This document shows positions 1 through 64,000 of a DNA stretch of 64,000 nucleotides, in pieces. The notes beneath the pieces were generated by a model, which saw only the letters and a list, made by a program, of their open reading frames with translations, did no database searches and had not been told where the DNA came from. Each line of letters opens with the position of its first letter. Within the stretch, counting starts at the first letter, position 1. The position numbers and the translations under genes were made by a program. This stretch comes from Devosia sp. 66-14 (GTDB taxonomy: Bacteria > Pseudomonadota > Alphaproteobacteria > Rhizobiales > Devosiaceae): assembly GCA_001899085.1 (NCBI GenBank), contig MKVB01000006.1, positions 496,160-560,159 on the forward strand. Direction: 5' to 3'.

Positions 1-2
1 TG

Positions 3-80
3 CCCAAGCGGGTGACGCTGGCGACCAGCATTCGCTGGCGCGGCAGCACGCGGATCCGGGCCTCTCAGACCCCGAACTAA
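3..80 (+). CDS. C-terminal end of a probable LacI-type transcriptional regulator (partial)
   Basis: An open frame enters from the left edge and stops with TAA at 78-80. The 25 readable residues end RWRGSTRIRASQTPN. A short Arg-rich tail of the form 'R-V-T-L-x-T-x-x-x-x-R-G-S-T' is typical of the C-terminus of LacI/PurR-type sugar regulators, and such regulators often sit immediately upstream of sugar ABC transporter operons like the one that follows. The fragment is too short for a firm family call; it could be the tail of another protein. Confidence 0.4.
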   Translation, partial: PKRVTLATSIRWRGSTRIRASQTPN

Positions 81-285
81 ATATTTACTGAAAATCTTGC
101 GCAGAGCGTTTCCCCCGGCTAACACTATGCTGGCGGGAAGGGAAACCCGCACGACTTCACTGAGCCGACCATGAGCAAAAAGCTCGGGCCCAGTTGGTTG
201 CGACGCCGCACGAGAGCCGATCTATCGGTGCTCGCCTGTGGCAGCGTCTGGAGGGACGCCGCGGCTGACGGCAGAGAGGGGGAAG

Positions 286-1227
286 ATGTCAGAAGCGGAT
301 TCGTCCCGGGGACGTAAGTCCATCCTGCGGCAGCTGGCGGACAGCAAGGTCCTGCTGCTGATGTGCGTTCCGGCGGTGATCTTCTTCATCGTGTTCAACT
401 ACATGCCGCTCCCCGGCGCATGGATCGCCTTCACCAATTTCAACTACCGCGACGGGATCTTCGGCAGCCCGTTCGTCGGCTTCCGGAACTTCGAGTTCCT
501 GATCAAATCCGGCCAGCTGTGGACGCTGACGCGGAACACCATCCTCTACAACCTCGCCTTCATCGTGCTGGGCAACATCCTGCAGATCGCCATCGCGATC
601 ATGCTCAACGAGGTGCGGCTGGCCTGGTTCAAGAAGGTCAGCCAGGCAGCGATGTTCCTGCCGTTCTTCATTTCGTCGGTGCTGGTCGGGGTGATCGCCT
701 TCAACCTGCTCAACTACGACACCGGCGCGCTCAACGCGCTGATCAAGCAGACCGGCGGCGACCCGATAAAGATTTACTCGACCGCCGGCGCCTGGCCGCT
801 GATCATCATCGTGGTGCACCTGTGGCAATCGACCGGCTATGGTTCGATCGTCTATTTCGCCGCGATCATGGGCATCGACCGCAGCCTCTACGAGGCGGCG
901 ACGGTAGATGGCGCCAATGCCTGGCAGCGCATCCGCTATGTGACGCTGCCCAGCCTCAAGCCCACCTTCATCATCCTGGTGCTGTTCGCGCTGGGCGGCA
1001 TCATGCACGGCAATTTCGGGCTGTTCTGGAACCTCGTGGGCAACAATGCCGCGCTGTTCCAGACCACCGACATCATCGAGACCTCGGTCTACCGGATGGT
1101 CTTGTCGCAGAACAATTTCACCACCTCCACCGCAGTCGGCCTCTACCAGTCGCTGTTCGGCTTTGCCCTCGTGATGACGGCGAACTGGATCGTGCGCAGG
1201 ATCAACAAAGACTATGCACTCTTCTGA
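286..1227 (+). CDS. ABC transporter permease, LplB type (carbohydrate uptake)
   Basis: Inner-membrane permease of a CUT1-type sugar importer, 313 aa with six predicted membrane segments. The conserved cytoplasmic EAA loop that contacts the ATPase is visible as EAATVDGANAWQRIRYVTLP. The ATG at 286 is preceded by a purine-rich GAGAGGGGGAAG ribosome site, so it is preferred over an in-frame GTG at 238. The gene overlaps the next permease by 14 nt, and a solute-binding protein follows, giving a permease-permease-binding protein order as in LplB/YtcP/LplA systems. No ATPase gene lies in the cluster, which is normal for this subfamily because such permeases commonly share an MsmK/UgpC-type ATPase encoded elsewhere. 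The substrate is probably an oligosaccharide or glycoside, given the downstream glycosidases. Confidence 0.9.
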   Translation: MSEADSSRGRKSILRQLADSKVLLLMCVPAVIFFIVFNYMPLPGAWIAFTNFNYRDGIFGSPFVGFRNFEFLIKSGQLWTLTRNTILYNLAFIVLGNILQIAIAIMLNEVRLAWFKKVSQAAMFLPFFISSVLVGVIAFNLLNYDTGALNALIKQTGGDPIKIYSTAGAWPLIIIVVHLWQSTGYGSIVYFAAIMGIDRSLYEAATVDGANAWQRIRYVTLPSLKPTFIILVLFALGGIMHGNFGLFWNLVGNNAALFQTTDIIETSVYRMVLSQNNFTTSTAVGLYQSLFGFALVMTANWIVRRINKDYALF

Positions 1228-2170
1228 CGTGGCGCGCCCGTTCGAGACAGAAGGCGTCGGCCTGGGGCCGGCCAAGCCGCGAGCGATCAGGCTCGACGGC
1301 AGCGACATCGTGATCCGTTCGATCTCCTACATCACGATCACGCTGTTCGCGCTGTTCTGCCTGCTGCCCTTCGTTCTCATGCTGTCGGCTTCGCTGTCGA
1401 GCGAGGCGGCGATCATGAAGAGCGGCTTCGGCATCCTGCCCAAGGACTTCAGCCTTGCCGCCTATGAGTGGATCTTCAAGGCGCCGAGGCAGATCATCGG
1501 CTCCTATGTCGTCACCATCGTGATGACCGTGTTCGGCACCGCGATCGGGCTGTTCATCATTTCGATGACCGGCTACGCGCTGCACCGGAGGGACTTCCCC
1601 TTCCGCAACCACATCTCGTTCTTCATCTATTTCACCACCCTGTTCTCGGCCGGCCTCGCCCCGACCTTTTTGTGGGTGGCGCGCGACCTGGGGCTGCGCG
1701 GCAACTACCTGGCGGTGTTCCTGCAGCTGCTGATGACGCCCTGGCTCATCATCCTGATGAAGAACTTCATGCGAACCGTGCCGTACGAGATCATCGAATC
1801 CGGCAAGGTCGACGGCGCCGGCGATTTCCGCATCTTCGCCCAGCTCTGCCTGCCGATGATGAAGCCGGCACTGGCGACGATCGGGCTGTTCCTGGCGCTG
1901 GGCTACTGGAACGAGTGGTATCTCAGCTCGCTCTACCTGGGCAGCACGGTCGAGTTCAAACCGCTGCAGTACCACCTCTACAACATCATCAACACAGCGA
2001 ACGCGCTGCGCAATTCGGTGGCCGGCTCCAATGTCAGCGTCACGGCGCTGCCGAGCAACACGCTGAAGATGGCGAGCGCCATCGTCGCGACCGGTCCGAT
2101 CCTGCTGCTCTACCCGTTCGTGCAGAAATACTTCGTCAGCGGCATCACCATCGGCGCGGTGAAGGGCTAG
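1214..2170 (+). CDS. ABC transporter permease, YtcP/LplC type (carbohydrate uptake)
   Basis: Second integral membrane subunit of the same importer, 318 aa. The N-terminal ~30 residues are cytoplasmic, followed by six hydrophobic segments. The EAA-type loop reads ESGKVDGAGDFRIFAQLCLP, and the C-terminus ends in the typical YFVSGITIGAVKG of YtcP-type permeases. The ATG start lies inside the end of the preceding permease gene (14-nt overlap), suggesting translational coupling. A 111-nt gap separates it from the binding-protein gene. Confidence 0.9.
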   Translation: MHSSDVARPFETEGVGLGPAKPRAIRLDGSDIVIRSISYITITLFALFCLLPFVLMLSASLSSEAAIMKSGFGILPKDFSLAAYEWIFKAPRQIIGSYVVTIVMTVFGTAIGLFIISMTGYALHRRDFPFRNHISFFIYFTTLFSAGLAPTFLWVARDLGLRGNYLAVFLQLLMTPWLIILMKNFMRTVPYEIIESGKVDGAGDFRIFAQLCLPMMKPALATIGLFLALGYWNEWYLSSLYLGSTVEFKPLQYHLYNIINTANALRNSVAGSNVSVTALPSNTLKMASAIVATGPILLLYPFVQKYFVSGITIGAVKG

Positions 2171-2281
2171 CGCGCGAACAGCAAACTACGCGGGCGGCGC
2201 CGATGACCGTCCGCACCCTCGAAGCCATTCGAGTTGAGGGAAATCTCGGCAAGTACGTCAAGATCAGAGGAGGAGTCTGAG

Positions 2282-3829
2282 ATGAGAAGAAGGAATGTCG
2301 TGCGGGTCGGAGCAGCGCTGCTGGCCATCAGCATCAGCATGCCGGCACTGACGGTGGGAGCGTTCGCCCAGGACGCGCCGACCGAGATCACCATGCTGAC
2401 GATGGGCAACAAGCCAACCAATGGCCGCCTCGAGGCGATGCTCGAGAAGCTCAACGAGCTGCTGATCCAGAAGGCCAATGCCAAGCTCGACCTGTTCTAC
2501 ATCGAGTGGGCGGACTGGCAGACCCAGTACAACGTGCAGTTGCTGTCGGGCGACGACAATGTCGACCTCATCGCTACCGCCACCGACTGGCTCTACGCCT
2601 GGGAGAACGCCGAGAAGGGCGCCTTCCTGCCGCTGTCGGAAGAAATGCTGAAGGCCAATGCGCCCAAGACCTGGGCGCAGGTCGAGGCCGATGGCCACTG
2701 GGACCTGACCAAGCTGGCCGACGGCAAGATCTATTTCGCGCCCGAGGACAACTACACCCAGTACACCAACCACGGCTTCTTCTACCGCGGCGACTGGGCC
2801 AAGGAAGCCGGCTTTCCGAACGGCGAGATCACCAAGTTCGAGGACTTCACCAAGTATTTCGAGTGGGTGAAGGCCAACAAGCCCGACGCCTATCCGTGGG
2901 ATGTCGCCGGCGCCAACGAAGCGGCGCTCACCGGCTACATCCAGGGGCATACCGATTTCCAGACCATCCAGGGGATCAGCGCCGGCAACTACGCGCCGTT
3001 CCACACCACGGCGGCCAACCCCTACACGGTCACCTCCTGGTACATGGACGGCGATGCGCTGGTCGAGGCGGCCAAGCTCGCCAAGCAGTGGAACGATATC
3101 GGAGTGTGGCGCGAGGATGCGCTGAACTACGACGGCGACACCCGCGAGGAGCTCTATGCCGGGTTGTCCGGCACCGACCAGCATCACACCCAGACGTTCG
3201 TCAACGACATCGTCAACAACCTGAGCACCAAGCAGCCGGGTTCCGATCCCAAGTTCTTCTACTGGGGCCAGGAGAACGGCAATTTCTTCAAGGACATCTT
3301 CACCCACGGCGCCATGGCCGTGAGCGCCTACTCCAAGAACCCCGAGAAGGCGCTGCAGGTCTACGACCTGATCCGCAACGACAAGGAAATCTACGACCTG
3401 TTCAACTTCGGCATCAAGGATGTCGACTACATCATCACCGCCGACGGCAAGATGGGCTACCCCGAGGGCTATGACTCGTCCACCGACGGCCTCGGCACCG
3501 ACTACTGGTGGGGCCGCATGGACGAGTTCGAGCTGCCGCGTACCACCCAGGCCCCGAACCGGGCGGAAATCATCGCCAAGCTCGATGCGACGGCCAAGGA
3601 CTATCCGTACTCGACGCTGATCATCAACAAGCAGAACATCGATCCGACGCTGGCGGCGATGGCCGGCGTGTTGTCGGAATACATTCCGCAGCTGCAGTAC
3701 GGCAAGTTCGACGACCCGGCCGCGGCCGTCGCCGAGATGCGCCAGAAGCTGAAGGATGTCGGCTACGAGGATGCCCGTGCTTCGATCCAGGCGGACATGG
3801 ACGCCTGGAAGGCCGCCCGCGGTCTCTAG
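2282..3829 (+). CDS. extracellular solute-binding protein of the sugar ABC transporter (LplA-like)
   Basis: Periplasmic sugar-binding component, 515 aa, within the usual 480-550 aa of LplA-like binding proteins. It starts at ATG 2282 after a strong AGGAGGAG ribosome site; a possible upstream in-frame start at 2234 would add 16 residues before the signal. The first 30 residues form a Sec signal peptide (MRRRN start, hydrophobic core, cleavage near AFAQ-DA). There is no lipobox Cys, so the protein should be soluble and periplasmic rather than a lipoprotein as in Firmicutes. It is followed by the YesL-like and GH2 genes, consistent with uptake of a plant-derived glycoside. Confidence 0.88.
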   Translation: MRRRNVVRVGAALLAISISMPALTVGAFAQDAPTEITMLTMGNKPTNGRLEAMLEKLNELLIQKANAKLDLFYIEWADWQTQYNVQLLSGDDNVDLIATATDWLYAWENAEKGAFLPLSEEMLKANAPKTWAQVEADGHWDLTKLADGKIYFAPEDNYTQYTNHGFFYRGDWAKEAGFPNGEITKFEDFTKYFEWVKANKPDAYPWDVAGANEAALTGYIQGHTDFQTIQGISAGNYAPFHTTAANPYTVTSWYMDGDALVEAAKLAKQWNDIGVWREDALNYDGDTREELYAGLSGTDQHHTQTFVNDIVNNLSTKQPGSDPKFFYWGQENGNFFKDIFTHGAMAVSAYSKNPEKALQVYDLIRNDKEIYDLFNFGIKDVDYIITADGKMGYPEGYDSSTDGLGTDYWWGRMDEFELPRTTQAPNRAEIIAKLDATAKDYPYSTLIINKQNIDPTLAAMAGVLSEYIPQLQYGKFDDPAAAVAEMRQKLKDVGYEDARASIQADMDAWKAARGL

Positions 3830-3895
3830 CACCCCGACCTGAGGCCGGGCGGCGCGCGCTGTGCGCCTGCCCGGCCCTCTTCCGGAGGACCCAGC

Positions 3896-4543
3896 ATGGC
3901 AACCCTGTTCTCAGCAGACTCGGCGTTGATGCGCGGCCTGAGCCTCGTTGCCGATATGATCGTGCTCAACCTGCTGTTCGTCGCCACTTCGATCCCGGTG
4001 TTCACGCTGGGGGCGTCGCTGACCGGGTTGAACTTCACCGCCATGCGGCTCGCGACCGGCGAGTGCAACTCGGTGACCTCCGACTATTTCCGCTCCTTCG
4101 GGCGCAACTTCCGGCAGGCGACGGTGATCTGGCTGCTGCTGCTCGCCCTGGCCGGCGTCATGGCGGCCTGGTACGTGGTCGTCACCAACCTGAACTTCGG
4201 GCCGCTTGCCGAACTGCTCCTCGTCGCCGTCTGGTACGTGCTCGCCTTCAACTTCGCCGTCGCGGCGTTGTTCGTCTTTCCCTATCTCGCGAGCTTCGAG
4301 GGCCGTACCCGCGAGGTGCTGCGCAACGCCAGGCTGATGTCGTGGCGGCATCCGCTCACCGGCCTCGCCGCGCTCGGGCTGATCGGGCTCTGCGTGACCG
4401 TAACCGTCTTCTACCCGCAGTTCACCGGCTATGGACTGTTGTGGTTCTCGGTCGGCTTTGCCGGCGTGGCCACCATCAACGGACGCCTGTTTGCGGGCGT
4501 CTTCAGCAAATACATCGCTGCCGCAGCATCGGCATCCACTTGA
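3896..4543 (+). CDS. YesL-like (DUF624) membrane protein
   Basis: Polytopic membrane protein of 215 aa with about five hydrophobic segments, resembling the YesL/DUF624 family. It has the characteristic N-terminal region with an 'SIPVFTLGASLTGL' segment. In Bacillus, yesL lies in the rhamnogalacturonan utilisation operon next to LplABC-type transporters. The same pairing is kept here, between the binding protein and a GH2 enzyme. Its biochemical role is unknown in the family; an accessory role in transport is inferred from context only. The ATG follows a GGAGGACC ribosome site. Confidence 0.8.
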   Translation: MATLFSADSALMRGLSLVADMIVLNLLFVATSIPVFTLGASLTGLNFTAMRLATGECNSVTSDYFRSFGRNFRQATVIWLLLLALAGVMAAWYVVVTNLNFGPLAELLLVAVWYVLAFNFAVAALFVFPYLASFEGRTREVLRNARLMSWRHPLTGLAALGLIGLCVTVTVFYPQFTGYGLLWFSVGFAGVATINGRLFAGVFSKYIAAAASAST

Positions 4544-4563
4544 GAGACAGGGGCCGACGGCTC

Positions 4564-6930
4564 ATGCATAGCTATGATATCCGCCAGTGGGTCTTCACCC
4601 TCTCGGACACGCCGGAGGCCTGGGCCAAGGGCTTTGACGACGCCGGCTGGCGACCGGTCACGGTGCCGCACGACTGGAGCATCGAGCAGGGGTTTGCCGA
4701 GCACTATTCGAGCGGCACGGGGTACCTGCCCGGCGGCATCGGTTGGTATCGGGCGCATGTGTCGCTGCGCCAGCTCGGCGATATCGCCGGCAAGCACGTG
4801 CGGCTCAGGTTCCACGGCGTCTACAAGAACGCCCAGGTCTGGGTGAACGGCTACCACATGGGCGGCCGCCCCTCCGGCTATGCCGAGTTCTCGTTCGACC
4901 TCACCGAAATCCTCTCCTACGCCAATAGCGACGACCTGGTGATCAGCGTCAGGGTCGAGCATACCGACATCTCCGACAGCCGCTGGTACAACGGCTCGGG
5001 CATCAACCGGCATGTCGCGCTCGAAGTGCACGAACCGGTACGGGTCGCCGAATACGGCACGGTGTTCGAAACCCAGTCGGCAAATGCCGGTGAGGCCACG
5101 GTCCGGATCAGCCAGCGATTGCTCAACGACGGCGCCGCTACGGTGCGTGTGGCGGTGCGACACGAGTTGCGCTCGCTGCAGTCGGACCGCATCCACCGGT
5201 TCGAGACCACATTGGAGCTTGGCGCCGGGGCATCGGGCGAAGCGATCGTGGCAGGCGCGGTCCCCGAGCCGGAGCTATGGTCCGACAGCAGCCCGAACCT
5301 CTACCGGCTCAGCACGACGCTCAGCTGGGGTCCCGACCAGCACGCCAGCTATCAGGAGACCGTCGGCATACGCAGCTTCCGCTTCGACGCCGAGCAGGGC
5401 TTTTTCATCAATGGCGAGGCCCGCACGCTCAAGGGCGTGTGCCTGCATGAGGATGCCGGGCCGTTCGGCACCGCGGTGCCCACCGAGGTGTGGCTGCGAC
5501 GGCTGTTGGCGCTCAAGCAGCTGGGCTGCAACGGCGTGCGCATGGCGCACAACCCACACGCCCCAGAACCCTATCGCCTCTGCGACGCGCTCGGTTTCTA
5601 CGTCATCGATGAAGCCTTCGACGAGTGGGAAAACCCCAAGAACAAGTGGTGGCAGGGGCACAATGTCTATCCGCCGAGGCACCAGGGCTATGCGCGGGAC
5701 TTCCACGAGTGGGGCGAGCGCGACCTCGTCAACATGATCGACGCCCACCGCAACCACGCCTCGATCATCGCCTGGAGCATCGGCAACGAGATCGACTATC
5801 CCAACGATCCCTACGCCAGCGCCATGTTCGAGGCGATGACCGGCAATAACGACGCCAACAAGTCGGCCAAGCAGCGCGCCTACGACCCGAACCGTCCCGA
5901 CGCGCGGCGCCTCGCGACGATCTCGCGGCGCCTCGCCGCCATCGTCAAGGCCAAGGATCCGACACGGCCGGTGACGGTGGGCGCCGCCTTCCCCGAACTC
6001 TCGCGCTACACCGGCTTTCTCGAGCCGCTCGACCTCGTCGGCTACAACTACAAGGAACACCTCTACCCGGCCGACCACGACAAGTTCCCGCGCCAGCCGA
6101 TCGTCGGCAGCGAGAACGGCCACGGCTATGCCGAGTGGCGCGCGGTGGTCGACAACGCCTACATTTCCGGCCAGTTCCTGTGGACCGGCATCGACTATCT
6201 CGGCGAAACCGATCGCTGGCCGCATCACGGCTCGCGGGCGGGCCTGCTGACACTGGCCGGCTTTGCCAAGCACAGCGCCCAGTTGCGGCGCAGCTGGTGG
6301 TCCGACGAGCCGGTGGCCTATATCGCCACACGCAAGCGCGGCGAGGACGCCAAGAACCTCTGGTCGCACCCGATCGCCCGTGCCCCGAACGATATTGTCG
6401 AAGGTGACCTGGAGGTCATCTGCTTTTCCAACGGCGAGCCGCGGCTCAGCGCCGGCGGCGTGGATGTGCCGCTGCGACGCGATGAAAGCCAGGGCTACTG
6501 GGTTGCCGCCGCGCTGCCATCGGCCGAACCGCTGGTGCTGGAGACGCACCGCAACGGCCAGGTAGCGAAGGACGTGCTCGGACCACGGGGCGAGGCGGTG
6601 CGGATCGACGCGGCGGTGTGGCGCGCCCCGGCCGACGCAGACCATCGGGTCACCGCGGCAGGTGTCCGCGGCGATGGCATCGTACAGGTCGAATGCACGT
6701 TGCGGGACGCTCAGGGCGCAGTCGCCGGCAACGATCTGCCGATCTCCGCCGAAGCCGAGGGCGGCACACTGCTGTTTCTCGAAAGCGGCGACCTCAGCGA
6801 CAATACCCCTTACGCGTTGCGCGAACGGCGGAGCTTTGACGGGCGGATCGTCGTCTTTGTCCAGGCCGATGGGCCAGCCGTGCTGCGACTCAAGGCGCCC
6901 GGCCTGCCGGCTGTCGAGGTCCGGCTTTGA
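4564..6930 (+). CDS. glycoside hydrolase family 2 protein (beta-galactosidase/beta-glucuronidase type)
   Basis: Predicted retaining exo-glycosidase, 788 aa. The N-terminal ~180 residues form a jelly-roll sugar-binding domain (with WYRAHV and the FHGVYKNAQVWVNGY signature), followed by an immunoglobulin-like domain (~190-290) and the TIM barrel (~290-600). The acid/base Glu is E409 in SIGNEID and the probable nucleophile is E517 in VGSENGHG; both are present, so the enzyme looks active. The C-terminal ~190 residues resemble the extra beta domains of larger GH2 enzymes. There is no signal peptide, so it should act in the cytoplasm on imported oligosaccharide. The frame is open further upstream, but ATG 4564 follows the YesL-like gene by 20 nt and gives the canonical N-terminus. 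Exact sugar specificity cannot be read. Confidence 0.9.
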   Translation: MHSYDIRQWVFTLSDTPEAWAKGFDDAGWRPVTVPHDWSIEQGFAEHYSSGTGYLPGGIGWYRAHVSLRQLGDIAGKHVRLRFHGVYKNAQVWVNGYHMGGRPSGYAEFSFDLTEILSYANSDDLVISVRVEHTDISDSRWYNGSGINRHVALEVHEPVRVAEYGTVFETQSANAGEATVRISQRLLNDGAATVRVAVRHELRSLQSDRIHRFETTLELGAGASGEAIVAGAVPEPELWSDSSPNLYRLSTTLSWGPDQHASYQETVGIRSFRFDAEQGFFINGEARTLKGVCLHEDAGPFGTAVPTEVWLRRLLALKQLGCNGVRMAHNPHAPEPYRLCDALGFYVIDEAFDEWENPKNKWWQGHNVYPPRHQGYARDFHEWGERDLVNMIDAHRNHASIIAWSIGNEIDYPNDPYASAMFEAMTGNNDANKSAKQRAYDPNRPDARRLATISRRLAAIVKAKDPTRPVTVGAAFPELSRYTGFLEPLDLVGYNYKEHLYPADHDKFPRQPIVGSENGHGYAEWRAVVDNAYISGQFLWTGIDYLGETDRWPHHGSRAGLLTLAGFAKHSAQLRRSWWSDEPVAYIATRKRGEDAKNLWSHPIARAPNDIVEGDLEVICFSNGEPRLSAGGVDVPLRRDESQGYWVAAALPSAEPLVLETHRNGQVAKDVLGPRGEAVRIDAAVWRAPADADHRVTAAGVRGDGIVQVECTLRDAQGAVAGNDLPISAEAEGGTLLFLESGDLSDNTPYALRERRSFDGRIVVFVQADGPAVLRLKAPGLPAVEVRL

Positions 6931-7056
6931 CGCGACCACGGCATCATTTCTCGCCGGCGGCAGGCCGGAGCAACGACCCGAACCTGCCGACGCGTCGGGC
7001 CCGGTGACGATCACCGGGTCGTCCCTCCAACCTCCCCTGCAAAGGTGTTCTGAAAA

Positions 7057-7842
7057 ATGCTGATCGACCTGAAGAACAAGGTCTCCATCGTCACCGGCGC
7101 CGGGCGCGGCATCGGCAACGAGATCGCCAAGACGCTCGCCGCCGAGGGCGCCATCGTCGTCATTACCGATATCCGGCAGGACCTGCTCGACGAGGCGGCG
7201 GCGGAATGGCAGCGCAATGGCTGGAGCGGGCTGCAGCTGCGCTGCGACGTGCGCGAGGCCGAGGACAACAAGGCAGTGGTCGAGGCGGTCGACAAGGCTT
7301 TCGGGCGCATCGACATCCTGGTCAACAATGCCGGCGTCGCCAGCGGCGCGCGGGTCGAGGAACTGGCCGAGGAGACCTGGGACCTCAACATGGACGTGAA
7401 CCTCAAGGGCACGTTCCTGATGTGCCAGGCGGTGATCCCGGTGATGAAGCGACAGCGCTCAGGCCGCATCCTCAACGCGGCGTCGTTCGCCGCGATCGTC
7501 CCCTCGATCGGTGGGGCGGCCTATGCCGCCTCGAAATCCGGCGTCGAGGGCCTGACCCGGGTGCTGGCGGGTGAGCTCGGCGCGCACGAGATTACCGTCA
7601 ACTGCTACGCGCCCGGCATGATCCCCACCGGCATGAACCGGTTCGCCGAGCGAACGGATGCGGAAAAGAGCCGACTGCTCGATACCCTGACGCTGCGCCG
7701 CTGGGGCAGCCCCAAGGACGTGGCCAACCTCATCTGCTTTTTGTCGTCTGACCTGGCGTCCTACATCACCGGCACCATGGTCGACGTCTCCGGCGGCAAG
7801 TTCGCCACCCAGATGCCATGGCTGGCGCACCGCGAGCCCTGA
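7057..7842 (+). CDS. SDR-family NAD(P)-dependent oxidoreductase
   Basis: Classical short-chain dehydrogenase of 261 aa. The cofactor motif TGAGRGIG is at residues 13-20, NNAG follows at about 90, and the catalytic Tyr and Lys are Y156 and K160 in YAASK. An acidic residue (ITDIR) at the end of beta-2 suggests NAD preference. The C-terminus is the usual '..YITGTMVDVSGG' of FabG-like enzymes. It lies between two glycosidase genes, with only 9 nt or less to the next one, so oxidation or reduction of a released sugar or its acid is a reasonable guess. The substrate is not determinable. Confidence 0.88.
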   Translation: MLIDLKNKVSIVTGAGRGIGNEIAKTLAAEGAIVVITDIRQDLLDEAAAEWQRNGWSGLQLRCDVREAEDNKAVVEAVDKAFGRIDILVNNAGVASGARVEELAEETWDLNMDVNLKGTFLMCQAVIPVMKRQRSGRILNAASFAAIVPSIGGAAYAASKSGVEGLTRVLAGELGAHEITVNCYAPGMIPTGMNRFAERTDAEKSRLLDTLTLRRWGSPKDVANLICFLSSDLASYITGTMVDVSGGKFATQMPWLAHREP

Positions 7843-7851
7843 TTGACGCAG

Positions 7852-9729
7852 ATGCCAGCTGTCGGCCCGCTCCTCCCCACCACCACCGGCACGCTCGACC
7901 CGACGGGCGATCGGCGGTGGCGTGCCAGCGCGCCGGACGGCGAGGGTGTGCTGGAACTGTCGCTGCCGGCAGGTCCGGCCTTCCTGCTGGACGGCACCGA
8001 CGAACTGTTCGTGCTCCCGAGCGACGCCCAGCACGGCAGCTTGCGCGGCTTCGGCGCCTGCTGGGTGCTGCCGCAATCGCCCCGCGACGGCGCCGCGTGG
8101 CTGATCGAGGCCGATGCCCCGATCGCGGCGGAGCGCGGCGCCACCGGCTGGCGGCTGCGCGTCGAGGCATCGAGTGCGAGGCTCACGCAGCACCGCGCAC
8201 GCCCGCATGCCGATATCCACGGTGATACCTTCAGCCTCGCCCTGCCCGGTGGGGAGGGCCTCGCGGACGCGCTGGCGGGTTTTTACTGGGATACCATGCT
8301 GCCCTCGGTGATCGAACGCACCAAGGCGAAGGACTATGCCGACGCCGCCGGCTTCGTGGTCAGCACGCTGGCCAGCAAGTATTCCGGTACCTATCCGGAT
8401 GTCGACCACGAGTTCCAGATCAAGGGACGCCTCGCCTGGGGCAGCCGGCTCGACCTGCATGTGGTGCGCCGGATGATCGAATTGCAGTTGCGGATGATGC
8501 GCGAGGACCCCACCGGGCTGTGGCGCAACCCCTGCGCCGTGCAGCCGAGCGGCAACCGCGAATATCACGTGCGCCGAAACAGCATGGACCGCAGAGAGAA
8601 CGCGGTGATGTTCCTCGTCACCGGCAATATCGAGGTGCTCGAGTCGATCTGGATGTACGTGGCGCGCAGCAAGGATCTCGGCTGGCTGCGGGCGCATATC
8701 GCCGACATCGAAGGCGCGGCATCAGGCATCGAAGCCTATATCGACCCGCTCGGCCGCCTGTGGGGCGATGTCTACTACGAAGACCAGGTGATCAAGGATG
8801 GTCGCGAGACCATGGCGCAGGCTCTCGCCATCCGATCGTTCCGCCTGCTGGCTGAACTCGAGCAGACGCTGCAGCGCGACGCACCGGCCGCGCACTTCCG
8901 CGCCCTGGCGCAGCGGCTCGCCACCTCGCTCGGCCAGCCGCTGCCCGGCGGGTGGTGGGACCCCGAAGCGCGGCGCTTCATCGACTGGGTCGATCGCTCC
9001 GGAGCGGTGCACGATCACATCCACCTCCTGGCCAACATCCTGCCGCTGCTGGTTGGGGCGGCTTCGGCGGAACAGAGCAACGCGGTGCTGGAACTGGTGC
9101 AGCGCGAACTGCCCGAGTTCCAGCGCTTCCCGACCTTTCTTTCGGCCCGCATCGCCGACTACACCGACAGCGAAATCGGCGATGGCGGCCCCTACGACCT
9201 GTGCGCCGCGGGCCGCTACTGGTGCTGGGACGCCGCGTTCTGGTCGTGGCGCGGCGACGGCCGGATGCTGCGCCAGCAGCTCGATCGGGTCGCGGCACAG
9301 GGTGCGGTCGACGACTACATCATGGGCGAGCGCTACGACATGGACCATGTCTACTATGTCGACGGCTCCCCCTGGCACGGCGCCGCCCATTACTACGAGT
9401 ATCCGTGCGTCTATGCCTGGGTGCTGTTCACCGAGTATCTCGGTCTCCGCCCGGCGCTCGATGCCGATCTCGCTGTGGCCCCGCGCCTCGAAGCGCATGG
9501 TGAGGTGACGCTGGGCCAGCGGGCCTACCAATTGCGCTACGCATACGCCGCCGACGGCTTCACGCTCGAGAACCTCGCCGGCACATCGCGCAGCTTCCGG
9601 ATCGAACTCGATGCGCTTTACCCGGCGGCCGGAAAGTTCCGGCTCTCGACCGGCGAGTGGCTCGACGACCGCCCCGTGACACTGGGGCCGGGCGAGCGGA
9701 TCACCCTCGTGCCATACGCTCCCGTCTGA
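7852..9729 (+). CDS. probable (alpha/alpha)6-barrel glycosidase, GH family uncertain
   Basis: Cytoplasmic protein of 625 aa, without signal peptide. A possible TTG start at 7843 abuts the SDR stop codon; ATG 7852 is also in frame and is preferred. The first ~150 residues look like a beta-sandwich. The middle ~450 residues are helical and rich in Trp and Tyr, with acidic clusters (GFYWDTMLPS, YDLCAAGRYWCWD, YDMDHVYYVDGS, HYYEYPCVYAW) typical of six-hairpin glycosidases. The C-terminal ~100 residues return to beta structure, as in GH78- or MGH1-like enzymes. I cannot assign a GH family from sight. Context suggests it cleaves a glycoside taken up by the preceding transporter. Confidence 0.65.
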   Translation: MPAVGPLLPTTTGTLDPTGDRRWRASAPDGEGVLELSLPAGPAFLLDGTDELFVLPSDAQHGSLRGFGACWVLPQSPRDGAAWLIEADAPIAAERGATGWRLRVEASSARLTQHRARPHADIHGDTFSLALPGGEGLADALAGFYWDTMLPSVIERTKAKDYADAAGFVVSTLASKYSGTYPDVDHEFQIKGRLAWGSRLDLHVVRRMIELQLRMMREDPTGLWRNPCAVQPSGNREYHVRRNSMDRRENAVMFLVTGNIEVLESIWMYVARSKDLGWLRAHIADIEGAASGIEAYIDPLGRLWGDVYYEDQVIKDGRETMAQALAIRSFRLLAELEQTLQRDAPAAHFRALAQRLATSLGQPLPGGWWDPEARRFIDWVDRSGAVHDHIHLLANILPLLVGAASAEQSNAVLELVQRELPEFQRFPTFLSARIADYTDSEIGDGGPYDLCAAGRYWCWDAAFWSWRGDGRMLRQQLDRVAAQGAVDDYIMGERYDMDHVYYVDGSPWHGAAHYYEYPCVYAWVLFTEYLGLRPALDADLAVAPRLEAHGEVTLGQRAYQLRYAYAADGFTLENLAGTSRSFRIELDALYPAAGKFRLSTGEWLDDRPVTLGPGERITLVPYAPV

Positions 9730-9741
9730 CCGCGCCGCGCT

Positions 9742-10197
9742 TCAGATTTCCTCTGGCGGCTCCCAGTTCGGCCAGTCGGCGACATGGTCTTCCCACTCGC
9801 CCGGCTTCACCGATTGCTCCGGCACGGTGCGGCCGCGAACCGAGACGCCGACGGCCATCACGGTTTCGGGATCGCCCGAGACCAGCGGATGCCACCAGGC
9901 GAGCCCCTTGCCTTCGGCGATCCGGCGATAGGCGCAGGTCTTGGGAATCCACTCGATGGTGCGGACGTTCTCCGGCGTCAGCTTGATGCAGTCGGGCACG
10001 ACCTTCAGCCGGTTGGGATAGTCCGAACAGCGGCAGCTTTCGCCGTCGAGCAGCTGGCAGCGGACATCGGACACGTAGATGTCGCCGGTGTCCTCATCTT
10101 CGAGTTTCATCAGGCAGCAGCGCCCGCAGCCGTCGCAGAGCGATTCCCACTCCACCGGCGTCATTTCCTCGAGTGTCTTTTCGTCCCAGAAGGCCAT
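9742..10197 (-). CDS. ycgN: YcgN/UPF0260-family cysteine-cluster protein
   Basis: Small cytoplasmic protein of 151 aa from the UPF0260/YcgN family (YkgJ-type zinc- or iron-chelating cysteine cluster). C21, C24, C27 and C28 lie in [11 protein letters not shown] and further Cys follow in VRCQLL, CRCSDY, DCIKL and TCAYR. Length and the N-terminal '[18 protein letters not shown]' fit the family. The ATG at 10197 gives the family N-terminus; the longer open frame upstream is not needed. The function of the family is not established. It is transcribed divergently from the PBP1A gene. Confidence 0.85.
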
Positions 10198-10380
10198 CAA
10201 AGGTTCCTGTGCGCGATGGGGGCGTCGGCATGGGGATAACCGCCCGGGTTCCCCTTTCCTTGCCACGCCTTGCGCTAGTGTGCTTGCGCAAACCGCAAGC
10301 TGATCATATTCGAGCGACTGCCTTGCCAATGCGCCCCAAATTGGGGAGATTCAAGACCTTGGTACGCCGCGGAGTTTTTG

Positions 10381-12546
10381 GTGCAGGATCCGTTCTACCA
10401 CAAAGAGAAGCGGCGCAAGAAAACCCGCATGCTGGCAGCGGACGCCTGGCTCGACTCGGCGATGTACGAGTTCGGCCAGTCGCTGGGGCGCGGCTACACG
10501 CGGGTCGAAGATTTCTTCTCGCGTTTCCGCATCTCAGGCATCAAGCGGCTCTTCGTTGAAATCGTCTCCGACGGCTTCAGCTTCCTCGCCATCGGCATGG
10601 TGCTGATGACGGCGCTGGCGCTGCCGGCGTTCGATGCCACCGCGACCGGCCGCTTCAACAAGGCCGAGGATTTCGCCGTCACCTTCCTTGATCGCTACGG
10701 CAACGAGATCGGCCGCCGCGGCATCCGCTCCGACGATTCCTACCCGCTCGACAAATTGCCGGACTATTTCGTCAAGGCGGCTCTCGCCACCGAGGATCGG
10801 CGCTTTTACGATCACTGGGGCATCGACCCGATCGGTACGCTCCGGGCGCTGATGTCCAACGCGCAGGGCGAAAACTCGACCCAGGGCGGTTCCTCGATCA
10901 CCCAGCAGCTGGCCAAGAACCTGTTCCTGAGCTCCGAGCGTACCCTCGAGCGCAAGATCAAGGAGGCGTTCCTCGCGGTCTGGCTGGAGTGGCATTATTC
11001 CAAGGACGAGATCCTCAAGCTCTATTTCGACCGCGCCTATATGGGCGGCGGCAATTTCGGCGCGGCGGCGGCAGCCGAGTTCTATTTCGGCAAGAAGATC
11101 ACCGATGTGAACCTGGCCGAGGCGGCGATGCTGGCCGGGCTGTTCAAGGCGCCGACCAAATACGCCCCGCATGTCGACCTCGCGGCGGCGCGCGGTCGCG
11201 CCAACCTGGTGCTGTCCAACCTCGTCGACGCGGGCTTTCTCACCGAGGGACAGGTCACGGCGGCGCGGCGCAACCCGGCGACGCCGATCGACCGTTCGGC
11301 CGAGGCGAACTCGCCCAACTACTTCCTCGACTATGCCTTCGAGGAGGCCAAGAAGATCATCGAGGCCAGCGGCACCACCTCGAACACCTTCGTGGTGCGC
11401 ACCACCATCGATCCGGTGCTGCAGTCCTATGCCGAGGATTCCGTCACCTCGGTGGTGCGCGAGCAGGGTGAGGCCTACAATGTCAGCCAGGCGGCGATGG
11501 TGGTGCTGGAGCCCACCGGGCCGATCCGCGCCATGGTCGGCGGAGTGGACTATGGCAAGAGCCAGTTCAACCGTTCGATCGTCCCCAACCGGCAGCCGGG
11601 TTCGGCATTCAAGCTGTTCGACTACGGCGCAGCGTTCGAGAACATCCCGGAATACGACCCCGACACCGTGGTTTCGGGCGCCACCCAGTGCATCGGCAAC
11701 TGGTGCCCGCAGAACTACTCGCGCAATGCGGTCGGCCGCATCAGCCTGATCTCGGCCTTCCAGCAGTCGATCAACACCGTGCCGGTGAACCTGTCGATCA
11801 AGATGGGCCGCCAGCCGATCGCCGACTTCGCGCACAAGATCGGCATCACCAACGATTTCCCGGTCACCCGTTCGCTGGCGCTCGGCGCGGCTTCGGTCAG
11901 CGTCATCGACATGGCGTCGTCCTATGCGGTGTTCGCCAACCAGGGCTACAAGACGCCGGCCTACGGCATTACCCGCATCACGACGCTGTCGGGCGAGCCG
12001 ATCTTCGATGCCGATCCAGAGGCACACCTGGAGCGCGTGGTCAGCGACCGGACCGTGAGATACATGAATCGGATGATGCGCGCCGTGGTCGAAAGCGGCA
12101 CCGGCCGCCGGGCGCTGATCGAGGGCGTCCCGTCGGTGGGCAAAACCGGCACCACGTCATCGTACCGCGATGCCTGGTTCTGCGGTTTCACCGGCAACTA
12201 TGTGGCGGCCGTCTGGTTCGGCAATGACGACTACCGGCCGACCAAGACGCTCACCGGCGGCCTGCTGCCGACGATCGCCTGGCAGAAATTCATGGCCTAT
12301 GCCCACACCAATATCGAGATCAAGCCGGTCGAGGGCGTGGACTTCAAGCCCGCGCCGTTCGTCATTGCCAATGCCGAGGAGGGCCAGCCGATCGCGCCAG
12401 TCGTCGAACGTCCGCCGGGGCTGAAACCCGGCGCGGCCGACAAGCTGCTCGAAGTCGCCGACCGGCTGCGCAATGCGCTCAATGGCGGCGCCGGCAACCA
12501 GGCGGCGCTCACGGTCACCTCTCCTGCTCCAGCCAAGGCGCTGTAA
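10381..12546 (+). CDS. penicillin-binding protein 1A, bifunctional transglycosylase/transpeptidase
   Basis: Class A PBP of ~721 aa that polymerises and cross-links peptidoglycan at the outer face of the inner membrane. A cytoplasmic N-terminus and one membrane segment (about residues 60-80) precede a GT51 domain, with the catalytic Glu (E138) in ATEDRRFYDHWG and the TQGGSSITQQLAKN motif. The transpeptidase domain has S408 in GSAFK (SxxK), SIN at 463-465 and KTGTT at 588. All catalytic residues are present. The start is uncertain: GTG 10381 has GGAG six nt upstream, while TTG 10378 is also possible. It heads a run with the DUF1214 and DUF1254 genes. Confidence 0.9.
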   Translation: MQDPFYHKEKRRKKTRMLAADAWLDSAMYEFGQSLGRGYTRVEDFFSRFRISGIKRLFVEIVSDGFSFLAIGMVLMTALALPAFDATATGRFNKAEDFAVTFLDRYGNEIGRRGIRSDDSYPLDKLPDYFVKAALATEDRRFYDHWGIDPIGTLRALMSNAQGENSTQGGSSITQQLAKNLFLSSERTLERKIKEAFLAVWLEWHYSKDEILKLYFDRAYMGGGNFGAAAAAEFYFGKKITDVNLAEAAMLAGLFKAPTKYAPHVDLAAARGRANLVLSNLVDAGFLTEGQVTAARRNPATPIDRSAEANSPNYFLDYAFEEAKKIIEASGTTSNTFVVRTTIDPVLQSYAEDSVTSVVREQGEAYNVSQAAMVVLEPTGPIRAMVGGVDYGKSQFNRSIVPNRQPGSAFKLFDYGAAFENIPEYDPDTVVSGATQCIGNWCPQNYSRNAVGRISLISAFQQSINTVPVNLSIKMGRQPIADFAHKIGITNDFPVTRSLALGAASVSVIDMASSYAVFANQGYKTPAYGITRITTLSGEPIFDADPEAHLERVVSDRTVRYMNRMMRAVVESGTGRRALIEGVPSVGKTGTTSSYRDAWFCGFTGNYVAAVWFGNDDYRPTKTLTGGLLPTIAWQKFMAYAHTNIEIKPVEGVDFKPAPFVIANAEEGQPIAPVVERPPGLKPGAADKLLEVADRLRNALNGGAGNQAALTVTSPAPAKAL

Positions 12547-12549
12547 CCG

Positions 12550-13128
12550 TTGCGCTTTCTTGTTCACCTCGGGACCATGCTGCTGGTCGCTCTGGCGGTC
12601 GGCTTCGGCCTCAGCTGGTATGCGCTGAGCGATGGCCGGCTGTTCGGCGCCATCGAGATCGGTCCATGGTCGGCGTGGCGCGACGTGGGCGTGCCGGCCC
12701 CCGACCCCTATACCCGCGCCTTCATTGCCCGTGCCGGCGCGCTCGAGCTCGGCGCCAGCGAGGGCATCCAGTTCGTTGCCACGACGGACAGCGACAACCG
12801 CCGCCTCGACCGCGCCTGCCGCTACCGCATCGACGGCAGCACGCCGGCGGCGCGGTTCTGGACGCTGGTGCCGGTGGCGCCGGACGACGGCAGGCCGATT
12901 ACCCGGGCGGACGGGCCGCTCGACTTCCAGAGTTCGCGGCTCAGCCGCGCCGGCGATGGTTCGGTGGAGCTCTATGTCTCCAAGGCACTTTCGCCGCAGA
13001 ACTGGCTGGAGATTACCGGCGACGGCGCGTTCGACCTGGTGCTGACGCTCTACGACACCTCGAGCCTGTCGGGTGTCGCCGCCGATGTCGCCGCCCTTCC
13101 CTCGATCATCCGTGAGACCTGCGCATGA
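12550..13128 (+). CDS. DUF1214 domain-containing membrane-anchored protein
   Basis: Protein of 192 aa with an N-terminal signal anchor (about residues 3-25) and a periplasmic DUF1214-like domain (EIGPWSAWRDVGVP, EGIQFVATTDSD, CRYRIDG). It starts with TTG three nt after the PBP1A stop and overlaps the next gene by ATGA. Such DUF1214 and DUF1254 proteins are commonly adjacent in Hyphomicrobiales. Function is unknown; linkage to PBP1A hints at an envelope role, which is inference only. Confidence 0.75.
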   Translation: MRFLVHLGTMLLVALAVGFGLSWYALSDGRLFGAIEIGPWSAWRDVGVPAPDPYTRAFIARAGALELGASEGIQFVATTDSDNRRLDRACRYRIDGSTPAARFWTLVPVAPDDGRPITRADGPLDFQSSRLSRAGDGSVELYVSKALSPQNWLEITGDGAFDLVLTLYDTSSLSGVAADVAALPSIIRETCA

Positions 13129-13673
13129 TCCGCACGCTGCTTTGGCTGCTCGCCGGCGCCGTGCTGGGCGGCATCATCCACATCGCGGTGATCCTCAGCC
13201 TGCCGGCGCTGTCGGCAACCTCCGCCTGGGACCAGGTGGCGGCGGTCGGCACCGGGCCTGGGCCCACGGTCCTGCCGGCCGCCACGCCCAATGCGCCCAA
13301 TCCGCTGCGGCTCGACCCCGAGCTGACTTATGCGGTCTGCCGGATCGACCTCAGGCTTGGCCCGGCATCGGTGGGCGGCACCCTGCCCCAGGCCTTCTGG
13401 TCCGTGGCGGTCTATAGCCGGGCCGGTACGGTGGTCTACTCGACCACCAATCGCGACGGCGTCGGTACGGCGCTCGACCTCGGCATCTTCAACCCGGCGC
13501 AGACGCGCCTGCTGGCCGAGCAGAAGCTCGATGTCGCCGAGGGACTGTTGATCGTCGAAGCCAGGGAGGACGACCTGTTCGTGGTTGTCCGTCTCGCTCC
13601 GCCGCACCCGGAAATGCGCGCCCGCTACGAGAAGGCCCTCGGCAACCTCAAGTGCGGCACCATCGCGACCTGA
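13125..13673 (+). CDS. DUF1254 domain-containing membrane-anchored protein
   Basis: Protein of 182 aa with an N-terminal hydrophobic anchor (residues ~4-25) and an exported DUF1254-like domain (ELTYAVCRIDLRLGP, FWSVAVYSRAGTVVYS). The ATG overlaps the stop of the DUF1214 gene by 4 nt (ATGA), indicating co-translation of the pair. Function is unknown. It is the last gene of the PBP1A transcription unit and converges on the secreted-protein gene at 13744. Confidence 0.75.
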   Translation: MIRTLLWLLAGAVLGGIIHIAVILSLPALSATSAWDQVAAVGTGPGPTVLPAATPNAPNPLRLDPELTYAVCRIDLRLGPASVGGTLPQAFWSVAVYSRAGTVVYSTTNRDGVGTALDLGIFNPAQTRLLAEQKLDVAEGLLIVEAREDDLFVVVRLAPPHPEMRARYEKALGNLKCGTIAT

Positions 13674-13743
13674 GCGGATCGCGGACACCAATGAGATATC
13701 CGAGCCCGGGACGCGGTCGGGCTCGCAACCGGCACGGCGCGCG

Positions 13744-14547
13744 CTACTTGCGATACTCGCCCTCGCTGGGTGCATCCATCAGCACGCGGCCGGGGATGGC
13801 ACCCTTGCCGCCGCTGCCGTCATCCCAGCCATCGCCGCAGAAATCGAACGCCTCGGCGCGATCGACCCAGCCGGCCAGCCGGCTCAGCCGTTCGTCGACC
13901 ACCACCGCCTCGCCATGCGGCGTTTCGACCAGGAAATGGTCTAGCGCATAACTGTACGAGCCATAGCGATAGCCGAGCGCGGCGACGAAACGGCCGACAT
14001 AAAGGTCGTTCTCCGCCTTGCGCAGGCGCAGCTGCTTGAGCATCGACGCTTCCATATCGGTGAGCTCGGTCGCCGCCACGGCGCGCTGCCGATCGATTTC
14101 GACCACGGCGCAGATCGCCTTGAACGTGGCTGGCAGGGTCAGCAGGTCCGCCCCGATATCGTCGGCAATGGTGTTGTAGCGCACCCGCGAGGAGGCATAG
14201 CGCTCGTTGGAAAGCCAGCGGTAATAGAGATCGAACTTGTCCGGCCGTGAGCTGAACACGCCGGCAACGAAGATCACCTGCTCGTAGTCGAAGGCCCAGT
14301 CCCTCGCATGCCGCGCGATGAGGAACCGGTACACCCGGTCGTGCATCTCGCGTTCCTCGTCGGTGATGTTGAAGTCCGACACCGGCTGGTTGCCGAGCCG
14401 ACGCATCAGCCGGTCCGTCTCGGGGATGATCTTGTCGTTGAGCACGCCCGGTTTCACCCGGCCGAAATCGCCAAGCTCATGCGCGCCCGCTGGCGCACAA
14501 AGCAGCAGCGCCAGCCCCAGCGCACGAACCAGGCGCAGCTCAGCCAC
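13744..14547 (-). CDS. secreted protein of unknown function
   Basis: Protein of 267 aa with a GTG start at 14547, giving a clear signal peptide (VRALGLALLLCAPAGA, cleavage before HE). The mature protein is helical and charged (DEEREMHDRVYRFLI; KQLRLRKAENDLYVGRFVAAL) and ends in a segment with WDDGSGGKG. I do not recognise the family. The start overlaps the stop of the small upstream gene by 8 nt, suggesting coupling. A much longer N-terminal reading up to 14769 is open but non-protein-like. Confidence 0.6.
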   Translation of the reverse strand: MAELRLVRALGLALLLCAPAGAHELGDFGRVKPGVLNDKIIPETDRLMRRLGNQPVSDFNITDEEREMHDRVYRFLIARHARDWAFDYEQVIFVAGVFSSRPDKFDLYYRWLSNERYASSRVRYNTIADDIGADLLTLPATFKAICAVVEIDRQRAVAATELTDMEASMLKQLRLRKAENDLYVGRFVAALGYRYGSYSYALDHFLVETPHGEAVVVDERLSRLAGWVDRAEAFDFCGDGWDDGSGGKGAIPGRVLMDAPSEGEYRK

Positions 14548-14803
14548 GGCGGCGCTTGCCGCCCGAGGCCGTTCCGACCGGCTTGTCCGGCAGCGGCGAG
14601 GAGCCCCCGCCCCGCTCGTAGCGAACTCCGGTGAACAACAGGACCTCACCCGAGCCCGCCGATTGGGAGCGCGTTCTCGTGCGTCCACGCTTTGGTAGTT
14701 GAACCAACTTTCCCAACCTTGCCTCCGGGCGGGCGGGCGATGCTTGCCGGGGACCCATTCCATCGGCAAATCGGGAGCGACGCAGAGACCCGATGAAAGC
14801 CAT
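14540..14803 (-). CDS. small Arg-rich hypothetical protein
   Basis: Open frame of 87 aa, strongly basic, containing GEVLLFTGVRYERGG followed by a Pro/Gly linker and a C-terminal GGKRRRG. A 'LFTGVRYER' core followed by a low-complexity basic tail is, from memory, recurrent in small rhizobial hypothetical proteins, which argues that this is a real gene. Its stop overlaps the GTG start of the secreted protein downstream by 8 nt. Function unknown. Confidence 0.5.
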   Translation of the reverse strand: MAFIGSLRRSRFADGMGPRQASPARPEARLGKLVQLPKRGRTRTRSQSAGSGEVLLFTGVRYERGGGSSPLPDKPVGTASGGKRRRG

Positions 14804-14899
14804 TAAGAGTTCGTCAAGGTTAACAGTTCGCTAACGATTTCCCTGAAATAGTCAGCCGTGTGGTTGAGGCCCGAATCCTGGGGCCTTTCAGGGCAAATT

Positions 14900-16042
14900 A
14901 TGATCGGTTTCCAGCCTTACGAGACGTTCCAGCTCCTCATCGAGACGGGCGGCGTCGATCGGACGAACACGCTGCTGTGCGCGGCATGCGATGCATTTGC
15001 ACGCCGCGGGCGACCAACCAGTGCCGAAATGGAACAGTTTGCGGCGCTCGCCCAGCGCCTGTTCCCGGCTGCCGCGCCTGCCGCACGCGCCAAGGCTGCG
15101 GCCACGCTCGGCCGCTCGGAGGACCTGTCGCCCGAACTCGAGCAACTGGTGGTGCGCCACCTGGGCGACGACCTGCCGGATTTCCTGGTCTCGGCGCCCA
15201 AGCTGTCCGAGGGCACCATGCTCAAGGTGATCTCGGCCAATGACGTGGCGCTAGGCGCGGCGCTGGCCCGCCGCGCGGACCTCTCCAATAACGTGCTCGG
15301 CCGGCTGTTCCAGATGAACAGCCGCAAGGTCTATCGCGCCATCGCCACCAATACGGCGATCGTGCCGCGTGGGCCCTATCTCAGCGCCCTCGCCCGCTCC
15401 GCGCAGATGGATCACCAGGTCGCCTGGTCGCTGGCGGCACGCGAGGATTTCGACGCCGCGTTGCTGGCGCCGGCGTTCTTCGACCTGGGCGAGAACGACC
15501 GGGTGAAGGTGATCAATGCCTTCGCCCAGCGCGAGACCCCGGTCGCGCCGATCAGGCGCACGCTCGAACAGCTGTCGGTCGCCACCGGGGAACTCACCCG
15601 GGCGCTGATGAAGCTGTTCTCGGAGAACCGGCGGCCGGAAGTCACCAAGCTGCTGCATCAGATCACCGGGCTCGACGAAGTGCGCTGCGGGCAGATCGCG
15701 CATGATACCTCGGGCGCCGCACTGTTCGTGGTGCTGCGCGCCTTCGGCTGCAACGCCACCGACGGGCTCAAGGTGCTGATCCACGCCACCTCGCATGACG
15801 AGGATCGCTCCAAGGCGCTGGCGCAGTTCTCCAAGCTGTTCGAGACGGTCAGCGTCGACGCTACGGCGTTCCTGATGAGCGCCTGGCGCGGCGAAGTGAA
15901 CCTGCTCGACCTGACCAAGCCGGAGTACAAGCCGTTCGAGATCGAGCGGCGCCGCATTCCGCCGCCGCAGACCCGCGAGCGCAACCCGGTGGTCGACCAG
16001 GCGATCGAGGCGCTGGCCCGGATCGGCGCGCGGGCCTCGTAG
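14900..16042 (+). CDS. DUF2336 domain-containing protein
   Basis: Cytoplasmic helical protein of 380 aa resembling alphaproteobacterial DUF2336 proteins, built of HEAT-like helical repeats (SEDLSPELEQLVVRHL; ISANDVALGAALARRADLS; IATNTAIVPRG). ATG 14900 (MIGFQPYETF) is preferred over an in-frame GTG at 14858. It is transcribed divergently from the small Arg-rich gene and is apparently monocistronic. Function is not established for the family. Confidence 0.8.
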   Translation: MIGFQPYETFQLLIETGGVDRTNTLLCAACDAFARRGRPTSAEMEQFAALAQRLFPAAAPAARAKAAATLGRSEDLSPELEQLVVRHLGDDLPDFLVSAPKLSEGTMLKVISANDVALGAALARRADLSNNVLGRLFQMNSRKVYRAIATNTAIVPRGPYLSALARSAQMDHQVAWSLAAREDFDAALLAPAFFDLGENDRVKVINAFAQRETPVAPIRRTLEQLSVATGELTRALMKLFSENRRPEVTKLLHQITGLDEVRCGQIAHDTSGAALFVVLRAFGCNATDGLKVLIHATSHDEDRSKALAQFSKLFETVSVDATAFLMSAWRGEVNLLDLTKPEYKPFEIERRRIPPPQTRERNPVVDQAIEALARIGARAS

Positions 16043-16063
16043 CAGCCGGCCGGAGGTCGGCCC

Positions 16064-16396
16064 CTACTTGGCCACCTCCAGCCCCAGCTCGCCGCTGCGC
16101 AGTTCCAGCGACACCACCCAGAGATCGGGGTCGAAGTCCTGTTCGCGGGCGATCCGGTCGCGCACCTTGTCGGGCTCGACATGGTCGAAGCGCAGCTGGA
16201 ACACCCGGTCCTCGTCGTTATCGCCGAGGCTGGCAGCCGGCGCAGGCGTATAGAGCGACACCTCGCCGTTGAGGTGATCCACCTCGACGAAGATCTGCCC
16301 GGCGATCGGGTCGCCACGGCGGGACACCACGCAGAGGTGGCCAATATCGTTATGACGGCGCACGAACGCCGAAACCCAGAGGTCGGTGCGGAACAT
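16064..16396 (-). CDS. DUF1491 family protein
   Basis: Protein of 110 aa matching the compact DUF1491 family of alphaproteobacteria (start MFRTDLWVSAFVRRHN; core RRGDPIAGQIFVEV; C-terminal DPDLWVVSLELRSG). Cytoplasmic, function unknown. It is the last of three minus-strand genes (sensor kinase, peptidoglycan-binding protein, DUF1491), with a perfect 10-bp hairpin in the gap before it. Confidence 0.82.
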   Translation of the reverse strand: MFRTDLWVSAFVRRHNDIGHLCVVSRRGDPIAGQIFVEVDHLNGEVSLYTPAPAASLGDNDEDRVFQLRFDHVEPDKVRDRIAREQDFDPDLWVVSLELRSGELGLEVAK

Positions 16397-16402
16397 GGGT
16401 CA

Positions 16403-16427
16403 GCTGTGCCGGAAAATCCGGCACAGC
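16403..16427. other. perfect 10-bp hairpin between minus-strand genes
   Basis: GCTGTGCCGG and CCGGCACAGC pair over 10 bp around a 5-nt loop. The structure lies between the peptidoglycan-binding gene and DUF1491, both minus strand. No T-tract follows on either strand, so an mRNA processing or attenuation structure is as likely as termination. Confidence 0.5.
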
Positions 16428-16445
16428 GCCAGACGCTGCAGCGAT

Positions 16446-17846
16446 CTAGATCGAGGCGCCGTTGTCGACCAGCAGGTCGAGCAGTTCGGGCGAGATGCGG
16501 CCCGTCACCTTGTAGTTGAAATAGACTTCGAAGTTGCGGATCGCCTTGGCGGTCGCCTCGCCGGCCACGCCGTCCGCCGGGCCATGCAGGAAGCCGAGGC
16601 TCCCCAGCCCGCGCTGCACCTTGGCGACGATCACCGGATCGGTCACCGAGAACGGCGCCATCAGCTGTTCCGGCGTCGCCTCGGTGTCGAGGACGGCAAT
16701 CGCCTCGCCCGGCTTGGGTGGCGCGGGCTCTTCGATCTTCAGCGGTACGCCGACCTGCGGCTTGTCCGGCAAGGATGCGAGTTCGGTCCGCGCCGCGGCG
16801 GCTTTGGGCGCCTGTGCAATCGTCTCGGGCACCAGCGCCACGGCCGGAGCCGCCTCGGCCGTGCTCAGGGCGCTCGACTGCGCGGCAAACTGCTGCTGCG
16901 CCACCGGCGTCTTGGGCAATGCCTTGGGCGGCGTGGTCATGGTCATCGACTGCACGCCGTCGACGATGGTGCTGATCGCGTCGCCGGCGGTTTCCGCCGC
17001 CATCTCGAGGGCGGCCTCGGGCGATTTCGGCACCGGCCGGCCGAGCAGGGTATTGCCGGTGGCGCGCTTGGTCGGCTCGATCGAGCCGGTCTGAATGTCG
17101 GCGACCAGCGGCTTGGGCTGCTCCATTGCGGCAAGCGATTGCGGTTTCACCCGGCCCGCCGTCGGCGGTTCGGCTTCGACCGGCGCAGATTGCGCCTGCG
17201 GCAACGTCACCTGGGCCGCAGGTTTCTGCACCTCCACCGGCGCGGCGACCGGGGCCGGCTGCGGCGCCGGGGTCGAGAGCGGCGCGGCGAGCACCATCTC
17301 GATGATTTCGCGGGTCAGCTCGCCGGTGGGCTTCAGCCCGCGCAGCTCCTCGAACTTTTTCAGCGCCCGTGCGGTCTGCGGCCCGTAATAGCCATCGACG
17401 GTGCCGGTGAAGAGCTGCAGGCGCTCGAGCTTGCGCTGCACCTCGAACACTTCCTTGTTGCCGATCGGCCCGCCCGAGGCCTCGACCGGGGCGGCAGCCG
17501 CCACCTGGCGCTGCACCTTGGCGGGCGCGCTCATCACGAAGCTCTTGGGGCGTGTCTTGGGAATCACCGGCTCGATGTCGGCCAGCCCCGCCGCTGATTC
17601 GATGGCGGGGGTGAACAATGGCGAGGGATGCTCCAGGCGCTGGCCGAACAGAGCGTTCGAGCCGGCCATGGCAGTGGTGACCACCAGGGCGGCGATCGCG
17701 GAATTGGTGAGGGGTGAGCGCATGTAGCGCGCAATGACCCAGAGCGCTGCACGGCCCGCCTGGGCCAATGCGACGCCGCCGACCTGCAAGGGCAGGTGCG
17801 CAAGAGTTGCTGCCGTCATAGGGCTCTTTTTCTTTCGTCGTGCCAT
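16446..17846 (-). CDS. membrane-anchored peptidoglycan-binding protein with two PG_binding_1 domains
   Basis: Protein of 466 aa: basic N-terminus, one membrane segment (about residues 45-65), then a periplasmic part. The first peptidoglycan-binding domain is at ~130-185 (VQRKLERLQLFTGTVDGYYG), a long Pro/Ala-rich linker spans ~190-380, and a second domain lies at ~400-460 (VQRGLGSLGFLHGPADGVAG). Low-complexity linkers of this sort span the periplasm. The ATG lies inside the 3' end of the sensor kinase gene (31-nt overlap), so the two are probably co-translated. A role in wall anchoring or in sensing wall state with the kinase is inference. Confidence 0.78.
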   Translation of the reverse strand: MARRKKKSPMTAATLAHLPLQVGGVALAQAGRAALWVIARYMRSPLTNSAIAALVVTTAMAGSNALFGQRLEHPSPLFTPAIESAAGLADIEPVIPKTRPKSFVMSAPAKVQRQVAAAAPVEASGGPIGNKEVFEVQRKLERLQLFTGTVDGYYGPQTARALKKFEELRGLKPTGELTREIIEMVLAAPLSTPAPQPAPVAAPVEVQKPAAQVTLPQAQSAPVEAEPPTAGRVKPQSLAAMEQPKPLVADIQTGSIEPTKRATGNTLLGRPVPKSPEAALEMAAETAGDAISTIVDGVQSMTMTTPPKALPKTPVAQQQFAAQSSALSTAEAAPAVALVPETIAQAPKAAAARTELASLPDKPQVGVPLKIEEPAPPKPGEAIAVLDTEATPEQLMAPFSVTDPVIVAKVQRGLGSLGFLHGPADGVAGEATAKAIRNFEVYFNYKVTGRISPELLDLLVDNGASI

Positions 17847-19642
17847 GTGGTGGGCATTTGCTGCTGAACCGGGTCCCGGTGAAGGGGGGTAACGGCAGCA
17901 GTTTCCTCCACCTTGGTTTCCGGACCGTTTATCGGCAGCAGAACGGTCATCACCGTCCCCTCCCCCGGCGACGAGCTGGCATGCAGCGTTCCGTCGTGCA
18001 GTTCGACCAGTCCCTTGACGATCGACAGCCCGAGGCCCGTGCCCTCGTAGCGGCGCGCCAGCCCATCCTGGGCCTGGAAGAACGGCTCACCGATTCGGCT
18101 CACCGATTCCTCGCCCATGCCGATGCCGTGGTCGGCCACCGAGATGGCGAGGTGCCGGCCCTGGCGCTTCATGGCGAGCGTCACCACCGAGTGCTCGTTG
18201 GAGAACTTCACCGCGTTCGACAGCAGGTTGATCAGGATCTGGCGGCAGGCGCGCTCGTCGGCGATCAGCATCGGCAGGCTGCGCGGAATATCGGTCATCA
18301 GGCGCACGGATTTGTCCCGCGCCATGGCGTCGACCATCTTCAGGCACGGCTCGACCAGCGATTCGGGGGCGATCGGCTCGGTGGTCAGCTCGAACTTGCC
18401 GGCCTCCAGCCGACTCATGTCGAGCAGCATCTTCACCACGTCGATCAGGTGATGGCCGCTCTGCTGAATCAGCGTCGCGTATTCCTTGTGCTGCGGGCTG
18501 AGTTCGCCGACGACGCCCGAGGTCATCATCTCGGAGAAGCCGACAATGGCGTTGAGCGGGGTGCGCAGCTCGTGTCCGATGGTGGCGAGGAACCGCGATT
18601 TGGCGCTCGAGGCCTCCTCGGCAAGCTTCCGCGCCCGCTGCAGCTCATGCATGTAGTCGTGGCGCTCGGTAACGTCGCGCAGCAGCACGACGACCTCGTT
18701 GCGGGCGACGGGTGCGTCAGCTTCGACGACGGGCGAAAGCGAGGCCTCGACCCAGACATAGCGGGGCGCGGCCGCCGACGGGCCGGGTTCGTCACGCCGC
18801 ATGCGGATCTCGACGCGGCGAGTCTGGCCATCCTGGTTGGCTTCGGCGAACGCGGTGAGGTAGGTCGGCCGATCCATGACGTGGATGCGCTCGACCAGCC
18901 CGTTGCCGCTGAGCTCGAACCGGCGGCAGCCGAACAGCTTTTCGGCCGAGCGCGAGGTGAACAGCACGGTGCCGTCGCTGGCGAAACGCATCACGGCGTC
19001 CTGCACATGCTCGATCAGGTGGCGATAGGCGTTGATCTGGGCCTTCTCGTAAACCTCGAACACGGTGTTCAGCCGGTTGGCCGAGTGCGCGACGATCGCC
19101 GCGGTGACGGCGAATACCAGGCCGCCGATCAGCGTGGTGGTGTAGTGGAAGGGCTGCGGCCAGGCGAAGATGCCGAAGCTCGCCAGCACCCCCAGGGCCA
19201 CCACGGCGACGAGGATGGCCCAGGCGCGCTTCTTGACCGGGGTGCGGGTGAGCAGCGAGGCATGGACGGGGGCCAGCACGGCGATGGCGAGCCCGAAATC
19301 GGCAATCGCCGGGTCGGCGACGGTGAGCAACGCGCCGCAGAGCAGCGTCGCATAGACCTGACCGGCGGCGGCGCGCTCATACTGACCGCGCTGGCACCAG
19401 GCCATGGTGAGCACGCCCGCCGCGACGCCCGTCGTCGCAAGCACGAAGGGCAGCAGCATGGACTGGGTCAGGGCGTAGAGCGACGCCGGCATGCCGATGA
19501 GGCTGAGGATCAGGACGAGCTTGGCATTGGTGGCGATGGCATGTCGGCGCAAGGCTTCAGGACGCCCGCCGGCGCCCCGCACCGGCTCGGTGCGCCAAGC
19601 GCGACGCATCGCATCGCTCAACCATGTCCAAAGGCTACGCAT
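17816..19642 (-). CDS. PAS-domain membrane sensor histidine kinase
   Basis: Hybrid-free histidine kinase of ~608 aa. An N-terminal block of about six hydrophobic segments (residues ~30-190) is followed by a PAS domain (~210-330; EHVQDAVMRFASDGTVLF), then HisKA with the phospho-accepting His near residue 357 in GHELRTPLNAIVGFSEMM. The HATPase domain has NAVKFS, DHGIGMG and GTGLGLSIVKGL. All catalytic motifs are intact. ATG 19642 is chosen; TTG 19654 is possible. The architecture (multi-TM, PAS, HK) resembles DivJ/PleC-type cell-cycle kinases, but that is only a resemblance. No response regulator is adjacent. Confidence 0.85.
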   Translation of the reverse strand: MRSLWTWLSDAMRRAWRTEPVRGAGGRPEALRRHAIATNAKLVLILSLIGMPASLYALTQSMLLPFVLATTGVAAGVLTMAWCQRGQYERAAAGQVYATLLCGALLTVADPAIADFGLAIAVLAPVHASLLTRTPVKKRAWAILVAVVALGVLASFGIFAWPQPFHYTTTLIGGLVFAVTAAIVAHSANRLNTVFEVYEKAQINAYRHLIEHVQDAVMRFASDGTVLFTSRSAEKLFGCRRFELSGNGLVERIHVMDRPTYLTAFAEANQDGQTRRVEIRMRRDEPGPSAAAPRYVWVEASLSPVVEADAPVARNEVVVLLRDVTERHDYMHELQRARKLAEEASSAKSRFLATIGHELRTPLNAIVGFSEMMTSGVVGELSPQHKEYATLIQQSGHHLIDVVKMLLDMSRLEAGKFELTTEPIAPESLVEPCLKMVDAMARDKSVRLMTDIPRSLPMLIADERACRQILINLLSNAVKFSNEHSVVTLAMKRQGRHLAISVADHGIGMGEESVSRIGEPFFQAQDGLARRYEGTGLGLSIVKGLVELHDGTLHASSSPGEGTVMTVLLPINGPETKVEETAAVTPLHRDPVQQQMPTTWHDERKRAL

Positions 19643-20011
19643 TACTCTAACCAACCGCCCCGCCGCCCATTTTCTTGTTGCCGGAAGCTTCCACCCGAAC
19701 GCCTAATGCGGGTTTAAGGGGAAGGGCCCGGCAGGCGGTTGCGCACGCGATCCAGGGCGTTGCGCAGGGGCTTTCTGGGGTTAGCGTAAACAGTTCGTTG
19801 CGCCGGTCGCGGGCTTCCGACGGGCCGGCGGTTGTCGCTTGACTGGGGCCCTGCCGGGGGATTCGCCATGCCCCGTCCCAGGGGGTGCGGAACCCTATCG
19901 GCGGCATTTGCCTACAATTTTATCGAAATCCCGAAACCGGACTTAAGCCGCCTCGCCTAGCCTCGTTCGCAACACATGGCAGGTGGACTGCCGGTACGGG
20001 AAGAGGCGGCT
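19643..20011. other. 369-bp intergenic region, divergent promoters expected
   Basis: This stretch separates the minus-strand sensor kinase from the plus-strand DUF5330 gene. It must hold both promoters, but I see no clear operator, repeat or RNA gene. A minus-strand reading frame at 19647-19907 has an unconvincing composition. Confidence 0.4.
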
Positions 20012-20308
20012 ATGTTCTTGTTGAGGTCTGCATTCTGGCTGACGGTGATGTTCGTCATCATCGCGCCGAAGGACTTCGACCTGGGCAAGACCGCCAGCGA
20101 TGCCTCGGCTCAGGCGCTCAAGGCCGGCCAGCAGGCGATCGTCTCTCAGGTTCTCGCCAGCGACTGCAGCACCCTCGAATGCGCCGGCGGCAAAGCCGCG
20201 CTGACGGTGCTCGCCGGCAGCAAGCTCCCGTCCGTCGACACACCCATGCAAATGACGTCGAACATCCCGGTCCCGCTCCCCCGACCGCGACCGGATCGGA
20301 TGGGTTGA
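20012..20308 (+). CDS. DUF5330-like small exported or membrane protein
   Basis: Protein of 98 aa beginning MFLLRSAFWLTVMFVIIAP, a signal-anchor-like segment typical of alphaproteobacterial DUF5330 proteins. A helical region with two Cys (SDCSTLECAGG) and a Pro-rich tail follow. ATG 20012 is preferred to a frame start 36 nt earlier. Function unknown. A strong rho-independent terminator follows at 20360. Confidence 0.65.
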   Translation: MFLLRSAFWLTVMFVIIAPKDFDLGKTASDASAQALKAGQQAIVSQVLASDCSTLECAGGKAALTVLAGSKLPSVDTPMQMTSNIPVPLPRPRPDRMG

Positions 20309-20359
20309 GCCAGGGGTTGCGTCACTTCCCCGACGCTACTCCAGCAGCGATCCCTGGCC

Positions 20360-20399
20360 GAGCCGCAGTGCGCTGCCCCGCACTGCGGCTCACTCTTTT
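20360..20399 (+). terminator. rho-independent terminator after the DUF5330-like gene
   Basis: A perfect 13-bp stem (20360-20372 with 20379-20391, GAGCCGCAGTGCG and its complement) has a 6-nt loop and is followed by ACTCTTTT. It closes the upstream plus-strand gene before sufE. Confidence 0.85.
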
Positions 20400-20482
20400 C
20401 GGCCGATAGCGAGCAGTCCAGGCACGCGGTCACGCCCCAATGGCTACTCGCTATTCGCCACTCGCTCGCCTATTTATCCGGC

Positions 20483-20899
20483 ATGACCCATCCCGCTGCC
20501 TTCACCGAGATTGCCGAAAACCTGTCCTTCCTCGACGACTGGGAGGACCGCTATCGCTACATCATCGAGCTGGGCCAAGCCCTGCCGCCGCTCGCCGAAA
20601 GCGAGAAGAACGCCGAGAACAAGGTGCATGGCTGCGTATCGCAGGTCTGGCTGGTCTCCAACCATAACGGCGCGCAACTCGAGTATCGCGGCGAATCCGA
20701 TGCGATGATCGTGCGCGGCCTCGTCGCCGTGCTGATCGCGCTCTATTCCGGCCGCCCCGCCGGCGAGATCGCCCAGACCGATGCGATCGCCATCTTCGAC
20801 GAACTGGGGTTGCGCGAGCACCTGACCACACAGCGCTCCAACGGCCTCGTCGCCATGGTCAACCGCATCCGCAGCGAAGCGAAGTCGCTGGCGGCCTGA
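20483..20899 (+). CDS. sufE: SufE family Fe-S cluster assembly protein
   Basis: Sulfur acceptor that takes persulfide from the cysteine desulfurase SufS and passes it to the SufBCD scaffold. At 138 aa it has full family length. The acceptor Cys is C51 in NKVHGCVSQVWL, the same position as in E. coli SufE. The C-terminal helices (LREHLTTQRSNGLVAMV) are canonical. It stands apart from any suf operon here and is followed after 43 nt by a GDPD gene. Confidence 0.92.
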   Translation: MTHPAAFTEIAENLSFLDDWEDRYRYIIELGQALPPLAESEKNAENKVHGCVSQVWLVSNHNGAQLEYRGESDAMIVRGLVAVLIALYSGRPAGEIAQTDAIAIFDELGLREHLTTQRSNGLVAMVNRIRSEAKSLAA

Positions 20900-20942
20900 G
20901 GACGTAAGCCTGAACCCCACGAGGCTCATCGAGGAGGCGGCA

Positions 20943-21683
20943 GTGCTCACGGCGACCTGGACGTCCTTCAGCCCGTCCACGCATGGCAGCTGGATCGTCG
21001 CCCATCGCGGCGCCTCGGCGAGGCACCGCGAGAGCTCGGCGGAAGCGTTTGAGGACGCCATCGCTGACGGCGCAAACGCAGTCGAGACCGACGTCCGGCG
21101 GTCGCAGGACGGGGTGTTCGTCTGCCATCATGATGAAACGCTGAAACGCTCCGCCGGGCTCGACACGGCGCTGTCGGCACTGCCGTTCGATGAGCTGCAG
21201 CGGGTGGCGCCCGACTACGCGGTGCGGCTCGAGGACGTGCTCGAGCGGGTGCGGGGACGCTGCAACATCCTGCTCGACCTCAAGCTCACCGATGCGGCGG
21301 ATATCTGCTCGCTGGTGGGCCTGCTGGCCTCACACAGGGCCGACGACAGCATCGCCATCGGCGTGCGGTCGCTGGAGATCCAGGCCCAGATCCGCCAGCT
21401 GAATCCGGACCTCGTGCAGCTCGCGTTGCTCGGGACTACGGAGCAGGTACCGCAGTTCGTCACCGCCGGGGGCGCGTGGTTGCGGCTATGGGAACGTGAC
21501 GCCACCGAAGCGCAGATCGAAGCGACCAGAGCCCTCGGCGTGCCGGTGCTGGTCATGGTCGGCGGTCCCGGCACGGATCGCGCCATCGGAGATATCGGCA
21601 CGACGCAGGCGGGGGCGTTGCTCGAGCGGGGCGTCGCGGGACTGATGCTCAATGATCCGCGCGTCGCCCGGCTGGCTCCCTGA
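20943..21683 (+). CDS. glycerophosphodiester phosphodiesterase family protein
   Basis: GDPD-type TIM-barrel hydrolase, 246 aa, without signal peptide. The catalytic HRG is in WIVAHRGASARHRESS and the metal-binding acidic pair in AVETDVRRSQDG, with HHDETLKRS following as the second His motif. It would cleave glycerophosphodiesters to glycerol-3-phosphate and an alcohol. The GTG start at 20943 follows a strong GAGGAGGCGG site. The barrel is near the short end of the family; substrate is not evident. Confidence 0.82.
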   Translation: MLTATWTSFSPSTHGSWIVAHRGASARHRESSAEAFEDAIADGANAVETDVRRSQDGVFVCHHDETLKRSAGLDTALSALPFDELQRVAPDYAVRLEDVLERVRGRCNILLDLKLTDAADICSLVGLLASHRADDSIAIGVRSLEIQAQIRQLNPDLVQLALLGTTEQVPQFVTAGGAWLRLWERDATEAQIEATRALGVPVLVMVGGPGTDRAIGDIGTTQAGALLERGVAGLMLNDPRVARLAP

Positions 21684-21695
21684 ACCGGGCAGCCG

Positions 21696-22745
21696 CTAAC
21701 GCACCTTGAGCAGCAGCGCGTAGAGCAGCGCCGAGACGATCAGGTGCGCGATGACGAACCGCACCAGCACCTGCGAACCGGTCCAACCGACTTCCTTGCG
21801 GAAATGATCGTGCAGCGGGAAGCGCACCCGCCCGAGCACCAGCACGTTGAAGAAGCGCTTCAACGCCAGCTTGGCGATACCGGTGGCGCCATTGGCGAGA
21901 ATGACCAGGCCGACGACCACGATGAGCAGGACGTTGTGGCTGGCACAGACCAGCATGCCGATCAGCAACCCCAATGGCCGCGATCCGGCATCGCCCATCA
22001 GCACGCTGCTGGGCGGGGCGTTGTGCCAGAGATAGCCGGCCACCGCGCCAACCATGATGATGGCGAGGCTCGCCCATAGCCCGGTTCGCGGATCGAAGGG
22101 AATCAGCAGGTAGCCCGCCGTCGCCTTGTCGCCGACGACGCCATAGAGCAGGAAGGCAAGGAACACGAGCGAGACCACGCTCAGGCTGCCCGACAGCCCG
22201 TCCACCCCGTCGCTGCAATTGGTGGCATTGATCGAGATCCAGATCACCGCGGTGAAGATCAGGAATACCGCGAGGCTCGGCAGTTCGAACGACCCGCTGA
22301 TCAGCGGCAGCCAGAGGGCGATCGTGCCTTCGCCGCTCACCAGCAGCCACGCCGACAGTCCGGCGACCAGGAAGTCGAAGAACGCCAGCTGGTATTCCGA
22401 CAGGCCGCCGGTCGCGTCGTCGACGAGGCCGATGCCCGAGGCGAGCAGCATGACGCCGACGAACAGCAGCACATCGAGCCGCCACGGCAGGAACAGGAAA
22501 ACCGCCAGCGCGAACACCGCAACGAAGAACAAGCCGGCGCCCATCGGCTTGCCGACGCTCTTGTCGGCATCCACGGCGAAGGCTCGGCCGCGATCGCGCG
22601 GCAGCCACCGTGCGACGCGGGGAATGCCGAGCACGGTGACGAAGAACGCGGCGCACGACCCCAGCGCCATCAGCAGCATGTCGGAACGCAGCAGGCGGAA
22701 CGCGCCGATGGTCGGCGACAACAGGTCTGAGATCCAGGGGAACAA
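21696..22745 (-). CDS. MraY/WecA-like glycosyltransferase 4 family membrane protein
   Basis: Polytopic membrane protein of ~349 aa in the polyprenyl-phosphate phospho-sugar transferase superfamily. Conserved motifs are DDATGG, the Asp motif NATNCSDGVDGLSG, and MGDAGSRPLG. The C-terminal PLHDHFRKEVGWTGSQVLVR corresponds to the PLHHHFE...QVVVRF motif of MraY, with one His replaced by Asp. It lies away from any division-wall cluster, so it is a paralogue rather than the housekeeping MraY. The start is uncertain: TTG 22745 has a GGAG-like site, and the frame remains open to 22850. The sugar substrate cannot be read. Confidence 0.72.
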   Translation of the reverse strand: MFPWISDLLSPTIGAFRLLRSDMLLMALGSCAAFFVTVLGIPRVARWLPRDRGRAFAVDADKSVGKPMGAGLFFVAVFALAVFLFLPWRLDVLLFVGVMLLASGIGLVDDATGGLSEYQLAFFDFLVAGLSAWLLVSGEGTIALWLPLISGSFELPSLAVFLIFTAVIWISINATNCSDGVDGLSGSLSVVSLVFLAFLLYGVVGDKATAGYLLIPFDPRTGLWASLAIIMVGAVAGYLWHNAPPSSVLMGDAGSRPLGLLIGMLVCASHNVLLIVVVGLVILANGATGIAKLALKRFFNVLVLGRVRFPLHDHFRKEVGWTGSQVLVRFVIAHLIVSALLYALLLKVR

Positions 22746-22896
22746 ATCACCACTCCAGGACGGCGGCAGGAGACTGCACGACGACTCACCGCACGGCAAC
22801 GGACAGTTCATGCCGCCGCGCGCCGCGGCGCTCCGCAGGGCCGCCGCCACCGGCCCCGCTGATTGACGGAGCAGCGCGTGGCCGGTCCAATGTCAC

Positions 22897-23469
22897 ATGG
22901 ATTCGACCCAGACGGAGATCGTCATCCGGCGCCCATGGACAGAGGGAGAAACGCTCTTCCTCCAGGGCCCGGGCGGCGTAGGCAAATCGACGCTCGGGCG
23001 CGAGTTGGCGCAGCGGCTCGGCTGGCCGCTGATCGACCTCGACCTTGAGTTCTGCGAGCAGCTCCAGTCCATCGGCCGGTTCATCGCCGACCATGGCTAC
23101 CCGCGCTATCGGGCCGAGAACCTGGCATTGGCCGGCAGGCTGGTCGCTTCCCTGCCGGGGCCGAGCGTCTTCGTCACCTCCTCGGGTTTCCTCGCCGCTG
23201 AGCCGCACTCGGCAGATCATCAGTCGGCCCGCCGGATCGTTGCCGGCGGCTACGGCGTCACGCTGCTGCCATCGCTGGATATCGACGTCGCGACGGCGAT
23301 CGTCGTGACGCGCCAGCTCCGCCGCGGCTTCGGGCTCGAACAGGCATCGGAAGAGCGCAAGTTTCGCCAGCGTTTTCATATCTATCACCAGGCCGGCGCG
23401 ATGCTGGTGGTCTCGACCGACGCGGCCGCAGCGATTGCCGAGGAGCTGCTGGACCGGCTCAGGAGATGA
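22897..23469 (+). CDS. shikimate kinase-like P-loop protein
   Basis: Protein of 190 aa with a Walker A motif GPGGVGKST at about residues 24-32 and the LIDLDLEFCEQLQSIGRFI region matching the shikimate-binding Asp motif of AroK-type kinases (canonical 'DxDxxIE'). The lid and base-binding regions diverge (LRRGFGLEQASEERKFRQRF). It is more likely a shikimate-kinase-like paralogue than the housekeeping AroK, which normally sits beside aroB. It is divergent from the MraY-like gene. Phosphate acceptor unknown. Confidence 0.65.
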   Translation: MDSTQTEIVIRRPWTEGETLFLQGPGGVGKSTLGRELAQRLGWPLIDLDLEFCEQLQSIGRFIADHGYPRYRAENLALAGRLVASLPGPSVFVTSSGFLAAEPHSADHQSARRIVAGGYGVTLLPSLDIDVATAIVVTRQLRRGFGLEQASEERKFRQRFHIYHQAGAMLVVSTDAAAAIAEELLDRLRR

Positions 23470-23610
23470 CACCCGGCAGGCCCCGCGACTTGTCACCGCC
23501 CCCCACCAGGCCTAAGAGAACGCGCGTACGGCCCTCGATGGACGGCCGGCGCGCATGGATAACGAGCTTCTGACGCAGGAAATGGCGCCAATACCAGCAC
23601 ACACGGACGC

Positions 23611-23634
23611 CGCAACGATCTCCTGATTGTTGCG
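23611..23634 (+). promoter_or_regulatory. leader hairpin with CTCCT in the loop, upstream of the Cfr-like gene
   Basis: CGCAACGAT (23611-23619) pairs with ATTGTTGCG (23626-23634) over 9 bp including one G-T pair. The loop contains CTCCT, an anti-Shine-Dalgarno sequence. It lies ~80 nt before the GTG start. It may be a regulatory leader structure, but no control mechanism is demonstrated. Confidence 0.4.
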
Positions 23635-23680
23635 GCCATCTGCCCCAAGCAAATTGCTGAGAGTCCGGCAGGTCGCCGCT

Positions 23681-23696
23681 GAATGTGAACACATTC
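23681..23696. promoter_or_regulatory. 16-bp palindrome, candidate operator upstream of the Cfr-like gene
   Basis: GAATGTG-AA-CACATTC has perfect 7-bp arms around a 2-bp centre and sits 16 nt before the GTG start at 23713. Its size and symmetry suit a dimeric repressor. It does not match the alphaproteobacterial LexA pattern. The binding protein is unknown. Confidence 0.45.
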
Positions 23697-23712
23697 CTGC
23701 GGACGAACAGTT

Positions 23713-24804
23713 GTGTCCTTTTCCCGTGATTTCTCGCCTGGCCCTGCCTCCCCCACCAACAAATACGATCGTATCCGGCGGTATCTCCGCCAAGAGGGTG
23801 CGCCAGATTTCCGATACCGGCAGGTGGTCCAAGCCATCTTCCGCGACCGCATCGGCCGGTTCTCGCAGATGGCAGCCCTCCCCAGAGGCCTGCGCGAGGA
23901 CCTCGCGAGCCGGTTCTCCGACGATGTCTCCGGCCTCAGCCGCGTCGCCTCGCGCCATTCGGAGCAAGCGGAGAAAGTTCTCTACGGGCTGCCGGACGGC
24001 AAGCGGGTGGAAGCCGTCGCGCTGAACTTCCAGGCCGGTTGGGAGTCGTTCTGCATCTCGTCACAATCGGGCTGTGGCTTCGGCTGCAGCTTCTGCGCCA
24101 CAGGACGGCTCGGCCTGTTGCGAAACATGAGCGCCGACGAGATCACCGATCAACTGCTCGATTTCCACCTCCATGGCCGAACCATCGACAGCGTCTCGTT
24201 CATGGGCATGGGAGAGGCGCTGTCGAACCTCCACACCTTCGAGGCCATCAGGCTGATGATGCGGCCGGATCTTTTTGCCCTCAGCCCGCGCCGGATCACC
24301 GTCTCCACCATCGGCATCGTGCCGCAGATGGAGCGGCTGGCCCGCGAACTCCCGCAGGTCAACCTGACGCTGTCGCTGCACTCGCCGTTCGATGAGCAGC
24401 GGACCGCGATGATGCCGATCAACCGCAAGTACCCGATTGCCGAACTGATGCAGGCGCTCGACCACCATGTCCGCACCACGGGCCGCAAGGCCTATGTCGC
24501 CTATGTGCTGACCGGCGGCGTCAACGACACCGACGAGCATGCCAGGGCACTGGCCCACCTGATGAAAGCACGGTTCCGGCAGGGTCGGCTGCTGCACGTT
24601 TCGCTGATCCGGTTCAACGAGGTGGCCGCGGCTCCCGCGGCTTTCGCACGCATCGACACGTCGGGCGCCCGCCGATTTGCCGACCTGTTGAGGCAGCACG
24701 GGGTCAGGGCCACGATCCGCGCCTCGTTCGGCAACGATATCGATGCGGCCTGTGGCCAGCTATTCGCCAACTACCAGCCGGGGACGAGTGGCCGGCCGCC
24801 GTGA
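23713..24804 (+). CDS. Cfr-like radical SAM 23S rRNA (adenine-C8) methyltransferase
   Basis: Radical S-adenosylmethionine enzyme of 363 aa in the RlmN/Cfr family. The Fe4S4-binding cysteines are C121, C125 and C128 in SGCGFGCSFCATG, and the two further conserved cysteines of the mechanism are C114 and C347 (DAACGQL). Several motifs match Cfr rather than RlmN: AGWESFCISSQ, FMGMGEALSN (RlmN has GMGEPLLN), LFALSPRRI, and an N-terminus aligning as KYDRIRRYLRQ. Cfr methylates C8 of A2503 in 23S rRNA, which in known cases protects ribosomes against several peptidyl-transferase antibiotics; RlmN methylates C2. The GTG start has a weak ribosome site. Intact; activity in this host is inferred. Confidence 0.85.
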   Translation: MSFSRDFSPGPASPTNKYDRIRRYLRQEGAPDFRYRQVVQAIFRDRIGRFSQMAALPRGLREDLASRFSDDVSGLSRVASRHSEQAEKVLYGLPDGKRVEAVALNFQAGWESFCISSQSGCGFGCSFCATGRLGLLRNMSADEITDQLLDFHLHGRTIDSVSFMGMGEALSNLHTFEAIRLMMRPDLFALSPRRITVSTIGIVPQMERLARELPQVNLTLSLHSPFDEQRTAMMPINRKYPIAELMQALDHHVRTTGRKAYVAYVLTGGVNDTDEHARALAHLMKARFRQGRLLHVSLIRFNEVAAAPAAFARIDTSGARRFADLLRQHGVRATIRASFGNDIDAACGQLFANYQPGTSGRPP

Positions 24805-24831
24805 GACCGAACGGCGGCTGCACAAAACAGT

Positions 24832-24857
24832 GTGGCCGCCCCCTTCGGAGCGGCCAC
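24832..24857. terminator. hairpin between the convergent Cfr-like and mucR genes
   Basis: GTGGCCGC and GCGGCCAC form a perfect 8-bp stem with a 10-nt loop. It lies in the gap between two genes ending toward each other. A short T-run (GTTTTG) follows on the minus strand only, so termination of mucR is the likelier role. Confidence 0.5.
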
Positions 24858-24887
24858 GCAGAACGATCGACGAGCAGCCTGAGGCGA

Positions 24888-25310
24888 TCAGGCGGCCTTG
24901 CGGCCCAGGCCATTATCCTTGGCGAGACGCGAACGGGTCGCCGAATAGTTCGGCGCAACCATCGGGTAGTCGGCCGGCAGGCCCCACTTCTCGCGGTACT
25001 CTTCCGGCGAGAGATTGTAGTGGGTGCGCAGGTGCCGCTTCAGCGACTTGAACTTCTTGCCGTCCTCCAGGCAGATGATGAAGTCCGGGGCAACGGACTT
25101 GCGAACCGGGACGGCAGGCTTCAGTTCCTCGGCCGGTTCGGCCGCGGCAGGAGACTGCAGGTTGCGGAGGGCAGTGTGCACGTCTGCAATCAGCTTGGGC
25201 AGGTCGGTAACGCTGAGAGCATTGTGACTAACATAAGCGGAGACAATGTCGGCGCTCAGATCGATGAGATCGTTGTCAGCCGCGGCATTGCCGCTGATGA
25301 TATCGGTCAT
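24888..25310 (-). CDS. mucR: MucR/Ros family zinc-finger transcriptional regulator
   Basis: DNA-binding regulator of 140 aa. The N-terminal ~55 residues form the oligomerisation part ([15 protein letters not shown]) and the C-terminal half is the Ros-type prokaryotic zinc finger. Ligands read C80, D83, H93 and H97, the Cys-x2-Asp-x9-His-x3-His variant of some rhizobial family members. The C-terminus ([19 protein letters not shown]) is canonical. MucR proteins act as AT-preferring, H-NS-like global regulators and usually repress their own gene; the upstream region here is unusually AT-rich. Confidence 0.93.
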
Positions 25311-25379
25311 TTCGGGTCCTTTTCTGCGGTATGTCAGGGCGAAGAGGTGGCAGCCTTGCCCTGGACTGGTTCAATAGAA

Positions 25380-25462
25380 CCGCTGCACTGCGAATGCAAT
25401 AGCAACTGTCGTCTATGTGTATAACCTTTGATTTGCGGCAATAATGTGCAGTTGCCAAAGTG
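25380..25462. promoter_or_regulatory. AT-rich region upstream of mucR
   Basis: Between mucR and mnhG the base composition drops visibly below that of the surroundings, with T/A-rich steps such as TGTATAACCTTTGATTTG. MucR-type regulators bind such DNA, so this probably holds the mucR promoter and an autoregulatory site. No exact -35/-10 pair is assigned. Confidence 0.35.
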
Positions 25463-25464
25463 TT

Positions 25465-25791
25465 TCACTTCAAATCGTCGACAGTCGTCGTGGCTGTTGG
25501 AGCCTCGCCGCAGCGATATGCCGCACGCGCCAGCAAGTGCGCGGCAACTGGTGTGGAAAGCAGCAGAAACACAATACCCAGCAAAGCCCGCAGCACCACG
25601 GCGCCGTCGAACGACACCACTGCGACCGCAAGCAGGATCAGGCCGGCGCCAATGGCGCCGGCTTTCGACGCTGCGTGCAGCCGGGTGTAGAGATCGGGCA
25701 ACCGCAATACTCCGATCGCCGCGATCAGGCTGAACAACGCACCGGCCAGCACCAGCAACGCGCCAAGGTATCGAGCAAGCTCGGCGATCAT
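25465..25791 (-). CDS. mnhG: cation/proton antiporter subunit G
   Basis: Membrane protein of 108 aa with three hydrophobic segments and the GVLRLPDLYTRLHAASKAGA motif that defines MnhG/MrpG/PhaG. It is a small subunit of the multi-subunit Na+(K+)/H+ antiporter in the inner membrane. Its ATG overlaps the stop of mnhF by 4 nt, and it is the last gene of the mnhABCDEFG operon. Confidence 0.92.
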   Translation of the reverse strand: MIAELARYLGALLVLAGALFSLIAAIGVLRLPDLYTRLHAASKAGAIGAGLILLAVAVVSFDGAVVLRALLGIVFLLLSTPVAAHLLARAAYRCGEAPTATTTVDDLK

Positions 25792-26090
25792 CGTTCGCTC
25801 TCCCGGCTGCGCCGCGCCGCCCGACTCATCAGGTAGCGCGCCAGGGCTACGGTCGCGAGGAAGCTGACCAGCGCCAGCGCGATGGCAATGTCGATGTAGA
25901 GAGTGAACCCGGTCAGCACGGCCACCCCGCCGATGAAGCCCACGGCCAAGACGCCGATCATGTCGAGGGCCAGGATACGGTCGCCGAGGTTGGGGCCGCG
26001 GATCAATCGAATCACCGCCAGCACCATGCCGATCAGCAGCAGCCCGAGTGCGGCCTGGCCCGCCAGTTGCAATGCCGCTGCGCCACTCAA
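25788..26090 (-). CDS. mnhF: cation/proton antiporter subunit F
   Basis: Membrane protein of 100 aa with three hydrophobic segments and the conserved RLIRGPNLGDRILALDMIG of MnhF/MrpF. It starts with TTG overlapping the mnhE stop by 4 nt, so translation is probably coupled. Confidence 0.92.
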   Translation of the reverse strand: MSGAAALQLAGQAALGLLLIGMVLAVIRLIRGPNLGDRILALDMIGVLAVGFIGGVAVLTGFTLYIDIAIALALVSFLATVALARYLMSRAARRSRESER

Positions 26091-26566
26091 TTGCAGGCCC
26101 CCCTCACCTTGGCCTCGAAGCCCTGAGCAATCTCGGCGATGAACGCCTCCCGGTCGGTGACGTGAATGGCATGGATATAGAGGAAGCGCCGGTCCTCGGA
26201 GACGTCGACGCTCAGCGTACCGGGCGTCAGGGTGATCAGGTTGGCCAGGAGCGTGATCTCGGCGTCACGCGTCACGCTCAGCGGGAAGGCGATGATGGCC
26301 GGCCGGATATGCGCGTTGAGGTCGGGGCGCAGCACCAGCCGGGCGACGCGCAGCGCGCTCACCACCAGCTCGATGATGAACAGCCACGCCAATGCGGCAA
26401 TGCGCAGAGCGCGCGGCAGAACGTGCGGACGCGAGACGTATTGGCGGACCACGAACAGGCAGGCGACGCTGACCAGCGCCCCGAGCAGCAGGTTGGGCAG
26501 CGTGAAGCTGCCGGTGACCGCCGCCCAGCCCAGCGCCAGCACGATGGTGAGAAGGACCAGGCTCAT
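26087..26566 (-). CDS. mnhE: cation/proton antiporter subunit E
   Basis: Protein of 159 aa: two to three N-terminal membrane segments, then a cytoplasmic domain with LITLTPGTLSVDVSEDRRFLY, the hallmark of MnhE/MrpE. ATG 26566 overlaps the mnhD stop by 4 nt. The length is normal. Confidence 0.92.
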   Translation of the reverse strand: MSLVLLTIVLALGWAAVTGSFTLPNLLLGALVSVACLFVVRQYVSRPHVLPRALRIAALAWLFIIELVVSALRVARLVLRPDLNAHIRPAIIAFPLSVTRDAEITLLANLITLTPGTLSVDVSEDRRFLYIHAIHVTDREAFIAEIAQGFEAKVRGACN

Positions 26567-28139
26567 GGCGCTGCTCCCGCAAGGCCGGTGGCGACGACAT
26601 AGTTGGCCGGCTGCAGCAGTCCGGCGGCCGCGTCCCGGCCGAAGCCGAGCAGCGGCTCCGGCCACAGCCCGAGTGCGAGCACCACGAAGGTCAGGACGCC
26701 GGCCGTACCAAGCCCAAGCCGGCGCACCCGCGGCGCCAGTGGTTTGAGGTCCGGGTTCGGCGCTTCCGTTACCGCCCCTTCATGCCCGGCGCGCCAGAAG
26801 ATGTGCGCCCACAACCGGCTCACCGCGATCAGCGTCAGCAGGGCGTTGCCGAGTACGGCGATCCACAACGCCAGTGCCCAGCCGTCGCCGCCAAAGCCCC
26901 ATGCCTCGATGCCGCCCTGCACCAGCAACAGCTTGGGCCAGAAACCGAGGAATGGCGGGACGCCGGCCACGGCCAGCATCAGCACGAAGAACAGCAGCGA
27001 CGGGAGCGAAGCGGCCGCATAGATGCCGCCCATCCGCCGCGTATCGGTCTCGCCGGTCATCGTCTCAAGCAGCCCGGCAACGAGGTAGAGCCCGGTGATC
27101 GTCAGCATGGCATGCAGCACATAAGTGGCCGAACCGGCCAGCCCCGCCGCGTTGCCGAGGGCCGCCCCGGCAATGGTGGCGCCGATGCCGCCGATGACCA
27201 GGAAGCCGAGGGCCCGCCTGAGATTGGTTTCGGCAATCGCGCCCAGCGGGCCGAGAAGCAGCGTGCCGATCGCCACCAGCGCCAGCACCGGCTCGAGGAT
27301 TTCCCGGCTCGCCGGCAGCAGCATCACCAGCGCCCGCAGCAGCGCATAGACACCCACCTTGGTCAGCAGCCCCGCCATCAGCGCCGAGATCGCCGGCGGC
27401 GGCGCGTGATAGCTGGCGGGCAGCCAGGCGTTCACCGGAAACGCCGCAGCCTTCATGCCGAAAGCGAGGAGCAGCAGCGCCGCGATCGAGGCCAGCACGG
27501 CGGGGTTGCCGGCGCCCGCGCGGCCGACGATGTCGGCCATGTTGAGCGTCCCCAGGGTGCCGTAGAGCAACCCCAGCGCCGCAAGGAAGAACGTCGTCGC
27601 GAGGAAGTTGAGGAAGCCGTATTTCACCGTGCCGTCGAGCTGGATGTTGCGCCCGCCCAGCACCATCAGCCCGAAGCTCGAGATCAGCATCACCTCGAAC
27701 CAGACATAGAGGTTGAACAGATCGCCGGTGAGGAACGAGCCGCTCACCCCGGCGAGCAGCAAGAGGACCAGCGGATAGACGCCGTCGCGACGCGCCCGGT
27801 CGGGCATATCCATCCTCAGATAAACCAGCAGCAGCAGCGTCACCCCGGCTGCCGCCAGCGCGAAGACCGCCCCGGTAAGGTCGGCGACGAAGCTGATGCC
27901 GAAGGGCGGCAGCCAGCGCCCCATGGTCATCGCCACCGGTCCGGCTTCGCTGACCCTGAGCGCCAGCGCGATGTCGGAGACGACAATCACCGCCACGACG
28001 CCGAGCGCCAGCCAGAACTGGGCCTCGCGCGCTTCGCGCAACATCAGAAGCACAGCGCCGCCCAGCAGGGCCAGCACCACCGGCAGAATCACCAGCCAGT
28101 CGGTCGGGTGCGTCGCGAAATCCTGCATGGCGCCGCTCA

Positions 28140-28140
<1 letters not shown>
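26563..28140 (-). CDS. mnhD: cation/proton antiporter subunit D
   Basis: Large proton-translocating-type subunit, 525 aa with about 14 membrane segments, homologous to NuoM/NuoN. Conserved features include FNLYVWFEVMLISSFGLM (with the family Glu in the membrane), KYGFLNFLATTFFLAALG and PASYHAPPPAISALMAGLLT. The ATG overlaps the mnhC stop by one nt. Confidence 0.93.
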
Positions 28141-28516
<376 letters not shown>

Positions 28517-28517
<1 letters not shown>

Positions 28518-28939
28518 CAGGCGCCCCCCTCATCGTCCTCGAGCGCCAGCGCAACGGCCGAGATGGTGCCGAAGACCACGAAGTAGACCCCGATGTCGAA
28601 CACCATCGGGGTGGAAATGGCGACCTCCACCCCGTCGAACTCGAAGCTGCTCCACAGTCCGGTGAGGAACGGCACGTCGAACAGGATCGACAATACGCCC
28701 GCCAGCCCGGCCAGAGCGACGCCGAACCCGGCATAGGCCAGCGGATGGGCCTTCAGCGCCGTGCGCGCGGCGGCGACGCCCATGGCCATGCCGTAGATGG
28801 TCAGCGCCGAGGCCGCGATCAGCCCGCCGATGAAGCCGCCGCCCGGCTCGTTGTGCCCGCGCAGCAGCACGAACACCGAAAACACCAGCATGACGGCAAC
28901 CAGCAGCGGGGCGATGGTGCGAAAGATCAGCGAGTTCAT
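28517..28939 (-). CDS. mnhB: cation/proton antiporter subunit B
   Basis: Membrane protein of 140 aa with four hydrophobic segments. Typical MnhB/MrpB motifs [18 protein letters not shown] and [20 protein letters not shown] are present. In some rhizobia A and B are fused (PhaAB); here they are separate genes overlapping by 4 nt. Confidence 0.93.
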
Positions 28940-31314
28940 GGCGCCGCCTTACGCGCCGCACGGCGCTTCGGTTGTGGTTGGGGCTCAGCCGGCACAACCT
29001 CGACGGGCCTCTGCCGCCGGGCGCCGCGGATCAGCGCCAGGATGGCGATGCCGGCGGTCATCACCACCGAGATCTCGCCCAGCGTGTCCAACCCGCGGAA
29101 GTCGACGAGGATGACGTTGACGATGTTGTGCCCATGCGCGATCGGCACGCTGTGGGCATTGAAGAAGGTGGACAGCCTGAGATCGAAGGGGCCCTCGATC
29201 ACGGCCCAGAGCAGCGTGGTGACCGCCACCCCGCCAAGCAGCGCCACGCCGCCGTCCCGAGCCCAATCCTCGAGGGGGCGCGGGTCGGCGCTGTCGAGAT
29301 CAAGCCGCGTCATCACCAGCGCCAGGATCACCACGCTGAGGATTTCGACCATGAATTGGGTGAAGCTCAGGTCCGGCGCGCCGAACACCAGATAGAGCAG
29401 CGCCACCGCCAATCCCTGCACCCCGAGCGCAAGGATGGCGAACAGGCGGCGGCGGGCATAGACGACGGTCCCCACCCCCAGCACGGCGAGCCCAACCAGC
29501 CCCCATTCGTAAAAGCGCAGGTCGAGGCTTTGTGGCCCACGCGGCAGCCCGTCCATCAGCCAGAGCGGTCCGATCGCAGCGACCACCAGCAGCACGAACA
29601 CCACGAACAGATAGAGCTCCAACCGCCCGTGGTGCAGCAGCCGGGTCACGGCGCCGGCGAACCGCACGATGCCGAAATACACCCAGTCGAAGCCGGTATC
29701 GAAGGTCCAGCCGATGGTCGTGGCGAGGCGGCGCAACAGCGATCGCGCCAGGTCGAGCCTGAGGAACAGCCCGATCGCCAGCACCCAGGTGGCAACCGAC
29801 AGCCAGAAGGCCGGCCCGAACAGATCGACGGCGAACTTCAGGTGCGTATCCACCGCGACGCCGAGAATCGCTGACGTCGCCGGCGCCACCGCCAGCTCGC
29901 CGACGAGCGCCGGGATGAAGCCGAGAAAGATGCCGAGCAGACCCAGCACAACCGGCCCGGCGAGCATTGCGACGGGAGCTTCGTGCGGTTCGATCGGCGT
30001 GGTCAGCAACTGGCCCATGAACGGCTTGATCAGCAGCGCCAGCCCGATGGCGCCCAGCAGGCCGTTGCCGAGCACCAGCGCCGCGAGCGCCAGCAGCGAC
30101 TCGAGCTGTCCGAGCGCCAGCGCCGCATACATTTCTTCCTTGGCGAAAAACCCGATCAGCGGCGGCAACCCGAACATCGCGGCCGACGCCATGATGGTGC
30201 CGATGAAGCTCACTGTCATCGGATCGCGCAGCCCGCCGAGCATGGTGATATCGCGCGTGCCGGTGCCGTGGTCGATTGCCCCCACCACCAGGAACAGCCC
30301 GGCCTTGTAAAGCGCGTGGGCGACGAAATAGAGCACCGCGGCGGTGACCGCCAGCTCGGTGCCGGCGCCCAGCAACAGCATCAGCAGCCCGAGCGAGGCC
30401 AGCGTCGTCTGCGCCAGCATCTGCTTGAGGTCGGTCTGGAGCAATGCGGCGATCGCGCCCCAGAGCAGGGTCGCGCCGCCGAACGCCATCAATGTCAGGT
30501 TCCATATCGCCTCGCCGCCCAGATGCGGGGTCATCCGTGCCACCAGGTACACGCCCCCCTGCACCATGGTGGCGGAGTGAAGGTAAGCCGAGACCGGGGT
30601 CGGCGCCTCCATGGCGTTGGGCAGCCAGAAATGGAACGGCAGTTGCGCCGATTTGGTGAAAGCGGCCAGCAGCACCAACCCGACCAGCAGCGGATAGGCG
30701 GCGTTGCCCTTGAGGTCGCCGGCGGCGCTCAGCGCCCAGCCACCGGTGATGGCGTAGATCGCCACTCCTGCCGCCAACAGCGCCAGCCCCCCAAGGCCGG
30801 TCACCACCAGGGCCTGGATCGCGGCGCGACGCGCCGCCTGCCGCGTATGGTCGAAACCGATCAGGAGGAAGGAGGCGACCGAGGTCAGCTCCCAGAACAG
30901 GTAGAGCGCCACCAGGTTGTCGGCGAGCACCAGCCCCTGCATCGCCCCCATGAAGGCCAGGAGGAAACCGAGAAATCGCCCCTGCCGGTGCCCTTTGAGG
31001 TAGGCGCCGGAGTAGAGCAACACGAACGCGCCGACGCCGGCGATGGTCAGCGCGAAGACGAGGCTCAGCCCATCAATCAGGAAGCTGAGTTCCAGCCCCC
31101 AGGACGGCGCCCATGGCCAAGCCACGCGGACGACTTCGCCGGTGCTGGTCCGCTCGAGCAACGGCCACAGCGCGATGAAGGCCGCGACCGGCACCAGCGC
31201 GACCACCCATCCGCTGAGGTCACCGACCAGCCGATGGATCAGCGGCGCCAGCGCCGCCGCCAGGAATGGCAGCAGCACGGCAAGTGCGATCGCAATGTCC
31301 GGAGTGACCTCCAC
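28936..31314 (-). CDS. mnhA: cation/proton antiporter subunit A
   Basis: Largest antiporter subunit, 792 aa with about 20 membrane segments. The N-terminal ~500 residues are NuoL-like ([40 protein letters not shown]). The C-terminal ~250 residues carry the MbhD/MbhE-like extension ([37 protein letters not shown]). It starts with GTG at 31314 and is the first gene of the operon. The complex exports Na+ or K+ in exchange for protons, supporting salt and alkaline tolerance. Confidence 0.93.
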
Positions 31315-31484
31315 TCGGGTCCGCCCCCCTGTGGGATTCGCTTCCCGGTCACCTTAGCCCGCCAGCCCGCCCCGGCAAGGCAAACCGGTCGGCGCGACAA
31401 TGTGCACCACAGCTTTGTGAGCACGGGACGATTTGCGATCGGTCGGCGCAATCGCCATATGCAGCGCATAACGGAGATTCCCCG

Positions 31485-31886
31485 ATGAGCGAGACCTTCA
31501 AGGTTCAGAAGTCCGACGAGGAGTGGCGCGCCACGCTCAGCCCCGAGCTTTATCGCATCGCGCGCGAGCACGGCACCGAGCGACCCTGGTCCCATATCTA
31601 CAACACCGAAAAGCGCGACGGCGTCTATCACTGCGCCTCGTGTGGCGCCGAGCTGTTCACCGCCGACACCAAATACGAATCCGGCTCCGGCTGGCCGAGC
31701 TTCTTTTCGGCCATCGAGGGCTCGGTGGCCCAGACCGTCGACCGCTCGCACGGCATGGTGCGCGTCGAAGCTCACTGCGCCAATTGCGGCGCCCATCTCG
31801 GCCATATCTTCCCGGATGGCCCCAACCCGACGGGCGAGCGCTTCTGCATGAACGGCACCAGCCTGCAGTTCGAGCCGAAGGCCTAG
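31485..31886 (+). CDS. msrB: peptide-methionine (R)-S-oxide reductase
   Basis: Enzyme of 133 aa reducing methionine-R-sulfoxide in proteins. Two CxxC zinc pairs are visible (CASCGAELF and CANCGAHLGH), along with GSGWPSFF and the catalytic Cys C121 in RFCMNGTSLQF. No signal peptide, so cytoplasmic. Single gene, followed immediately by the repeat at 31916. Confidence 0.95.
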   Translation: MSETFKVQKSDEEWRATLSPELYRIAREHGTERPWSHIYNTEKRDGVYHCASCGAELFTADTKYESGSGWPSFFSAIEGSVAQTVDRSHGMVRVEAHCANCGAHLGHIFPDGPNPTGERFCMNGTSLQFEPKA

Positions 31887-31915
31887 GACCACCACTGGAC
31901 GCTATTGTCGCTCCA

Positions 31916-32025
31916 ACCACCGGCGTCATTCCCGCGGAGGCGGGAACCCAGTGGGATGTTTCACCCTCCACCGGCGTTGCGGCATCGCACAAATTTCCCG
32001 CCCCCGCGGGAATGACGCCGGTGGT
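31916..32025. repeat. palindromic intergenic repeat, copy 1 (left of the GIY-YIG gene)
   Basis: 31-bp inverted arms at 31916-31946 and 31995-32025 differ at one base and share the core CGTCATTCCCGCG. The ~48-bp interior (CCAGTGGGATGTTTCACC...) is homologous in sequence to that of copy 2 at 32357. Same orientation as copy 2. Confidence 0.9.
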
Positions 32026-32035
32026 CAGTCGGAGC

Positions 32036-32335
32036 TCAGGTGAACAGCGTCGGATACAGGTCCACCCAGGCCGGGTTCTTTTCCTCGATCAGCCTGATCT
32101 TCCAAGCCCGATTCCACTTCTTCAGCTGCTTCTCCCGCAAGATTGCATACTCGGCGTCACCTTGCTGCTCGAACCACACCAACCGATGCAACCCGTACTT
32201 GCTGGTGAAACCCGGCACCAGGTTTTCGCGATGGATGTAGGTCCGTCCAACGAGATCGCTGGTCACTCCGATGTAGATCGTCCCACCCATTTTGTTGGCG
32301 AGCATGTAGACGTAGAAATCCTTCTCGCTGTCCAT
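32036..32335 (-). CDS. GIY-YIG nuclease family protein
   Basis: Small nuclease-like protein of 99 aa. The GIY-YIG motif appears as YVYMLANKMGGTIYIGVTSD, followed by the conserved Arg region (LVGRTYIHREN) and a Glu-containing segment (AILREKQLKKWNRAWKIRLI). This is the stand-alone UvrC-N-terminal-like family (YhbQ/COG2827). The gene and ~20 bp either side are framed by two directly repeated palindromic elements, an arrangement suggesting mobility or an association between the nuclease and the repeat. Its substrate is unknown. Confidence 0.9.
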   Translation of the reverse strand: MDSEKDFYVYMLANKMGGTIYIGVTSDLVGRTYIHRENLVPGFTSKYGLHRLVWFEQQGDAEYAILREKQLKKWNRAWKIRLIEEKNPAWVDLYPTLFT

Positions 32336-32356
32336 TCGCTACCTCAATCCGCCCCG

Positions 32357-32462
32357 TTCACCGGCGTCATTCCCGCGAAGGCGGAAACCCAGTCCGATCT
32401 TTCAACCTCCACTGGCGCTGCAGCATCCCACTAGGTTCCCGCCTTCGCGGGAATGACGTCGT
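32357..32462. repeat. palindromic intergenic repeat, copy 2 (right of the GIY-YIG gene)
   Basis: Inverted arms at about 32361-32388 and 32434-32461 share the CGTCATTCCCGCGAAGGCGG core with copy 1. The interior (CCAGTCCGATCTTTCAACCT...) aligns with that of copy 1 with scattered differences, so the copies are related but not recent duplicates. Confidence 0.9.
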
Positions 32463-32502
32463 AGGGTAATACCACCCTCCGAGTTTTCATCGAGATCCTC
32501 CC

Positions 32503-34575
32503 ATGCCCACCCCACCCGTCGCCGAACGCCGCCAGCATGCCAGCACTCATCACGGCATCACCCGGCAGGATCCCTATCACTGGCTGCGGGCCGATAACTG
32601 GCAGGAGGTGATGCAGGATCCCTCTACCCTGCCGGCCGACATCCGCAGCTATATCGAGGCGGAGAACGCCTATTTCGCCGAGGCCTTCGAGACGGCGCAC
32701 GAGACGCTCGTCGACAAGATCTATCGCGAGATCCGCGGCCGCATCAAAGAGGACGAGAGCGGCATCCCGTCGGCCGATGGCCCATGGGCCTACAACTCGC
32801 GCATGGAAGAGGGAAAGCAATACCCGATCCTCGTCCGCACGCCGCGCGACGGGGGCGACGAACAGGTGCTGCTCGATTGCAATGTCGAAGCCGGCGAGGA
32901 CTATTTCGGCTTTGGCGGCGGCGATCACGATCCGTCACACCGGCTGCTCGCCTGGAGCGCCGACCGGCAGGGTTCGGAATTCTACACCCTCAACATCCGC
33001 GACCTCGCCACGGGCGAAGATACCGGCGAGATCATCGAGGACGTCGCCGGCGGCGGTGTGTGGTCGGCCGACTCAAGCGCCATCTACTACTCGGAGTATG
33101 ACGACAATCATCGTCCCTTCCGGGTCCGCCGCCACGTGCTCGGCACGCCGCAGGCCGATGACGAGATCGTCTACGAGGAGAAGGACCCCGGCTTCTTCGT
33201 CGGCGTCGACGAGACCCTCAGCCGCAATTACATCGTCATCGATGCGCATGATCACCAGACCTCCGAATTCTGGCTGATCGACACCCGCACCGGCGGCGCC
33301 CCCAAGCTCGTCTCGCCGCGCCTCGTCGACCGTGAGTACGACGTCGAAGACCGCGACGGGGTGTTCTACATTCTCACCAATGCCGACGGCGCCGAGGACT
33401 TCAAGATCGTCACCGTCGCCGCTGACAATCCGGCAGCCGACAACTGGATCGACCTGGTCCCGCACCGCCCCGGCGTGCTGATCCTCGACATCATCTTGCT
33501 CAGTCAGCACCTCATCCGGCTCGAGCGCTCCGAGGGGCTGCCGCGCATCGTGGTCCGCAACCTCGACGATGGCGAAGAGTGGACGGTCAAGTTCGACGAG
33601 GAGGCCTATGCGCTGGGCATGTCGGCCGGTTTCGAGTTCGACACCACGACCATCCGCTTCACCTATTCGTCGCCGACCACCCCGTCGCGCACCTATGACC
33701 TTGACCTCGTGACGCGCGAACGTACCCTGCTGAAGGAGCAGGTGGTCCCTTCCGGCCACAACCCGGATGACTATGAGACCAGGCGCATCTTCGCCACTGC
33801 GCGAGATGGCGAGCGGGTGCCGGTGACCCTGCTCTATCGCAAGGGCCTCGAGCTCGATGGCAAGGCGCCTGCCCTGCTCTACGGCTATGGCGCCTATGGT
33901 CACGCGCTGACGGCCGGTTTCTCGGTGTCGAAGCTTTCGCTGGTCGATCGCGGCTTCGTCCACGCCACGGCACATATCCGCGGCGGCATGGACAAGGGCT
34001 ACGCCTGGTACAAGAACGGCCGGCGCGAGCACAAAACCAACACCTTCACCGACTTCATCGCCGCCGCCGAAACGCTGATCGAGCTGGGCTATACCAGCAA
34101 GCAGCGGATCGTCGCCGAGGGTGGTTCGGCGGGCGGCCTGCTGATGGGCGCCGTCACCAACATGCGCCCCGACCTGTGGGCCGGCGTGATCGCGGAGGTG
34201 CCGTTCGTCGACGTGCTCAATACCATGCTCGACGAAACCCTGCCGCTCACCCCACCGGAATGGCCCGAATGGGGCAACCCGATCGCCGACAAGGCGGCCT
34301 ACGACCGCATTGCCGGCTATGCCCCCTACGAGCAGGTGGCGGCCAGGGACTATCCGCCGATCTTTGCGCTGGCCGGCCTTACCGATCCGCGCGTCACCTA
34401 CTGGGAGCCGGCCAAGTGGGTTGCCAAGCTCCGCGCCACCAAGACCGACGGCAACGCGCTCTATCTCAAGACCCATATGGGCGCCGGCCACGGCGGTGCT
34501 TCGGGCCGCTTCGACCAGCTCAAGGAGACCGGGCTGAGCTATGCCTTTGCGCTCAGTTGCGTCGGATTGGCATAA
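32503..34575 (+). CDS. S9 family peptidase, oligopeptidase B type
   Basis: Cytoplasmic serine oligopeptidase of 690 aa that typically cleaves short peptides after basic residues. The N-terminal ~400 residues form the beta-propeller (DPYHWLRADNWQEVM start) and the C-terminal ~270 residues the alpha/beta-hydrolase. The catalytic triad reads S542 in GGSAGG, D628 in LTDPRVTY and H663 in GAGHGG. Length is normal. Single gene between the repeat and sod. Confidence 0.92.
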   Translation: MPTPPVAERRQHASTHHGITRQDPYHWLRADNWQEVMQDPSTLPADIRSYIEAENAYFAEAFETAHETLVDKIYREIRGRIKEDESGIPSADGPWAYNSRMEEGKQYPILVRTPRDGGDEQVLLDCNVEAGEDYFGFGGGDHDPSHRLLAWSADRQGSEFYTLNIRDLATGEDTGEIIEDVAGGGVWSADSSAIYYSEYDDNHRPFRVRRHVLGTPQADDEIVYEEKDPGFFVGVDETLSRNYIVIDAHDHQTSEFWLIDTRTGGAPKLVSPRLVDREYDVEDRDGVFYILTNADGAEDFKIVTVAADNPAADNWIDLVPHRPGVLILDIILLSQHLIRLERSEGLPRIVVRNLDDGEEWTVKFDEEAYALGMSAGFEFDTTTIRFTYSSPTTPSRTYDLDLVTRERTLLKEQVVPSGHNPDDYETRRIFATARDGERVPVTLLYRKGLELDGKAPALLYGYGAYGHALTAGFSVSKLSLVDRGFVHATAHIRGGMDKGYAWYKNGRREHKTNTFTDFIAAAETLIELGYTSKQRIVAEGGSAGGLLMGAVTNMRPDLWAGVIAEVPFVDVLNTMLDETLPLTPPEWPEWGNPIADKAAYDRIAGYAPYEQVAARDYPPIFALAGLTDPRVTYWEPAKWVAKLRATKTDGNALYLKTHMGAGHGGASGRFDQLKETGLSYAFALSCVGLA

Positions 34576-34678
34576 TTCCACCCAAAGCGGGAATTGTTGA
34601 GCAATGCCAAAGGGCCTATATCGGAACCAGCCCAGCGGCCAACAATCATAGAGACTGTCCCCCAAGGAGGCATCCAGA

Positions 34679-35287
34679 ATGGCATACGAACTTCCCCCCC
34701 TGCCCTACGCCTATGACGCGCTCGGCCCGTACATGAGCAAAGAGACGCTCGAGTTCCACCACGACAAGCACCACCAGGCGTATGTCACCAACGCCACCAA
34801 GCTGGCCGAGGGCAAGGGTCTCGACGTGCTCGCGCTCGAAGACCAGGTCAAGGAAGTGTTCGGCAAGGATCCGGGCCTCTTCAACAACCTGGGCCAGCAC
34901 TACAACCACGTGCATTTCTGGAACTGGATGAAGCCCAATGGCGGTGGCGGGGCCGGGAAGGTTCCGGCGGCGCTGATCAAGGCGATCGATTCCGACCTCG
35001 GCGGTTTCGACAAGTTCCGTGCCGATTTCATCAATGCCGGCACCACGCAGTTCGGCTCGGGCTGGGCCTGGCTGTCGCTCAAGGATGGCAAGCTCCAGGT
35101 CACCAAGACCGCCAATGGCGAGTCGCCGCTGGTGCATGGCAACGCCAAGCCGCTGCTCGGCGTCGACGTGTGGGAACACTCCTATTACATCGACTACCGC
35201 AACGCGCGCCCGAAGTACCTCGAAGCCTGGTTCGACAACCTGGTGAACTGGGAACACGTCGAGTTCCTGTTCGAAGAAGCTCGCTGA
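34679..35287 (+). CDS. sodB: superoxide dismutase, Fe/Mn family
   Basis: Enzyme of 202 aa that dismutates superoxide. Metal ligands are H27 (LEFHHDKHH), H74 (GQHYNHVHFW), and the Asp and His of DVWEHSYYIDY. No signal peptide, so cytoplasmic. A perfect AAGGAGG ribosome site precedes ATG 34679. The sequence does not decide between Fe and Mn with certainty; alphaproteobacterial enzymes of this type often accept either. A strong terminator follows. Confidence 0.94.
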   Translation: MAYELPPLPYAYDALGPYMSKETLEFHHDKHHQAYVTNATKLAEGKGLDVLALEDQVKEVFGKDPGLFNNLGQHYNHVHFWNWMKPNGGGGAGKVPAALIKAIDSDLGGFDKFRADFINAGTTQFGSGWAWLSLKDGKLQVTKTANGESPLVHGNAKPLLGVDVWEHSYYIDYRNARPKYLEAWFDNLVNWEHVEFLFEEAR

Positions 35288-35341
35288 GCCTCGCCAGCGA
35301 GCACCCGCCGCGCTTGATCGAAGCGCTGCAGAATGCGTTCA

Positions 35342-35369
35342 GGGCCCGCTTCGGCGGGCCCTTTTCTTT
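35342..35369 (+). terminator. rho-independent terminator after sod
   Basis: GGGCCCGC-TTCG-GCGGGCCC forms an 8-bp stem with a stable UUCG tetraloop, followed by TTTTCTTT. It is 54 nt past the sod stop. Confidence 0.95.
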
Positions 35370-35486
35370 GAGACGACCGGCCGTCGACCGGCAAAAGGCG
35401 GAAAATCGCCTTATCCGCATTTCCTGCGGCTTTCGCCGGCCGCGACGCAATGGTAACGATTGATTAACCATTGGGAGCGCGAGACC

Positions 35487-35993
35487 TTGGCCGAACCAGT
35501 CCGCACCATAGCCGTCCTCGTCGCCAACCCGGCGTTAAGCTCCATTCTCAGCATGGTGCTGGCTTCCGTCCGCAGCTTTCGGGTGCGTCCGTTCGAATCC
35601 GAACTGGCGCTGGTCACCTATATGCGGCTGGCGCCGGTCGACGTGGTGGTCACCGATTTCGACAGCGCCGCAGCCCGCGCCGACCGGGTTGCGCGCGACC
35701 TGCGCGCCGACCAGAGCATCCCGCATCACGACTACCAGGTGATCGCGCTCGCCAGCGTGGTTTCGCCCGAGACCAAGGAACTCTGCATCGCCTCGGGCAT
35801 CGACGAGGTCATCGTCAAGCCGATGTCGCCAAGGTACCTGCTGGAGCGCGTGCAATCGCGCCTCGCCCGCCGCGCTGCCAGCTTCGCCGGATATCGGTCG
35901 GTGCGCACCGCGTCGGCTCGGCGCCAGGACTTTTCGCAGTATGGCAACGTCATTCCGCTTTGGACGCGCGAACGCCCGCTGCCGACGCACTGA
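35487..35993 (+). CDS. single-domain receiver (response regulator-like) protein
   Basis: Protein of 168 aa with a CheY-like receiver fold: phospho-acceptor Asp D57 in VVVTDFDS, a later Ser/Thr region (VIALASVV) and the conserved Lys in EVIVKPMSP. The ~40 residues after the receiver are basic and end in PLWTRERPLPTH, with no DNA-binding domain. TTG 35487 is chosen because GGGAG lies ~10 nt upstream; an earlier TTG at 35460 is also in frame. No kinase gene is adjacent. Confidence 0.7.
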   Translation: MAEPVRTIAVLVANPALSSILSMVLASVRSFRVRPFESELALVTYMRLAPVDVVVTDFDSAAARADRVARDLRADQSIPHHDYQVIALASVVSPETKELCIASGIDEVIVKPMSPRYLLERVQSRLARRAASFAGYRSVRTASARRQDFSQYGNVIPLWTRERPLPTH

Positions 35994-36044
35994 GCCCTGC
36001 AATCGATCGCCGGCAGGGCGTGACGACGCGCGCTGCACGCCGTC

Positions 36045-36611
36045 CTACGCCGTAACGTTCAGCGCCCAGGCCACCTTGTTCCACAGGTCGTCGACATTGT
36101 CGGTGAACACCACGACACGGTCGGCGTGGCTCACCGAGTGGCTGAGGATGTCGGTGGCCATGCCGCGCATGGCTTCGAACGCCCGGTGGTGATTGAGCAG
36201 GACGACCGGTTTGCCGCCGGCGCCGCCACCCGCCCGCACCCAGGTGCGATAGAGAGCAGCCGCCGAGGCGAGCGAACCGGGCAACCCGACGAAGCCCTGC
36301 GCCAGTTCGCCCACGCGCTTGACCCGCGCCTCCGGGTCATCGATCCGCTCCACCGGGACCTCGGCCAGTGCCGCCGGCGCCTGGAATGCCGCGTCGGCCA
36401 CGATCAGCACCTCGCCTCCGGCGGCGCGGGCGCTGGTGATCAGCGGGATGTTGTCCAGGGTTTCGTCGGCAAGGCAGATGATCCGGGCGCCATGGCGGGC
36501 CAGCAGGGTTCCGGCCTGCGACATCAGCGAACTGCGCTCCGCATCGCCGGGCCCCTTGTCGGAGGCGAATACGGCCAGCGACGGATGGTTCTGCGCGACG
36601 TTACCGACCAC
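36045..36611 (-). CDS. Rossmann-like protein, possibly SLOG/LOG-related, function unknown
   Basis: Protein of 188 aa with alternating beta/alpha segments ([48 protein letters not shown]). [20 protein letters not shown] segment recalls the PGGxGT-type loop of LOG/SLOG proteins, but the exact motif is absent. GTG 36611 overlaps the 3' end of the HerA-like ATPase gene by 11 nt, indicating co-transcription. Family assignment is tentative. Confidence 0.5.
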
Positions 36612-38118
36612 GGGTGAGGCCGCCGAGAATGCCGCGCAACAGGGCCTTGCCGAGCCCGTTCGCCATGGTGCGGCTGAACGAGGTGATCGCCGCCTCGGTC
36701 GGGGTCTGCCGGGTCGAACGGCGCGGCTGAGCGGCACGATCGGCGCGTTCCTGCGCCGCCGCCGCCTTGGCGTCGGCCTGCGCCTGCTTGGCGTCGAGCT
36801 CGGCCTGCTTGGCCGCGGCCTCGCTCGCCTGGCGCTCCTGGGTCTTCTTGGTCAGGACCTCGAAGGCCGACTCGCGGTCGACCACCGTGTCGTAAACCCC
36901 AGCCACCGGCGAATTGGCGATCACCGCCCGGCGCTCCTCAGGCAGGAGCGGTCCGACCTGGCCAGAAGGCGGCCGGATCAGGGTCCGGCCGACGATCGAG
37001 GGCACGCCCTTGTCTTCGAGCACGGAAACCAGCGCCTCGCCGGTGCCGAGCTGGGTGATCACCTCGGCGGTGGAAAAGGCCGGGTTGGGGCGGAACGAGT
37101 CTGCCGCCATCCGTACCGCCTTCTGCTCCTTGGGAGTATAGGCCCTGAGCGCGTGCTGCACGCGGTTCGACAACTGGGCCAGCACCGCATCCGGAATATC
37201 GACCGGATTCTGGGTCACGAAATACACGCCGACGCCCTTGGAGCGTACCAGCTTGACCACCTGCTCCACCTTGTCGACCAGCGCCTTGGGCGCATCGTCG
37301 AACAGCAGGTGGGCTTCGTCGAAGAAGAACACCAGCTTGGGCTTGTCCGGATCGCCCACCTCCGGCAGCACTTCGAACAGTTCCGACATCAGCCACAACA
37401 GGAAGGTCGCGTAGAGCCGCGGGGCCCGCATCAGTTCGTCCGCGGCGAGGATCGAGACGTAGCCCTTGCCATCGGTGGTGGTGCGCATCAGGTCGCGGAT
37501 ATCGAGCGCCCGCTCGCCGAAGAACTGGTCGCCGCCCTGTTGCTCCAGCACCAGCAGCGAGCGCTGCACCGCGCCCACCGTGGCGGAGGCGACATTGCCG
37601 TACTGCACCGAGATGTCCTTGGCGTTGTTGGCGATTTCCACCAGCAGGGCGCGCAGGTCCTTGAGGTCGAGCAGCAGCAGGCCGTTATCGTCGGCATATT
37701 TGAAGGCGATGTTGAGCACGCCTTCCTGGGTATCGTTGAGATCGAGAATGCGGCTCAGCAGCAGCGGCCCCATTTCGGAGATGGTGGTGCGCACCGGGTG
37801 GCCCTGCCGCCCGAACAGATCCCAGAAGATGGTGGGGAACTTGTCCGCCGCGTAATCGGTGAAACCGATCTCCTGGGCGCGCTTCACCTGCCAGTCGAGC
37901 ATCTTGCCCATATTGGCGATGCCCGAGAGGTCGCCCTTGATGTCGGCGGCGAACACCGGAACGCCGGCAGCCGAAAAGCCCTCGGCGATCGATTGCAGGG
38001 TCACGGTCTTGCCGGTGCCGGTGGCGCCGGTCACCAGCCCGTGCCGGTTGCCGTATTTCAGCGCCAGGTATTCCGGCCGGGTGCTTTGACCGAGATAGAT
38101 CTTGTCGGGAAGGAGCAT
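36601..38118 (-). CDS. HerA-like helicase/ATPase, DUF853 (YjgR) family
   Basis: Cytoplasmic P-loop ATPase of 505 aa. Walker A GATGTGKT is at residues 31-38, Walker B appears as [12 protein letters not shown], and an arginine-finger-like region follows ([20 protein letters not shown]). A charged Ala/Lys/Gln-rich helix (~420-470) resembles a coiled coil. This is the YjgR/DUF853 group related to archaeal HerA. Its biological role is not settled. It is co-transcribed with the Rossmann-like gene. Confidence 0.87.
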
Positions 38119-38309
38119 GACGCCTCACTGGATTCGATGGCCGGTTGCGGACTCTATACCGGCGGGGGCATGGGCTGCCAAATGAAAGCGGGCGATCGCC
38201 TCATGCCCCGATGGGTGCGGGTGCGGTTCGATTCAATCCCACATAGCTTGGGGAAGCAGCCGGAATCGGCAATTCCCAAACGCCCCCCTACGCCCTTACA
38301 CTCGGCGCC

Positions 38310-39641
38310 ATGCATCTGAGCCGCCGTCACATTCTCGTCGGACTTGCCGCCCTGCCGTTCGTCGGCGGGGTGCGGGCGCAATCGCTCGATTCGACAACGC
38401 TCAACCTGACGCCCGGCAGCCTCGACGATCAGAGCGGACCGATGCAGGAGGCGCTGCTGCGCGCAGCGGCGGAGGGCCGGCCGCTGTTCCTTCCCTCGGG
38501 CAGCTACTACGTGCAGAACCTGCAGGTGCCCAGCAATGTGGTGGTCACCGGGATACCCGGCGGCACCATCCTCGCGGCGGCCGGCGACGCGCCGGTGTTC
38601 CGCATCGCCGGCAGCGCGCATGTCAACCTTGCCGGCGTCACCTTCACCCGCGGCAATGGCGGGCCGTCCGGCGCCGATCGCGGCCTGGTCGAGATCGAGG
38701 CGAGCGATCACGTCACGCTGAGCAATTGCAGCTTCGTGGGCGGCGCCGCCAACGGCCTCGCCGTGCGCGATGCCGGCGCCGACATCGAGGATTGCGACTT
38801 TACCGGCCACGCCCTCGCCGCGATCTTCTCGGTCGATGGGCGCGGGCTCAACATCACCACCAATCGCGTCACCAAATGCGGCAATGGCGGCTTCCTGATC
38901 TGGGGCAGCAAGCCGCGGCACGACGGCTCGGTGATCTCAGGCAACACCATCACCGGAATTGGCGCCACCAATGGCGGCAACGGCCAGAACGGCAACGGCA
39001 TCAACATCTTCCGCTGCAGCGATGTGATCGTCGCCAACAACCAGATTGCCGATTGCCGGTTCACCGCGGTGCGGCTCAACTCGACCGGCAACGTTGCGGT
39101 CACCGGCAATATCTGCCGCAACTCCGGCGAAGTGGCGATCTTTTCGGAGTTCGCCTTTTCGGGGTCGGTGATCTCCAACAACGTCGTCGACGGTGCTGCC
39201 GCCGGCATCTCGATCACCAACCTCGATTCCGGCGGGCGGCTCGCCGTGTGCTCGGGCAACATCGTGCGCAACATCCGCTCGCGCTCCGAGGTCAATCCGG
39301 ACACGCGACCGTTCGGCATCTATGCCGAGGCGGAAACCAGTATCTCGGGCAACAGCATAGACAACGTCCCCGGCATCGGCATCCTGGCCGGCCGCGGCAC
39401 GTTCCTGCGTGACGTGATCATCGCCGACAACGTGCTCTACGCCACCAGCACCGGTATCGGGGTCAGCGTAGTGCAGAACCCCTCGCCCGGTCCCGTCACC
39501 ATCACCGGCAATATCGTCAACGCCCCGCTCGAGCATGCCATTGTCGGCATGGAATGGGACCAGGTGACCGTCGAGGACCTGGTGAAGGACGCGGCGAAGT
39601 ACCCGCACATCACGCTCGCCGGCAACTCCGTGACCCGCTGA
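38310..39641 (+). CDS. Tat-exported right-handed beta-helix repeat protein (TIGR03808 type)
   Basis: Protein of 443 aa with a twin-arginine signal (MHLSRRHILVGLAALPFVGGV, cleavage near VRAQ). The mature part consists of parallel beta-helix repeats rich in the pattern 'NxIxGNxIxN', as in pectate-lyase-like folds. It matches the alphaproteobacterial family annotated as TIGR03808, a Tat-translocated repetitive protein. No catalytic residues can be assigned. Periplasmic; carbohydrate binding or processing is possible from the fold only. Confidence 0.85.
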   Translation: MHLSRRHILVGLAALPFVGGVRAQSLDSTTLNLTPGSLDDQSGPMQEALLRAAAEGRPLFLPSGSYYVQNLQVPSNVVVTGIPGGTILAAAGDAPVFRIAGSAHVNLAGVTFTRGNGGPSGADRGLVEIEASDHVTLSNCSFVGGAANGLAVRDAGADIEDCDFTGHALAAIFSVDGRGLNITTNRVTKCGNGGFLIWGSKPRHDGSVISGNTITGIGATNGGNGQNGNGINIFRCSDVIVANNQIADCRFTAVRLNSTGNVAVTGNICRNSGEVAIFSEFAFSGSVISNNVVDGAAAGISITNLDSGGRLAVCSGNIVRNIRSRSEVNPDTRPFGIYAEAETSISGNSIDNVPGIGILAGRGTFLRDVIIADNVLYATSTGIGVSVVQNPSPGPVTITGNIVNAPLEHAIVGMEWDQVTVEDLVKDAAKYPHITLAGNSVTR

Positions 39642-39648
39642 CGGTCTT

Positions 39649-40437
39649 TCAGAGGCCGGTCGAAGCCTGGGCAATCACCGCCCACTGGCCGGATGACTGT
39701 TGCCTGAAACAGAGCCCGGAGGCGTAGGGGCGGTCGAAGTCGTCGCCACCGACCTTGCCGAAGCCGACGCCGCCGGTGGGCAGGTGGAAGGCTGTCCAGT
39801 CCACCGCGGTCTCGGCGTCGTAGTCGGTGGCATAGAGCAGCCCGGGAACCACTTTTCCGACGGGCTTGCCGTTCTCCATCGCATCGAACAGTTCGACCTC
39901 GCGCTTCACGCCGACGAAATTGTCGCCGCTGGTATCCAGCACCCTGGCGGCGCGCTTCACCTCGGCCGGGTCTACGCTGCCGAGCGCATAGGTGCAGATC
40001 GCGCCCTTGACCGCCGGGTCGGTGCCCCAGGACTGTCCGTCGGTCAGCGACTGGCTGATGAAATCCAGCTCCATCCGAGTGAGGAACGCGCCGATATCGA
40101 CCTTGGGCGGCAGGTCCCAATCGCCACCGGTGTTGTTACCCAGCGCCGCCACCTGCGATCTGGCGCTCTCCCACGGTCCCTCCAGCTTGACGCCGCGCGC
40201 GATGGACAGATCGAGGGTACCGGAGACGATCGAGATCTTCGGCGCCAGCCACTTGCCGATGCCATCCACATCCTCGGCGGACACCGCCGCAAGCAGCTCG
40301 GTCGCCGCGGCGCGGAGATCGTCGGGCGCCTCCATCGTCCTCGCCGCGGCGAGCCTTGGCGGCACGTAGGCGGGGCCAGCCAGCGCGGTCCCGCAGAAGG
40401 CGATCGAGGCAAGGATGGTCACGACGGCGCGGCGCAT
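39649..40437 (-). CDS. secreted protein of unknown function
   Basis: Protein of 262 aa starting MRRAVVTILASIAFCGTALA, a clear Sec signal peptide cleaved before GP. The mature protein contains ATELLAAVSAEDVDGIGKWL, like an SH3/NTF2-type stress module, and two Cys (KGAICTYALG; SGLCFRQQS). The start at ATG 40437 gives the signal peptide directly. Family not recognised. It converges on the Tat-exported protein gene with 7 nt between their stops. Confidence 0.65.
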   Translation of the reverse strand: MRRAVVTILASIAFCGTALAGPAYVPPRLAAARTMEAPDDLRAAATELLAAVSAEDVDGIGKWLAPKISIVSGTLDLSIARGVKLEGPWESARSQVAALGNNTGGDWDLPPKVDIGAFLTRMELDFISQSLTDGQSWGTDPAVKGAICTYALGSVDPAEVKRAARVLDTSGDNFVGVKREVELFDAMENGKPVGKVVPGLLYATDYDAETAVDWTAFHLPTGGVGFGKVGGDDFDRPYASGLCFRQQSSGQWAVIAQASTGL

Positions 40438-40496
40438 GCGAATCTCCGAAACTGACTGCTGAGTTGGACGCCGGCGGACGACGGATCCTTGGGGCG

Positions 40497-41495
40497 TCAC
40501 CGGGCGGTGCGCATTTCACCGACCTCGAAGCCACGCACGTTGCGCACCACCTGGCGGGCGAATTTTTCGAGCACCGCGCGTTGGCCGGCATCAGGATCGG
40601 CAAAGCGCAGCAGCAGGTTGGCGACCAGTGTCTGGCTGGCCAGCATATTGCCGTCGTCGATCTTCAGCGCGTAGCCCCAGCCCTTGTCACGGATCGCGCC
40701 GCACTGCACCCCCTCGGCTCCGCCCTTCTGCATGACGCGGCCGCCGAAGGCCTCCATCACCAGGGTGTCGAGGTGACCGGTCCCGGCCACCAGCAAGGGG
40801 TGCGCGGTTGCGGCATCGAAAATGCGCGTCGCGGCGCTGCCGATCTCGGCGGGCAGCCCTATGCCCGTCGCCATCCTCGCGAAACCACGCGCGAAAGCGG
40901 GGAGCGGCGCGGCCCAGGTGGGGATCGAGCAGCCGTCGGTGCCGCACCGATCCTCGCTCAGCGGTTCGCCGACCACCGTCTCGATGGCCTTGCGCACCGC
41001 GATCTGCACCGGGTGGCCGCGCGTCACGTAGTCATGGGTGTCGACACCCAGCGCCCGTGCCACGCTGAGCATGCCGGAATGCTTGCCCGAGCAGTTATTG
41101 TGCAGCTGGCTCGGTTCCTGCCCGTGGGCCCGCAGTGCTTCGCGTGCCTTGCCATTGCTGGGCTGATGCGCGCCGCATTCGAGATCGCCCGCGGCAAGCC
41201 CGATATGCTGGAGAAAATGCGTGACGCCGTCGATATGGACGTCTTCGCCGTGGTGCGAGGCGCAGGCCAGCGCCAGTTCTTCGTCGCTCAACCCGAAGCG
41301 GTCGATGGCGCCCGAACTCACCATGGCCAAGGCCTGCATCGACTTGATCGCCGAGCGCGGAAACACCGGCCGGGCAATATCGCCCGCGGCGGCGACGACA
41401 TTGCCTTCGGCGTCCGAAATCACGAAGGCGCCGCGATGGCGGTTCTCGATGAAGGTGCCGCGCGTCTGCTCGATGAGGATGGGGTTGGCGTCCAA
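40497..41495 (-). CDS. class 3 (rhizobial ReAV-like) L-asparaginase
   Basis: Enzyme of 332 aa hydrolysing L-asparagine to aspartate and ammonia. S48 and K51 (RSAIKSM), C135 and K138 (NNCSGKHSG) and C189 (CGTDGCSIP) fall at the same positions that, from memory, form the Ser-Lys tandem and zinc site of Rhizobium etli ReAV. This separates it from bacterial type I/II and plant-type enzymes. It is cytoplasmic, without signal peptide. The secreted-protein gene at 39649 follows after ~60 nt. Confidence 0.88.
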   Translation of the reverse strand: MDANPILIEQTRGTFIENRHRGAFVISDAEGNVVAAAGDIARPVFPRSAIKSMQALAMVSSGAIDRFGLSDEELALACASHHGEDVHIDGVTHFLQHIGLAAGDLECGAHQPSNGKAREALRAHGQEPSQLHNNCSGKHSGMLSVARALGVDTHDYVTRGHPVQIAVRKAIETVVGEPLSEDRCGTDGCSIPTWAAPLPAFARGFARMATGIGLPAEIGSAATRIFDAATAHPLLVAGTGHLDTLVMEAFGGRVMQKGGAEGVQCGAIRDKGWGYALKIDDGNMLASQTLVANLLLRFADPDAGQRAVLEKFARQVVRNVRGFEVGEMRTAR

Positions 41496-41511
41496 AACTG
41501 ACTCTCGGAAA

Positions 41512-41551
41512 GAAAAAAGGCCCGGAGGTTCCTAGGGAACGCGTCCGGGCC
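41512..41551 (-). terminator. rho-independent terminator after the SH3-like secreted protein gene
   Basis: GGCCCGGA/TCCGGGCC (8 bp) extends into an inner GTTCC/GGAAC stem. On the minus strand the stem is followed by TTTTTTC. It lies between the asparaginase start and the minus-strand gene at 41661, so it ends the latter. Confidence 0.9.
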
Positions 41552-41660
41552 GTGAAGTCAATGTTTCGGAGGTCAGTCAAAGGCACGTATGCATGGGAGT
41601 AGTCGGGTCGTCATGAACGCCCGGCACGCTGTTTGGAGCAGCGCGGCGGGAATGTCGGGG

Positions 41661-42002
41661 TCAGATGTCCCAGTCGTAGGCGAGCTTCAGGAACTTGGCG
41701 TTCACCCAACCGCGGGTGTCCTGCTGCTCGACGAGGCACCAGTCGGCGCCGCCCTGCGGCGAGACGATGCAGCGCTCGACCCACACCGAGGTCTTGGGCT
41801 CGAACTCGCCGATCTTCTGCGAGTAGGAGGCCGGCCACTTGCGGACGTTGAGCGTGTCCCACTTCTTCACACCGACGATGTGGGCGGGGCTCTCGACGTC
41901 ATAGCCGGCGGCCATGGCGGGCTGGATGGCGAAAACGGCGGCGCTGGCGATGATCAGACCGGCGAGGGTCGCGACCAGCAGCTTCTCATGGGATCTGTTC
42001 AT
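41661..42002 (-). CDS. small secreted SH3-like protein
   Basis: Protein of 113 aa: signal peptide to about residue 31 (cleavage AMAA-GY), then a ~75-residue domain resembling bacterial SH3 (GVKKWDTLNVRKWPASYSQKI; VWVERCIVSPQG; DWCLVEQQDTRGWVNAKFL). The 'LNVR' and 'GWV' positions are hallmarks of SH3b modules. Two Cys may form a disulfide. Probably periplasmic; ligand unknown. It has its own terminator and is separated by a hairpin from the paralogue pair upstream. Confidence 0.72.
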   Translation of the reverse strand: MNRSHEKLLVATLAGLIIASAAVFAIQPAMAAGYDVESPAHIVGVKKWDTLNVRKWPASYSQKIGEFEPKTSVWVERCIVSPQGGADWCLVEQQDTRGWVNAKFLKLAYDWDI

Positions 42003-42129
42003 CGTGGCATCCTTTCGGGGGCCGGGTTTCGTTTGTTGACCCGAACATGCCTCACCGCGATTGAACCCGTACTGAGCCCGCCATTCAGACAGCGTTCATC
42101 GGCAGGGCATTGTCGCGGCGGCAATAAGG

Positions 42130-42161
42130 AAGGGGCGGGAACCCCGCGGTTCCCGCCCCTT
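42130..42161. terminator. bidirectional-looking terminator hairpin
   Basis: A 14-bp stem AAGGGGCGGGAACC / GGTTCCCGCCCCTT with a 4-nt loop lies between the SH3-like gene and the first paralogue, downstream of the latter on the minus strand. T-rich sequence beyond it is short (CCTTATTG on minus). Confidence 0.75.
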
Positions 42162-42183
42162 TCATCAGCAGGCAGTCACTGGC

Positions 42184-42552
42184 TCAGCGATGGACGTAGA
42201 GCGTCACCGTGTCGTCGCCCATCATCTTGACCCCGAATACGTCGGCCGCCGAGTAGCCCTTCTGGCGCAGCGCCCTGACCATGGCCTCGTTGCCAGCGAT
42301 CGTCGAGCGCAGACCGCCAGCGTTGCCATCGTCGGGAAGGTCGAAATGATTCATGCAATATTCCGTCACCCAGACGCGCTGTGGTTCGACCACGCCAGCG
42401 AGTTCTGCGGGGGTGACGCGCTTCAGGCCACCCAGGTGGTCCTGACACACATCGTCATCTCGCTCCATCTGCTGGGCAGTTGCCAGGGCAACCGGGAGGG
42501 CCGTCACGCTGAGGCCAGTGGCGAGCAGGGCAGCCAACAGGGTTTTCGACAT
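42184..42552 (-). CDS. small secreted protein, paralogue 1 (unrecognised family)
   Basis: Protein of 122 aa with signal peptide MSKTLLAALLATGLSVTALP (cleavage near ATAQ). The mature part shares a clear pattern with the next gene upstream: C-x-D-x-L-G-x-L-K-R-V-x-P-A-E, then RVWVTE-x-C, DGNA, and a C-terminal VKMMGDDTVTLYVH. One conserved Cys pair is present. I do not recognise the family. The protein should be periplasmic and small. It is separated from its paralogue by a terminator, so each may have its own promoter. Confidence 0.75.
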   Translation of the reverse strand: MSKTLLAALLATGLSVTALPVALATAQQMERDDDVCQDHLGGLKRVTPAELAGVVEPQRVWVTEYCMNHFDLPDDGNAGGLRSTIAGNEAMVRALRQKGYSAADVFGVKMMGDDTVTLYVHR

Positions 42553-42592
42553 TTTGCATCTCCTAGTAGTAGCGGGCCGGAGCCGCCGGCAG

Positions 42593-42632
42593 AAAAACCA
42601 ACGCCGGCCGGCCATGATGACCGGTCCGGCGT
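42593..42632 (-). terminator. rho-independent terminator after paralogue 2
   Basis: ACGCCGG (42601-42607) pairs with CCGGCGT (42626-42632), with further GC pairing inside. On the minus strand it is followed by TGGTTTTT. It ends the gene at 42656. Confidence 0.8.
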
Positions 42633-42655
42633 CAGTTTAGCATTAGGCCGAGGGA

Positions 42656-43063
42656 TCAGCGGCCGAAATTGTGCACGTAGAGGTTGATGGTGTCCTCGCC
42701 CATCATCTTGACCGCGAACACGTCGTCGGCGTGGAAACCATGCTGCTGCAGCACCTGCTTCAGCACGGCATTCTTGGCGATGGCGGTGCGCAGGTACGCG
42801 GCGTTGCCATCTGAGCGCATCAGCGAGGACGACGGACAGAACTCGGTGACCCAGACGCGGTAGCCGTCGTTTACGCCGAGCACTTCGGCCGGCAGCACGC
42901 GCTTCAGGACGCCGAGCTGGTCGCCGCAGTACGGTTCGGGGGCCGATTGGTGCTCACCGCACTGGTTGCTCGTACACGGCCGCTCCTGCGCGGCGCTGGG
43001 AAGGGCGGGAAACACAGCCAGAATAGCGACGGCGGCCATCGTAGTGAGGGCAAGCTTGGTCAT
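42656..43063 (-). CDS. small secreted protein, paralogue 2 (unrecognised family)
   Basis: Protein of 135 aa with a Sec signal peptide (MTKLALTTMAAVAILAVFPA, cleavage SAAQ). It shares with the downstream gene the motifs YCGDQLGVLKRV, YRVWVTEFC, DGNAAYLRTAIAKN and VKMMGEDTINLYVH. It has an extra N-terminal segment with two more Cys (PCTSNQCGEH). Tandem duplication is evident, with substantial divergence. No known domain seen. Confidence 0.75.
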   Translation of the reverse strand: MTKLALTTMAAVAILAVFPALPSAAQERPCTSNQCGEHQSAPEPYCGDQLGVLKRVLPAEVLGVNDGYRVWVTEFCPSSSLMRSDGNAAYLRTAIAKNAVLKQVLQQHGFHADDVFAVKMMGEDTINLYVHNFGR

Positions 43064-43338
43064 CTCAATCTCCTGATACTTGCGGTGGCGGGCTGACCCG
43101 CACGCCGGTGTTGTTCAAGTGAAGGGGATCGCGGTTGAGCGATCCGCCCCTTGACGCTGGGCCGGAGACTGCGCCCCCCGCGTTGAACCGGCACTGACGA
43201 GCGCGTTCAGGCTCGTGACAGAATGAATTCGATCTGGCGCTACCTGCTTGGTCGCGCCCGCAGCGTTGGAAATTGTCTGCAACTTTTCCTCAAAGCGCTC
43301 TAGGCTCAGGACAAATCAGTTCGAGGAGGAACGACAAG

Positions 43339-44196
43339 ATGGCCAAGGTGCTGGTGACGGGCGGCAGCGGCAAGCTCGGGCGGGCGGTGCTCAAGGACCT
43401 GGTGACCAACGGCTATTCGGTTCTCAACGTCGACCAGACGCTGCCCAGGGATCCGATCTGTCCGACCGTTCGCATCGACCTCACGGATTTCGGCCAGGTG
43501 GCGCAGGCCGTTCTCGGCGGCGTCGATGAACGGCGTGGCCCGTTCGATGCCGTCGTGCACCTCGCCGCCATCCCGGCGCCCGGCCTGTTCGCCAACAGCC
43601 GCACGGTCGCGAACAATGTGCCCACCACCTACAACGTGTTCGAGGCCTGCCGGCTGGCCGGCGTCAGGAACGTGGTATTTGCCTCAAGCGAGACCGTGCT
43701 CGGCCTGCCCTTCGAAACACCCCCGCCCTATGTGCCGGTCGACGAGGAGTACTTTCCCCGTCCCGAGACCGCCTATTCACTCGGCAAGTTGCTCGACGAG
43801 ACCATGGCGGCTCAGTTCTGCCGTTGGGATCCGGAGCTGAAGATCGTCGGCCTGCGCTTCTCCAACGTCATGGATGTCGAGGACTACAAGGCCTTCCCGG
43901 CTTTCGACGCCGATCCGCAGCTGCGAAAATGGAACCTGTGGGGCTATATCGACGCCCGCGATGGCGCGCAGGCGGTCCGCCGCGGCATCGAGGCCGAGTT
44001 CAAGGGGTTCGAGCCTTTCATCATCGCCAACCAGGATACGGTGATGAGCCGCTCCAACATGTCGCTGATGGCCGAGGTCTTCCCGCAGGTGCCGCACAAG
44101 CGCGAGCTCAGCCAGAACGGCACGCTGCTGTCGATCGACAAGGCGCGGCGGCTGCTCGACTACAACCCGCAGCATAGCTGGCGGAACCACGTCTGA
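43339..44196 (+). CDS. NAD-dependent epimerase/dehydratase family protein
   Basis: Extended SDR of 285 aa. The cofactor loop is GGSGKLG near residue 8, with acid-type beta-2 (LNVDQT). Catalytic Tyr and Lys are in TAYSLGKLLDE and the Ser in FASSET. It resembles uronate-dehydrogenase or sugar-nucleotide-epimerase-like enzymes; which one cannot be read. ATG 43339 follows a GAGGAGGA ribosome site. Its stop overlaps the next start (TGATG), so it works with the sugar isomerase-like gene. Confidence 0.85.
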   Translation: MAKVLVTGGSGKLGRAVLKDLVTNGYSVLNVDQTLPRDPICPTVRIDLTDFGQVAQAVLGGVDERRGPFDAVVHLAAIPAPGLFANSRTVANNVPTTYNVFEACRLAGVRNVVFASSETVLGLPFETPPPYVPVDEEYFPRPETAYSLGKLLDETMAAQFCRWDPELKIVGLRFSNVMDVEDYKAFPAFDADPQLRKWNLWGYIDARDGAQAVRRGIEAEFKGFEPFIIANQDTVMSRSNMSLMAEVFPQVPHKRELSQNGTLLSIDKARRLLDYNPQHSWRNHV

Positions 44197-45050
44197 TGGC
44201 CATCCGGCTCGGCGGACATGGCCTCCCCATCGGCAGCGAGGACCCCTATGCCTTCGCCCGGGCGCATCGTGAGTTCGGCTACGGTGCTGCCTATGTCCCG
44301 GAAGTGACGCTCGCCGATCGCGACCGCCTGACCGCCATCGAGCGGGCGTTTGCCGCCGAGAACGTGGTGCTGGCCGAGATCGGTATCTGGCGCAACCTCG
44401 TCTCGCCCGATGAAGCGGTGCGCAAGGCCAACCTGGCCTATGCGATCGAGCGCCTCGCCATCGCCGATGCGGTCGGCGCGGGCTGCGCCGTCAGCTATAT
44501 CGGTTCGTTCCGCGCCGGCACGGACTATGCGCCGGCCGCCGAGAACATGGGCCCCGAGGCGTTCGATGCGTGCATCGAAACCGTGCGTCATATTCTCGAC
44601 GCGGTGAAACCGAAGCGCGCCAGGTTTGCGCTCGAAATGATGCAGTACTCCCTGCCGGACAGCGTCGACAGCTATGTCGAGCTGATCCACGCCGTGGCGC
44701 GACCGATGTTCGGTGCGCATTTCGACCCGGTGAACCTGATCATGACGCCGCGGGTGTATTTCGATAACGGCACGCTGATCCGCGAATGCTTCGACAAGCT
44801 CGGCCAATGGGTGGTGTCGTGCCATGCCAAGGATATCAAGTTGCACCACCAGGCCGCACTGCATCTCGACGAGGTGCAGATCGGCGATGGGGTGCTCGAC
44901 TATCGCACCTATCTCAGCGAGCTCGCCCGGATGCCCCGCGAGGTGCCGCTGATGCTCGAGCACCTGAAAGGGGAGGAATATGCCGTGGCGCGCGATCGCA
45001 TTTTCGCGGTCGGCGATGCGGCCGGTATCGAGTTCGCCGTGCGCCCATGA
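44196..45050 (+). CDS. sugar phosphate isomerase/epimerase family (xylose isomerase-like TIM barrel)
   Basis: TIM-barrel protein of 284 aa with the metal-site pattern of the AP-endonuclease-2/xylose-isomerase-like family: Glu in FALEMMQ, Asp in AHFDPVN, His in VSCHAKD and Glu in LMLEHL. Its start overlaps the epimerase stop. The pair probably processes a sugar or sugar acid; no transporter of known sugar type is linked, only the Yej importer downstream. Confidence 0.8.
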   Translation: MAIRLGGHGLPIGSEDPYAFARAHREFGYGAAYVPEVTLADRDRLTAIERAFAAENVVLAEIGIWRNLVSPDEAVRKANLAYAIERLAIADAVGAGCAVSYIGSFRAGTDYAPAAENMGPEAFDACIETVRHILDAVKPKRARFALEMMQYSLPDSVDSYVELIHAVARPMFGAHFDPVNLIMTPRVYFDNGTLIRECFDKLGQWVVSCHAKDIKLHHQAALHLDEVQIGDGVLDYRTYLSELARMPREVPLMLEHLKGEEYAVARDRIFAVGDAAGIEFAVRP

Positions 45051-45136
45051 CATTCACTGCTTGGTGATTTGCCGCATTCCGGCCCACAGTGCTGCGTTGC
45101 TAACCTGAACCGACACCCGGACGACTGGAGCCGCCA

Positions 45137-46249
45137 TTGGGCGCCTACATCCTGAGACGCCTGCTGCTGATGATCCCGACGCTGCTGGGAATCATGATCG
45201 TCTCCTTCGTCATCGTGCAGTTTGCGCCGGGTGGTCCGGTCGAGCAGGTCATCGCCCAGATGTCCGGGCAGAATGTCAGCGCCACCGAACGCATCACCGG
45301 CAGCCAGCAGGGCGATTTCGCCGGCCAGGAAACGGCGCAGGCGAAAAACACCACCGACGTCAACTCGACCTATCGCGGCGCGCGGGGCCTTCGGCCCGAA
45401 ATCCTGCAGCGCATCGAAAAGCAGTTCGGCTTCGACAAGCCGCCGCTCGAGCGTTTCTTCACCATGATGTGGAACTACCTGCGCTTCGACTTCGGCAACA
45501 GCTATTTCCGCGACATCTCGGTGATCGACCTGATCAAGGAAAAGCTGCCGGTCTCGATCACGCTGGGGCTGTGGATGACGCTGCTGGGTTACGGCGTCTC
45601 GATCCCGCTCGGCATTGCCAAGGCGCTGCGGGATGGTTCGCGCTTTGACGTGTGGACCTCGTCCATCGTCATCATCGGCTACGCCCTGCCCGGCTTCCTT
45701 ATCGCCATCCTGCTCATCGTGCTGTTCGCCGGCGGCAGCTTCTGGAACATCTTCCCGTTGCGGGGCCTCGTGTCGGAGAACTTCGCCAACCTCCCCTGGT
45801 ACAGCCAGATCCTCGACTATCTGTGGCACATCACGCTGCCGATCGTCGCGATGGCGGTGGGTGGCTTCGCCACGGTGACGCTGCTCACCAAGAACTCGTT
45901 CCTCGAGGAAATCCGCAAGCAGTACGTGACCACGGCGCGCGCCAAGGGGCTCAACGACCGGCAGGTGCTGTACCGGCACGTGTTCCGCAATGCCATGCTG
46001 CTGGTCATCGCCAGTTTCCCGGCAGCGTTCATTTCGGCTTTCTTCGGCGGTTCGCTGCTGATCGAGACGATCTTCTCGCTCGATGGCCTGGGCCTGCTCG
46101 GCTTCCAGTCGGTGCTCAACCGCGACTACTCGGTGGTGTTCGCAACGCTCTATGTGTTCTCGCTGCTCGGCCTCGTCATCGGGCTGGTCTCGGACCTGAT
46201 GTATATGTGGATCGACCCGCGTATCGATTTTGAGAGCCGGGAGGTCTGA
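45137..46249 (+). CDS. yejB: ABC transporter permease, YejB type
   Basis: Inner-membrane permease of 370 aa. DppB-like start ([20 protein letters not shown]) followed by the long YejB-specific insertion after PGGPVEQV (residues ~45-100), and an EAA-like loop ([20 protein letters not shown]). YejABEF imports peptides and, in E. coli, microcin C; in Brucella it affects resistance to antimicrobial peptides. TTG start, CTGGAG ribosome site. First gene of yejBEFA. Confidence 0.92.
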
Positions 46250-47423
46250 TGCACGCGAGCATCACCGGCATCCGCACTCCGTTCCTCGCCTTCGCTCCCG
46301 CCGACCAGGCGCGGTCGGCGCCGCTGCTGTCGCCGATCAACCAGCGTCGGCTCAAGGTGTTCAACGCCAATCGGCGCGGCGTCTGGTCGTTGTGGATCTT
46401 CCTCGTCCTGTTCATCCTGACGATGTTCGCCGAGTTCATCGCCAATGATCGGCCGCTGGTGGTCAGCTACAAGGGCGAACTGCTGTTCCCGGTGGTCGTC
46501 ACCTATCCCGAGAGCAAGTTCGGCGGCTTCCTCGCCGAGACGGTCTATCGAGACCCCTTCATCGCCGACGAGATCAACTCCAATGGCTGGATGGCATGGC
46601 CGCCGATCCGCTACTCCTACGGCACCGTCGATGAGTCCCTCAGCGGTGCCGCGCCCTCCAAGCCCTCGTGGCTGCAAACGGCAGAGGAGCGCTGTTCCGG
46701 TTATCCGGCCGGCGTCGCGGACCCCTCCTGCACCATCGGCAATTTCCACTGGCTCGGGACCGACGACCAGGGCCGCGACGTGCTGGCGCGGCTGATCTAC
46801 GGTTTCCGTATCTCGGTGCTGTTCGGGCTGGTGCTCACCATCCTCTCCTCGATCATCGGCATCGGTGCCGGCGCATTGCAAGGTTACCTCGGCGGTTGGG
46901 TCGACCTGATCGCCCAGCGCGCCATCGAGGTCTGGACCTCGGTCCCCTCGCTCTACCTGCTGCTGATCATTTCCAGCATCATCGCTCCCAGCTTCTGGGT
47001 GCTGCTCGGTATCCTGCTGTTGTTTTCATGGACGGCGCTGGTCGGCATCGTGCGCGCCGAGTTCCTGCGCGCCCGCAACTTCGAATATGTCGCCGCGGCG
47101 CGTGCGCTGGGCGTCTCGAACTTCAAGATCATGATCGGCCACCTGTTGCCCAACGCCATGGTCGCGACCCTGACCTTCATGCCGTTCATCCTCGCCGGGT
47201 CGGTCACGACGCTCACGGCGCTCGATTTCCTCGGTTTCGGCCTGCCCGTCGGCTCGCCGTCACTGGGTGAACTCCTGAGCCAGGGCAAGGATAACCTCTC
47301 GGCCTGGTGGCTCGGCATTACCGGCTTCTTCACCGTCTCGCTGATCCTGACCCTGCTCGTCTTTATCGGCGAGGGCGTGCGCGATGCGTTCGACCCGCGC
47401 AAGACGTTCGCGGGAGCGCGTTG

Positions 47424-47424
<1 letters not shown>
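46249..47424 (+). CDS. yejE: ABC transporter permease, YejE type
   Basis: Second permease of the importer, 391 aa. Typical YejE features: a long N-terminal periplasmic insertion (FAEFIANDRPLVVSYKGELL; HWLGTDDQGRDVLARLIYG) and the loop AAARALGVSNFKIMIGHLLP. The start overlaps yejB by one nt and the stop overlaps yejF by one nt. Confidence 0.92.
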
Positions 47425-49043
<1,619 letters not shown>

Positions 49044-49149
49044 TCAGCCTACTTCGCCATAGCGTCCCTCTCTCCGAGGCAGAGGTGGCGCTCGAAGCGA
49101 AATTCGGTCCTAATGCCCAGCAATTGTTCTCCCCCGAATGGAGGCCGTC

Positions 49150-50994
49150 ATGCGTATGAAGCTCATTGCCCTTGCTCTCGCCACCCTGGTCGCGGTCAGC
49201 CCGGCGCTTGCCCAGGACAAGGTCTGGCACCACGGCGGGTCGCTGATCGGCGAGCCGAAATATCCCGAGGGCTTTCAGAAGTTCGACTACGTGAACCCGG
49301 ATGCGCCGGTCGGCGGCGTGGTGCGGCTGAGCGACATGGGGGGCTTCGACACCTTCAATCCGATCCTGCCGCAAGGTGAGGTGGCGAGCGGCATCGGCCT
49401 GGTGTTCGAAACGCTGACCACCCCGTCGCTCGATGAAACCTCGACGCAGTACGGCGACCTCGCCGAAGCCTTCAGCTACCCCGACGACTTCTCCTCGGTC
49501 ACCTTCCGGATGAACCCGCGCGCCAAGTGGGCCGACGGCCAGCCGGTGACCGCCGAGGATGTGGTCTGGACCTTCAACAAAGTCATGGAACTCAATCCCA
49601 GCCAGGCCAACTACTACGCCAACGTCACCAAGGCCGAAGTCACCGCGCCGGGAGAAGTCACCTTCACCTTCGACCAGACCGGCAACCGCGAGCTGCCGCA
49701 CATCATGGGGCAGCTGATTGTCCTGCCGCAGCACTGGTGGGAGGGGACCGGACCCGACGGCAAGCCGCGCGATATCGGCCGCTCCACGCTCGAGCCGCCG
49801 ATGGGCTCGGGGCCCTACAAGCTCGCAAGCTTCTCGGCCGGCAGCTCCGTCACCTTCGAGCGCGACCCCAATTACTGGGCCCTGAAGGAGCCGTTCAACA
49901 TCGGGCAGAACAATTTCGGCCAGATCAAGTACGAGTATTTTCGCGACACCACCGCCGAGTTCGAGGGTTTCAAGGGCGATGCGTTCGACTGGTGGGACGA
50001 GAACCTCGCCCTGCGCTGGCAGAACGACTACAATTTCCCGGCCGTCACCGAGGGCAAGGTGGTCAAGGAGCTGTTCGAGAACGCCTATCGCGGCTCGGGC
50101 ATCCTGGTGGGGTTCGTGCCAAATCTCAGGAAACCGCTGTTCCAGAGCGAAGCGCTGCGCGAGGCGATGCTCTATGCCTTCGATTTCGAGGAACTCGACA
50201 AGCTCCGCTTCTTCGGCCAGTACGACCGCATCAACTCGTTCTTTTATGGCACCGAGTTCGCCGCCTCAGGCCTGCCGCAGGGCGAAGAACTCGACATCCT
50301 CAACTCGGTCAAGGACCTGGTTCCCGCCTCGGTGTTCACCACCGAGTACAAGAACCCGGTCAATGGCGACACCGGGAAACTGCGCAACAGCCTGCGCACC
50401 GCCAACGAGATCCTGACCAAGGCCGGCTATACCCTCAACGGCAACCAGTTGGTCGATCCGAACGGGCAGCCGGTGAGCTTCGAGATCCTGCTCAACGGCC
50501 CGACCATCGAGCCGATCGCCACGGCGTTCCAGACCAACCTCAAGCGGCTCGGCATCAATGCCACCATCCGCTCGGTGGACTCGCCGCAATATATCGAGCG
50601 GGTGCGCAATCGCGATTTCGACATGATCTACACCGGCTGGGTGCAGTCGCTGTCACCGGGCAATGAGCAGCGCGACTTCTGGGGCTCGGCATCGGCGGCG
50701 CAGAACGACAGCCGCAACTATGCCGGCATCGCCGACAAGGGTGTCGATGCGCTGGTCGACAAGATCGTCTTTGCGACCAACCGCGACACGCTGATTGCCG
50801 CCACCCGGGCGCTCGACCGTGTGCTGCTGGCGCACCACTACGCCGTGCCCACCTACACCTTGCGCAAATCCCGCATCGCCCGCTGGGACCGCTTCAGCCA
50901 CCCCGAGACGCTGCCGGAATTCTCCATCGGCTTCCCGACGGTGTGGTGGTACGACGATGCCAAGGCCGCCAAGACCGGGGCGGCGAAGAACTAG
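49150..50994 (+). CDS. yejA: extracellular solute-binding protein, YejA type
   Basis: Periplasmic peptide-binding protein of 614 aa, SBP family 5. Signal peptide MRMKLIALALATLVAVSPALA. The mature N-terminus contains HGGSLIGEPKYPEGFQKFDY, typical of YejA, and WADGQPVTAEDVVWTFN is the family-5 signature region. ATG 49150 follows GGAGG by 5 nt and is preferred to ATG 49138. It lies last in the operon, 106 nt after yejF. Confidence 0.92.
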   Translation: MRMKLIALALATLVAVSPALAQDKVWHHGGSLIGEPKYPEGFQKFDYVNPDAPVGGVVRLSDMGGFDTFNPILPQGEVASGIGLVFETLTTPSLDETSTQYGDLAEAFSYPDDFSSVTFRMNPRAKWADGQPVTAEDVVWTFNKVMELNPSQANYYANVTKAEVTAPGEVTFTFDQTGNRELPHIMGQLIVLPQHWWEGTGPDGKPRDIGRSTLEPPMGSGPYKLASFSAGSSVTFERDPNYWALKEPFNIGQNNFGQIKYEYFRDTTAEFEGFKGDAFDWWDENLALRWQNDYNFPAVTEGKVVKELFENAYRGSGILVGFVPNLRKPLFQSEALREAMLYAFDFEELDKLRFFGQYDRINSFFYGTEFAASGLPQGEELDILNSVKDLVPASVFTTEYKNPVNGDTGKLRNSLRTANEILTKAGYTLNGNQLVDPNGQPVSFEILLNGPTIEPIATAFQTNLKRLGINATIRSVDSPQYIERVRNRDFDMIYTGWVQSLSPGNEQRDFWGSASAAQNDSRNYAGIADKGVDALVDKIVFATNRDTLIAATRALDRVLLAHHYAVPTYTLRKSRIARWDRFSHPETLPEFSIGFPTVWWYDDAKAAKTGAAKN

Positions 50995-51015
50995 GACGCC
51001 GACATTTGCGCGTGG

Positions 51016-51150
51016 GGTACCCCCACCCTTGATCCCTCCCCACAAGGGGGAGGGAGACGCATGCTGATGCTGCGGTTCTCGCTCTCCCTCCCCTTGATGG
51101 GGAGGGCAGCGCAGCTTGGCGGCGCCGCCGCCTAGCGGAGCTGGGTGGGG
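51016..51150. repeat. GC-rich palindromic intergenic element between convergent genes
   Basis: Two hairpins, CCCTCCCC-ACAAG-GGGGAGGG-type at about 51033-51054 and CCCTCCCC-TTGAT-GGGGAGGG at 51085-51107, are enclosed by an outer CCCCACCC / GGGTGGGG pair. It lies between the stops of yejA and the urocanase-like gene and may block read-through from both sides. Confidence 0.7.
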
Positions 51151-51174
51151 TGGAGCCGCCAGCTCGGAAGCTGG

Positions 51175-52842
51175 TCAGCTCTCCCGCAAATCAAACCACC
51201 CGATCCCCTTCATCTCCGCCTCATCCACCGCCTCGTCATACCCCGCATCAGCATAGCGCATCACGCCGAGCGCGGTGTCATTGGTCAGCGCGTGCGACAG
51301 CCGCTCGTCGCCGGCCTCGGTCCCATCCGCCACCAGCGTGACGCCCGCAGACGTCATGTAGCCGGCATAGCCGCCGCCGCCGGAATGAATCACCACCAGG
51401 TCGGCCATCGAAGCGGTGAGCAGCATCGCATCGAGCAGCGGCCAGTCGGCGATGGCGTCGGAGCCGTCCTGCATGTTCTCGGTCATGATGTTGGGGTGGG
51501 CCATCGCCCCGGCATCGAGGTGATCTCTGGAGAACGCCACCGGCCCCGCAAGCTCGCCTGAGCGCACCAGGGCATTCACCGCCAGCGCCAGCGCTGTGCG
51601 CTCGCCATGCCCGAGCCAGGCGATGCGTGCCGGCAGGCCTTCGAACGGCACGTATTGCCGGGCCAGCCGGATCCAGTTGGTGACGATCTTGTTGTCCGGG
51701 AACATCTCCAGCACCAGGTCGTCGATCCGTGCGATGTCCGACGCTTCGCCTGACAGCGCCATCCAGCGGAACGGCCCGATGGCGCGGGCGAATAGCGGCC
51801 TGAGATAGGCCTCGGTGAAGATCGGGATGTCGAAGGCGTTCTCGACGCCGGCCTGCCTGGCTTGGGTGCGGATCAGGTTGCCATTGTCGAACACCTCCGC
51901 GCCGGCCGCCTGGAATCCCAGCATGGCCCGCACATGATCGGCGATCGAGGCACGGCTCGCCGCCATCAATTGGCCCTGCCCATCCACCCGCAGCCTGCGC
52001 ACCTCGTCGAGGCTCATGCCCTTGGGCACGTAGCCGTAGACGAGGTCGTGCGCGCTGGTCTGGTCGGTGACGATGTCCGGGATAATGCCGCGCCGGAGAA
52101 TTTCCGGGTAGACCTCGGCGGCATTGGCCACCAGCCCGACCGACAGCGCGCGCTTGTCGCGCACTGCCGCGGCGATCATTTCGAGCGCGGTATCGAGATC
52201 CGGCGCGATCTCCTCGAGATAGCCGATTTCCTTCCGCCGCTCGGCCCGAACCGGGTCGACATCGACGTCGAGAATTGCGGCGCCCGCCATTCGGCCGGCC
52301 AGCGGCTGCGCCCCGCCCATGCCGCCCATCCCCGCCGTGAGGATGAAGCGGCCGGCAAGCGAACCACCGAAGCGCTTTTCGGCGATGCGCATGAAGATCT
52401 CGTAGGTGCCCTGAATGACACCCTGGCTGCCGATATACTGCCAGGCGCCGGCGGTGAGCCCGCCCCAGGCGATCAGGCCCTTCTTTTCGAGCTCGTAGAA
52501 CACCTCGGCCTTGGCCCACTGCCCGACAATGTTGCAGTTGGCCATGATCACCAGCGGCGCCTGCGCATGCGTCTTCAGCAGGCCGATCGGCTTGCCGGAC
52601 TGGATGACCAGCGTCTGATCCTCGTCCATGGTGGTCAGCGCTTCGACGATTTGCCGATGCGCCGCCCAGTTGCGCGCCGCCTTGCCGAGCGCCGCGTAGA
52701 CGATCAGCTTGTCCGGATCCTCACCGACAGCGAGGACATTCTCGAGCAGGCGCAGCAACGCCTCCTGCCGCCAGCCCTTGGCGCGCAGCACCGGACCGGA
52801 GGGAATGGGGAAATTCGGATGGCGGGGATTGGGTTTTGGCAT
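51175..52842 (-). CDS. divergent urocanase (HutU) family protein, candidate (S-methyl-)thiourocanate hydratase
   Basis: Protein of 555 aa, full length for urocanase, an NAD+-dependent hydratase. Recognisable blocks are GKPIGLLKTHAQAP, TAGAWQYIGSQGVIQGTYE, AGMGGMGGAQPLAGRMAGA, GDERLSHALTNDTALGVMR-type C-terminus and HLDAGAMAHPN. It departs from housekeeping HutU at key sites: LPARIAWLG has Ala at about residue 408 where Pseudomonas urocanase has C410 (recalled), and HSGGGGYAGYM replaces HHGGGVGMG. No hutH/hutI/hutG partners flank it; instead DUF917, carbamoylase and hydantoinase genes do. Hydration of a modified urocanate is inferred. It is the last gene of the 51-64 kb operon. Confidence 0.85.
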   Translation of the reverse strand: MPKPNPRHPNFPIPSGPVLRAKGWRQEALLRLLENVLAVGEDPDKLIVYAALGKAARNWAAHRQIVEALTTMDEDQTLVIQSGKPIGLLKTHAQAPLVIMANCNIVGQWAKAEVFYELEKKGLIAWGGLTAGAWQYIGSQGVIQGTYEIFMRIAEKRFGGSLAGRFILTAGMGGMGGAQPLAGRMAGAAILDVDVDPVRAERRKEIGYLEEIAPDLDTALEMIAAAVRDKRALSVGLVANAAEVYPEILRRGIIPDIVTDQTSAHDLVYGYVPKGMSLDEVRRLRVDGQGQLMAASRASIADHVRAMLGFQAAGAEVFDNGNLIRTQARQAGVENAFDIPIFTEAYLRPLFARAIGPFRWMALSGEASDIARIDDLVLEMFPDNKIVTNWIRLARQYVPFEGLPARIAWLGHGERTALALAVNALVRSGELAGPVAFSRDHLDAGAMAHPNIMTENMQDGSDAIADWPLLDAMLLTASMADLVVIHSGGGGYAGYMTSAGVTLVADGTEAGDERLSHALTNDTALGVMRYADAGYDEAVDEAEMKGIGWFDLRES

Positions 52843-52869
52843 GCGGTGGTTCTAGCGCACACCGCCGGC

Positions 52870-53009
52870 CGAGACGACCCCCTCCCATCCTCCCCCTTAA
52901 AGGGGGAGGTGCCCCGCCGGGGCGTTAGGCACGATCGAAGACAGAGCCCCGACTCTTCACCTCCCCCTTCATGGGGGAGGCCGGGAGGGGGCCGTCTGCT
53001 TCAGTCAGC
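52870..53009. repeat. palindromic repeat family 2, copy A
   Basis: Begins CGAGACGACCCCCTCCCATC and ends GGGAGGGGGCCGTCT...CAGTCAGCCG. Its internal hairpins (CTCCCCCTT-AAAGGGGGAG) and the segment GGCACGATCGA match copy B at 55393. It lies between the DUF917 and urocanase-like genes. Confidence 0.85.
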
Positions 53010-53014
53010 CGCTC

Positions 53015-54142
53015 TTAAGCCCAGCCCTTCCGAGCCTTCTTCTTCCGCTTCACACCGTCGAGCGCGTATTTGGCCAGTTCGATCCCCATGGCCTTTTCGA
53101 CCGGCGGATAGACCGCCGGGTCGACCACCGAGGAGGAGAGCGGGATCACTTTCTTGGGGACGTGCAGCACGAAGACGAACATGCCTTCTCGCAACTGCCC
53201 GGCGCTGAGCGGCTGGCCGGCGGCATCGAGCGTGGCGATCACATCGGGGAAAGTGGCGAGCCGGTTGCCGCCGGCATCGTCGATGGCCATGTACTCGTTC
53301 ATGGTGTGGATGGTGACGGCCTTGTCGCCCTCACCCAAGACGAACCGCCCGATATCGAAGGCCTCTCTGGTGTAGACGAGGTCTTTCCTGGTCACCGCGC
53401 CCTTTACGAGGATGGTGCCGCCGGTCGCCTTGACGATGGCGTCGATGATCGCCGAGCCGCCCTTTTTCTCCGCTGCGATGATCGCCTCGCCGAGGCTCAA
53501 GGCCAGCGAGATGCCGCCGAGCGCCGCGTTCCGCTGCACATACTTGGCGCGGAGCGGGTTGCGACATGAGGCGATGAAGCCGCCCGACATGTCGGCCGCC
53601 GTGCGGAGGATCGGCGAAATCTTTGCCGTGGCGCCCTTCACCACCAGCTCGATGTAGCGGTTCTCGGCGCGATTGCCGCCCACGGCAGTCTGGATCATCT
53701 TCTTGGGCGATCCGGCCATGCCGATCGAGCCCATGTCGCCGGTCGGATGGGCGCGGATATCGCCCACCGCATCGACCACCTTGGTGCCGAGAATGGCACT
53801 CGGCAGCCAGGCGTTGAGCGTCGAGCTCTTGCCGTTCTGCCCAACCATCAGCCCGCGGACCTTGTCGCCCAGCGCCTTTTCGAGCAGCTTCACCGCCTTG
53901 ACGTAGTCGACACCGCGCATCTCCCAAGGTGTGGTCGAAGCCGGCGCGCCGATTGCGGCGGCCGTCGCCACCCAGTCGCGTGGCTCCAGTTCCTCGATAT
54001 CGACGAGTTCGGGCTTGCCGACGCTTACCGCCGCATAACCGAGCATGCGGCCATGATCGGCCCAGCCACCGCCGCCGGCGGCATAGACGGAGCCGCCTTT
54101 CACCGCGGCTTCCACATCCTTCTCGGTCAGTACGCGACCCAC
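53015..54142 (-). CDS. DUF917 family protein, candidate S-methyl-thiohydantoin desulfurase
   Basis: Cytoplasmic protein of 375 aa of the DUF917 type. The N-terminal GGSVYAAGGGGWADHG glycine-rich motif and GAPASTTPWEMRGVDYV region are typical; a basic C-terminus (KRKKKARKGWA) is unusual. From memory, the Pfam family (PF06032) has been renamed after S-methyl-thiohydantoin desulfurase, which removes sulfur from a thiohydantoin intermediate to give the hydantoin. Sitting between urocanase-like and carbamoylase/hydantoinase genes fits that role. It starts 1 nt after the M20 gene ends. Substrate is not proven. Confidence 0.75.
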   Translation of the reverse strand: MGRVLTEKDVEAAVKGGSVYAAGGGGWADHGRMLGYAAVSVGKPELVDIEELEPRDWVATAAAIGAPASTTPWEMRGVDYVKAVKLLEKALGDKVRGLMVGQNGKSSTLNAWLPSAILGTKVVDAVGDIRAHPTGDMGSIGMAGSPKKMIQTAVGGNRAENRYIELVVKGATAKISPILRTAADMSGGFIASCRNPLRAKYVQRNAALGGISLALSLGEAIIAAEKKGGSAIIDAIVKATGGTILVKGAVTRKDLVYTREAFDIGRFVLGEGDKAVTIHTMNEYMAIDDAGGNRLATFPDVIATLDAAGQPLSAGQLREGMFVFVLHVPKKVIPLSSSVVDPAVYPPVEKAMGIELAKYALDGVKRKKKARKGWA

Positions 54143-54143
54143 T

Positions 54144-55382
54144 CTACAATTCCTTGTCCAACCGCTTCACCGCCTCCAGCAGCACGGCGGCGCCCAGCGC
54201 CACGTCGGCCGTTTCGGCATATTCGTCCGGCGTATGGCTGCGGCCGCCGAGGCAGGGGATGAAGATCATCGCCGCCTTGGTCACCCGCGCCATCCAGGCC
54301 GTGTCGTGCCCGGCGCCCGAGGCCATGCGGCGATGGCGCGCCCCCACGGCCACGGCTGCCGCGTCGAGCGTATCAAGCACGAACGGGTCGCCAGGCGTTG
54401 GCAAATTGTCTGAAATGGTCAATGGCGGCTCTATCGTCACCCCGGTCGCGGCGGCCGTCGCGTTAACGAGGACTGCGAGCTCGGCGACGAAGCGCTGCAT
54501 GTCCTCGCGTCGCTCGGCGCGCGCATCGATCAGCAGCCGCGCGCGCGACGGCACGACGTTGGCCGCCCCAGGCTCGATCGAGAACTCGCCGACGGTGGCA
54601 GCGAAATGGAACTTGCCCTGGCTGAGCAGCGTCCCCAGTTCCTCGATCCCCAGCACCAGCCGCGCCGCGGTGGTCAACGCATCCTGGCGCGAGCCCATCG
54701 GAGTCGTGCCGGCATGGTCGGCCCGACCGTTCACCACCACTTCGATCCGCGTAATTCCGGCAATCGCCGTCACCACGCCAATATCGAGATGCCCGTCCTC
54801 CAGCACCGGCCCCTGCTCGATATGCAGCTCGAGAAAGGCGGCGATGTCCTCACGCTTCTCGACCTTGCCCGGGTTGCCGCCCACCTCGGCGATCCCTTCA
54901 CGCAAAGTGAACTGGTCGACCTCGCGGTCGAGCCAGTTGTCCGGCCTGACTCCAGCCATGCCGCGACTGCCGACGCAGGAGACGCCAAAGATCGACACCT
55001 CCTCGGCAAGGAAATCGACGATCTCCAGATCGTGCTCGAGCTGCACGCCCTGATCGGTCAGCGCCCGCGCCACCTCAAGGGCTGCGGAGACGCCGGCAAT
55101 GCCGTCGAAGCGGCCACCATCGGGCACGGTATCGGAGTGGGAGCCGAGCATGATGGTCTTGCCGCCGGTGCGGCCGCGACGGCGACCGATCAGGTTGCCG
55201 GAAGCGTCGACGCGCGTTTCCAGCCCGGCGGCCTCGAAGCACCGCACCAGCCACTCGCGGCCGCGGAGGAACATCGGGGTGAAGGCGCGACGGGTGTAGG
55301 GCCGCCCCGGCTCGGTGATCTCGGCGAGGGTCGCGATATCCTCGGCAATGCGGGCTTCCTGGGTGGGGAGATTGCGGGTCAT
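54144..55382 (-). CDS. M20 family Zn-dependent hydrolase (N-carbamoyl-L-amino-acid hydrolase / allantoate amidohydrolase type)
   Basis: Amidohydrolase of 412 aa in the hydantoinase/carbamoylase branch of M20. Metal-site motifs are GSHSDTVPDGGRFDG (His, Asp), FLAEEVSIFG (Glu-Glu), HIEQGPVLE (His) and GGRSHTPDEY (last His). The lid-domain His is in GRADHAGTTPM. It would hydrolyse an N-carbamoyl amino acid to the amino acid, CO2 and ammonia. Following a hydantoinase-like gene, N-carbamoyl-glutamate is the expected substrate under the ergothioneine hypothesis. ATG 55382 excludes ~20 residues encoded in the repeat upstream. Confidence 0.87.
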   Translation of the reverse strand: MTRNLPTQEARIAEDIATLAEITEPGRPYTRRAFTPMFLRGREWLVRCFEAAGLETRVDASGNLIGRRRGRTGGKTIMLGSHSDTVPDGGRFDGIAGVSAALEVARALTDQGVQLEHDLEIVDFLAEEVSIFGVSCVGSRGMAGVRPDNWLDREVDQFTLREGIAEVGGNPGKVEKREDIAAFLELHIEQGPVLEDGHLDIGVVTAIAGITRIEVVVNGRADHAGTTPMGSRQDALTTAARLVLGIEELGTLLSQGKFHFAATVGEFSIEPGAANVVPSRARLLIDARAERREDMQRFVAELAVLVNATAAATGVTIEPPLTISDNLPTPGDPFVLDTLDAAAVAVGARHRRMASGAGHDTAWMARVTKAAMIFIPCLGGRSHTPDEYAETADVALGAAVLLEAVKRLDKEL

Positions 55383-55392
55383 TGGTGGCACG

Positions 55393-55536
55393 CCGAGAGA
55401 GACGGCCCCCTCCCATCCTCCCCCACAAGGGGGGAGGTGCCGCATCGAGTATCAGGCACGATCGAGCCACAAGCTCGACTCTTCACCTCCCCCCTTGTGG
55501 GGGAGGCCGGGAGGGGGCCCTCTCTATCAGTCAGCA
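55393..55536. repeat. palindromic repeat family 2, copy B
   Basis: Shares with copy A (52870) the ends CCCCCTCCCATCCTCCCCC and GGCCGGGAGGGGGCC, the middle GGCACGATCGA and CTCTTCACCTCCCCC, and the final TCAGTCAGC. Internal arms fold back on each other. It lies between the hydantoinase-like and M20 genes. Confidence 0.85.
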
Positions 55537-55539
55537 CCC

Positions 55540-56883
55540 TCACGGCCGCACCCACCGCCCTGCCCCGGGCTCGGCGACGTTGGTTCCGTCAAACACCTGC
55601 CTTCCACGCAGCCAGGTGCCGGCCACCGTCCATGGCAGCTCGATGCCGTTGTATGGCGACCACCCCACCACATTGTGCCCCGAGCGTGCCGCGTCATACA
55701 CCACCGGCCGATCCACCAGCACGGTGATGTCGGCGTCCTTGCCCGCCTCGAGCGCGCCCTTGGTGCCCAGCCGAAAGTGCTTTGCCGGGTTGGCGGCCAT
55801 CAGTTTTGCCGCCCAGGTCAGCGACACGCCGCGCTCCAGTGCCCCCTTGACGAATAGCGGCACCATGGCCTCGAGCCCCGGCACGCCGGAGGAATTGGCC
55901 AGCATGTCCGGGTTGGTCTTCCGATCCTCGGACCAGCTGACGTGATCGGTCGAAACCAGCGTCACATTGCCGGCGGCGACCTGCCGCCACAGCGCTTCCA
56001 CCTCGGCGCGCGGGCGGATCGGCGGGTTGATCTTGGCCTTGCCGCCGAGCCGGCGGACATCGTTTTCCTCATCGAGGGTCAGGTAGTGAATGCAGCACTC
56101 GATGGTGGCGCCAAAGCCGTGCGCCCGGTAGTCGGCAGCGATGTCGTAACCGCGGCTCAGCGAGCAGTGCACCACATGCGCGTCGCAGCCGGTTTGCGCT
56201 CCGGTCTCATAAATCTGCAGCGTCGCCAGCAGTTCGGTCAGCGGCGGCCGGCTCATGCCATGGGCCCGCCAGTCGGTGATCCCGGAGGCTTTCACCCGCG
56301 CCATGGCGGCGCGGACGCTCTCATCGTCTTCGTTGTGGACGCCCGCCGTCAGCCCGGTCTTCGCCACCTCAGCAAAGGCCTCGGCGAGCAGTGGCGGTGA
56401 AATGCGGGGGAAGCGTACGGGGTCGGTGCCGAAGGTCGAGAACTTGAACGCCGCGACGCCCGCCGCCGCCTGCTCGGCGATGCGGCTCGCCCCCTCCTCC
56501 GGGTTGATCGTGCCATAGAGGGCGAAATCCACCCGGGCCTGCGGGGTGGCATGCGCCACCTTGATCCGCGCCGCCTCGGCCGAGCAGACGAGATTACCCT
56601 CGTCATAAGGCATGTCGACGATGGTGGTGACCCCACCGGCCGCCGCTGAACGGGTCGACCAGATGAAATCCTCCTGGTTCCTCTGGCTCAGCGAGTGGGT
56701 CTGCGCATCGATGGCGCCGGGCAGGATCAGCGCCTTGCCGAGCAGATGCCGCTCGTGCGCGTGCGGCGGCGCCCCTTCGCCGACATGCACCACCTTGCCA
56801 TCGCGCACCGCAACATAGCCATCCTCGATCAACATGGAAGGCAGCACCACCGTGCCGGCGAGGACGAGATCGAAATCGGACAT
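55540..56883 (-). CDS. dihydroorotase/hydantoinase-like cyclic amidohydrolase with altered metal motif
   Basis: Amidohydrolase-superfamily protein of 447 aa (dihydroorotase, allantoinase, hydantoinase group). The bridging Lys is probably K147 (AAFKFSTFG), with metal or substrate residues in GVHNEDDE, AHVVHCS and VSTDHVSW. The first metal motif, normally H-x-H after 'PGxID', reads PGAIDAQTHSLSQ, that is Q61-x-H63. So one canonical metal ligand is replaced. It could be a mononuclear variant that opens a hydantoin or related ring. The following M20 carbamoylase would take its product. Confidence 0.82.
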   Translation of the reverse strand: MSDFDLVLAGTVVLPSMLIEDGYVAVRDGKVVHVGEGAPPHAHERHLLGKALILPGAIDAQTHSLSQRNQEDFIWSTRSAAAGGVTTIVDMPYDEGNLVCSAEAARIKVAHATPQARVDFALYGTINPEEGASRIAEQAAAGVAAFKFSTFGTDPVRFPRISPPLLAEAFAEVAKTGLTAGVHNEDDESVRAAMARVKASGITDWRAHGMSRPPLTELLATLQIYETGAQTGCDAHVVHCSLSRGYDIAADYRAHGFGATIECCIHYLTLDEENDVRRLGGKAKINPPIRPRAEVEALWRQVAAGNVTLVSTDHVSWSEDRKTNPDMLANSSGVPGLEAMVPLFVKGALERGVSLTWAAKLMAANPAKHFRLGTKGALEAGKDADITVLVDRPVVYDAARSGHNVVGWSPYNGIELPWTVAGTWLRGRQVFDGTNVAEPGAGRWVRP

Positions 56884-56935
56884 GTTGTGCCTTAAGCTCT
56901 CAGAATACGATGTTCCCCGGTAGGCCGGGGTGCTC

Positions 56936-57685
56936 CTAGGAACGCAGCCGGCGCTGACCGGTGCGGGCCATCAGGACCCGCTCGAGCGCCGACAGCGCAT
57001 CATAGATCAGAACCGCCATCACGCCGACCACCAGGCCGCCCTGGGCGATGAAGGCGATGTTGTTGCTGAGCAGCCCGGCGATGATCACCTCGCCCAGCGT
57101 CGAGGCGGCAACCGTCGAGCCGATGGTGGCGGTCGCCACGGAGATCACGACGGACAGGCGGATGCCGGCGAGGATCACCGGGGTCGCCAGCGGCAGCTCC
57201 ACGCCCAGCAAGCGCTGCCGGTCGGTCATACCGACGCCGCGTGCGGCCTCGGTCACCGCCGGCGGCAAGGTGGTGAGGCCGGTCAGCGCGTTCTCGAAGA
57301 TCGGCAGCAGCCCATAGAGGAACAGCGCCACCAAAGTCGGCGCAGTGCCGAAGCCGAGCACCGGCACGGCCAGCGCCAGTACCGCCACGGGCGGAAAGGT
57401 CTGGCCGATATTGGCGAGCGAGCGGCTCAGCGGCAGGAACTCGGCTCCGAACGGTCGGGTGACGAGGATGGCGAGCCCCACCGCCAGCAGCGTCGACGCG
57501 ATGGTGGCGATGGCGACGATGGTCAGGTGGCTGAGGGTCAGGTTGAGCAGCGAGTTCTGCACATAGATCGCCGGCTGGCTGTTTTTGGTCAGCGGCTGGA
57601 ACACCCAGGCGAAGCTCGTTGGCGTGACGATGAACGCCACCAACAGCGCCAGGACCACCAGCCGGATGATCAGCCCCGGCTTCAT
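56936..57685 (-). CDS. yehW: ABC transporter permease, YehW type (betaine/osmoprotectant family)
   Basis: Permease of 249 aa with six hydrophobic segments and the quaternary-amine-transporter EAA loop (AARGVGMTDRQRLLGVELPL). It is the smaller permease of an OsmF-YehY-YehX-YehW set; gene order and lengths match E. coli osmF-yehYXW. Its ATG overlaps the ATPase stop by 4 nt. Symbol used by homology; the substrate may differ. Confidence 0.85.
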   Translation of the reverse strand: MKPGLIIRLVVLALLVAFIVTPTSFAWVFQPLTKNSQPAIYVQNSLLNLTLSHLTIVAIATIASTLLAVGLAILVTRPFGAEFLPLSRSLANIGQTFPPVAVLALAVPVLGFGTAPTLVALFLYGLLPIFENALTGLTTLPPAVTEAARGVGMTDRQRLLGVELPLATPVILAGIRLSVVISVATATIGSTVAASTLGEVIIAGLLSNNIAFIAQGGLVVGVMAVLIYDALSALERVLMARTGQRRLRS

Positions 57686-58620
57686 TGCGGGCGCTCGGCC
57701 CTGTGGGCGATGTCGTCGCGCCGGATGCGGCCGATGCTGGCGCCATCGTCATCGACCACCGGCAGCATCTCACGGCCGGTCCACAGGCACTCGGCATAGG
57801 CATCGCGCAGAGAGGCATCGGCCGAGATCGGCTCGCCTTGCGCCGGGCCGGGCTCGACCAGGTCGCGGACCTTGACCAACGACAGCAGGCGGAAGGGGCG
57901 CTCGCCGGTGCCGATCAGTTCGGCGACGAACGGCGTTGCCGGTCGGGCGATGATCTCGTCGGGCGGCGCGTATTGCAGCAGCTTGCCCTTGTCCATCACG
58001 GCGATGCGCGAACCGAGATGGATCGCCTCCTCCATGTCGTGCGTCACCAGGACGATGGTGGTGCCGAAGCGCTTCTGGATGGCGAGCAGGTCCGATTGCG
58101 CCTTGGCGCGGATGATCGGGTCGAGCGCGCCGAACGGCTCGTCCATCAGCAGCAGTTTCGGCTCGGCCGCCAGCGCCCGCGCCACGCCGACACGCTGCTG
58201 CTGGCCGCCCGACAGCTCGCTCGGCATGCGATCGCGGAACTCGGCCGGCGGCAGTTGGAACAGCTCCAGCAATTCATCGACCCGGGCGGCGATCCTGCCC
58301 TTGTCCCAGCCCAGCAGCGTCGGCACGGTGGCGATGTTCTGGCCCACCGTGCGGTGCGGAAACAGTCCATGCCCCTGGATGGCGTAGCCGATGCGGCGGC
58401 GGAGCTCGAAGGCCGGGACGGCCCGGGTGTACTGCCCGTCGATCTTCACCGTGCCGGAGGTCGGCTCGATCAGCCGGTTGATCATCCTGAGGAGCGTGGT
58501 CTTGCCCGACCCCGAGGTGCCGACGATCACCGCGATCTCGCCGTCGGCGACGGTGAGGCTCACATGGTCGACAACGGTCAGCTCGAGATAGTCCTTGGTG
58601 AGGGCTTCGATCTCAATCAC
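57682..58620 (-). CDS. yehX: ABC transporter ATP-binding protein, YehX/OpuCA type
   Basis: ATPase of 312 aa. Walker A GTSGSGKTT, signature LSGGQQQRVG, Walker B LLLMDEPFGALD, and the DPIIRAKAQ helix typical of quaternary-amine transporters. The C-terminal ~60 residues keep one partial CBS-like region (REMLPVVDDDGASIGRI). GTG 58620 overlaps the larger permease stop by 8 nt. Confidence 0.9.
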   Translation of the reverse strand: MIEIEALTKDYLELTVVDHVSLTVADGEIAVIVGTSGSGKTTLLRMINRLIEPTSGTVKIDGQYTRAVPAFELRRRIGYAIQGHGLFPHRTVGQNIATVPTLLGWDKGRIAARVDELLELFQLPPAEFRDRMPSELSGGQQQRVGVARALAAEPKLLLMDEPFGALDPIIRAKAQSDLLAIQKRFGTTIVLVTHDMEEAIHLGSRIAVMDKGKLLQYAPPDEIIARPATPFVAELIGTGERPFRLLSLVKVRDLVEPGPAQGEPISADASLRDAYAECLWTGREMLPVVDDDGASIGRIRRDDIAHRAERPQ

Positions 58621-59800
58621 GGCGCGTATCCTTGGGTGAGACCATTTCGACAATTGCATCGAGCACGACCGCCGCGGCGAAGGCGAGCGCCACGGTTGGC
58701 ACGGCGCCGAGCAGCACCAGGTCCATCGCCGTCTGCCCGACGCCCTGGAACACGAAGACGCCAAAACCGCCGCCACCGATCAGCGCGGCAATGGTGGCGA
58801 GACCGATATTCTGCACCAGCACGATGCGGATGCCGGTGAGGATCACCGGAAAGGCCAGCGGGAACTCGACGGTCGTCAGCCGCTGCCAGTCGGTCATGCC
58901 CATGCCCTTGGCGGCATCATTGGCGGCGGGCGGCACGCCATCGAGGCCGACCACCGTATTGGCGACCACCGGCAGCAGCGAATAGGCAAACAGCGCCACC
59001 ATGGCCGGCGCCGCACCGATGCCGGAGATGCCGACGGCGGAAGCACCGGGGATGTTGGCAGCCACCCAGGCGAGCGGCGCGATCAGGAGGCCGAACAGCG
59101 CAATCGACGGGATGGTCTGGATGGCGTTCAGCACGTTGAGCACCGGCGCGCGCCACGCGTCGCTGCGTTGGCAGAGCACGCCGATGGGGATGCCGGCCAC
59201 CGTTGCCGCGGCGAGCGAGCCCAGCGCCAGCGCCAGATGCGTCTGGGCCTCGCGCCAGAAGGTGTCGCCGCGATTGGCATATTCACGCAGGATCGACAGG
59301 TCGTTCAGCGTGCCCGAGCCGAGCAGCACGGCGAAGAACAGAGCCACCGCCGCCAGCACGCCGATGCGGGTCCACGGCGTCAGCTTCAATCGCGCGATAG
59401 CGTCGGCTGCCAGAAGGGCGAAAGCGAAAACCAGCAGCCAGAAGCCGCCGCCGGGCGAAACGCGGGCGATCTTGTCGCCAGGCGGCGTCAGGAAGGTGCC
59501 GGCATGGCCGATGGCGACGAACAGCAGCGCCAGGACAACAAGGCTGGTGCCGAGCCGCCACAGGGTCGGCGTCCGGAGCAGCGCGATGGCTATGCCTGCG
59601 GCCAGCAGCACAGCGAGGATGGCGGCTTCCCAGCTCGGGAGTGCGGCGAGCAGGCCCTTGGATTCGCCGAGGACGATGCGGTTGGCGCGAAAGGCGGCGA
59701 AGGGCAGGAACGCGGCGATAGCAGCGAGTGCGGCGATCAGCAGGCCGAGCTTGTCGACGGCGAAGCTTCGTGTCGGTACGGCGATAGCAGCGTCGGTCAC
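58613..59800 (-). CDS. yehY: ABC transporter permease, YehY type (long form)
   Basis: Permease of 395 aa. An N-terminal extension of about five hydrophobic segments (residues ~15-170) precedes the six-segment transport domain (LALGSLAAATVAGIPIGVLC) with EAA loop DAAKGMGMTDWQRLTTVEFP. This long form matches YehY. GTG 59800 is preceded by GGAG ~9 nt upstream. Confidence 0.88.
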   Translation of the reverse strand: MTDAAIAVPTRSFAVDKLGLLIAALAAIAAFLPFAAFRANRIVLGESKGLLAALPSWEAAILAVLLAAGIAIALLRTPTLWRLGTSLVVLALLFVAIGHAGTFLTPPGDKIARVSPGGGFWLLVFAFALLAADAIARLKLTPWTRIGVLAAVALFFAVLLGSGTLNDLSILREYANRGDTFWREAQTHLALALGSLAAATVAGIPIGVLCQRSDAWRAPVLNVLNAIQTIPSIALFGLLIAPLAWVAANIPGASAVGISGIGAAPAMVALFAYSLLPVVANTVVGLDGVPPAANDAAKGMGMTDWQRLTTVEFPLAFPVILTGIRIVLVQNIGLATIAALIGGGGFGVFVFQGVGQTAMDLVLLGAVPTVALAFAAAVVLDAIVEMVSPKDTRRD

Positions 59801-59820
59801 CGGTATCGCTCCATACTCGA

Positions 59821-59900
59821 TGTCATCCCTGCGAAAGCAGGGACCCAACTCGCGGCCAGCGCGGGCTGGGCGATGGGTCCCTGCTTTCGCAGGGATGACA
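59821..59900. repeat. palindromic repeat (27-bp perfect inverted arms) between binding-protein and permease genes
   Basis: Arms 59821-59847 and 59874-59900 are perfect complements with the core GTCATCCCTGCGAAAGCAGG, closely related to the GTCATTCCCGCGAAGGCGGG core of the repeats at 31916 and 32357. It sits in the 193-bp gap inside the transport operon, where such structures often set relative mRNA levels. Confidence 0.9.
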
Positions 59901-59993
59901 AGCGGTGGTCGTTGCCGAAGCGCGTCATGCCCAAAACACTAGGGGTGGGCAGTCGTCCTGCCCACCCCCAAAATGCATTGACCGTGCGGCGGC

Positions 59994-60902
59994 TTACTTC
60001 AGGAAGCCGTTGGTCTTCAGCCAGTCGATGGCGACGTCCTTGGCAGCTTCGCCACCGACCTGGATACGGCCGTTGAGCGTCTGCAGGGTGGTCAGGTCGA
60101 GCTTGGCGAAGACCGGCTTCAGCAGCTCTTCGATCTGCGGGTTGGCCTTGAGCACCGCTTCGCGGATGATCGGGGCCGGCTCGTAGACGGGCTGCACGCC
60201 CTTGTCGTCGGTCATGACGACGAGACCCGAGGGGGCGATGCCGCCATCGGTGCCGTAGACCATGGCGGCGTTCACGCCATTGGTCTGCTGCGCGGCTGCG
60301 GCGATGGTCGCCGCCGTATCACCGCCCGAAAGGGTCACCAGCTGGTCCGGCTTCAGGGTGAAGCCATAGACTTCCTGGAACTTGGGCAGCGCGGCCGGCG
60401 ACGAGACGAACTCGGCCGAGGCGGCCAGCTTGATGTTGCCGCCGCCGGCGATGTAGGCGCCGAGCTCGCTGAAGGTCGCGAGCTTGTTGGCATCGGCCAC
60501 GTCCTTGCGGACGGCCACGGCCCAGGTGTTGTTGGCGGGAGCGGGCGACAGCCAGACAATCTTGTTGGCGTCGTAGTCGAGCTTCTTGGCTTCCTCATAC
60601 GCCTTGGCGGCGTCGTTCCACAGCGGATCGTCGGCCTTCTCGAAGAAGAACGCGGCGTTGCCGGTATATTCGGGATAAATGTCGATCTCGCCGGCGATGA
60701 TCGCCTGGCGCACGACGGGCGTGCCGCCGAGCTGGATCTTTTCGGTGACGGCGACACCATTGGCCTGCAGCACCTGGCTGATGATGTTGCCGAGCAAGCC
60801 ACCTTCAGTATCGATCTTCGAGGACACGACGACCTGGGCGTTCGCTGCAGTCACCGTGAAGGCCAGCGCCGCGACGGCGCCGAGCAGTTTCTTCGAAAGC
60901 AT
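59994..60902 (-). CDS. osmF: quaternary-amine ABC transporter substrate-binding protein, OsmF type
   Basis: Periplasmic binding protein of 302 aa, same length as E. coli OsmF. Signal peptide MLSKKLLGAVAALAFTVTAANA. Mature motifs include VVSSKIDTEGGLLGNII, GEIDIYPEYTGNAAFFF and PAPIIREAVLKANP, all typical of OsmF/ProX-type proteins that bind betaines. It is the first transport gene, after the lyase. Ergothioneine and its relatives are trimethyl-histidine betaines, so such a protein is a plausible receptor; the ligand is inferred. Confidence 0.88.
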   Translation of the reverse strand: MLSKKLLGAVAALAFTVTAANAQVVVSSKIDTEGGLLGNIISQVLQANGVAVTEKIQLGGTPVVRQAIIAGEIDIYPEYTGNAAFFFEKADDPLWNDAAKAYEEAKKLDYDANKIVWLSPAPANNTWAVAVRKDVADANKLATFSELGAYIAGGGNIKLAASAEFVSSPAALPKFQEVYGFTLKPDQLVTLSGGDTAATIAAAAQQTNGVNAAMVYGTDGGIAPSGLVVMTDDKGVQPVYEPAPIIREAVLKANPQIEELLKPVFAKLDLTTLQTLNGRIQVGGEAAKDVAIDWLKTNGFLK

Positions 60903-60996
60903 GATGGTCTCCTTATTGTTCCAGCCGTGCAGTCCCTGGGCCGGAATTGGCGCCAAACCTATACGGGCGCCAAACAAAAGTCATACCCCCGGCATG

Positions 60997-62550
60997 CTAC
61001 GCGACCGGCCCCAGTGCGAAAAACTCGTCCAGTGCCGGGATGGGCGCGTGGGAAATCAGTTCCGCCATGGTCTGTTCGGAGCCGAGGTCGCTTTCGATGA
61101 TTTCGACTTCGGCCGAGAGCGGCCGGTCCACCTGATAAAAGGCCGCGTGGGTGCGCACCTTGTCGTAGACCATGCCCGGCACGCCGCTGGGCCGATCCCC
61201 CAGGATGTCCATGGCCTGGGCAGAGAGCAGGCCCTCGAGTGCGGCGAGGCGCTTCAGCGCCCGCACCTGCCGCTCGAAGCGCTCCACCACCAACGGCAGG
61301 AACGACACCTCGTCTTCGAGCCCCGCCGCCACCACCAGTGACTGCGCCGAGACCGGCACCGACATCGACAGCGCCCGAGCGAAGAGCTCGCCGGCCAGCT
61401 TGATGATCGGGCCGAAGCCGGTGGCAATGGCGCCGCGCGGCACCAGGTTGATCGGCAGGTCGCGGCGCGCGCCATTGCTGAGCAGCACGCAGCGGTTGAA
61501 CGAGTTGCGCGCCGCATGGGCCAGCGCCAGTTGCGCGGTCTGCAGGTAGATGGTCACGTCGAGCGGCAGCGAGCCGCCCGAGGTCAGCACCTGCCCGTCG
61601 ACCACCACCGGATTGTCATCGGTGCGGCCAGTGGCAGCGAGCACGGTGCGGCCAGCGACCAGCAGCGTGTCGAAGCCCGAGCCGAACACCTGCGCCATCA
61701 TGCGCAGCGACAGCGGATCCTGCACATGGGTGGCGTTCGGCCAGTCCCAGCCCATGGCGTTGTGGTAGAGCCAGGCGCCGATCTCGGCTTCGCGCTCGGT
61801 CCCCACATGCGCTACGGCCTTCCAGGGGTCGCGCGAGGCGCCGAGCGCGCCGGCAGTGGTCAGGCTGGTGGCGAGCAGCATCCGCATGGCGGTAGCCGCC
61901 GAACGCACCGCTTCGGCGGCGGCGGCAAAGCCCACGGCATTGACGCTGACTGAAGCGAGGCTGTCGCGCGGCGCCATGCGGCAGGGCTTCAGCCCGGCCT
62001 CGGCCAGTGCCGCTTCGGCCGACATGCGCCGGTTCTGGTACACCGCCTCGCCGACCCCGGTCAGCACGGCGCCGATCTGGCCCATCAGCCCGATATCGGC
62101 CGTGCCGATCGAGCCGGTGCGCCGCACCACCGGCACCACGTCCTTGTCGAGCAGCGCCAGGTAGGCATCGACCAGGCCGCGCGAACAACCGACCCGGCCG
62201 GTCAGCGCGGTATTGACGCGGATCGCCATGGCGCTGCGCACCACGGAACTGGGGAACGGCGCTCCGGTGCCGAAATGATGCGCCCGCACCAGCCCGAGAT
62301 TAAACATCTCGAGTTCTTCGGGCGACCATTCGACATCCTTCATGGCGCCGACGCCGGTATTGGCGCCATAGACCGCCTCGCCGCGCGCGATCTTGTCCTC
62401 GACCACCTTGCGGGCGACATCGACGCGCGCCATGGCGGCATCGTCGGCGGCAAGCGAAACCGCCCGTGCCCCGACCCGCGCCAGACTCGCAAAGCTCATG
62501 GGCTTGCCGTCGAGGGAAAGGGTACCGGACTGGGTCTGAAGGTGATGCAT
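60997..62550 (-). CDS. aromatic ammonia-lyase family protein without MIO triad, candidate ergothionase
   Basis: Histidine-ammonia-lyase fold protein of 517 aa. Family landmarks are YGANTGVGAMKD (Tyr61), GLVRAHHFGTG, TDDNPVV and the C-terminal helical bundle. At the MIO site, where lyases have GSxGASGD-L, it reads GSIGTADIGL: Thr150-Ala151-Asp152 instead of Ala-Ser-Gly, so the MIO electrophile cannot form. Ergothionase, which eliminates trimethylamine from ergothioneine, is a known homologue that, as I recall, works by acid/base catalysis without MIO. The neighbouring betaine importer and urocanase-like hydratase support that type of reaction. Confidence 0.88.
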   Translation of the reverse strand: MHHLQTQSGTLSLDGKPMSFASLARVGARAVSLAADDAAMARVDVARKVVEDKIARGEAVYGANTGVGAMKDVEWSPEELEMFNLGLVRAHHFGTGAPFPSSVVRSAMAIRVNTALTGRVGCSRGLVDAYLALLDKDVVPVVRRTGSIGTADIGLMGQIGAVLTGVGEAVYQNRRMSAEAALAEAGLKPCRMAPRDSLASVSVNAVGFAAAAEAVRSAATAMRMLLATSLTTAGALGASRDPWKAVAHVGTEREAEIGAWLYHNAMGWDWPNATHVQDPLSLRMMAQVFGSGFDTLLVAGRTVLAATGRTDDNPVVVDGQVLTSGGSLPLDVTIYLQTAQLALAHAARNSFNRCVLLSNGARRDLPINLVPRGAIATGFGPIIKLAGELFARALSMSVPVSAQSLVVAAGLEDEVSFLPLVVERFERQVRALKRLAALEGLLSAQAMDILGDRPSGVPGMVYDKVRTHAAFYQVDRPLSAEVEIIESDLGSEQTMAELISHAPIPALDEFFALGPVA

Positions 62551-62601
62551 CTGCAGGGATTAGCGGGTGCCGAAGTGCCATGCAATGGGACGGAGAGAGC
62601 G

Positions 62602-63153
62602 TTACACCGGCGCGAAGGTCAGGCCGGACGCGGTTCCTTCAAGCCTTTCCTTCAAGGAAGAGGACGCGATCAAAGCAATGGGCCAACCGTCAACTCTGAA
62701 CAGGTGAGCATTCCCAACGCGTTCTGGATCGATGCGCAACTCAAGCACCATTCGCAGTTCACCCGCCTTTTCGGGTCGCTTACCGCCCTCAGGCCACAAG
62801 GTGTAGACGGAGTTTGCATAGTCGAAGCAGTCTAGAGCACTCGCCACGTTCAGCACCTCGAACCCTGGCACACCGGCTATGTGAACTGGAAAACGCTCGA
62901 CGCTCAAACCGCAGAGAGATTCGAATGTGGCCCCAATTTCTCGTCGGACGACGGGCATATCGAATGGCCCGAAACTGAAGTCCAACTCCAATCCTTGCTG
63001 CAGAACTGCAAGCTCACGGGGCCTCGGTCCTGTGTAGGAGCGTCCCTCCGTGAATGCCCTGGCATCGATCGCCTGCCCCGCCTCATCGGTCGGCTCGGAC
63101 AGAAACCACTGCGGCTGGATAGTGTGGTCGAAACCCAGTCGATAGAAGGGCAT
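62602..63153 (-). CDS. Imm11-like (DUF1629) protein, orphan immunity-type
   Basis: Cytoplasmic protein of 183 aa. C-terminal signature of the Imm11 family: the region around NVASALDCFDYANSVYTLWP, ELRMVLELRIDPERVGNAHL, FRVDGWPIALIASSSLKERL and GLTFAPV. Imm11 proteins protect against polymorphic toxins, usually beside the toxin gene. Here it lies in a metabolic operon between creatininase-family and lyase genes, with no toxin in view. Its coding DNA looks less GC-rich than its neighbours, suggesting transfer. ATG 63153 has AGAGG upstream. Confidence 0.72.
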   Translation of the reverse strand: MPFYRLGFDHTIQPQWFLSEPTDEAGQAIDARAFTEGRSYTGPRPRELAVLQQGLELDFSFGPFDMPVVRREIGATFESLCGLSVERFPVHIAGVPGFEVLNVASALDCFDYANSVYTLWPEGGKRPEKAGELRMVLELRIDPERVGNAHLFRVDGWPIALIASSSLKERLEGTASGLTFAPV

Positions 63154-63176
63154 TCGATAGACCTCTGCGGGTGATA

Positions 63177-63971
63177 CTACCCCCGGCTCCCCGGCAGCGG
63201 ATAGCGCTCCACCTCGCGTAACAGCTCGATGAAGCTGCCGACCGCGGTCTCCACGGTGATCCGTCCCTTGTCGGCAGTCGCCAGGTGCGCGTCGCCGGCG
63301 GTGCCGAGCGGGTTGATGTCGCTGGCGATCCACGCATAGCTCGTTGGCCCGATCGGCCGCATGTATTTGTAGGCCTGCTCGTCGCGCGCCGCGACCGAGG
63401 GGTAATCCTGCAGCTTTTCGCGGTTCACCAGTTCGGGCCTCAGGTGCATCACCACGGAGGTTTCGCTGTCGCCGCCATGGATGCCGTGGCGGTTCTCGAT
63501 GTCGGAATAGATGTCCTTGGGCCAGTACTGGCTCCAGCCGGTCTTCACCGCCAGCATGCCGGCGCGCACCCTGAGTTCGCGGGCCACGATGTCGAGGATC
63601 GAGACGTTGCCGCCATGCGAGTTGACGAACACCACCTTCATGACACCGGCGCGGGCGATCTCGAGCCCGACCTGCGTCCAGGCATCGATCAGGTTGGTGG
63701 CGGTGTGGCTGAGCGTCCCGGTCTGCCAGATATGTTCGTTGGATTTGCCGATCGCCTGCACCGGCAGGATGCGGATATCGAGGTCGGCAGGCGCCCGCTC
63801 GACCAGCAGGTCGAGGTGCCCCTGGTTGATGATGGTGTCGGTCCCGACCGGCAGATGCGGCCCATGCTGCTCGACCGCCGCGGTGGGGAACACCGCTATG
63901 GTCTTCATCGGATCGATGTCATGGAATTCGAAGGCGGAAAAGTCGTTCCACCAGATCTTGCGGTAGCTCAT
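63177..63971 (-). CDS. creatininase family metal-dependent amidohydrolase
   Basis: Protein of 264 aa of the creatininase/formamidase family. Metal ligands E34, H36 and D45 in VEQHGPHLPVGTD fall at the numbering of Pseudomonas creatininase (recalled). NSHGGN and HGGDSETS supply the further His and Glu. It opens or cleaves cyclic or linear amides; the exact substrate is unclear. It is the first visible gene of the 51-64 kb operon, which may continue beyond the window. A ring-opening role on a hydantoin-like intermediate is possible. Confidence 0.88.
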   Translation of the reverse strand: MSYRKIWWNDFSAFEFHDIDPMKTIAVFPTAAVEQHGPHLPVGTDTIINQGHLDLLVERAPADLDIRILPVQAIGKSNEHIWQTGTLSHTATNLIDAWTQVGLEIARAGVMKVVFVNSHGGNVSILDIVARELRVRAGMLAVKTGWSQYWPKDIYSDIENRHGIHGGDSETSVVMHLRPELVNREKLQDYPSVAARDEQAYKYMRPIGPTSYAWIASDINPLGTAGDAHLATADKGRITVETAVGSFIELLREVERYPLPGSRG

Positions 63972-64000
63972 CCAGGATCTTTCGCAGCAAAGCGATCAAA

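Follow-up and report, generated by a model that had tools for sequence, protein, structure and literature searches.

The locus raises the question of whether a run of minus-strand genes in Devosia sp. 66-14 forms an operon for the degradation of ergothioneine, by which branch such an operon would proceed, and whether the betaine-type importer encoded within it supplies the substrate. The DNA analysed, referred to as the window, is a stretch of 64,000 nucleotides.

Gene content and extent of the operon

When the open reading frames of the window were checked, all eleven listed by the initial annotation were found on the minus strand between 51175 and 63971, and every family assignment was reproduced (Table 1). 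Refined starts were chosen among candidates for permease 1 (approximately 59800, GTG), the ATPase (58620, GTG), OsmF (60902), ErtE (55382) and the Imm11-like gene (63153), with which intergenic gaps range from -8 to 193 bases. RNA genes were found in the window neither by Rfam at the gathering threshold nor by tRNA scan.

Table 1. Minus-strand genes of the locus, with positions in the window and the match behind each assignment
Product	Position	Strand	Evidence
Thiourocanate hydratase	51175..52842	-	NF058530 1032.7 bits, cut-off 930; 66% to 7ned
Thiohydantoin desulfurase (DUF917 / S-Me-THD family)	53015..54142	-	NF058529 589.7 bits, cut-off 440
ErtE, N-carbamoyl-L-glutamate amidohydrolase, M20 peptidase family	54144..55382	-	NF058540 576.8 bits, cut-off 520; start refined
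ErtD, hydantoin-5-propionate amidohydrolase	55540..56883	-	NF058538 767.6 bits, cut-off 600
Importer permease 2	56936..57685	-	BPD_transp_1 65.5 bits
Importer ATPase	57682..58620	-	ABC_tran 121.7 bits; start refined
Importer permease 1	58613..59800	-	BPD_transp_1 77.9 bits; start refined
OsmF-type periplasmic substrate-binding protein (OpuAC)	59994..60902	-	NF049931 501 bits, cut-off 400
Candidate ergothionase, MIO-less aromatic amino acid lyase	60997..62550	-	Lyase_aromatic; best PDB match 6s7j
Imm11-like gene, sporadic passenger outside pathway	62602..63153	-	Imm11 29.7 bits, cut-off 22.1 (weak)
Creatininase-family hydrolase, member of neighbouring NMT1/cytosine-deaminase-like cluster	63177..63971	-	PF02633 203.5 bits

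Nine of the eleven genes are assigned by sequence to an ergothioneine-utilisation (Ert) operon, namely the lyase, a four-gene OsmF-type ABC importer, ErtD, ErtE, the desulfurase and the hydratase. Of the 80 loci retained, 72 have the five-enzyme core in one order and on one strand, so that this core is conserved far beyond chance. Many genomes of Rhizobium, Shinella, Ensifer and Devosia carry a complete core. Degradation of ergothioneine, as originally proposed, is strongly supported: four enzymes, ErtD and ErtE among them, score above curated NCBIfam cut-offs, and the lyase and hydratase fall outside HutH and HutU. Family membership, choice of branch and conserved gene order are what the sequence provides, and on this basis the locus is very probably an Ert operon that follows the plain thione branch.

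The two remaining genes, which had been counted as operon members, were set aside. All nine of the neighbourhood loci that contain a creatininase gene have it beside NMT1, and in one locus (L154) the creatininase–NMT1 pair was found on the opposite side of the ert operon. The creatininase was rejected as a pathway gene and placed outside the unit because NMT1 is its constant partner, whereas the lyase is an inconstant neighbour. Apart from the window, only genome G011 (as loci L037 and L160) was seen to have an Imm11-like gene between creatininase and lyase, and this gene was likewise rejected as sporadic.

The importer and its candidate cargo

The gene for OsmF directly follows that for the lyase in 16 of the 17 ert genomes that belong to the window's family, and the same arrangement recurs in two genomes from other orders (G142 and G364), with lyase identities of just 49% and 38%. 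Across 385 genomes of the class, OsmF was present in 4 of 5 ert-positive genomes versus 5 of 380 others (Fisher 6.9e-7, a statistic that ignores kinship). In one genome (G082), where the ert enzymes are encoded at another site that has no importer, a free-standing OsmF operon adjoins a gene for an ert-type tandem-HTH LysR protein, 34% identical to its Ensifer counterpart. This adjacency, the strong co-occurrence and the repeated position after the lyase speak against a reading in which the importer is an ordinary uptake system for glycine betaine, or for betaines in general, that merely sits or was caught in the operon, with ergothioneine entering otherwise. That reading is nevertheless possible, if on the doubtful side: the curated model passed by the protein is named for glycine betaine, OsmF operons without ert genes occur in the stretches read, and 13 ert-free genomes of the family hold OsmF above the cut-off. 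OsmF was also missing inside the stretch read from 72 of 80 ert loci, that of Devosia faecipullorum (L089) among them.

The binding site bears on the same choice. The cage positions of the window OsmF are Y104, N150, W152, Y241 and Y265. Compared with EgtU (7txl; PMC9732360), a member of the same OpuAC family, the residues K242, I243, T275, N339, E375, Y419 and Y443 are kept, and the substitutions are G244 to D, T274 to G, F293 to Y, T296 to N, Y341 to W, R379 to S (Ser193 of the window protein) and D381 to A. In place of G244 and the Tyr-to-Phe switch at 293, specificity determinants of SpEgtU, the window protein has D and Y; the absence of these two and of R379 counts in favour of an ordinary betaine importer. 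Residues of the site are also alike in OsmF proteins with and without ert linkage. Under a rule requiring agreement in 17 or more of the 18 linked proteins and in no more than 2 of the 14 unlinked ones, no position separates the two groups. Window position 85, opposite EgtU T274, is Gly in 14 of the 18 linked proteins, compared with 3 of the 14 unlinked ones, a trend that may be explicable by kinship. Linked and unlinked proteins are intermixed in the OsmF tree, and a single clade of ert-linked OsmF was rejected.

Because several EgtU determinants are missing and no residues are specific to ert-linked proteins, the cargo of OsmF can only be inferred. The claim that the operon has its own betaine importer stands as regards anatomy and genomic association, with ergothioneine as a candidate cargo. 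It is quite possible that the OsmF (YehZ-type) ABC system is an ergothioneine importer of a second class, Gram-negative and with specificity residues unlike those of EgtU, that scavenges ergothioneine for catabolism in alphaproteobacteria; in that case, ergothioneine or related histidine betaines may be what OsmF systems in general carry. E. coli YehZ is a poor binder of glycine betaine. In the open-access literature searched, no paper was found that mentions YehZ and ergothioneine together, or Devosia and ergothioneine together; one paper, a nutrition review on oral cancer, mentions both OsmF and ergothioneine.

EgtD was not detected in the Devosia sp. 66-14 genome. In the one set of 101 genomes searched for both, 14 were EgtD-positive and none of these was among the 18 ert-positive genomes, so these ert-positive genomes probably make no ergothioneine of their own.

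Branch and substrate of the enzymes

The initial annotation had taken DUF917 as a pointer to the S-methyl-ergothioneine branch, in which an S-methyl-thiourocanate hydratase and an S-methyl-thiohydantoin desulfurase would act and methanethiol would be released. DUF917 corresponds to Pfam S-Me-THD, a domain family that does house the S-methyl desulfurase, but the window protein passed the thione desulfurase model and reached only 278.4 bits on the S-methyl model NF058532 (cut-off 450). The hydratase, likewise above its thione cut-off, scored 742.6 bits on the S-methyl model NF058531 (cut-off 880). The hint is unsupported because both enzymes score below the S-methyl cut-offs, by 172 bits for the desulfurase and 137 bits for the hydratase. 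The closest solved relative of the hydratase is the thiourocanate hydratase 7ned, at 66% identity versus 52% for the S-methyl enzyme 8q9u. Hydratase scores were bimodal, with 18 of 101 genomes, including that of the window, at 1021.7–1054.5 bits and all other matches at or below 715.9. Profile searches of the whole genome recovered no S-methyl desulfurase above the cut-off, and the sole other hydratase-family match was HutU, with 711.2 against the S-methyl cut-off of 880. The S-methyl branch was rejected on these curated scores as very improbable. A structural model of the desulfurase, predicted with a mean pLDDT of 73.6, matched a single entry at E ≤0.001, the structural-genomics protein 2o3i.

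Another oxidised or 2-thio histidine betaine is also highly unlikely as the substrate. For one of these, ergothioneine sulfonate, a published pathway, cited in PMC13405746 with a link to Agrobacterium radiobacter, comes from a rhizobial relative, and the lyase comparison made here does not discriminate between substrates. Loss of the sulfur as sulfite, however, would presumably not need both a thiourocanate hydratase and a thiohydantoin desulfurase, and both window enzymes exceed thione-specific cut-offs.

The best PDB match of the lyase was the T. denticola ergothionase 6s7j (178.8 bits). In the alignment, both proteins lack the MIO-forming Ala-Ser-Gly triad and have Leu at HutH Tyr280; K384 of the window lyase corresponds to Lys383 of the ergothionase, and both keep the equivalent of HutH Glu414, which is E412 in the window lyase. 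For a wider residue comparison, 48 of 109 loci were chosen, of which 47 were usable, with four genomes represented twice. Ser143 and Gly144 of HutH were absent from the window lyase and from all 47 other ert lyases used, and Leu at HutH Tyr280 together with Lys at T. denticola 383 was found in all 47 and in none of 23 HutH-type sequences. A tree placed 30 ert lyases apart from 24 HutH-type sequences, with the T. denticola ergothionase as a single long branch. A grouping of lyase and hydratase inside the true Hut clades, which would have refuted the original proposal, was thus not observed: the ert lyases form this separate group with MIO-less catalytic residues, and the hydratase scores 1032.7 bits on the thiourocanate hydratase model, on which HutU of the same genome reaches 699.1. 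Identity between the lyase and the T. denticola ergothionase is no more than 27%, and the overall sequence of the lyase is no nearer that enzyme than HutH. In a comparison of 50 ungapped columns at which ert lyases differ from HutH and each group hardly varies, the T. denticola ergothionase sides with ert lyases at 14 columns and with HutH at 16, matching neither group at the other 20; because this agreement is even, the ert lyase is not established as sister of ergothionase. No ergothionase model in NCBIfam responded, even with the T. denticola ergothionase as query.

That the lyase and hydratase are divergent HutH and HutU paralogues was rejected, with a negligible chance of being right: they share the superfamily and the hydratase exceeds the cut-off of the broad hutU model (685.8 versus 375), but the lyase departs from HutH both in lacking the MIO triad and in its score on the hutH model (217.6 versus 539.15), and true HutU (951.9 on the hutU model) and HutH (669.9) are encoded elsewhere in the genome, away from the operon.

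Proposed route and comparison with known systems

For an Ert operon of the thione branch, the OsmF-type ABC system would import ergothioneine, and the MIO-less lyase would split it into trimethylamine and thiourocanate. The NAD+-dependent hydratase would convert thiourocanate to 2-thiohydantoin-5-propionate, the DUF917 enzyme would exchange the thione sulfur for oxygen with release of sulfide, ErtD would open the ring of hydantoin-5-propionate to give N-carbamoyl-glutamate, and ErtE would yield glutamate, ammonia and CO2. Catalytic activities in this organism, importer cargo and the fate of trimethylamine are what we infer. As to methylamine use, the search for GMAS gave 227 bits, below the cut-off of 469.6.

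The enzyme route is already known, and the novelty is its build around a betaine-type importer with a candidate cargo. An uptake step is likely added to a known catabolic route, the cargo of OsmF-type importers becomes a question for a simple binding assay, and the findings bear on the fate of the antioxidant ergothioneine and on microbial release of trimethylamine.

With the described Ert pathway (NF058529, NF058530, NF058538, NF058540; 7ned), the locus has in common the four enzymes above curated cut-offs, and it differs by the OsmF-type ABC importer placed between lyase and ErtD, which was not found in the stretches read of Rhizobium, Shinella and Ensifer ert loci. The S-methyl-thiourocanate branch (8q9u/8q9v) has the same reaction logic and protein families, and differs in that both window enzymes fall below its cut-offs. 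EgtUC gives approximately 100 bits to the window OsmF versus 487 for the nearest OsmF-type structure. The importer resembles the OsmF/YehZYXW betaine importer in passing the curated cut-off and in the grouping of binding protein, two permeases and ATPase, and differs from it in sitting inside an ert operon.

Gene order, enzymes, and branch of the route

All eleven open reading frames that the initial annotation had placed on the minus strand are present. In order of transcription (5' to 3'), they encode a creatininase, an Imm11-like protein, an MIO-less lyase, the OsmF binding protein, a permease, an ATPase, a second permease, ErtD, ErtE, a DUF917 desulfurase, and a hydratase, with intergenic distances of -8 to 193 bases. 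The three widest gaps (157-193 bases), downstream of OsmF, ErtD, and the desulfurase, are occupied by palindromic repeats. Palindromic or repeated intergenic elements were noted both within and beyond the operon, and the naive starts of ErtE and permease 1 were inflated by such elements.

Positions of features in the window and in loci (L) of compared genomes (G)
Stretch	Coordinates	Feature
Own genome, contig C6	496160-560159	window
Window	63971-51175	eleven-gene run, minus strand
Window	51032-51114; 52863-52997; 55395-55528; 59821-59900	palindromic or repeated elements
Window	63177-63971 (creatininase)	creatininase/NMT1 cluster
L005	2801-9154	creatininase/NMT1 cluster
Own genome (G000), contig C10	45315-47392	DUF917 pair (L211, L212)
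L217 (G188)	11114-15576	MIO-containing ammonia-lyase and neighbours
L067	646-2016	sugar-type permease
L168	5017-6599	sugar-type permease
L108	2786-4030	two-HTH_1 LysR
L148	14160-15305	two-HTH_1 LysR
L214	14962-16191	two-HTH_1 LysR
L171	11652-12944	two-HTH_1 LysR
L108	12676-16989	PotABC-like ABC genes
L098	12063-13313	MFS gene
L108	603-2652	BKACE-like gene, GlxA-type regulator

Enzymes were scored against NCBIfam 20.0 models with curated cut-offs. The window hydratase reached 1032.7 on the thiourocanate hydratase model (cut-off 930) and 742.6, under the cut-off of 880, on the model for its S-methyl counterpart, while the DUF917 protein reached 589.7 on the thiohydantoin desulfurase model (cut-off 440) and 278.4, under the cut-off of 450, on the S-methyl desulfurase model. 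The hydantoinase scored 767.6 on the ErtD model (cut-off 600) and the M20 enzyme 576.8 on the ErtE model (cut-off 520). For the structure predicted from the hydratase (mean pLDDT 71.7), the top match was 7ned, by its title the thiourocanate hydratase of Paenibacillus sp. Soil724D2, which shares 66% identity with the window hydratase, compared with 52% for the S-methylthiourocanate hydratase 8q9u; the nearest named relative is from Devosia sp. Root413D1 (97% identity), and judged by such relatives, the window's family (f1) is probably Devosiaceae. The only further hydratase-family match in the 5.72-Mb genome is a HutU, with scores of 951.9 (hutU model), 711.2 (S-methyl model), and 699.1 (thiourocanate model); a HutH (669.9 on the hutH model) adjoins it, and no S-methyl desulfurase above the cut-off was found across the whole genome. 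From these sequence matches, the window enzymes are very probably the ert (ergothioneine-utilisation) enzymes of the known Ert route. Elsewhere in the genome, two other DUF917 genes lie side by side; with 129.9 and 97.7 bits, neither attains the cut-off of the S-methyl desulfurase model.

The lyase active site

Against the PDB, the top match of the window lyase was the ergothionase 6s7j (178.8 bits), with the best HutH at 154.5 bits. For alignment, 48 lyases were chosen from 109 loci with a long lyase match, giving 47 usable sequences (L110 left out; four genomes counted twice), which were compared with 23 HutH-type sequences (21 above the hutH cut-off, L195 and L196 slightly under), Pseudomonas putida HutH, and Treponema denticola ergothionase. 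At positions with a catalytic role, the window lyase and all 47 others lack HutH Ser143 and Gly144, have Leu in place of Tyr280, share the Lys of T. denticola position 383, and retain Glu414. As a control on the ergothionase reading, 50 ungapped columns were taken that are almost invariant within ert lyases and within HutH but differ between the two; here T. denticola ergothionase agrees with the ert lyases at 14, with HutH at 16, and with neither at 20. A tree of 30 ert and 24 HutH-type rows plus ergothionase split ert from HutH cleanly, with the single ergothionase branch too long to be placed. The window lyase thus looks like ergothionase at its active site; on the control columns and the tree, it is at most a candidate sister of that enzyme.

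In G188, locus L217 encodes an ammonia-lyase that does contain MIO, since both Tyr and the Ala-Ser-Gly triad are there; next to it are genes for a thiohydantoin desulfurase (599 bits) and for a thiourocanate hydratase (963.2 bits). This gene set is perhaps a route for free 2-thiohistidine instead of its betaine.

Distribution of ert genes and their neighbours

Hydratase-family matches were found in 46 of 101 genomes, own included, and exceeded the cut-off in 18, with no score between 1021.7 and 715.9 bits; in the class sample, 5 of 385 genomes, own included, were above the cut-off. EgtD, the marker of ergothioneine synthesis, exceeded its cut-off in 14 of the 101, none of them ert-positive. 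Hydratase relatives are encoded by 312 of 329 candidate genome_contigs stretches, and the best 80 of the 312 were kept. Within the stretch read, 73 of these best 80 loci hold the complete five-enzyme core, and 72 share a single order and strand. All five enzymes occur in a different order at L089 (Devosia faecipullorum), and contig ends cut L038, L045, and L101; in the stretches read, ErtD was not nearby in L067 and L100, and no lyase was found at L103 and L110. At L152 (G060), the stretch read shows an ert operon that includes OsmF and lacks both ErtD and ErtE, and the best-matching ErtD-like gene in the rest of G060 has 58% identity.

Two genes of the run were rejected as ert genes. The creatininase adjoins a divergent NMT1-type binding protein in all nine loci holding it, and the creatininase-Imm11-lyase arrangement occurs only in the window and G011 (L037, L160). 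Beyond the creatininase/NMT1 pair, where the stretch reaches, lie an ATPase, a permease, a cytosine-deaminase-like hydrolase (551.8, cut-off 403), an FAD oxidase, and an oxidoreductase. The pair lies on the opposite side of the ert operon in L154 and adjoins OsmF with no lyase in between in L163. The cluster is conserved in the window's genus, and its substrate is perhaps a cyclic urea or pyrimidine.

A divergent LysR-type gene adjoins the lyase in L147-L151 (five family genomes of other genera), G142, and G364; at L089 it lies by the lyase on the same strand, and relatives of the Ensifer LysR (at least 45% identity) lie upstream of ert in 34 of the best 80 genome_contigs loci. Two HTH_1 domains were found in all six LysR-type proteins scanned, including examples beside ert or OsmF operons. 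At E 1e-20, neither the window's genome nor the six further ert genomes tested from its genus gave a match to this tandem-HTH LysR; among 16 genomes, it occurs in G082 and G117 only. In G082, it is divergent beside a free OsmF operon, with the ert enzymes elsewhere (L155) and without importer; in G117, it is next to neither OsmF nor ert. This LysR, unusual in build, is a candidate ert regulator.

Other neighbours were named by eye. Ensifer-type PotABC-like genes and an MFS gene occur near ert in 20 and 28 of the 80 loci, respectively, and these lineage-specific genes are possible alternative uptake routes. Loci of the Ensifer/Shinella type have a BKACE-like gene and a GlxA-type regulator upstream of ert, surroundings that resemble a carnitine catabolism neighbourhood.

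The OsmF importer and its comparison with EgtU

All 32 genomes with OsmF above the cut-off carry just one copy of it. In the window's family, ert was found in 17 of 61 genomes searched; OsmF is present in 16 of these 17 and lies immediately downstream of the lyase in all 16 (in G013, the contig covers just lyase, OsmF, and permease 1). The seventeenth, G025, is 71% complete, with ert on a 4-kb contig only, and no OsmF was found in it. OsmF occurs in 13 of 44 ert-negative family members (Fisher 5.2e-6, uncorrected for kinship). Of the class-sample genomes, OsmF occurs in 4 of the 5 with ert versus 5 of the 380 others (Fisher 6.9e-7, or 2.4e-5 without the own genome; kinship uncorrected). The order from lyase and OsmF through permease, ATPase, permease, ErtD, ErtE, and desulfurase to hydratase recurs in G142 and G364, both of other orders, whose lyases (49 and 38% identity, respectively) have ergothionase-type active sites.

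Against this, OsmF lies within the stretch read at only 8 of the best 80 loci, namely the Devosia-titled L037, L039, L067, L072, L087, and L092 and the bins L040 and L088. It was not found with ert in the stretch read at L089, and L038 is cut off. G082, G117, and G188 (L217) have ert without adjoining OsmF; in G117, one of the four class-sample genomes with both, OsmF is ~200 kb from the ert locus L216, which holds lyase, desulfurase, and hydratase only. Free-standing OsmF operons without ert genes were seen in the ten stretches examined for them, minus G003, where the operon is split over contigs. The OsmF tree requires at least nine linkage changes, a single clade of linked OsmF was rejected (AU 6.7e-39), and no alignment position sets the 18 linked sequences (two of them identical) apart from the 14 unlinked. 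By eye, the same sugar-type permease lies upstream of lyase-OsmF in one genome (L067) and of OsmF alone in another (L168), as though ert enzymes had come or gone beside an OsmF operon already in place. On balance, ergothioneine is somewhat favoured as the cargo of the window's importer; that OsmF forms a Gram-negative class of ergothioneine importers beyond this operon is a more tentative proposal, rather less probable than its negation.

The ergothioneine contacts of SpEgtUC, the binding domain of the known importer EgtU, are given in PMC9732360, according to which G244 and a Tyr-to-Phe switch contribute to affinity. In the alignment, window OsmF retains K242, I243, T275, N339, E375, Y419, and Y443, whereas G244 is replaced by D, T274 by G, F293 by Y, T296 by N, Y341 by W, R379 by S, and D381 by A; E. 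coli OsmF, unlike window OsmF, retains R379 and D381. Judged from this alignment, the trimethylammonium cage is preserved in outline, and the carboxylate and thione contacts are changed. Since G244 and the Phe switch are missing, the window importer, if it carries ergothioneine, would do so by different means or with weaker affinity than EgtU. With its enzymes, this operon adds a member to the known Ert route, and its embedded OsmF importer makes it a new variant.
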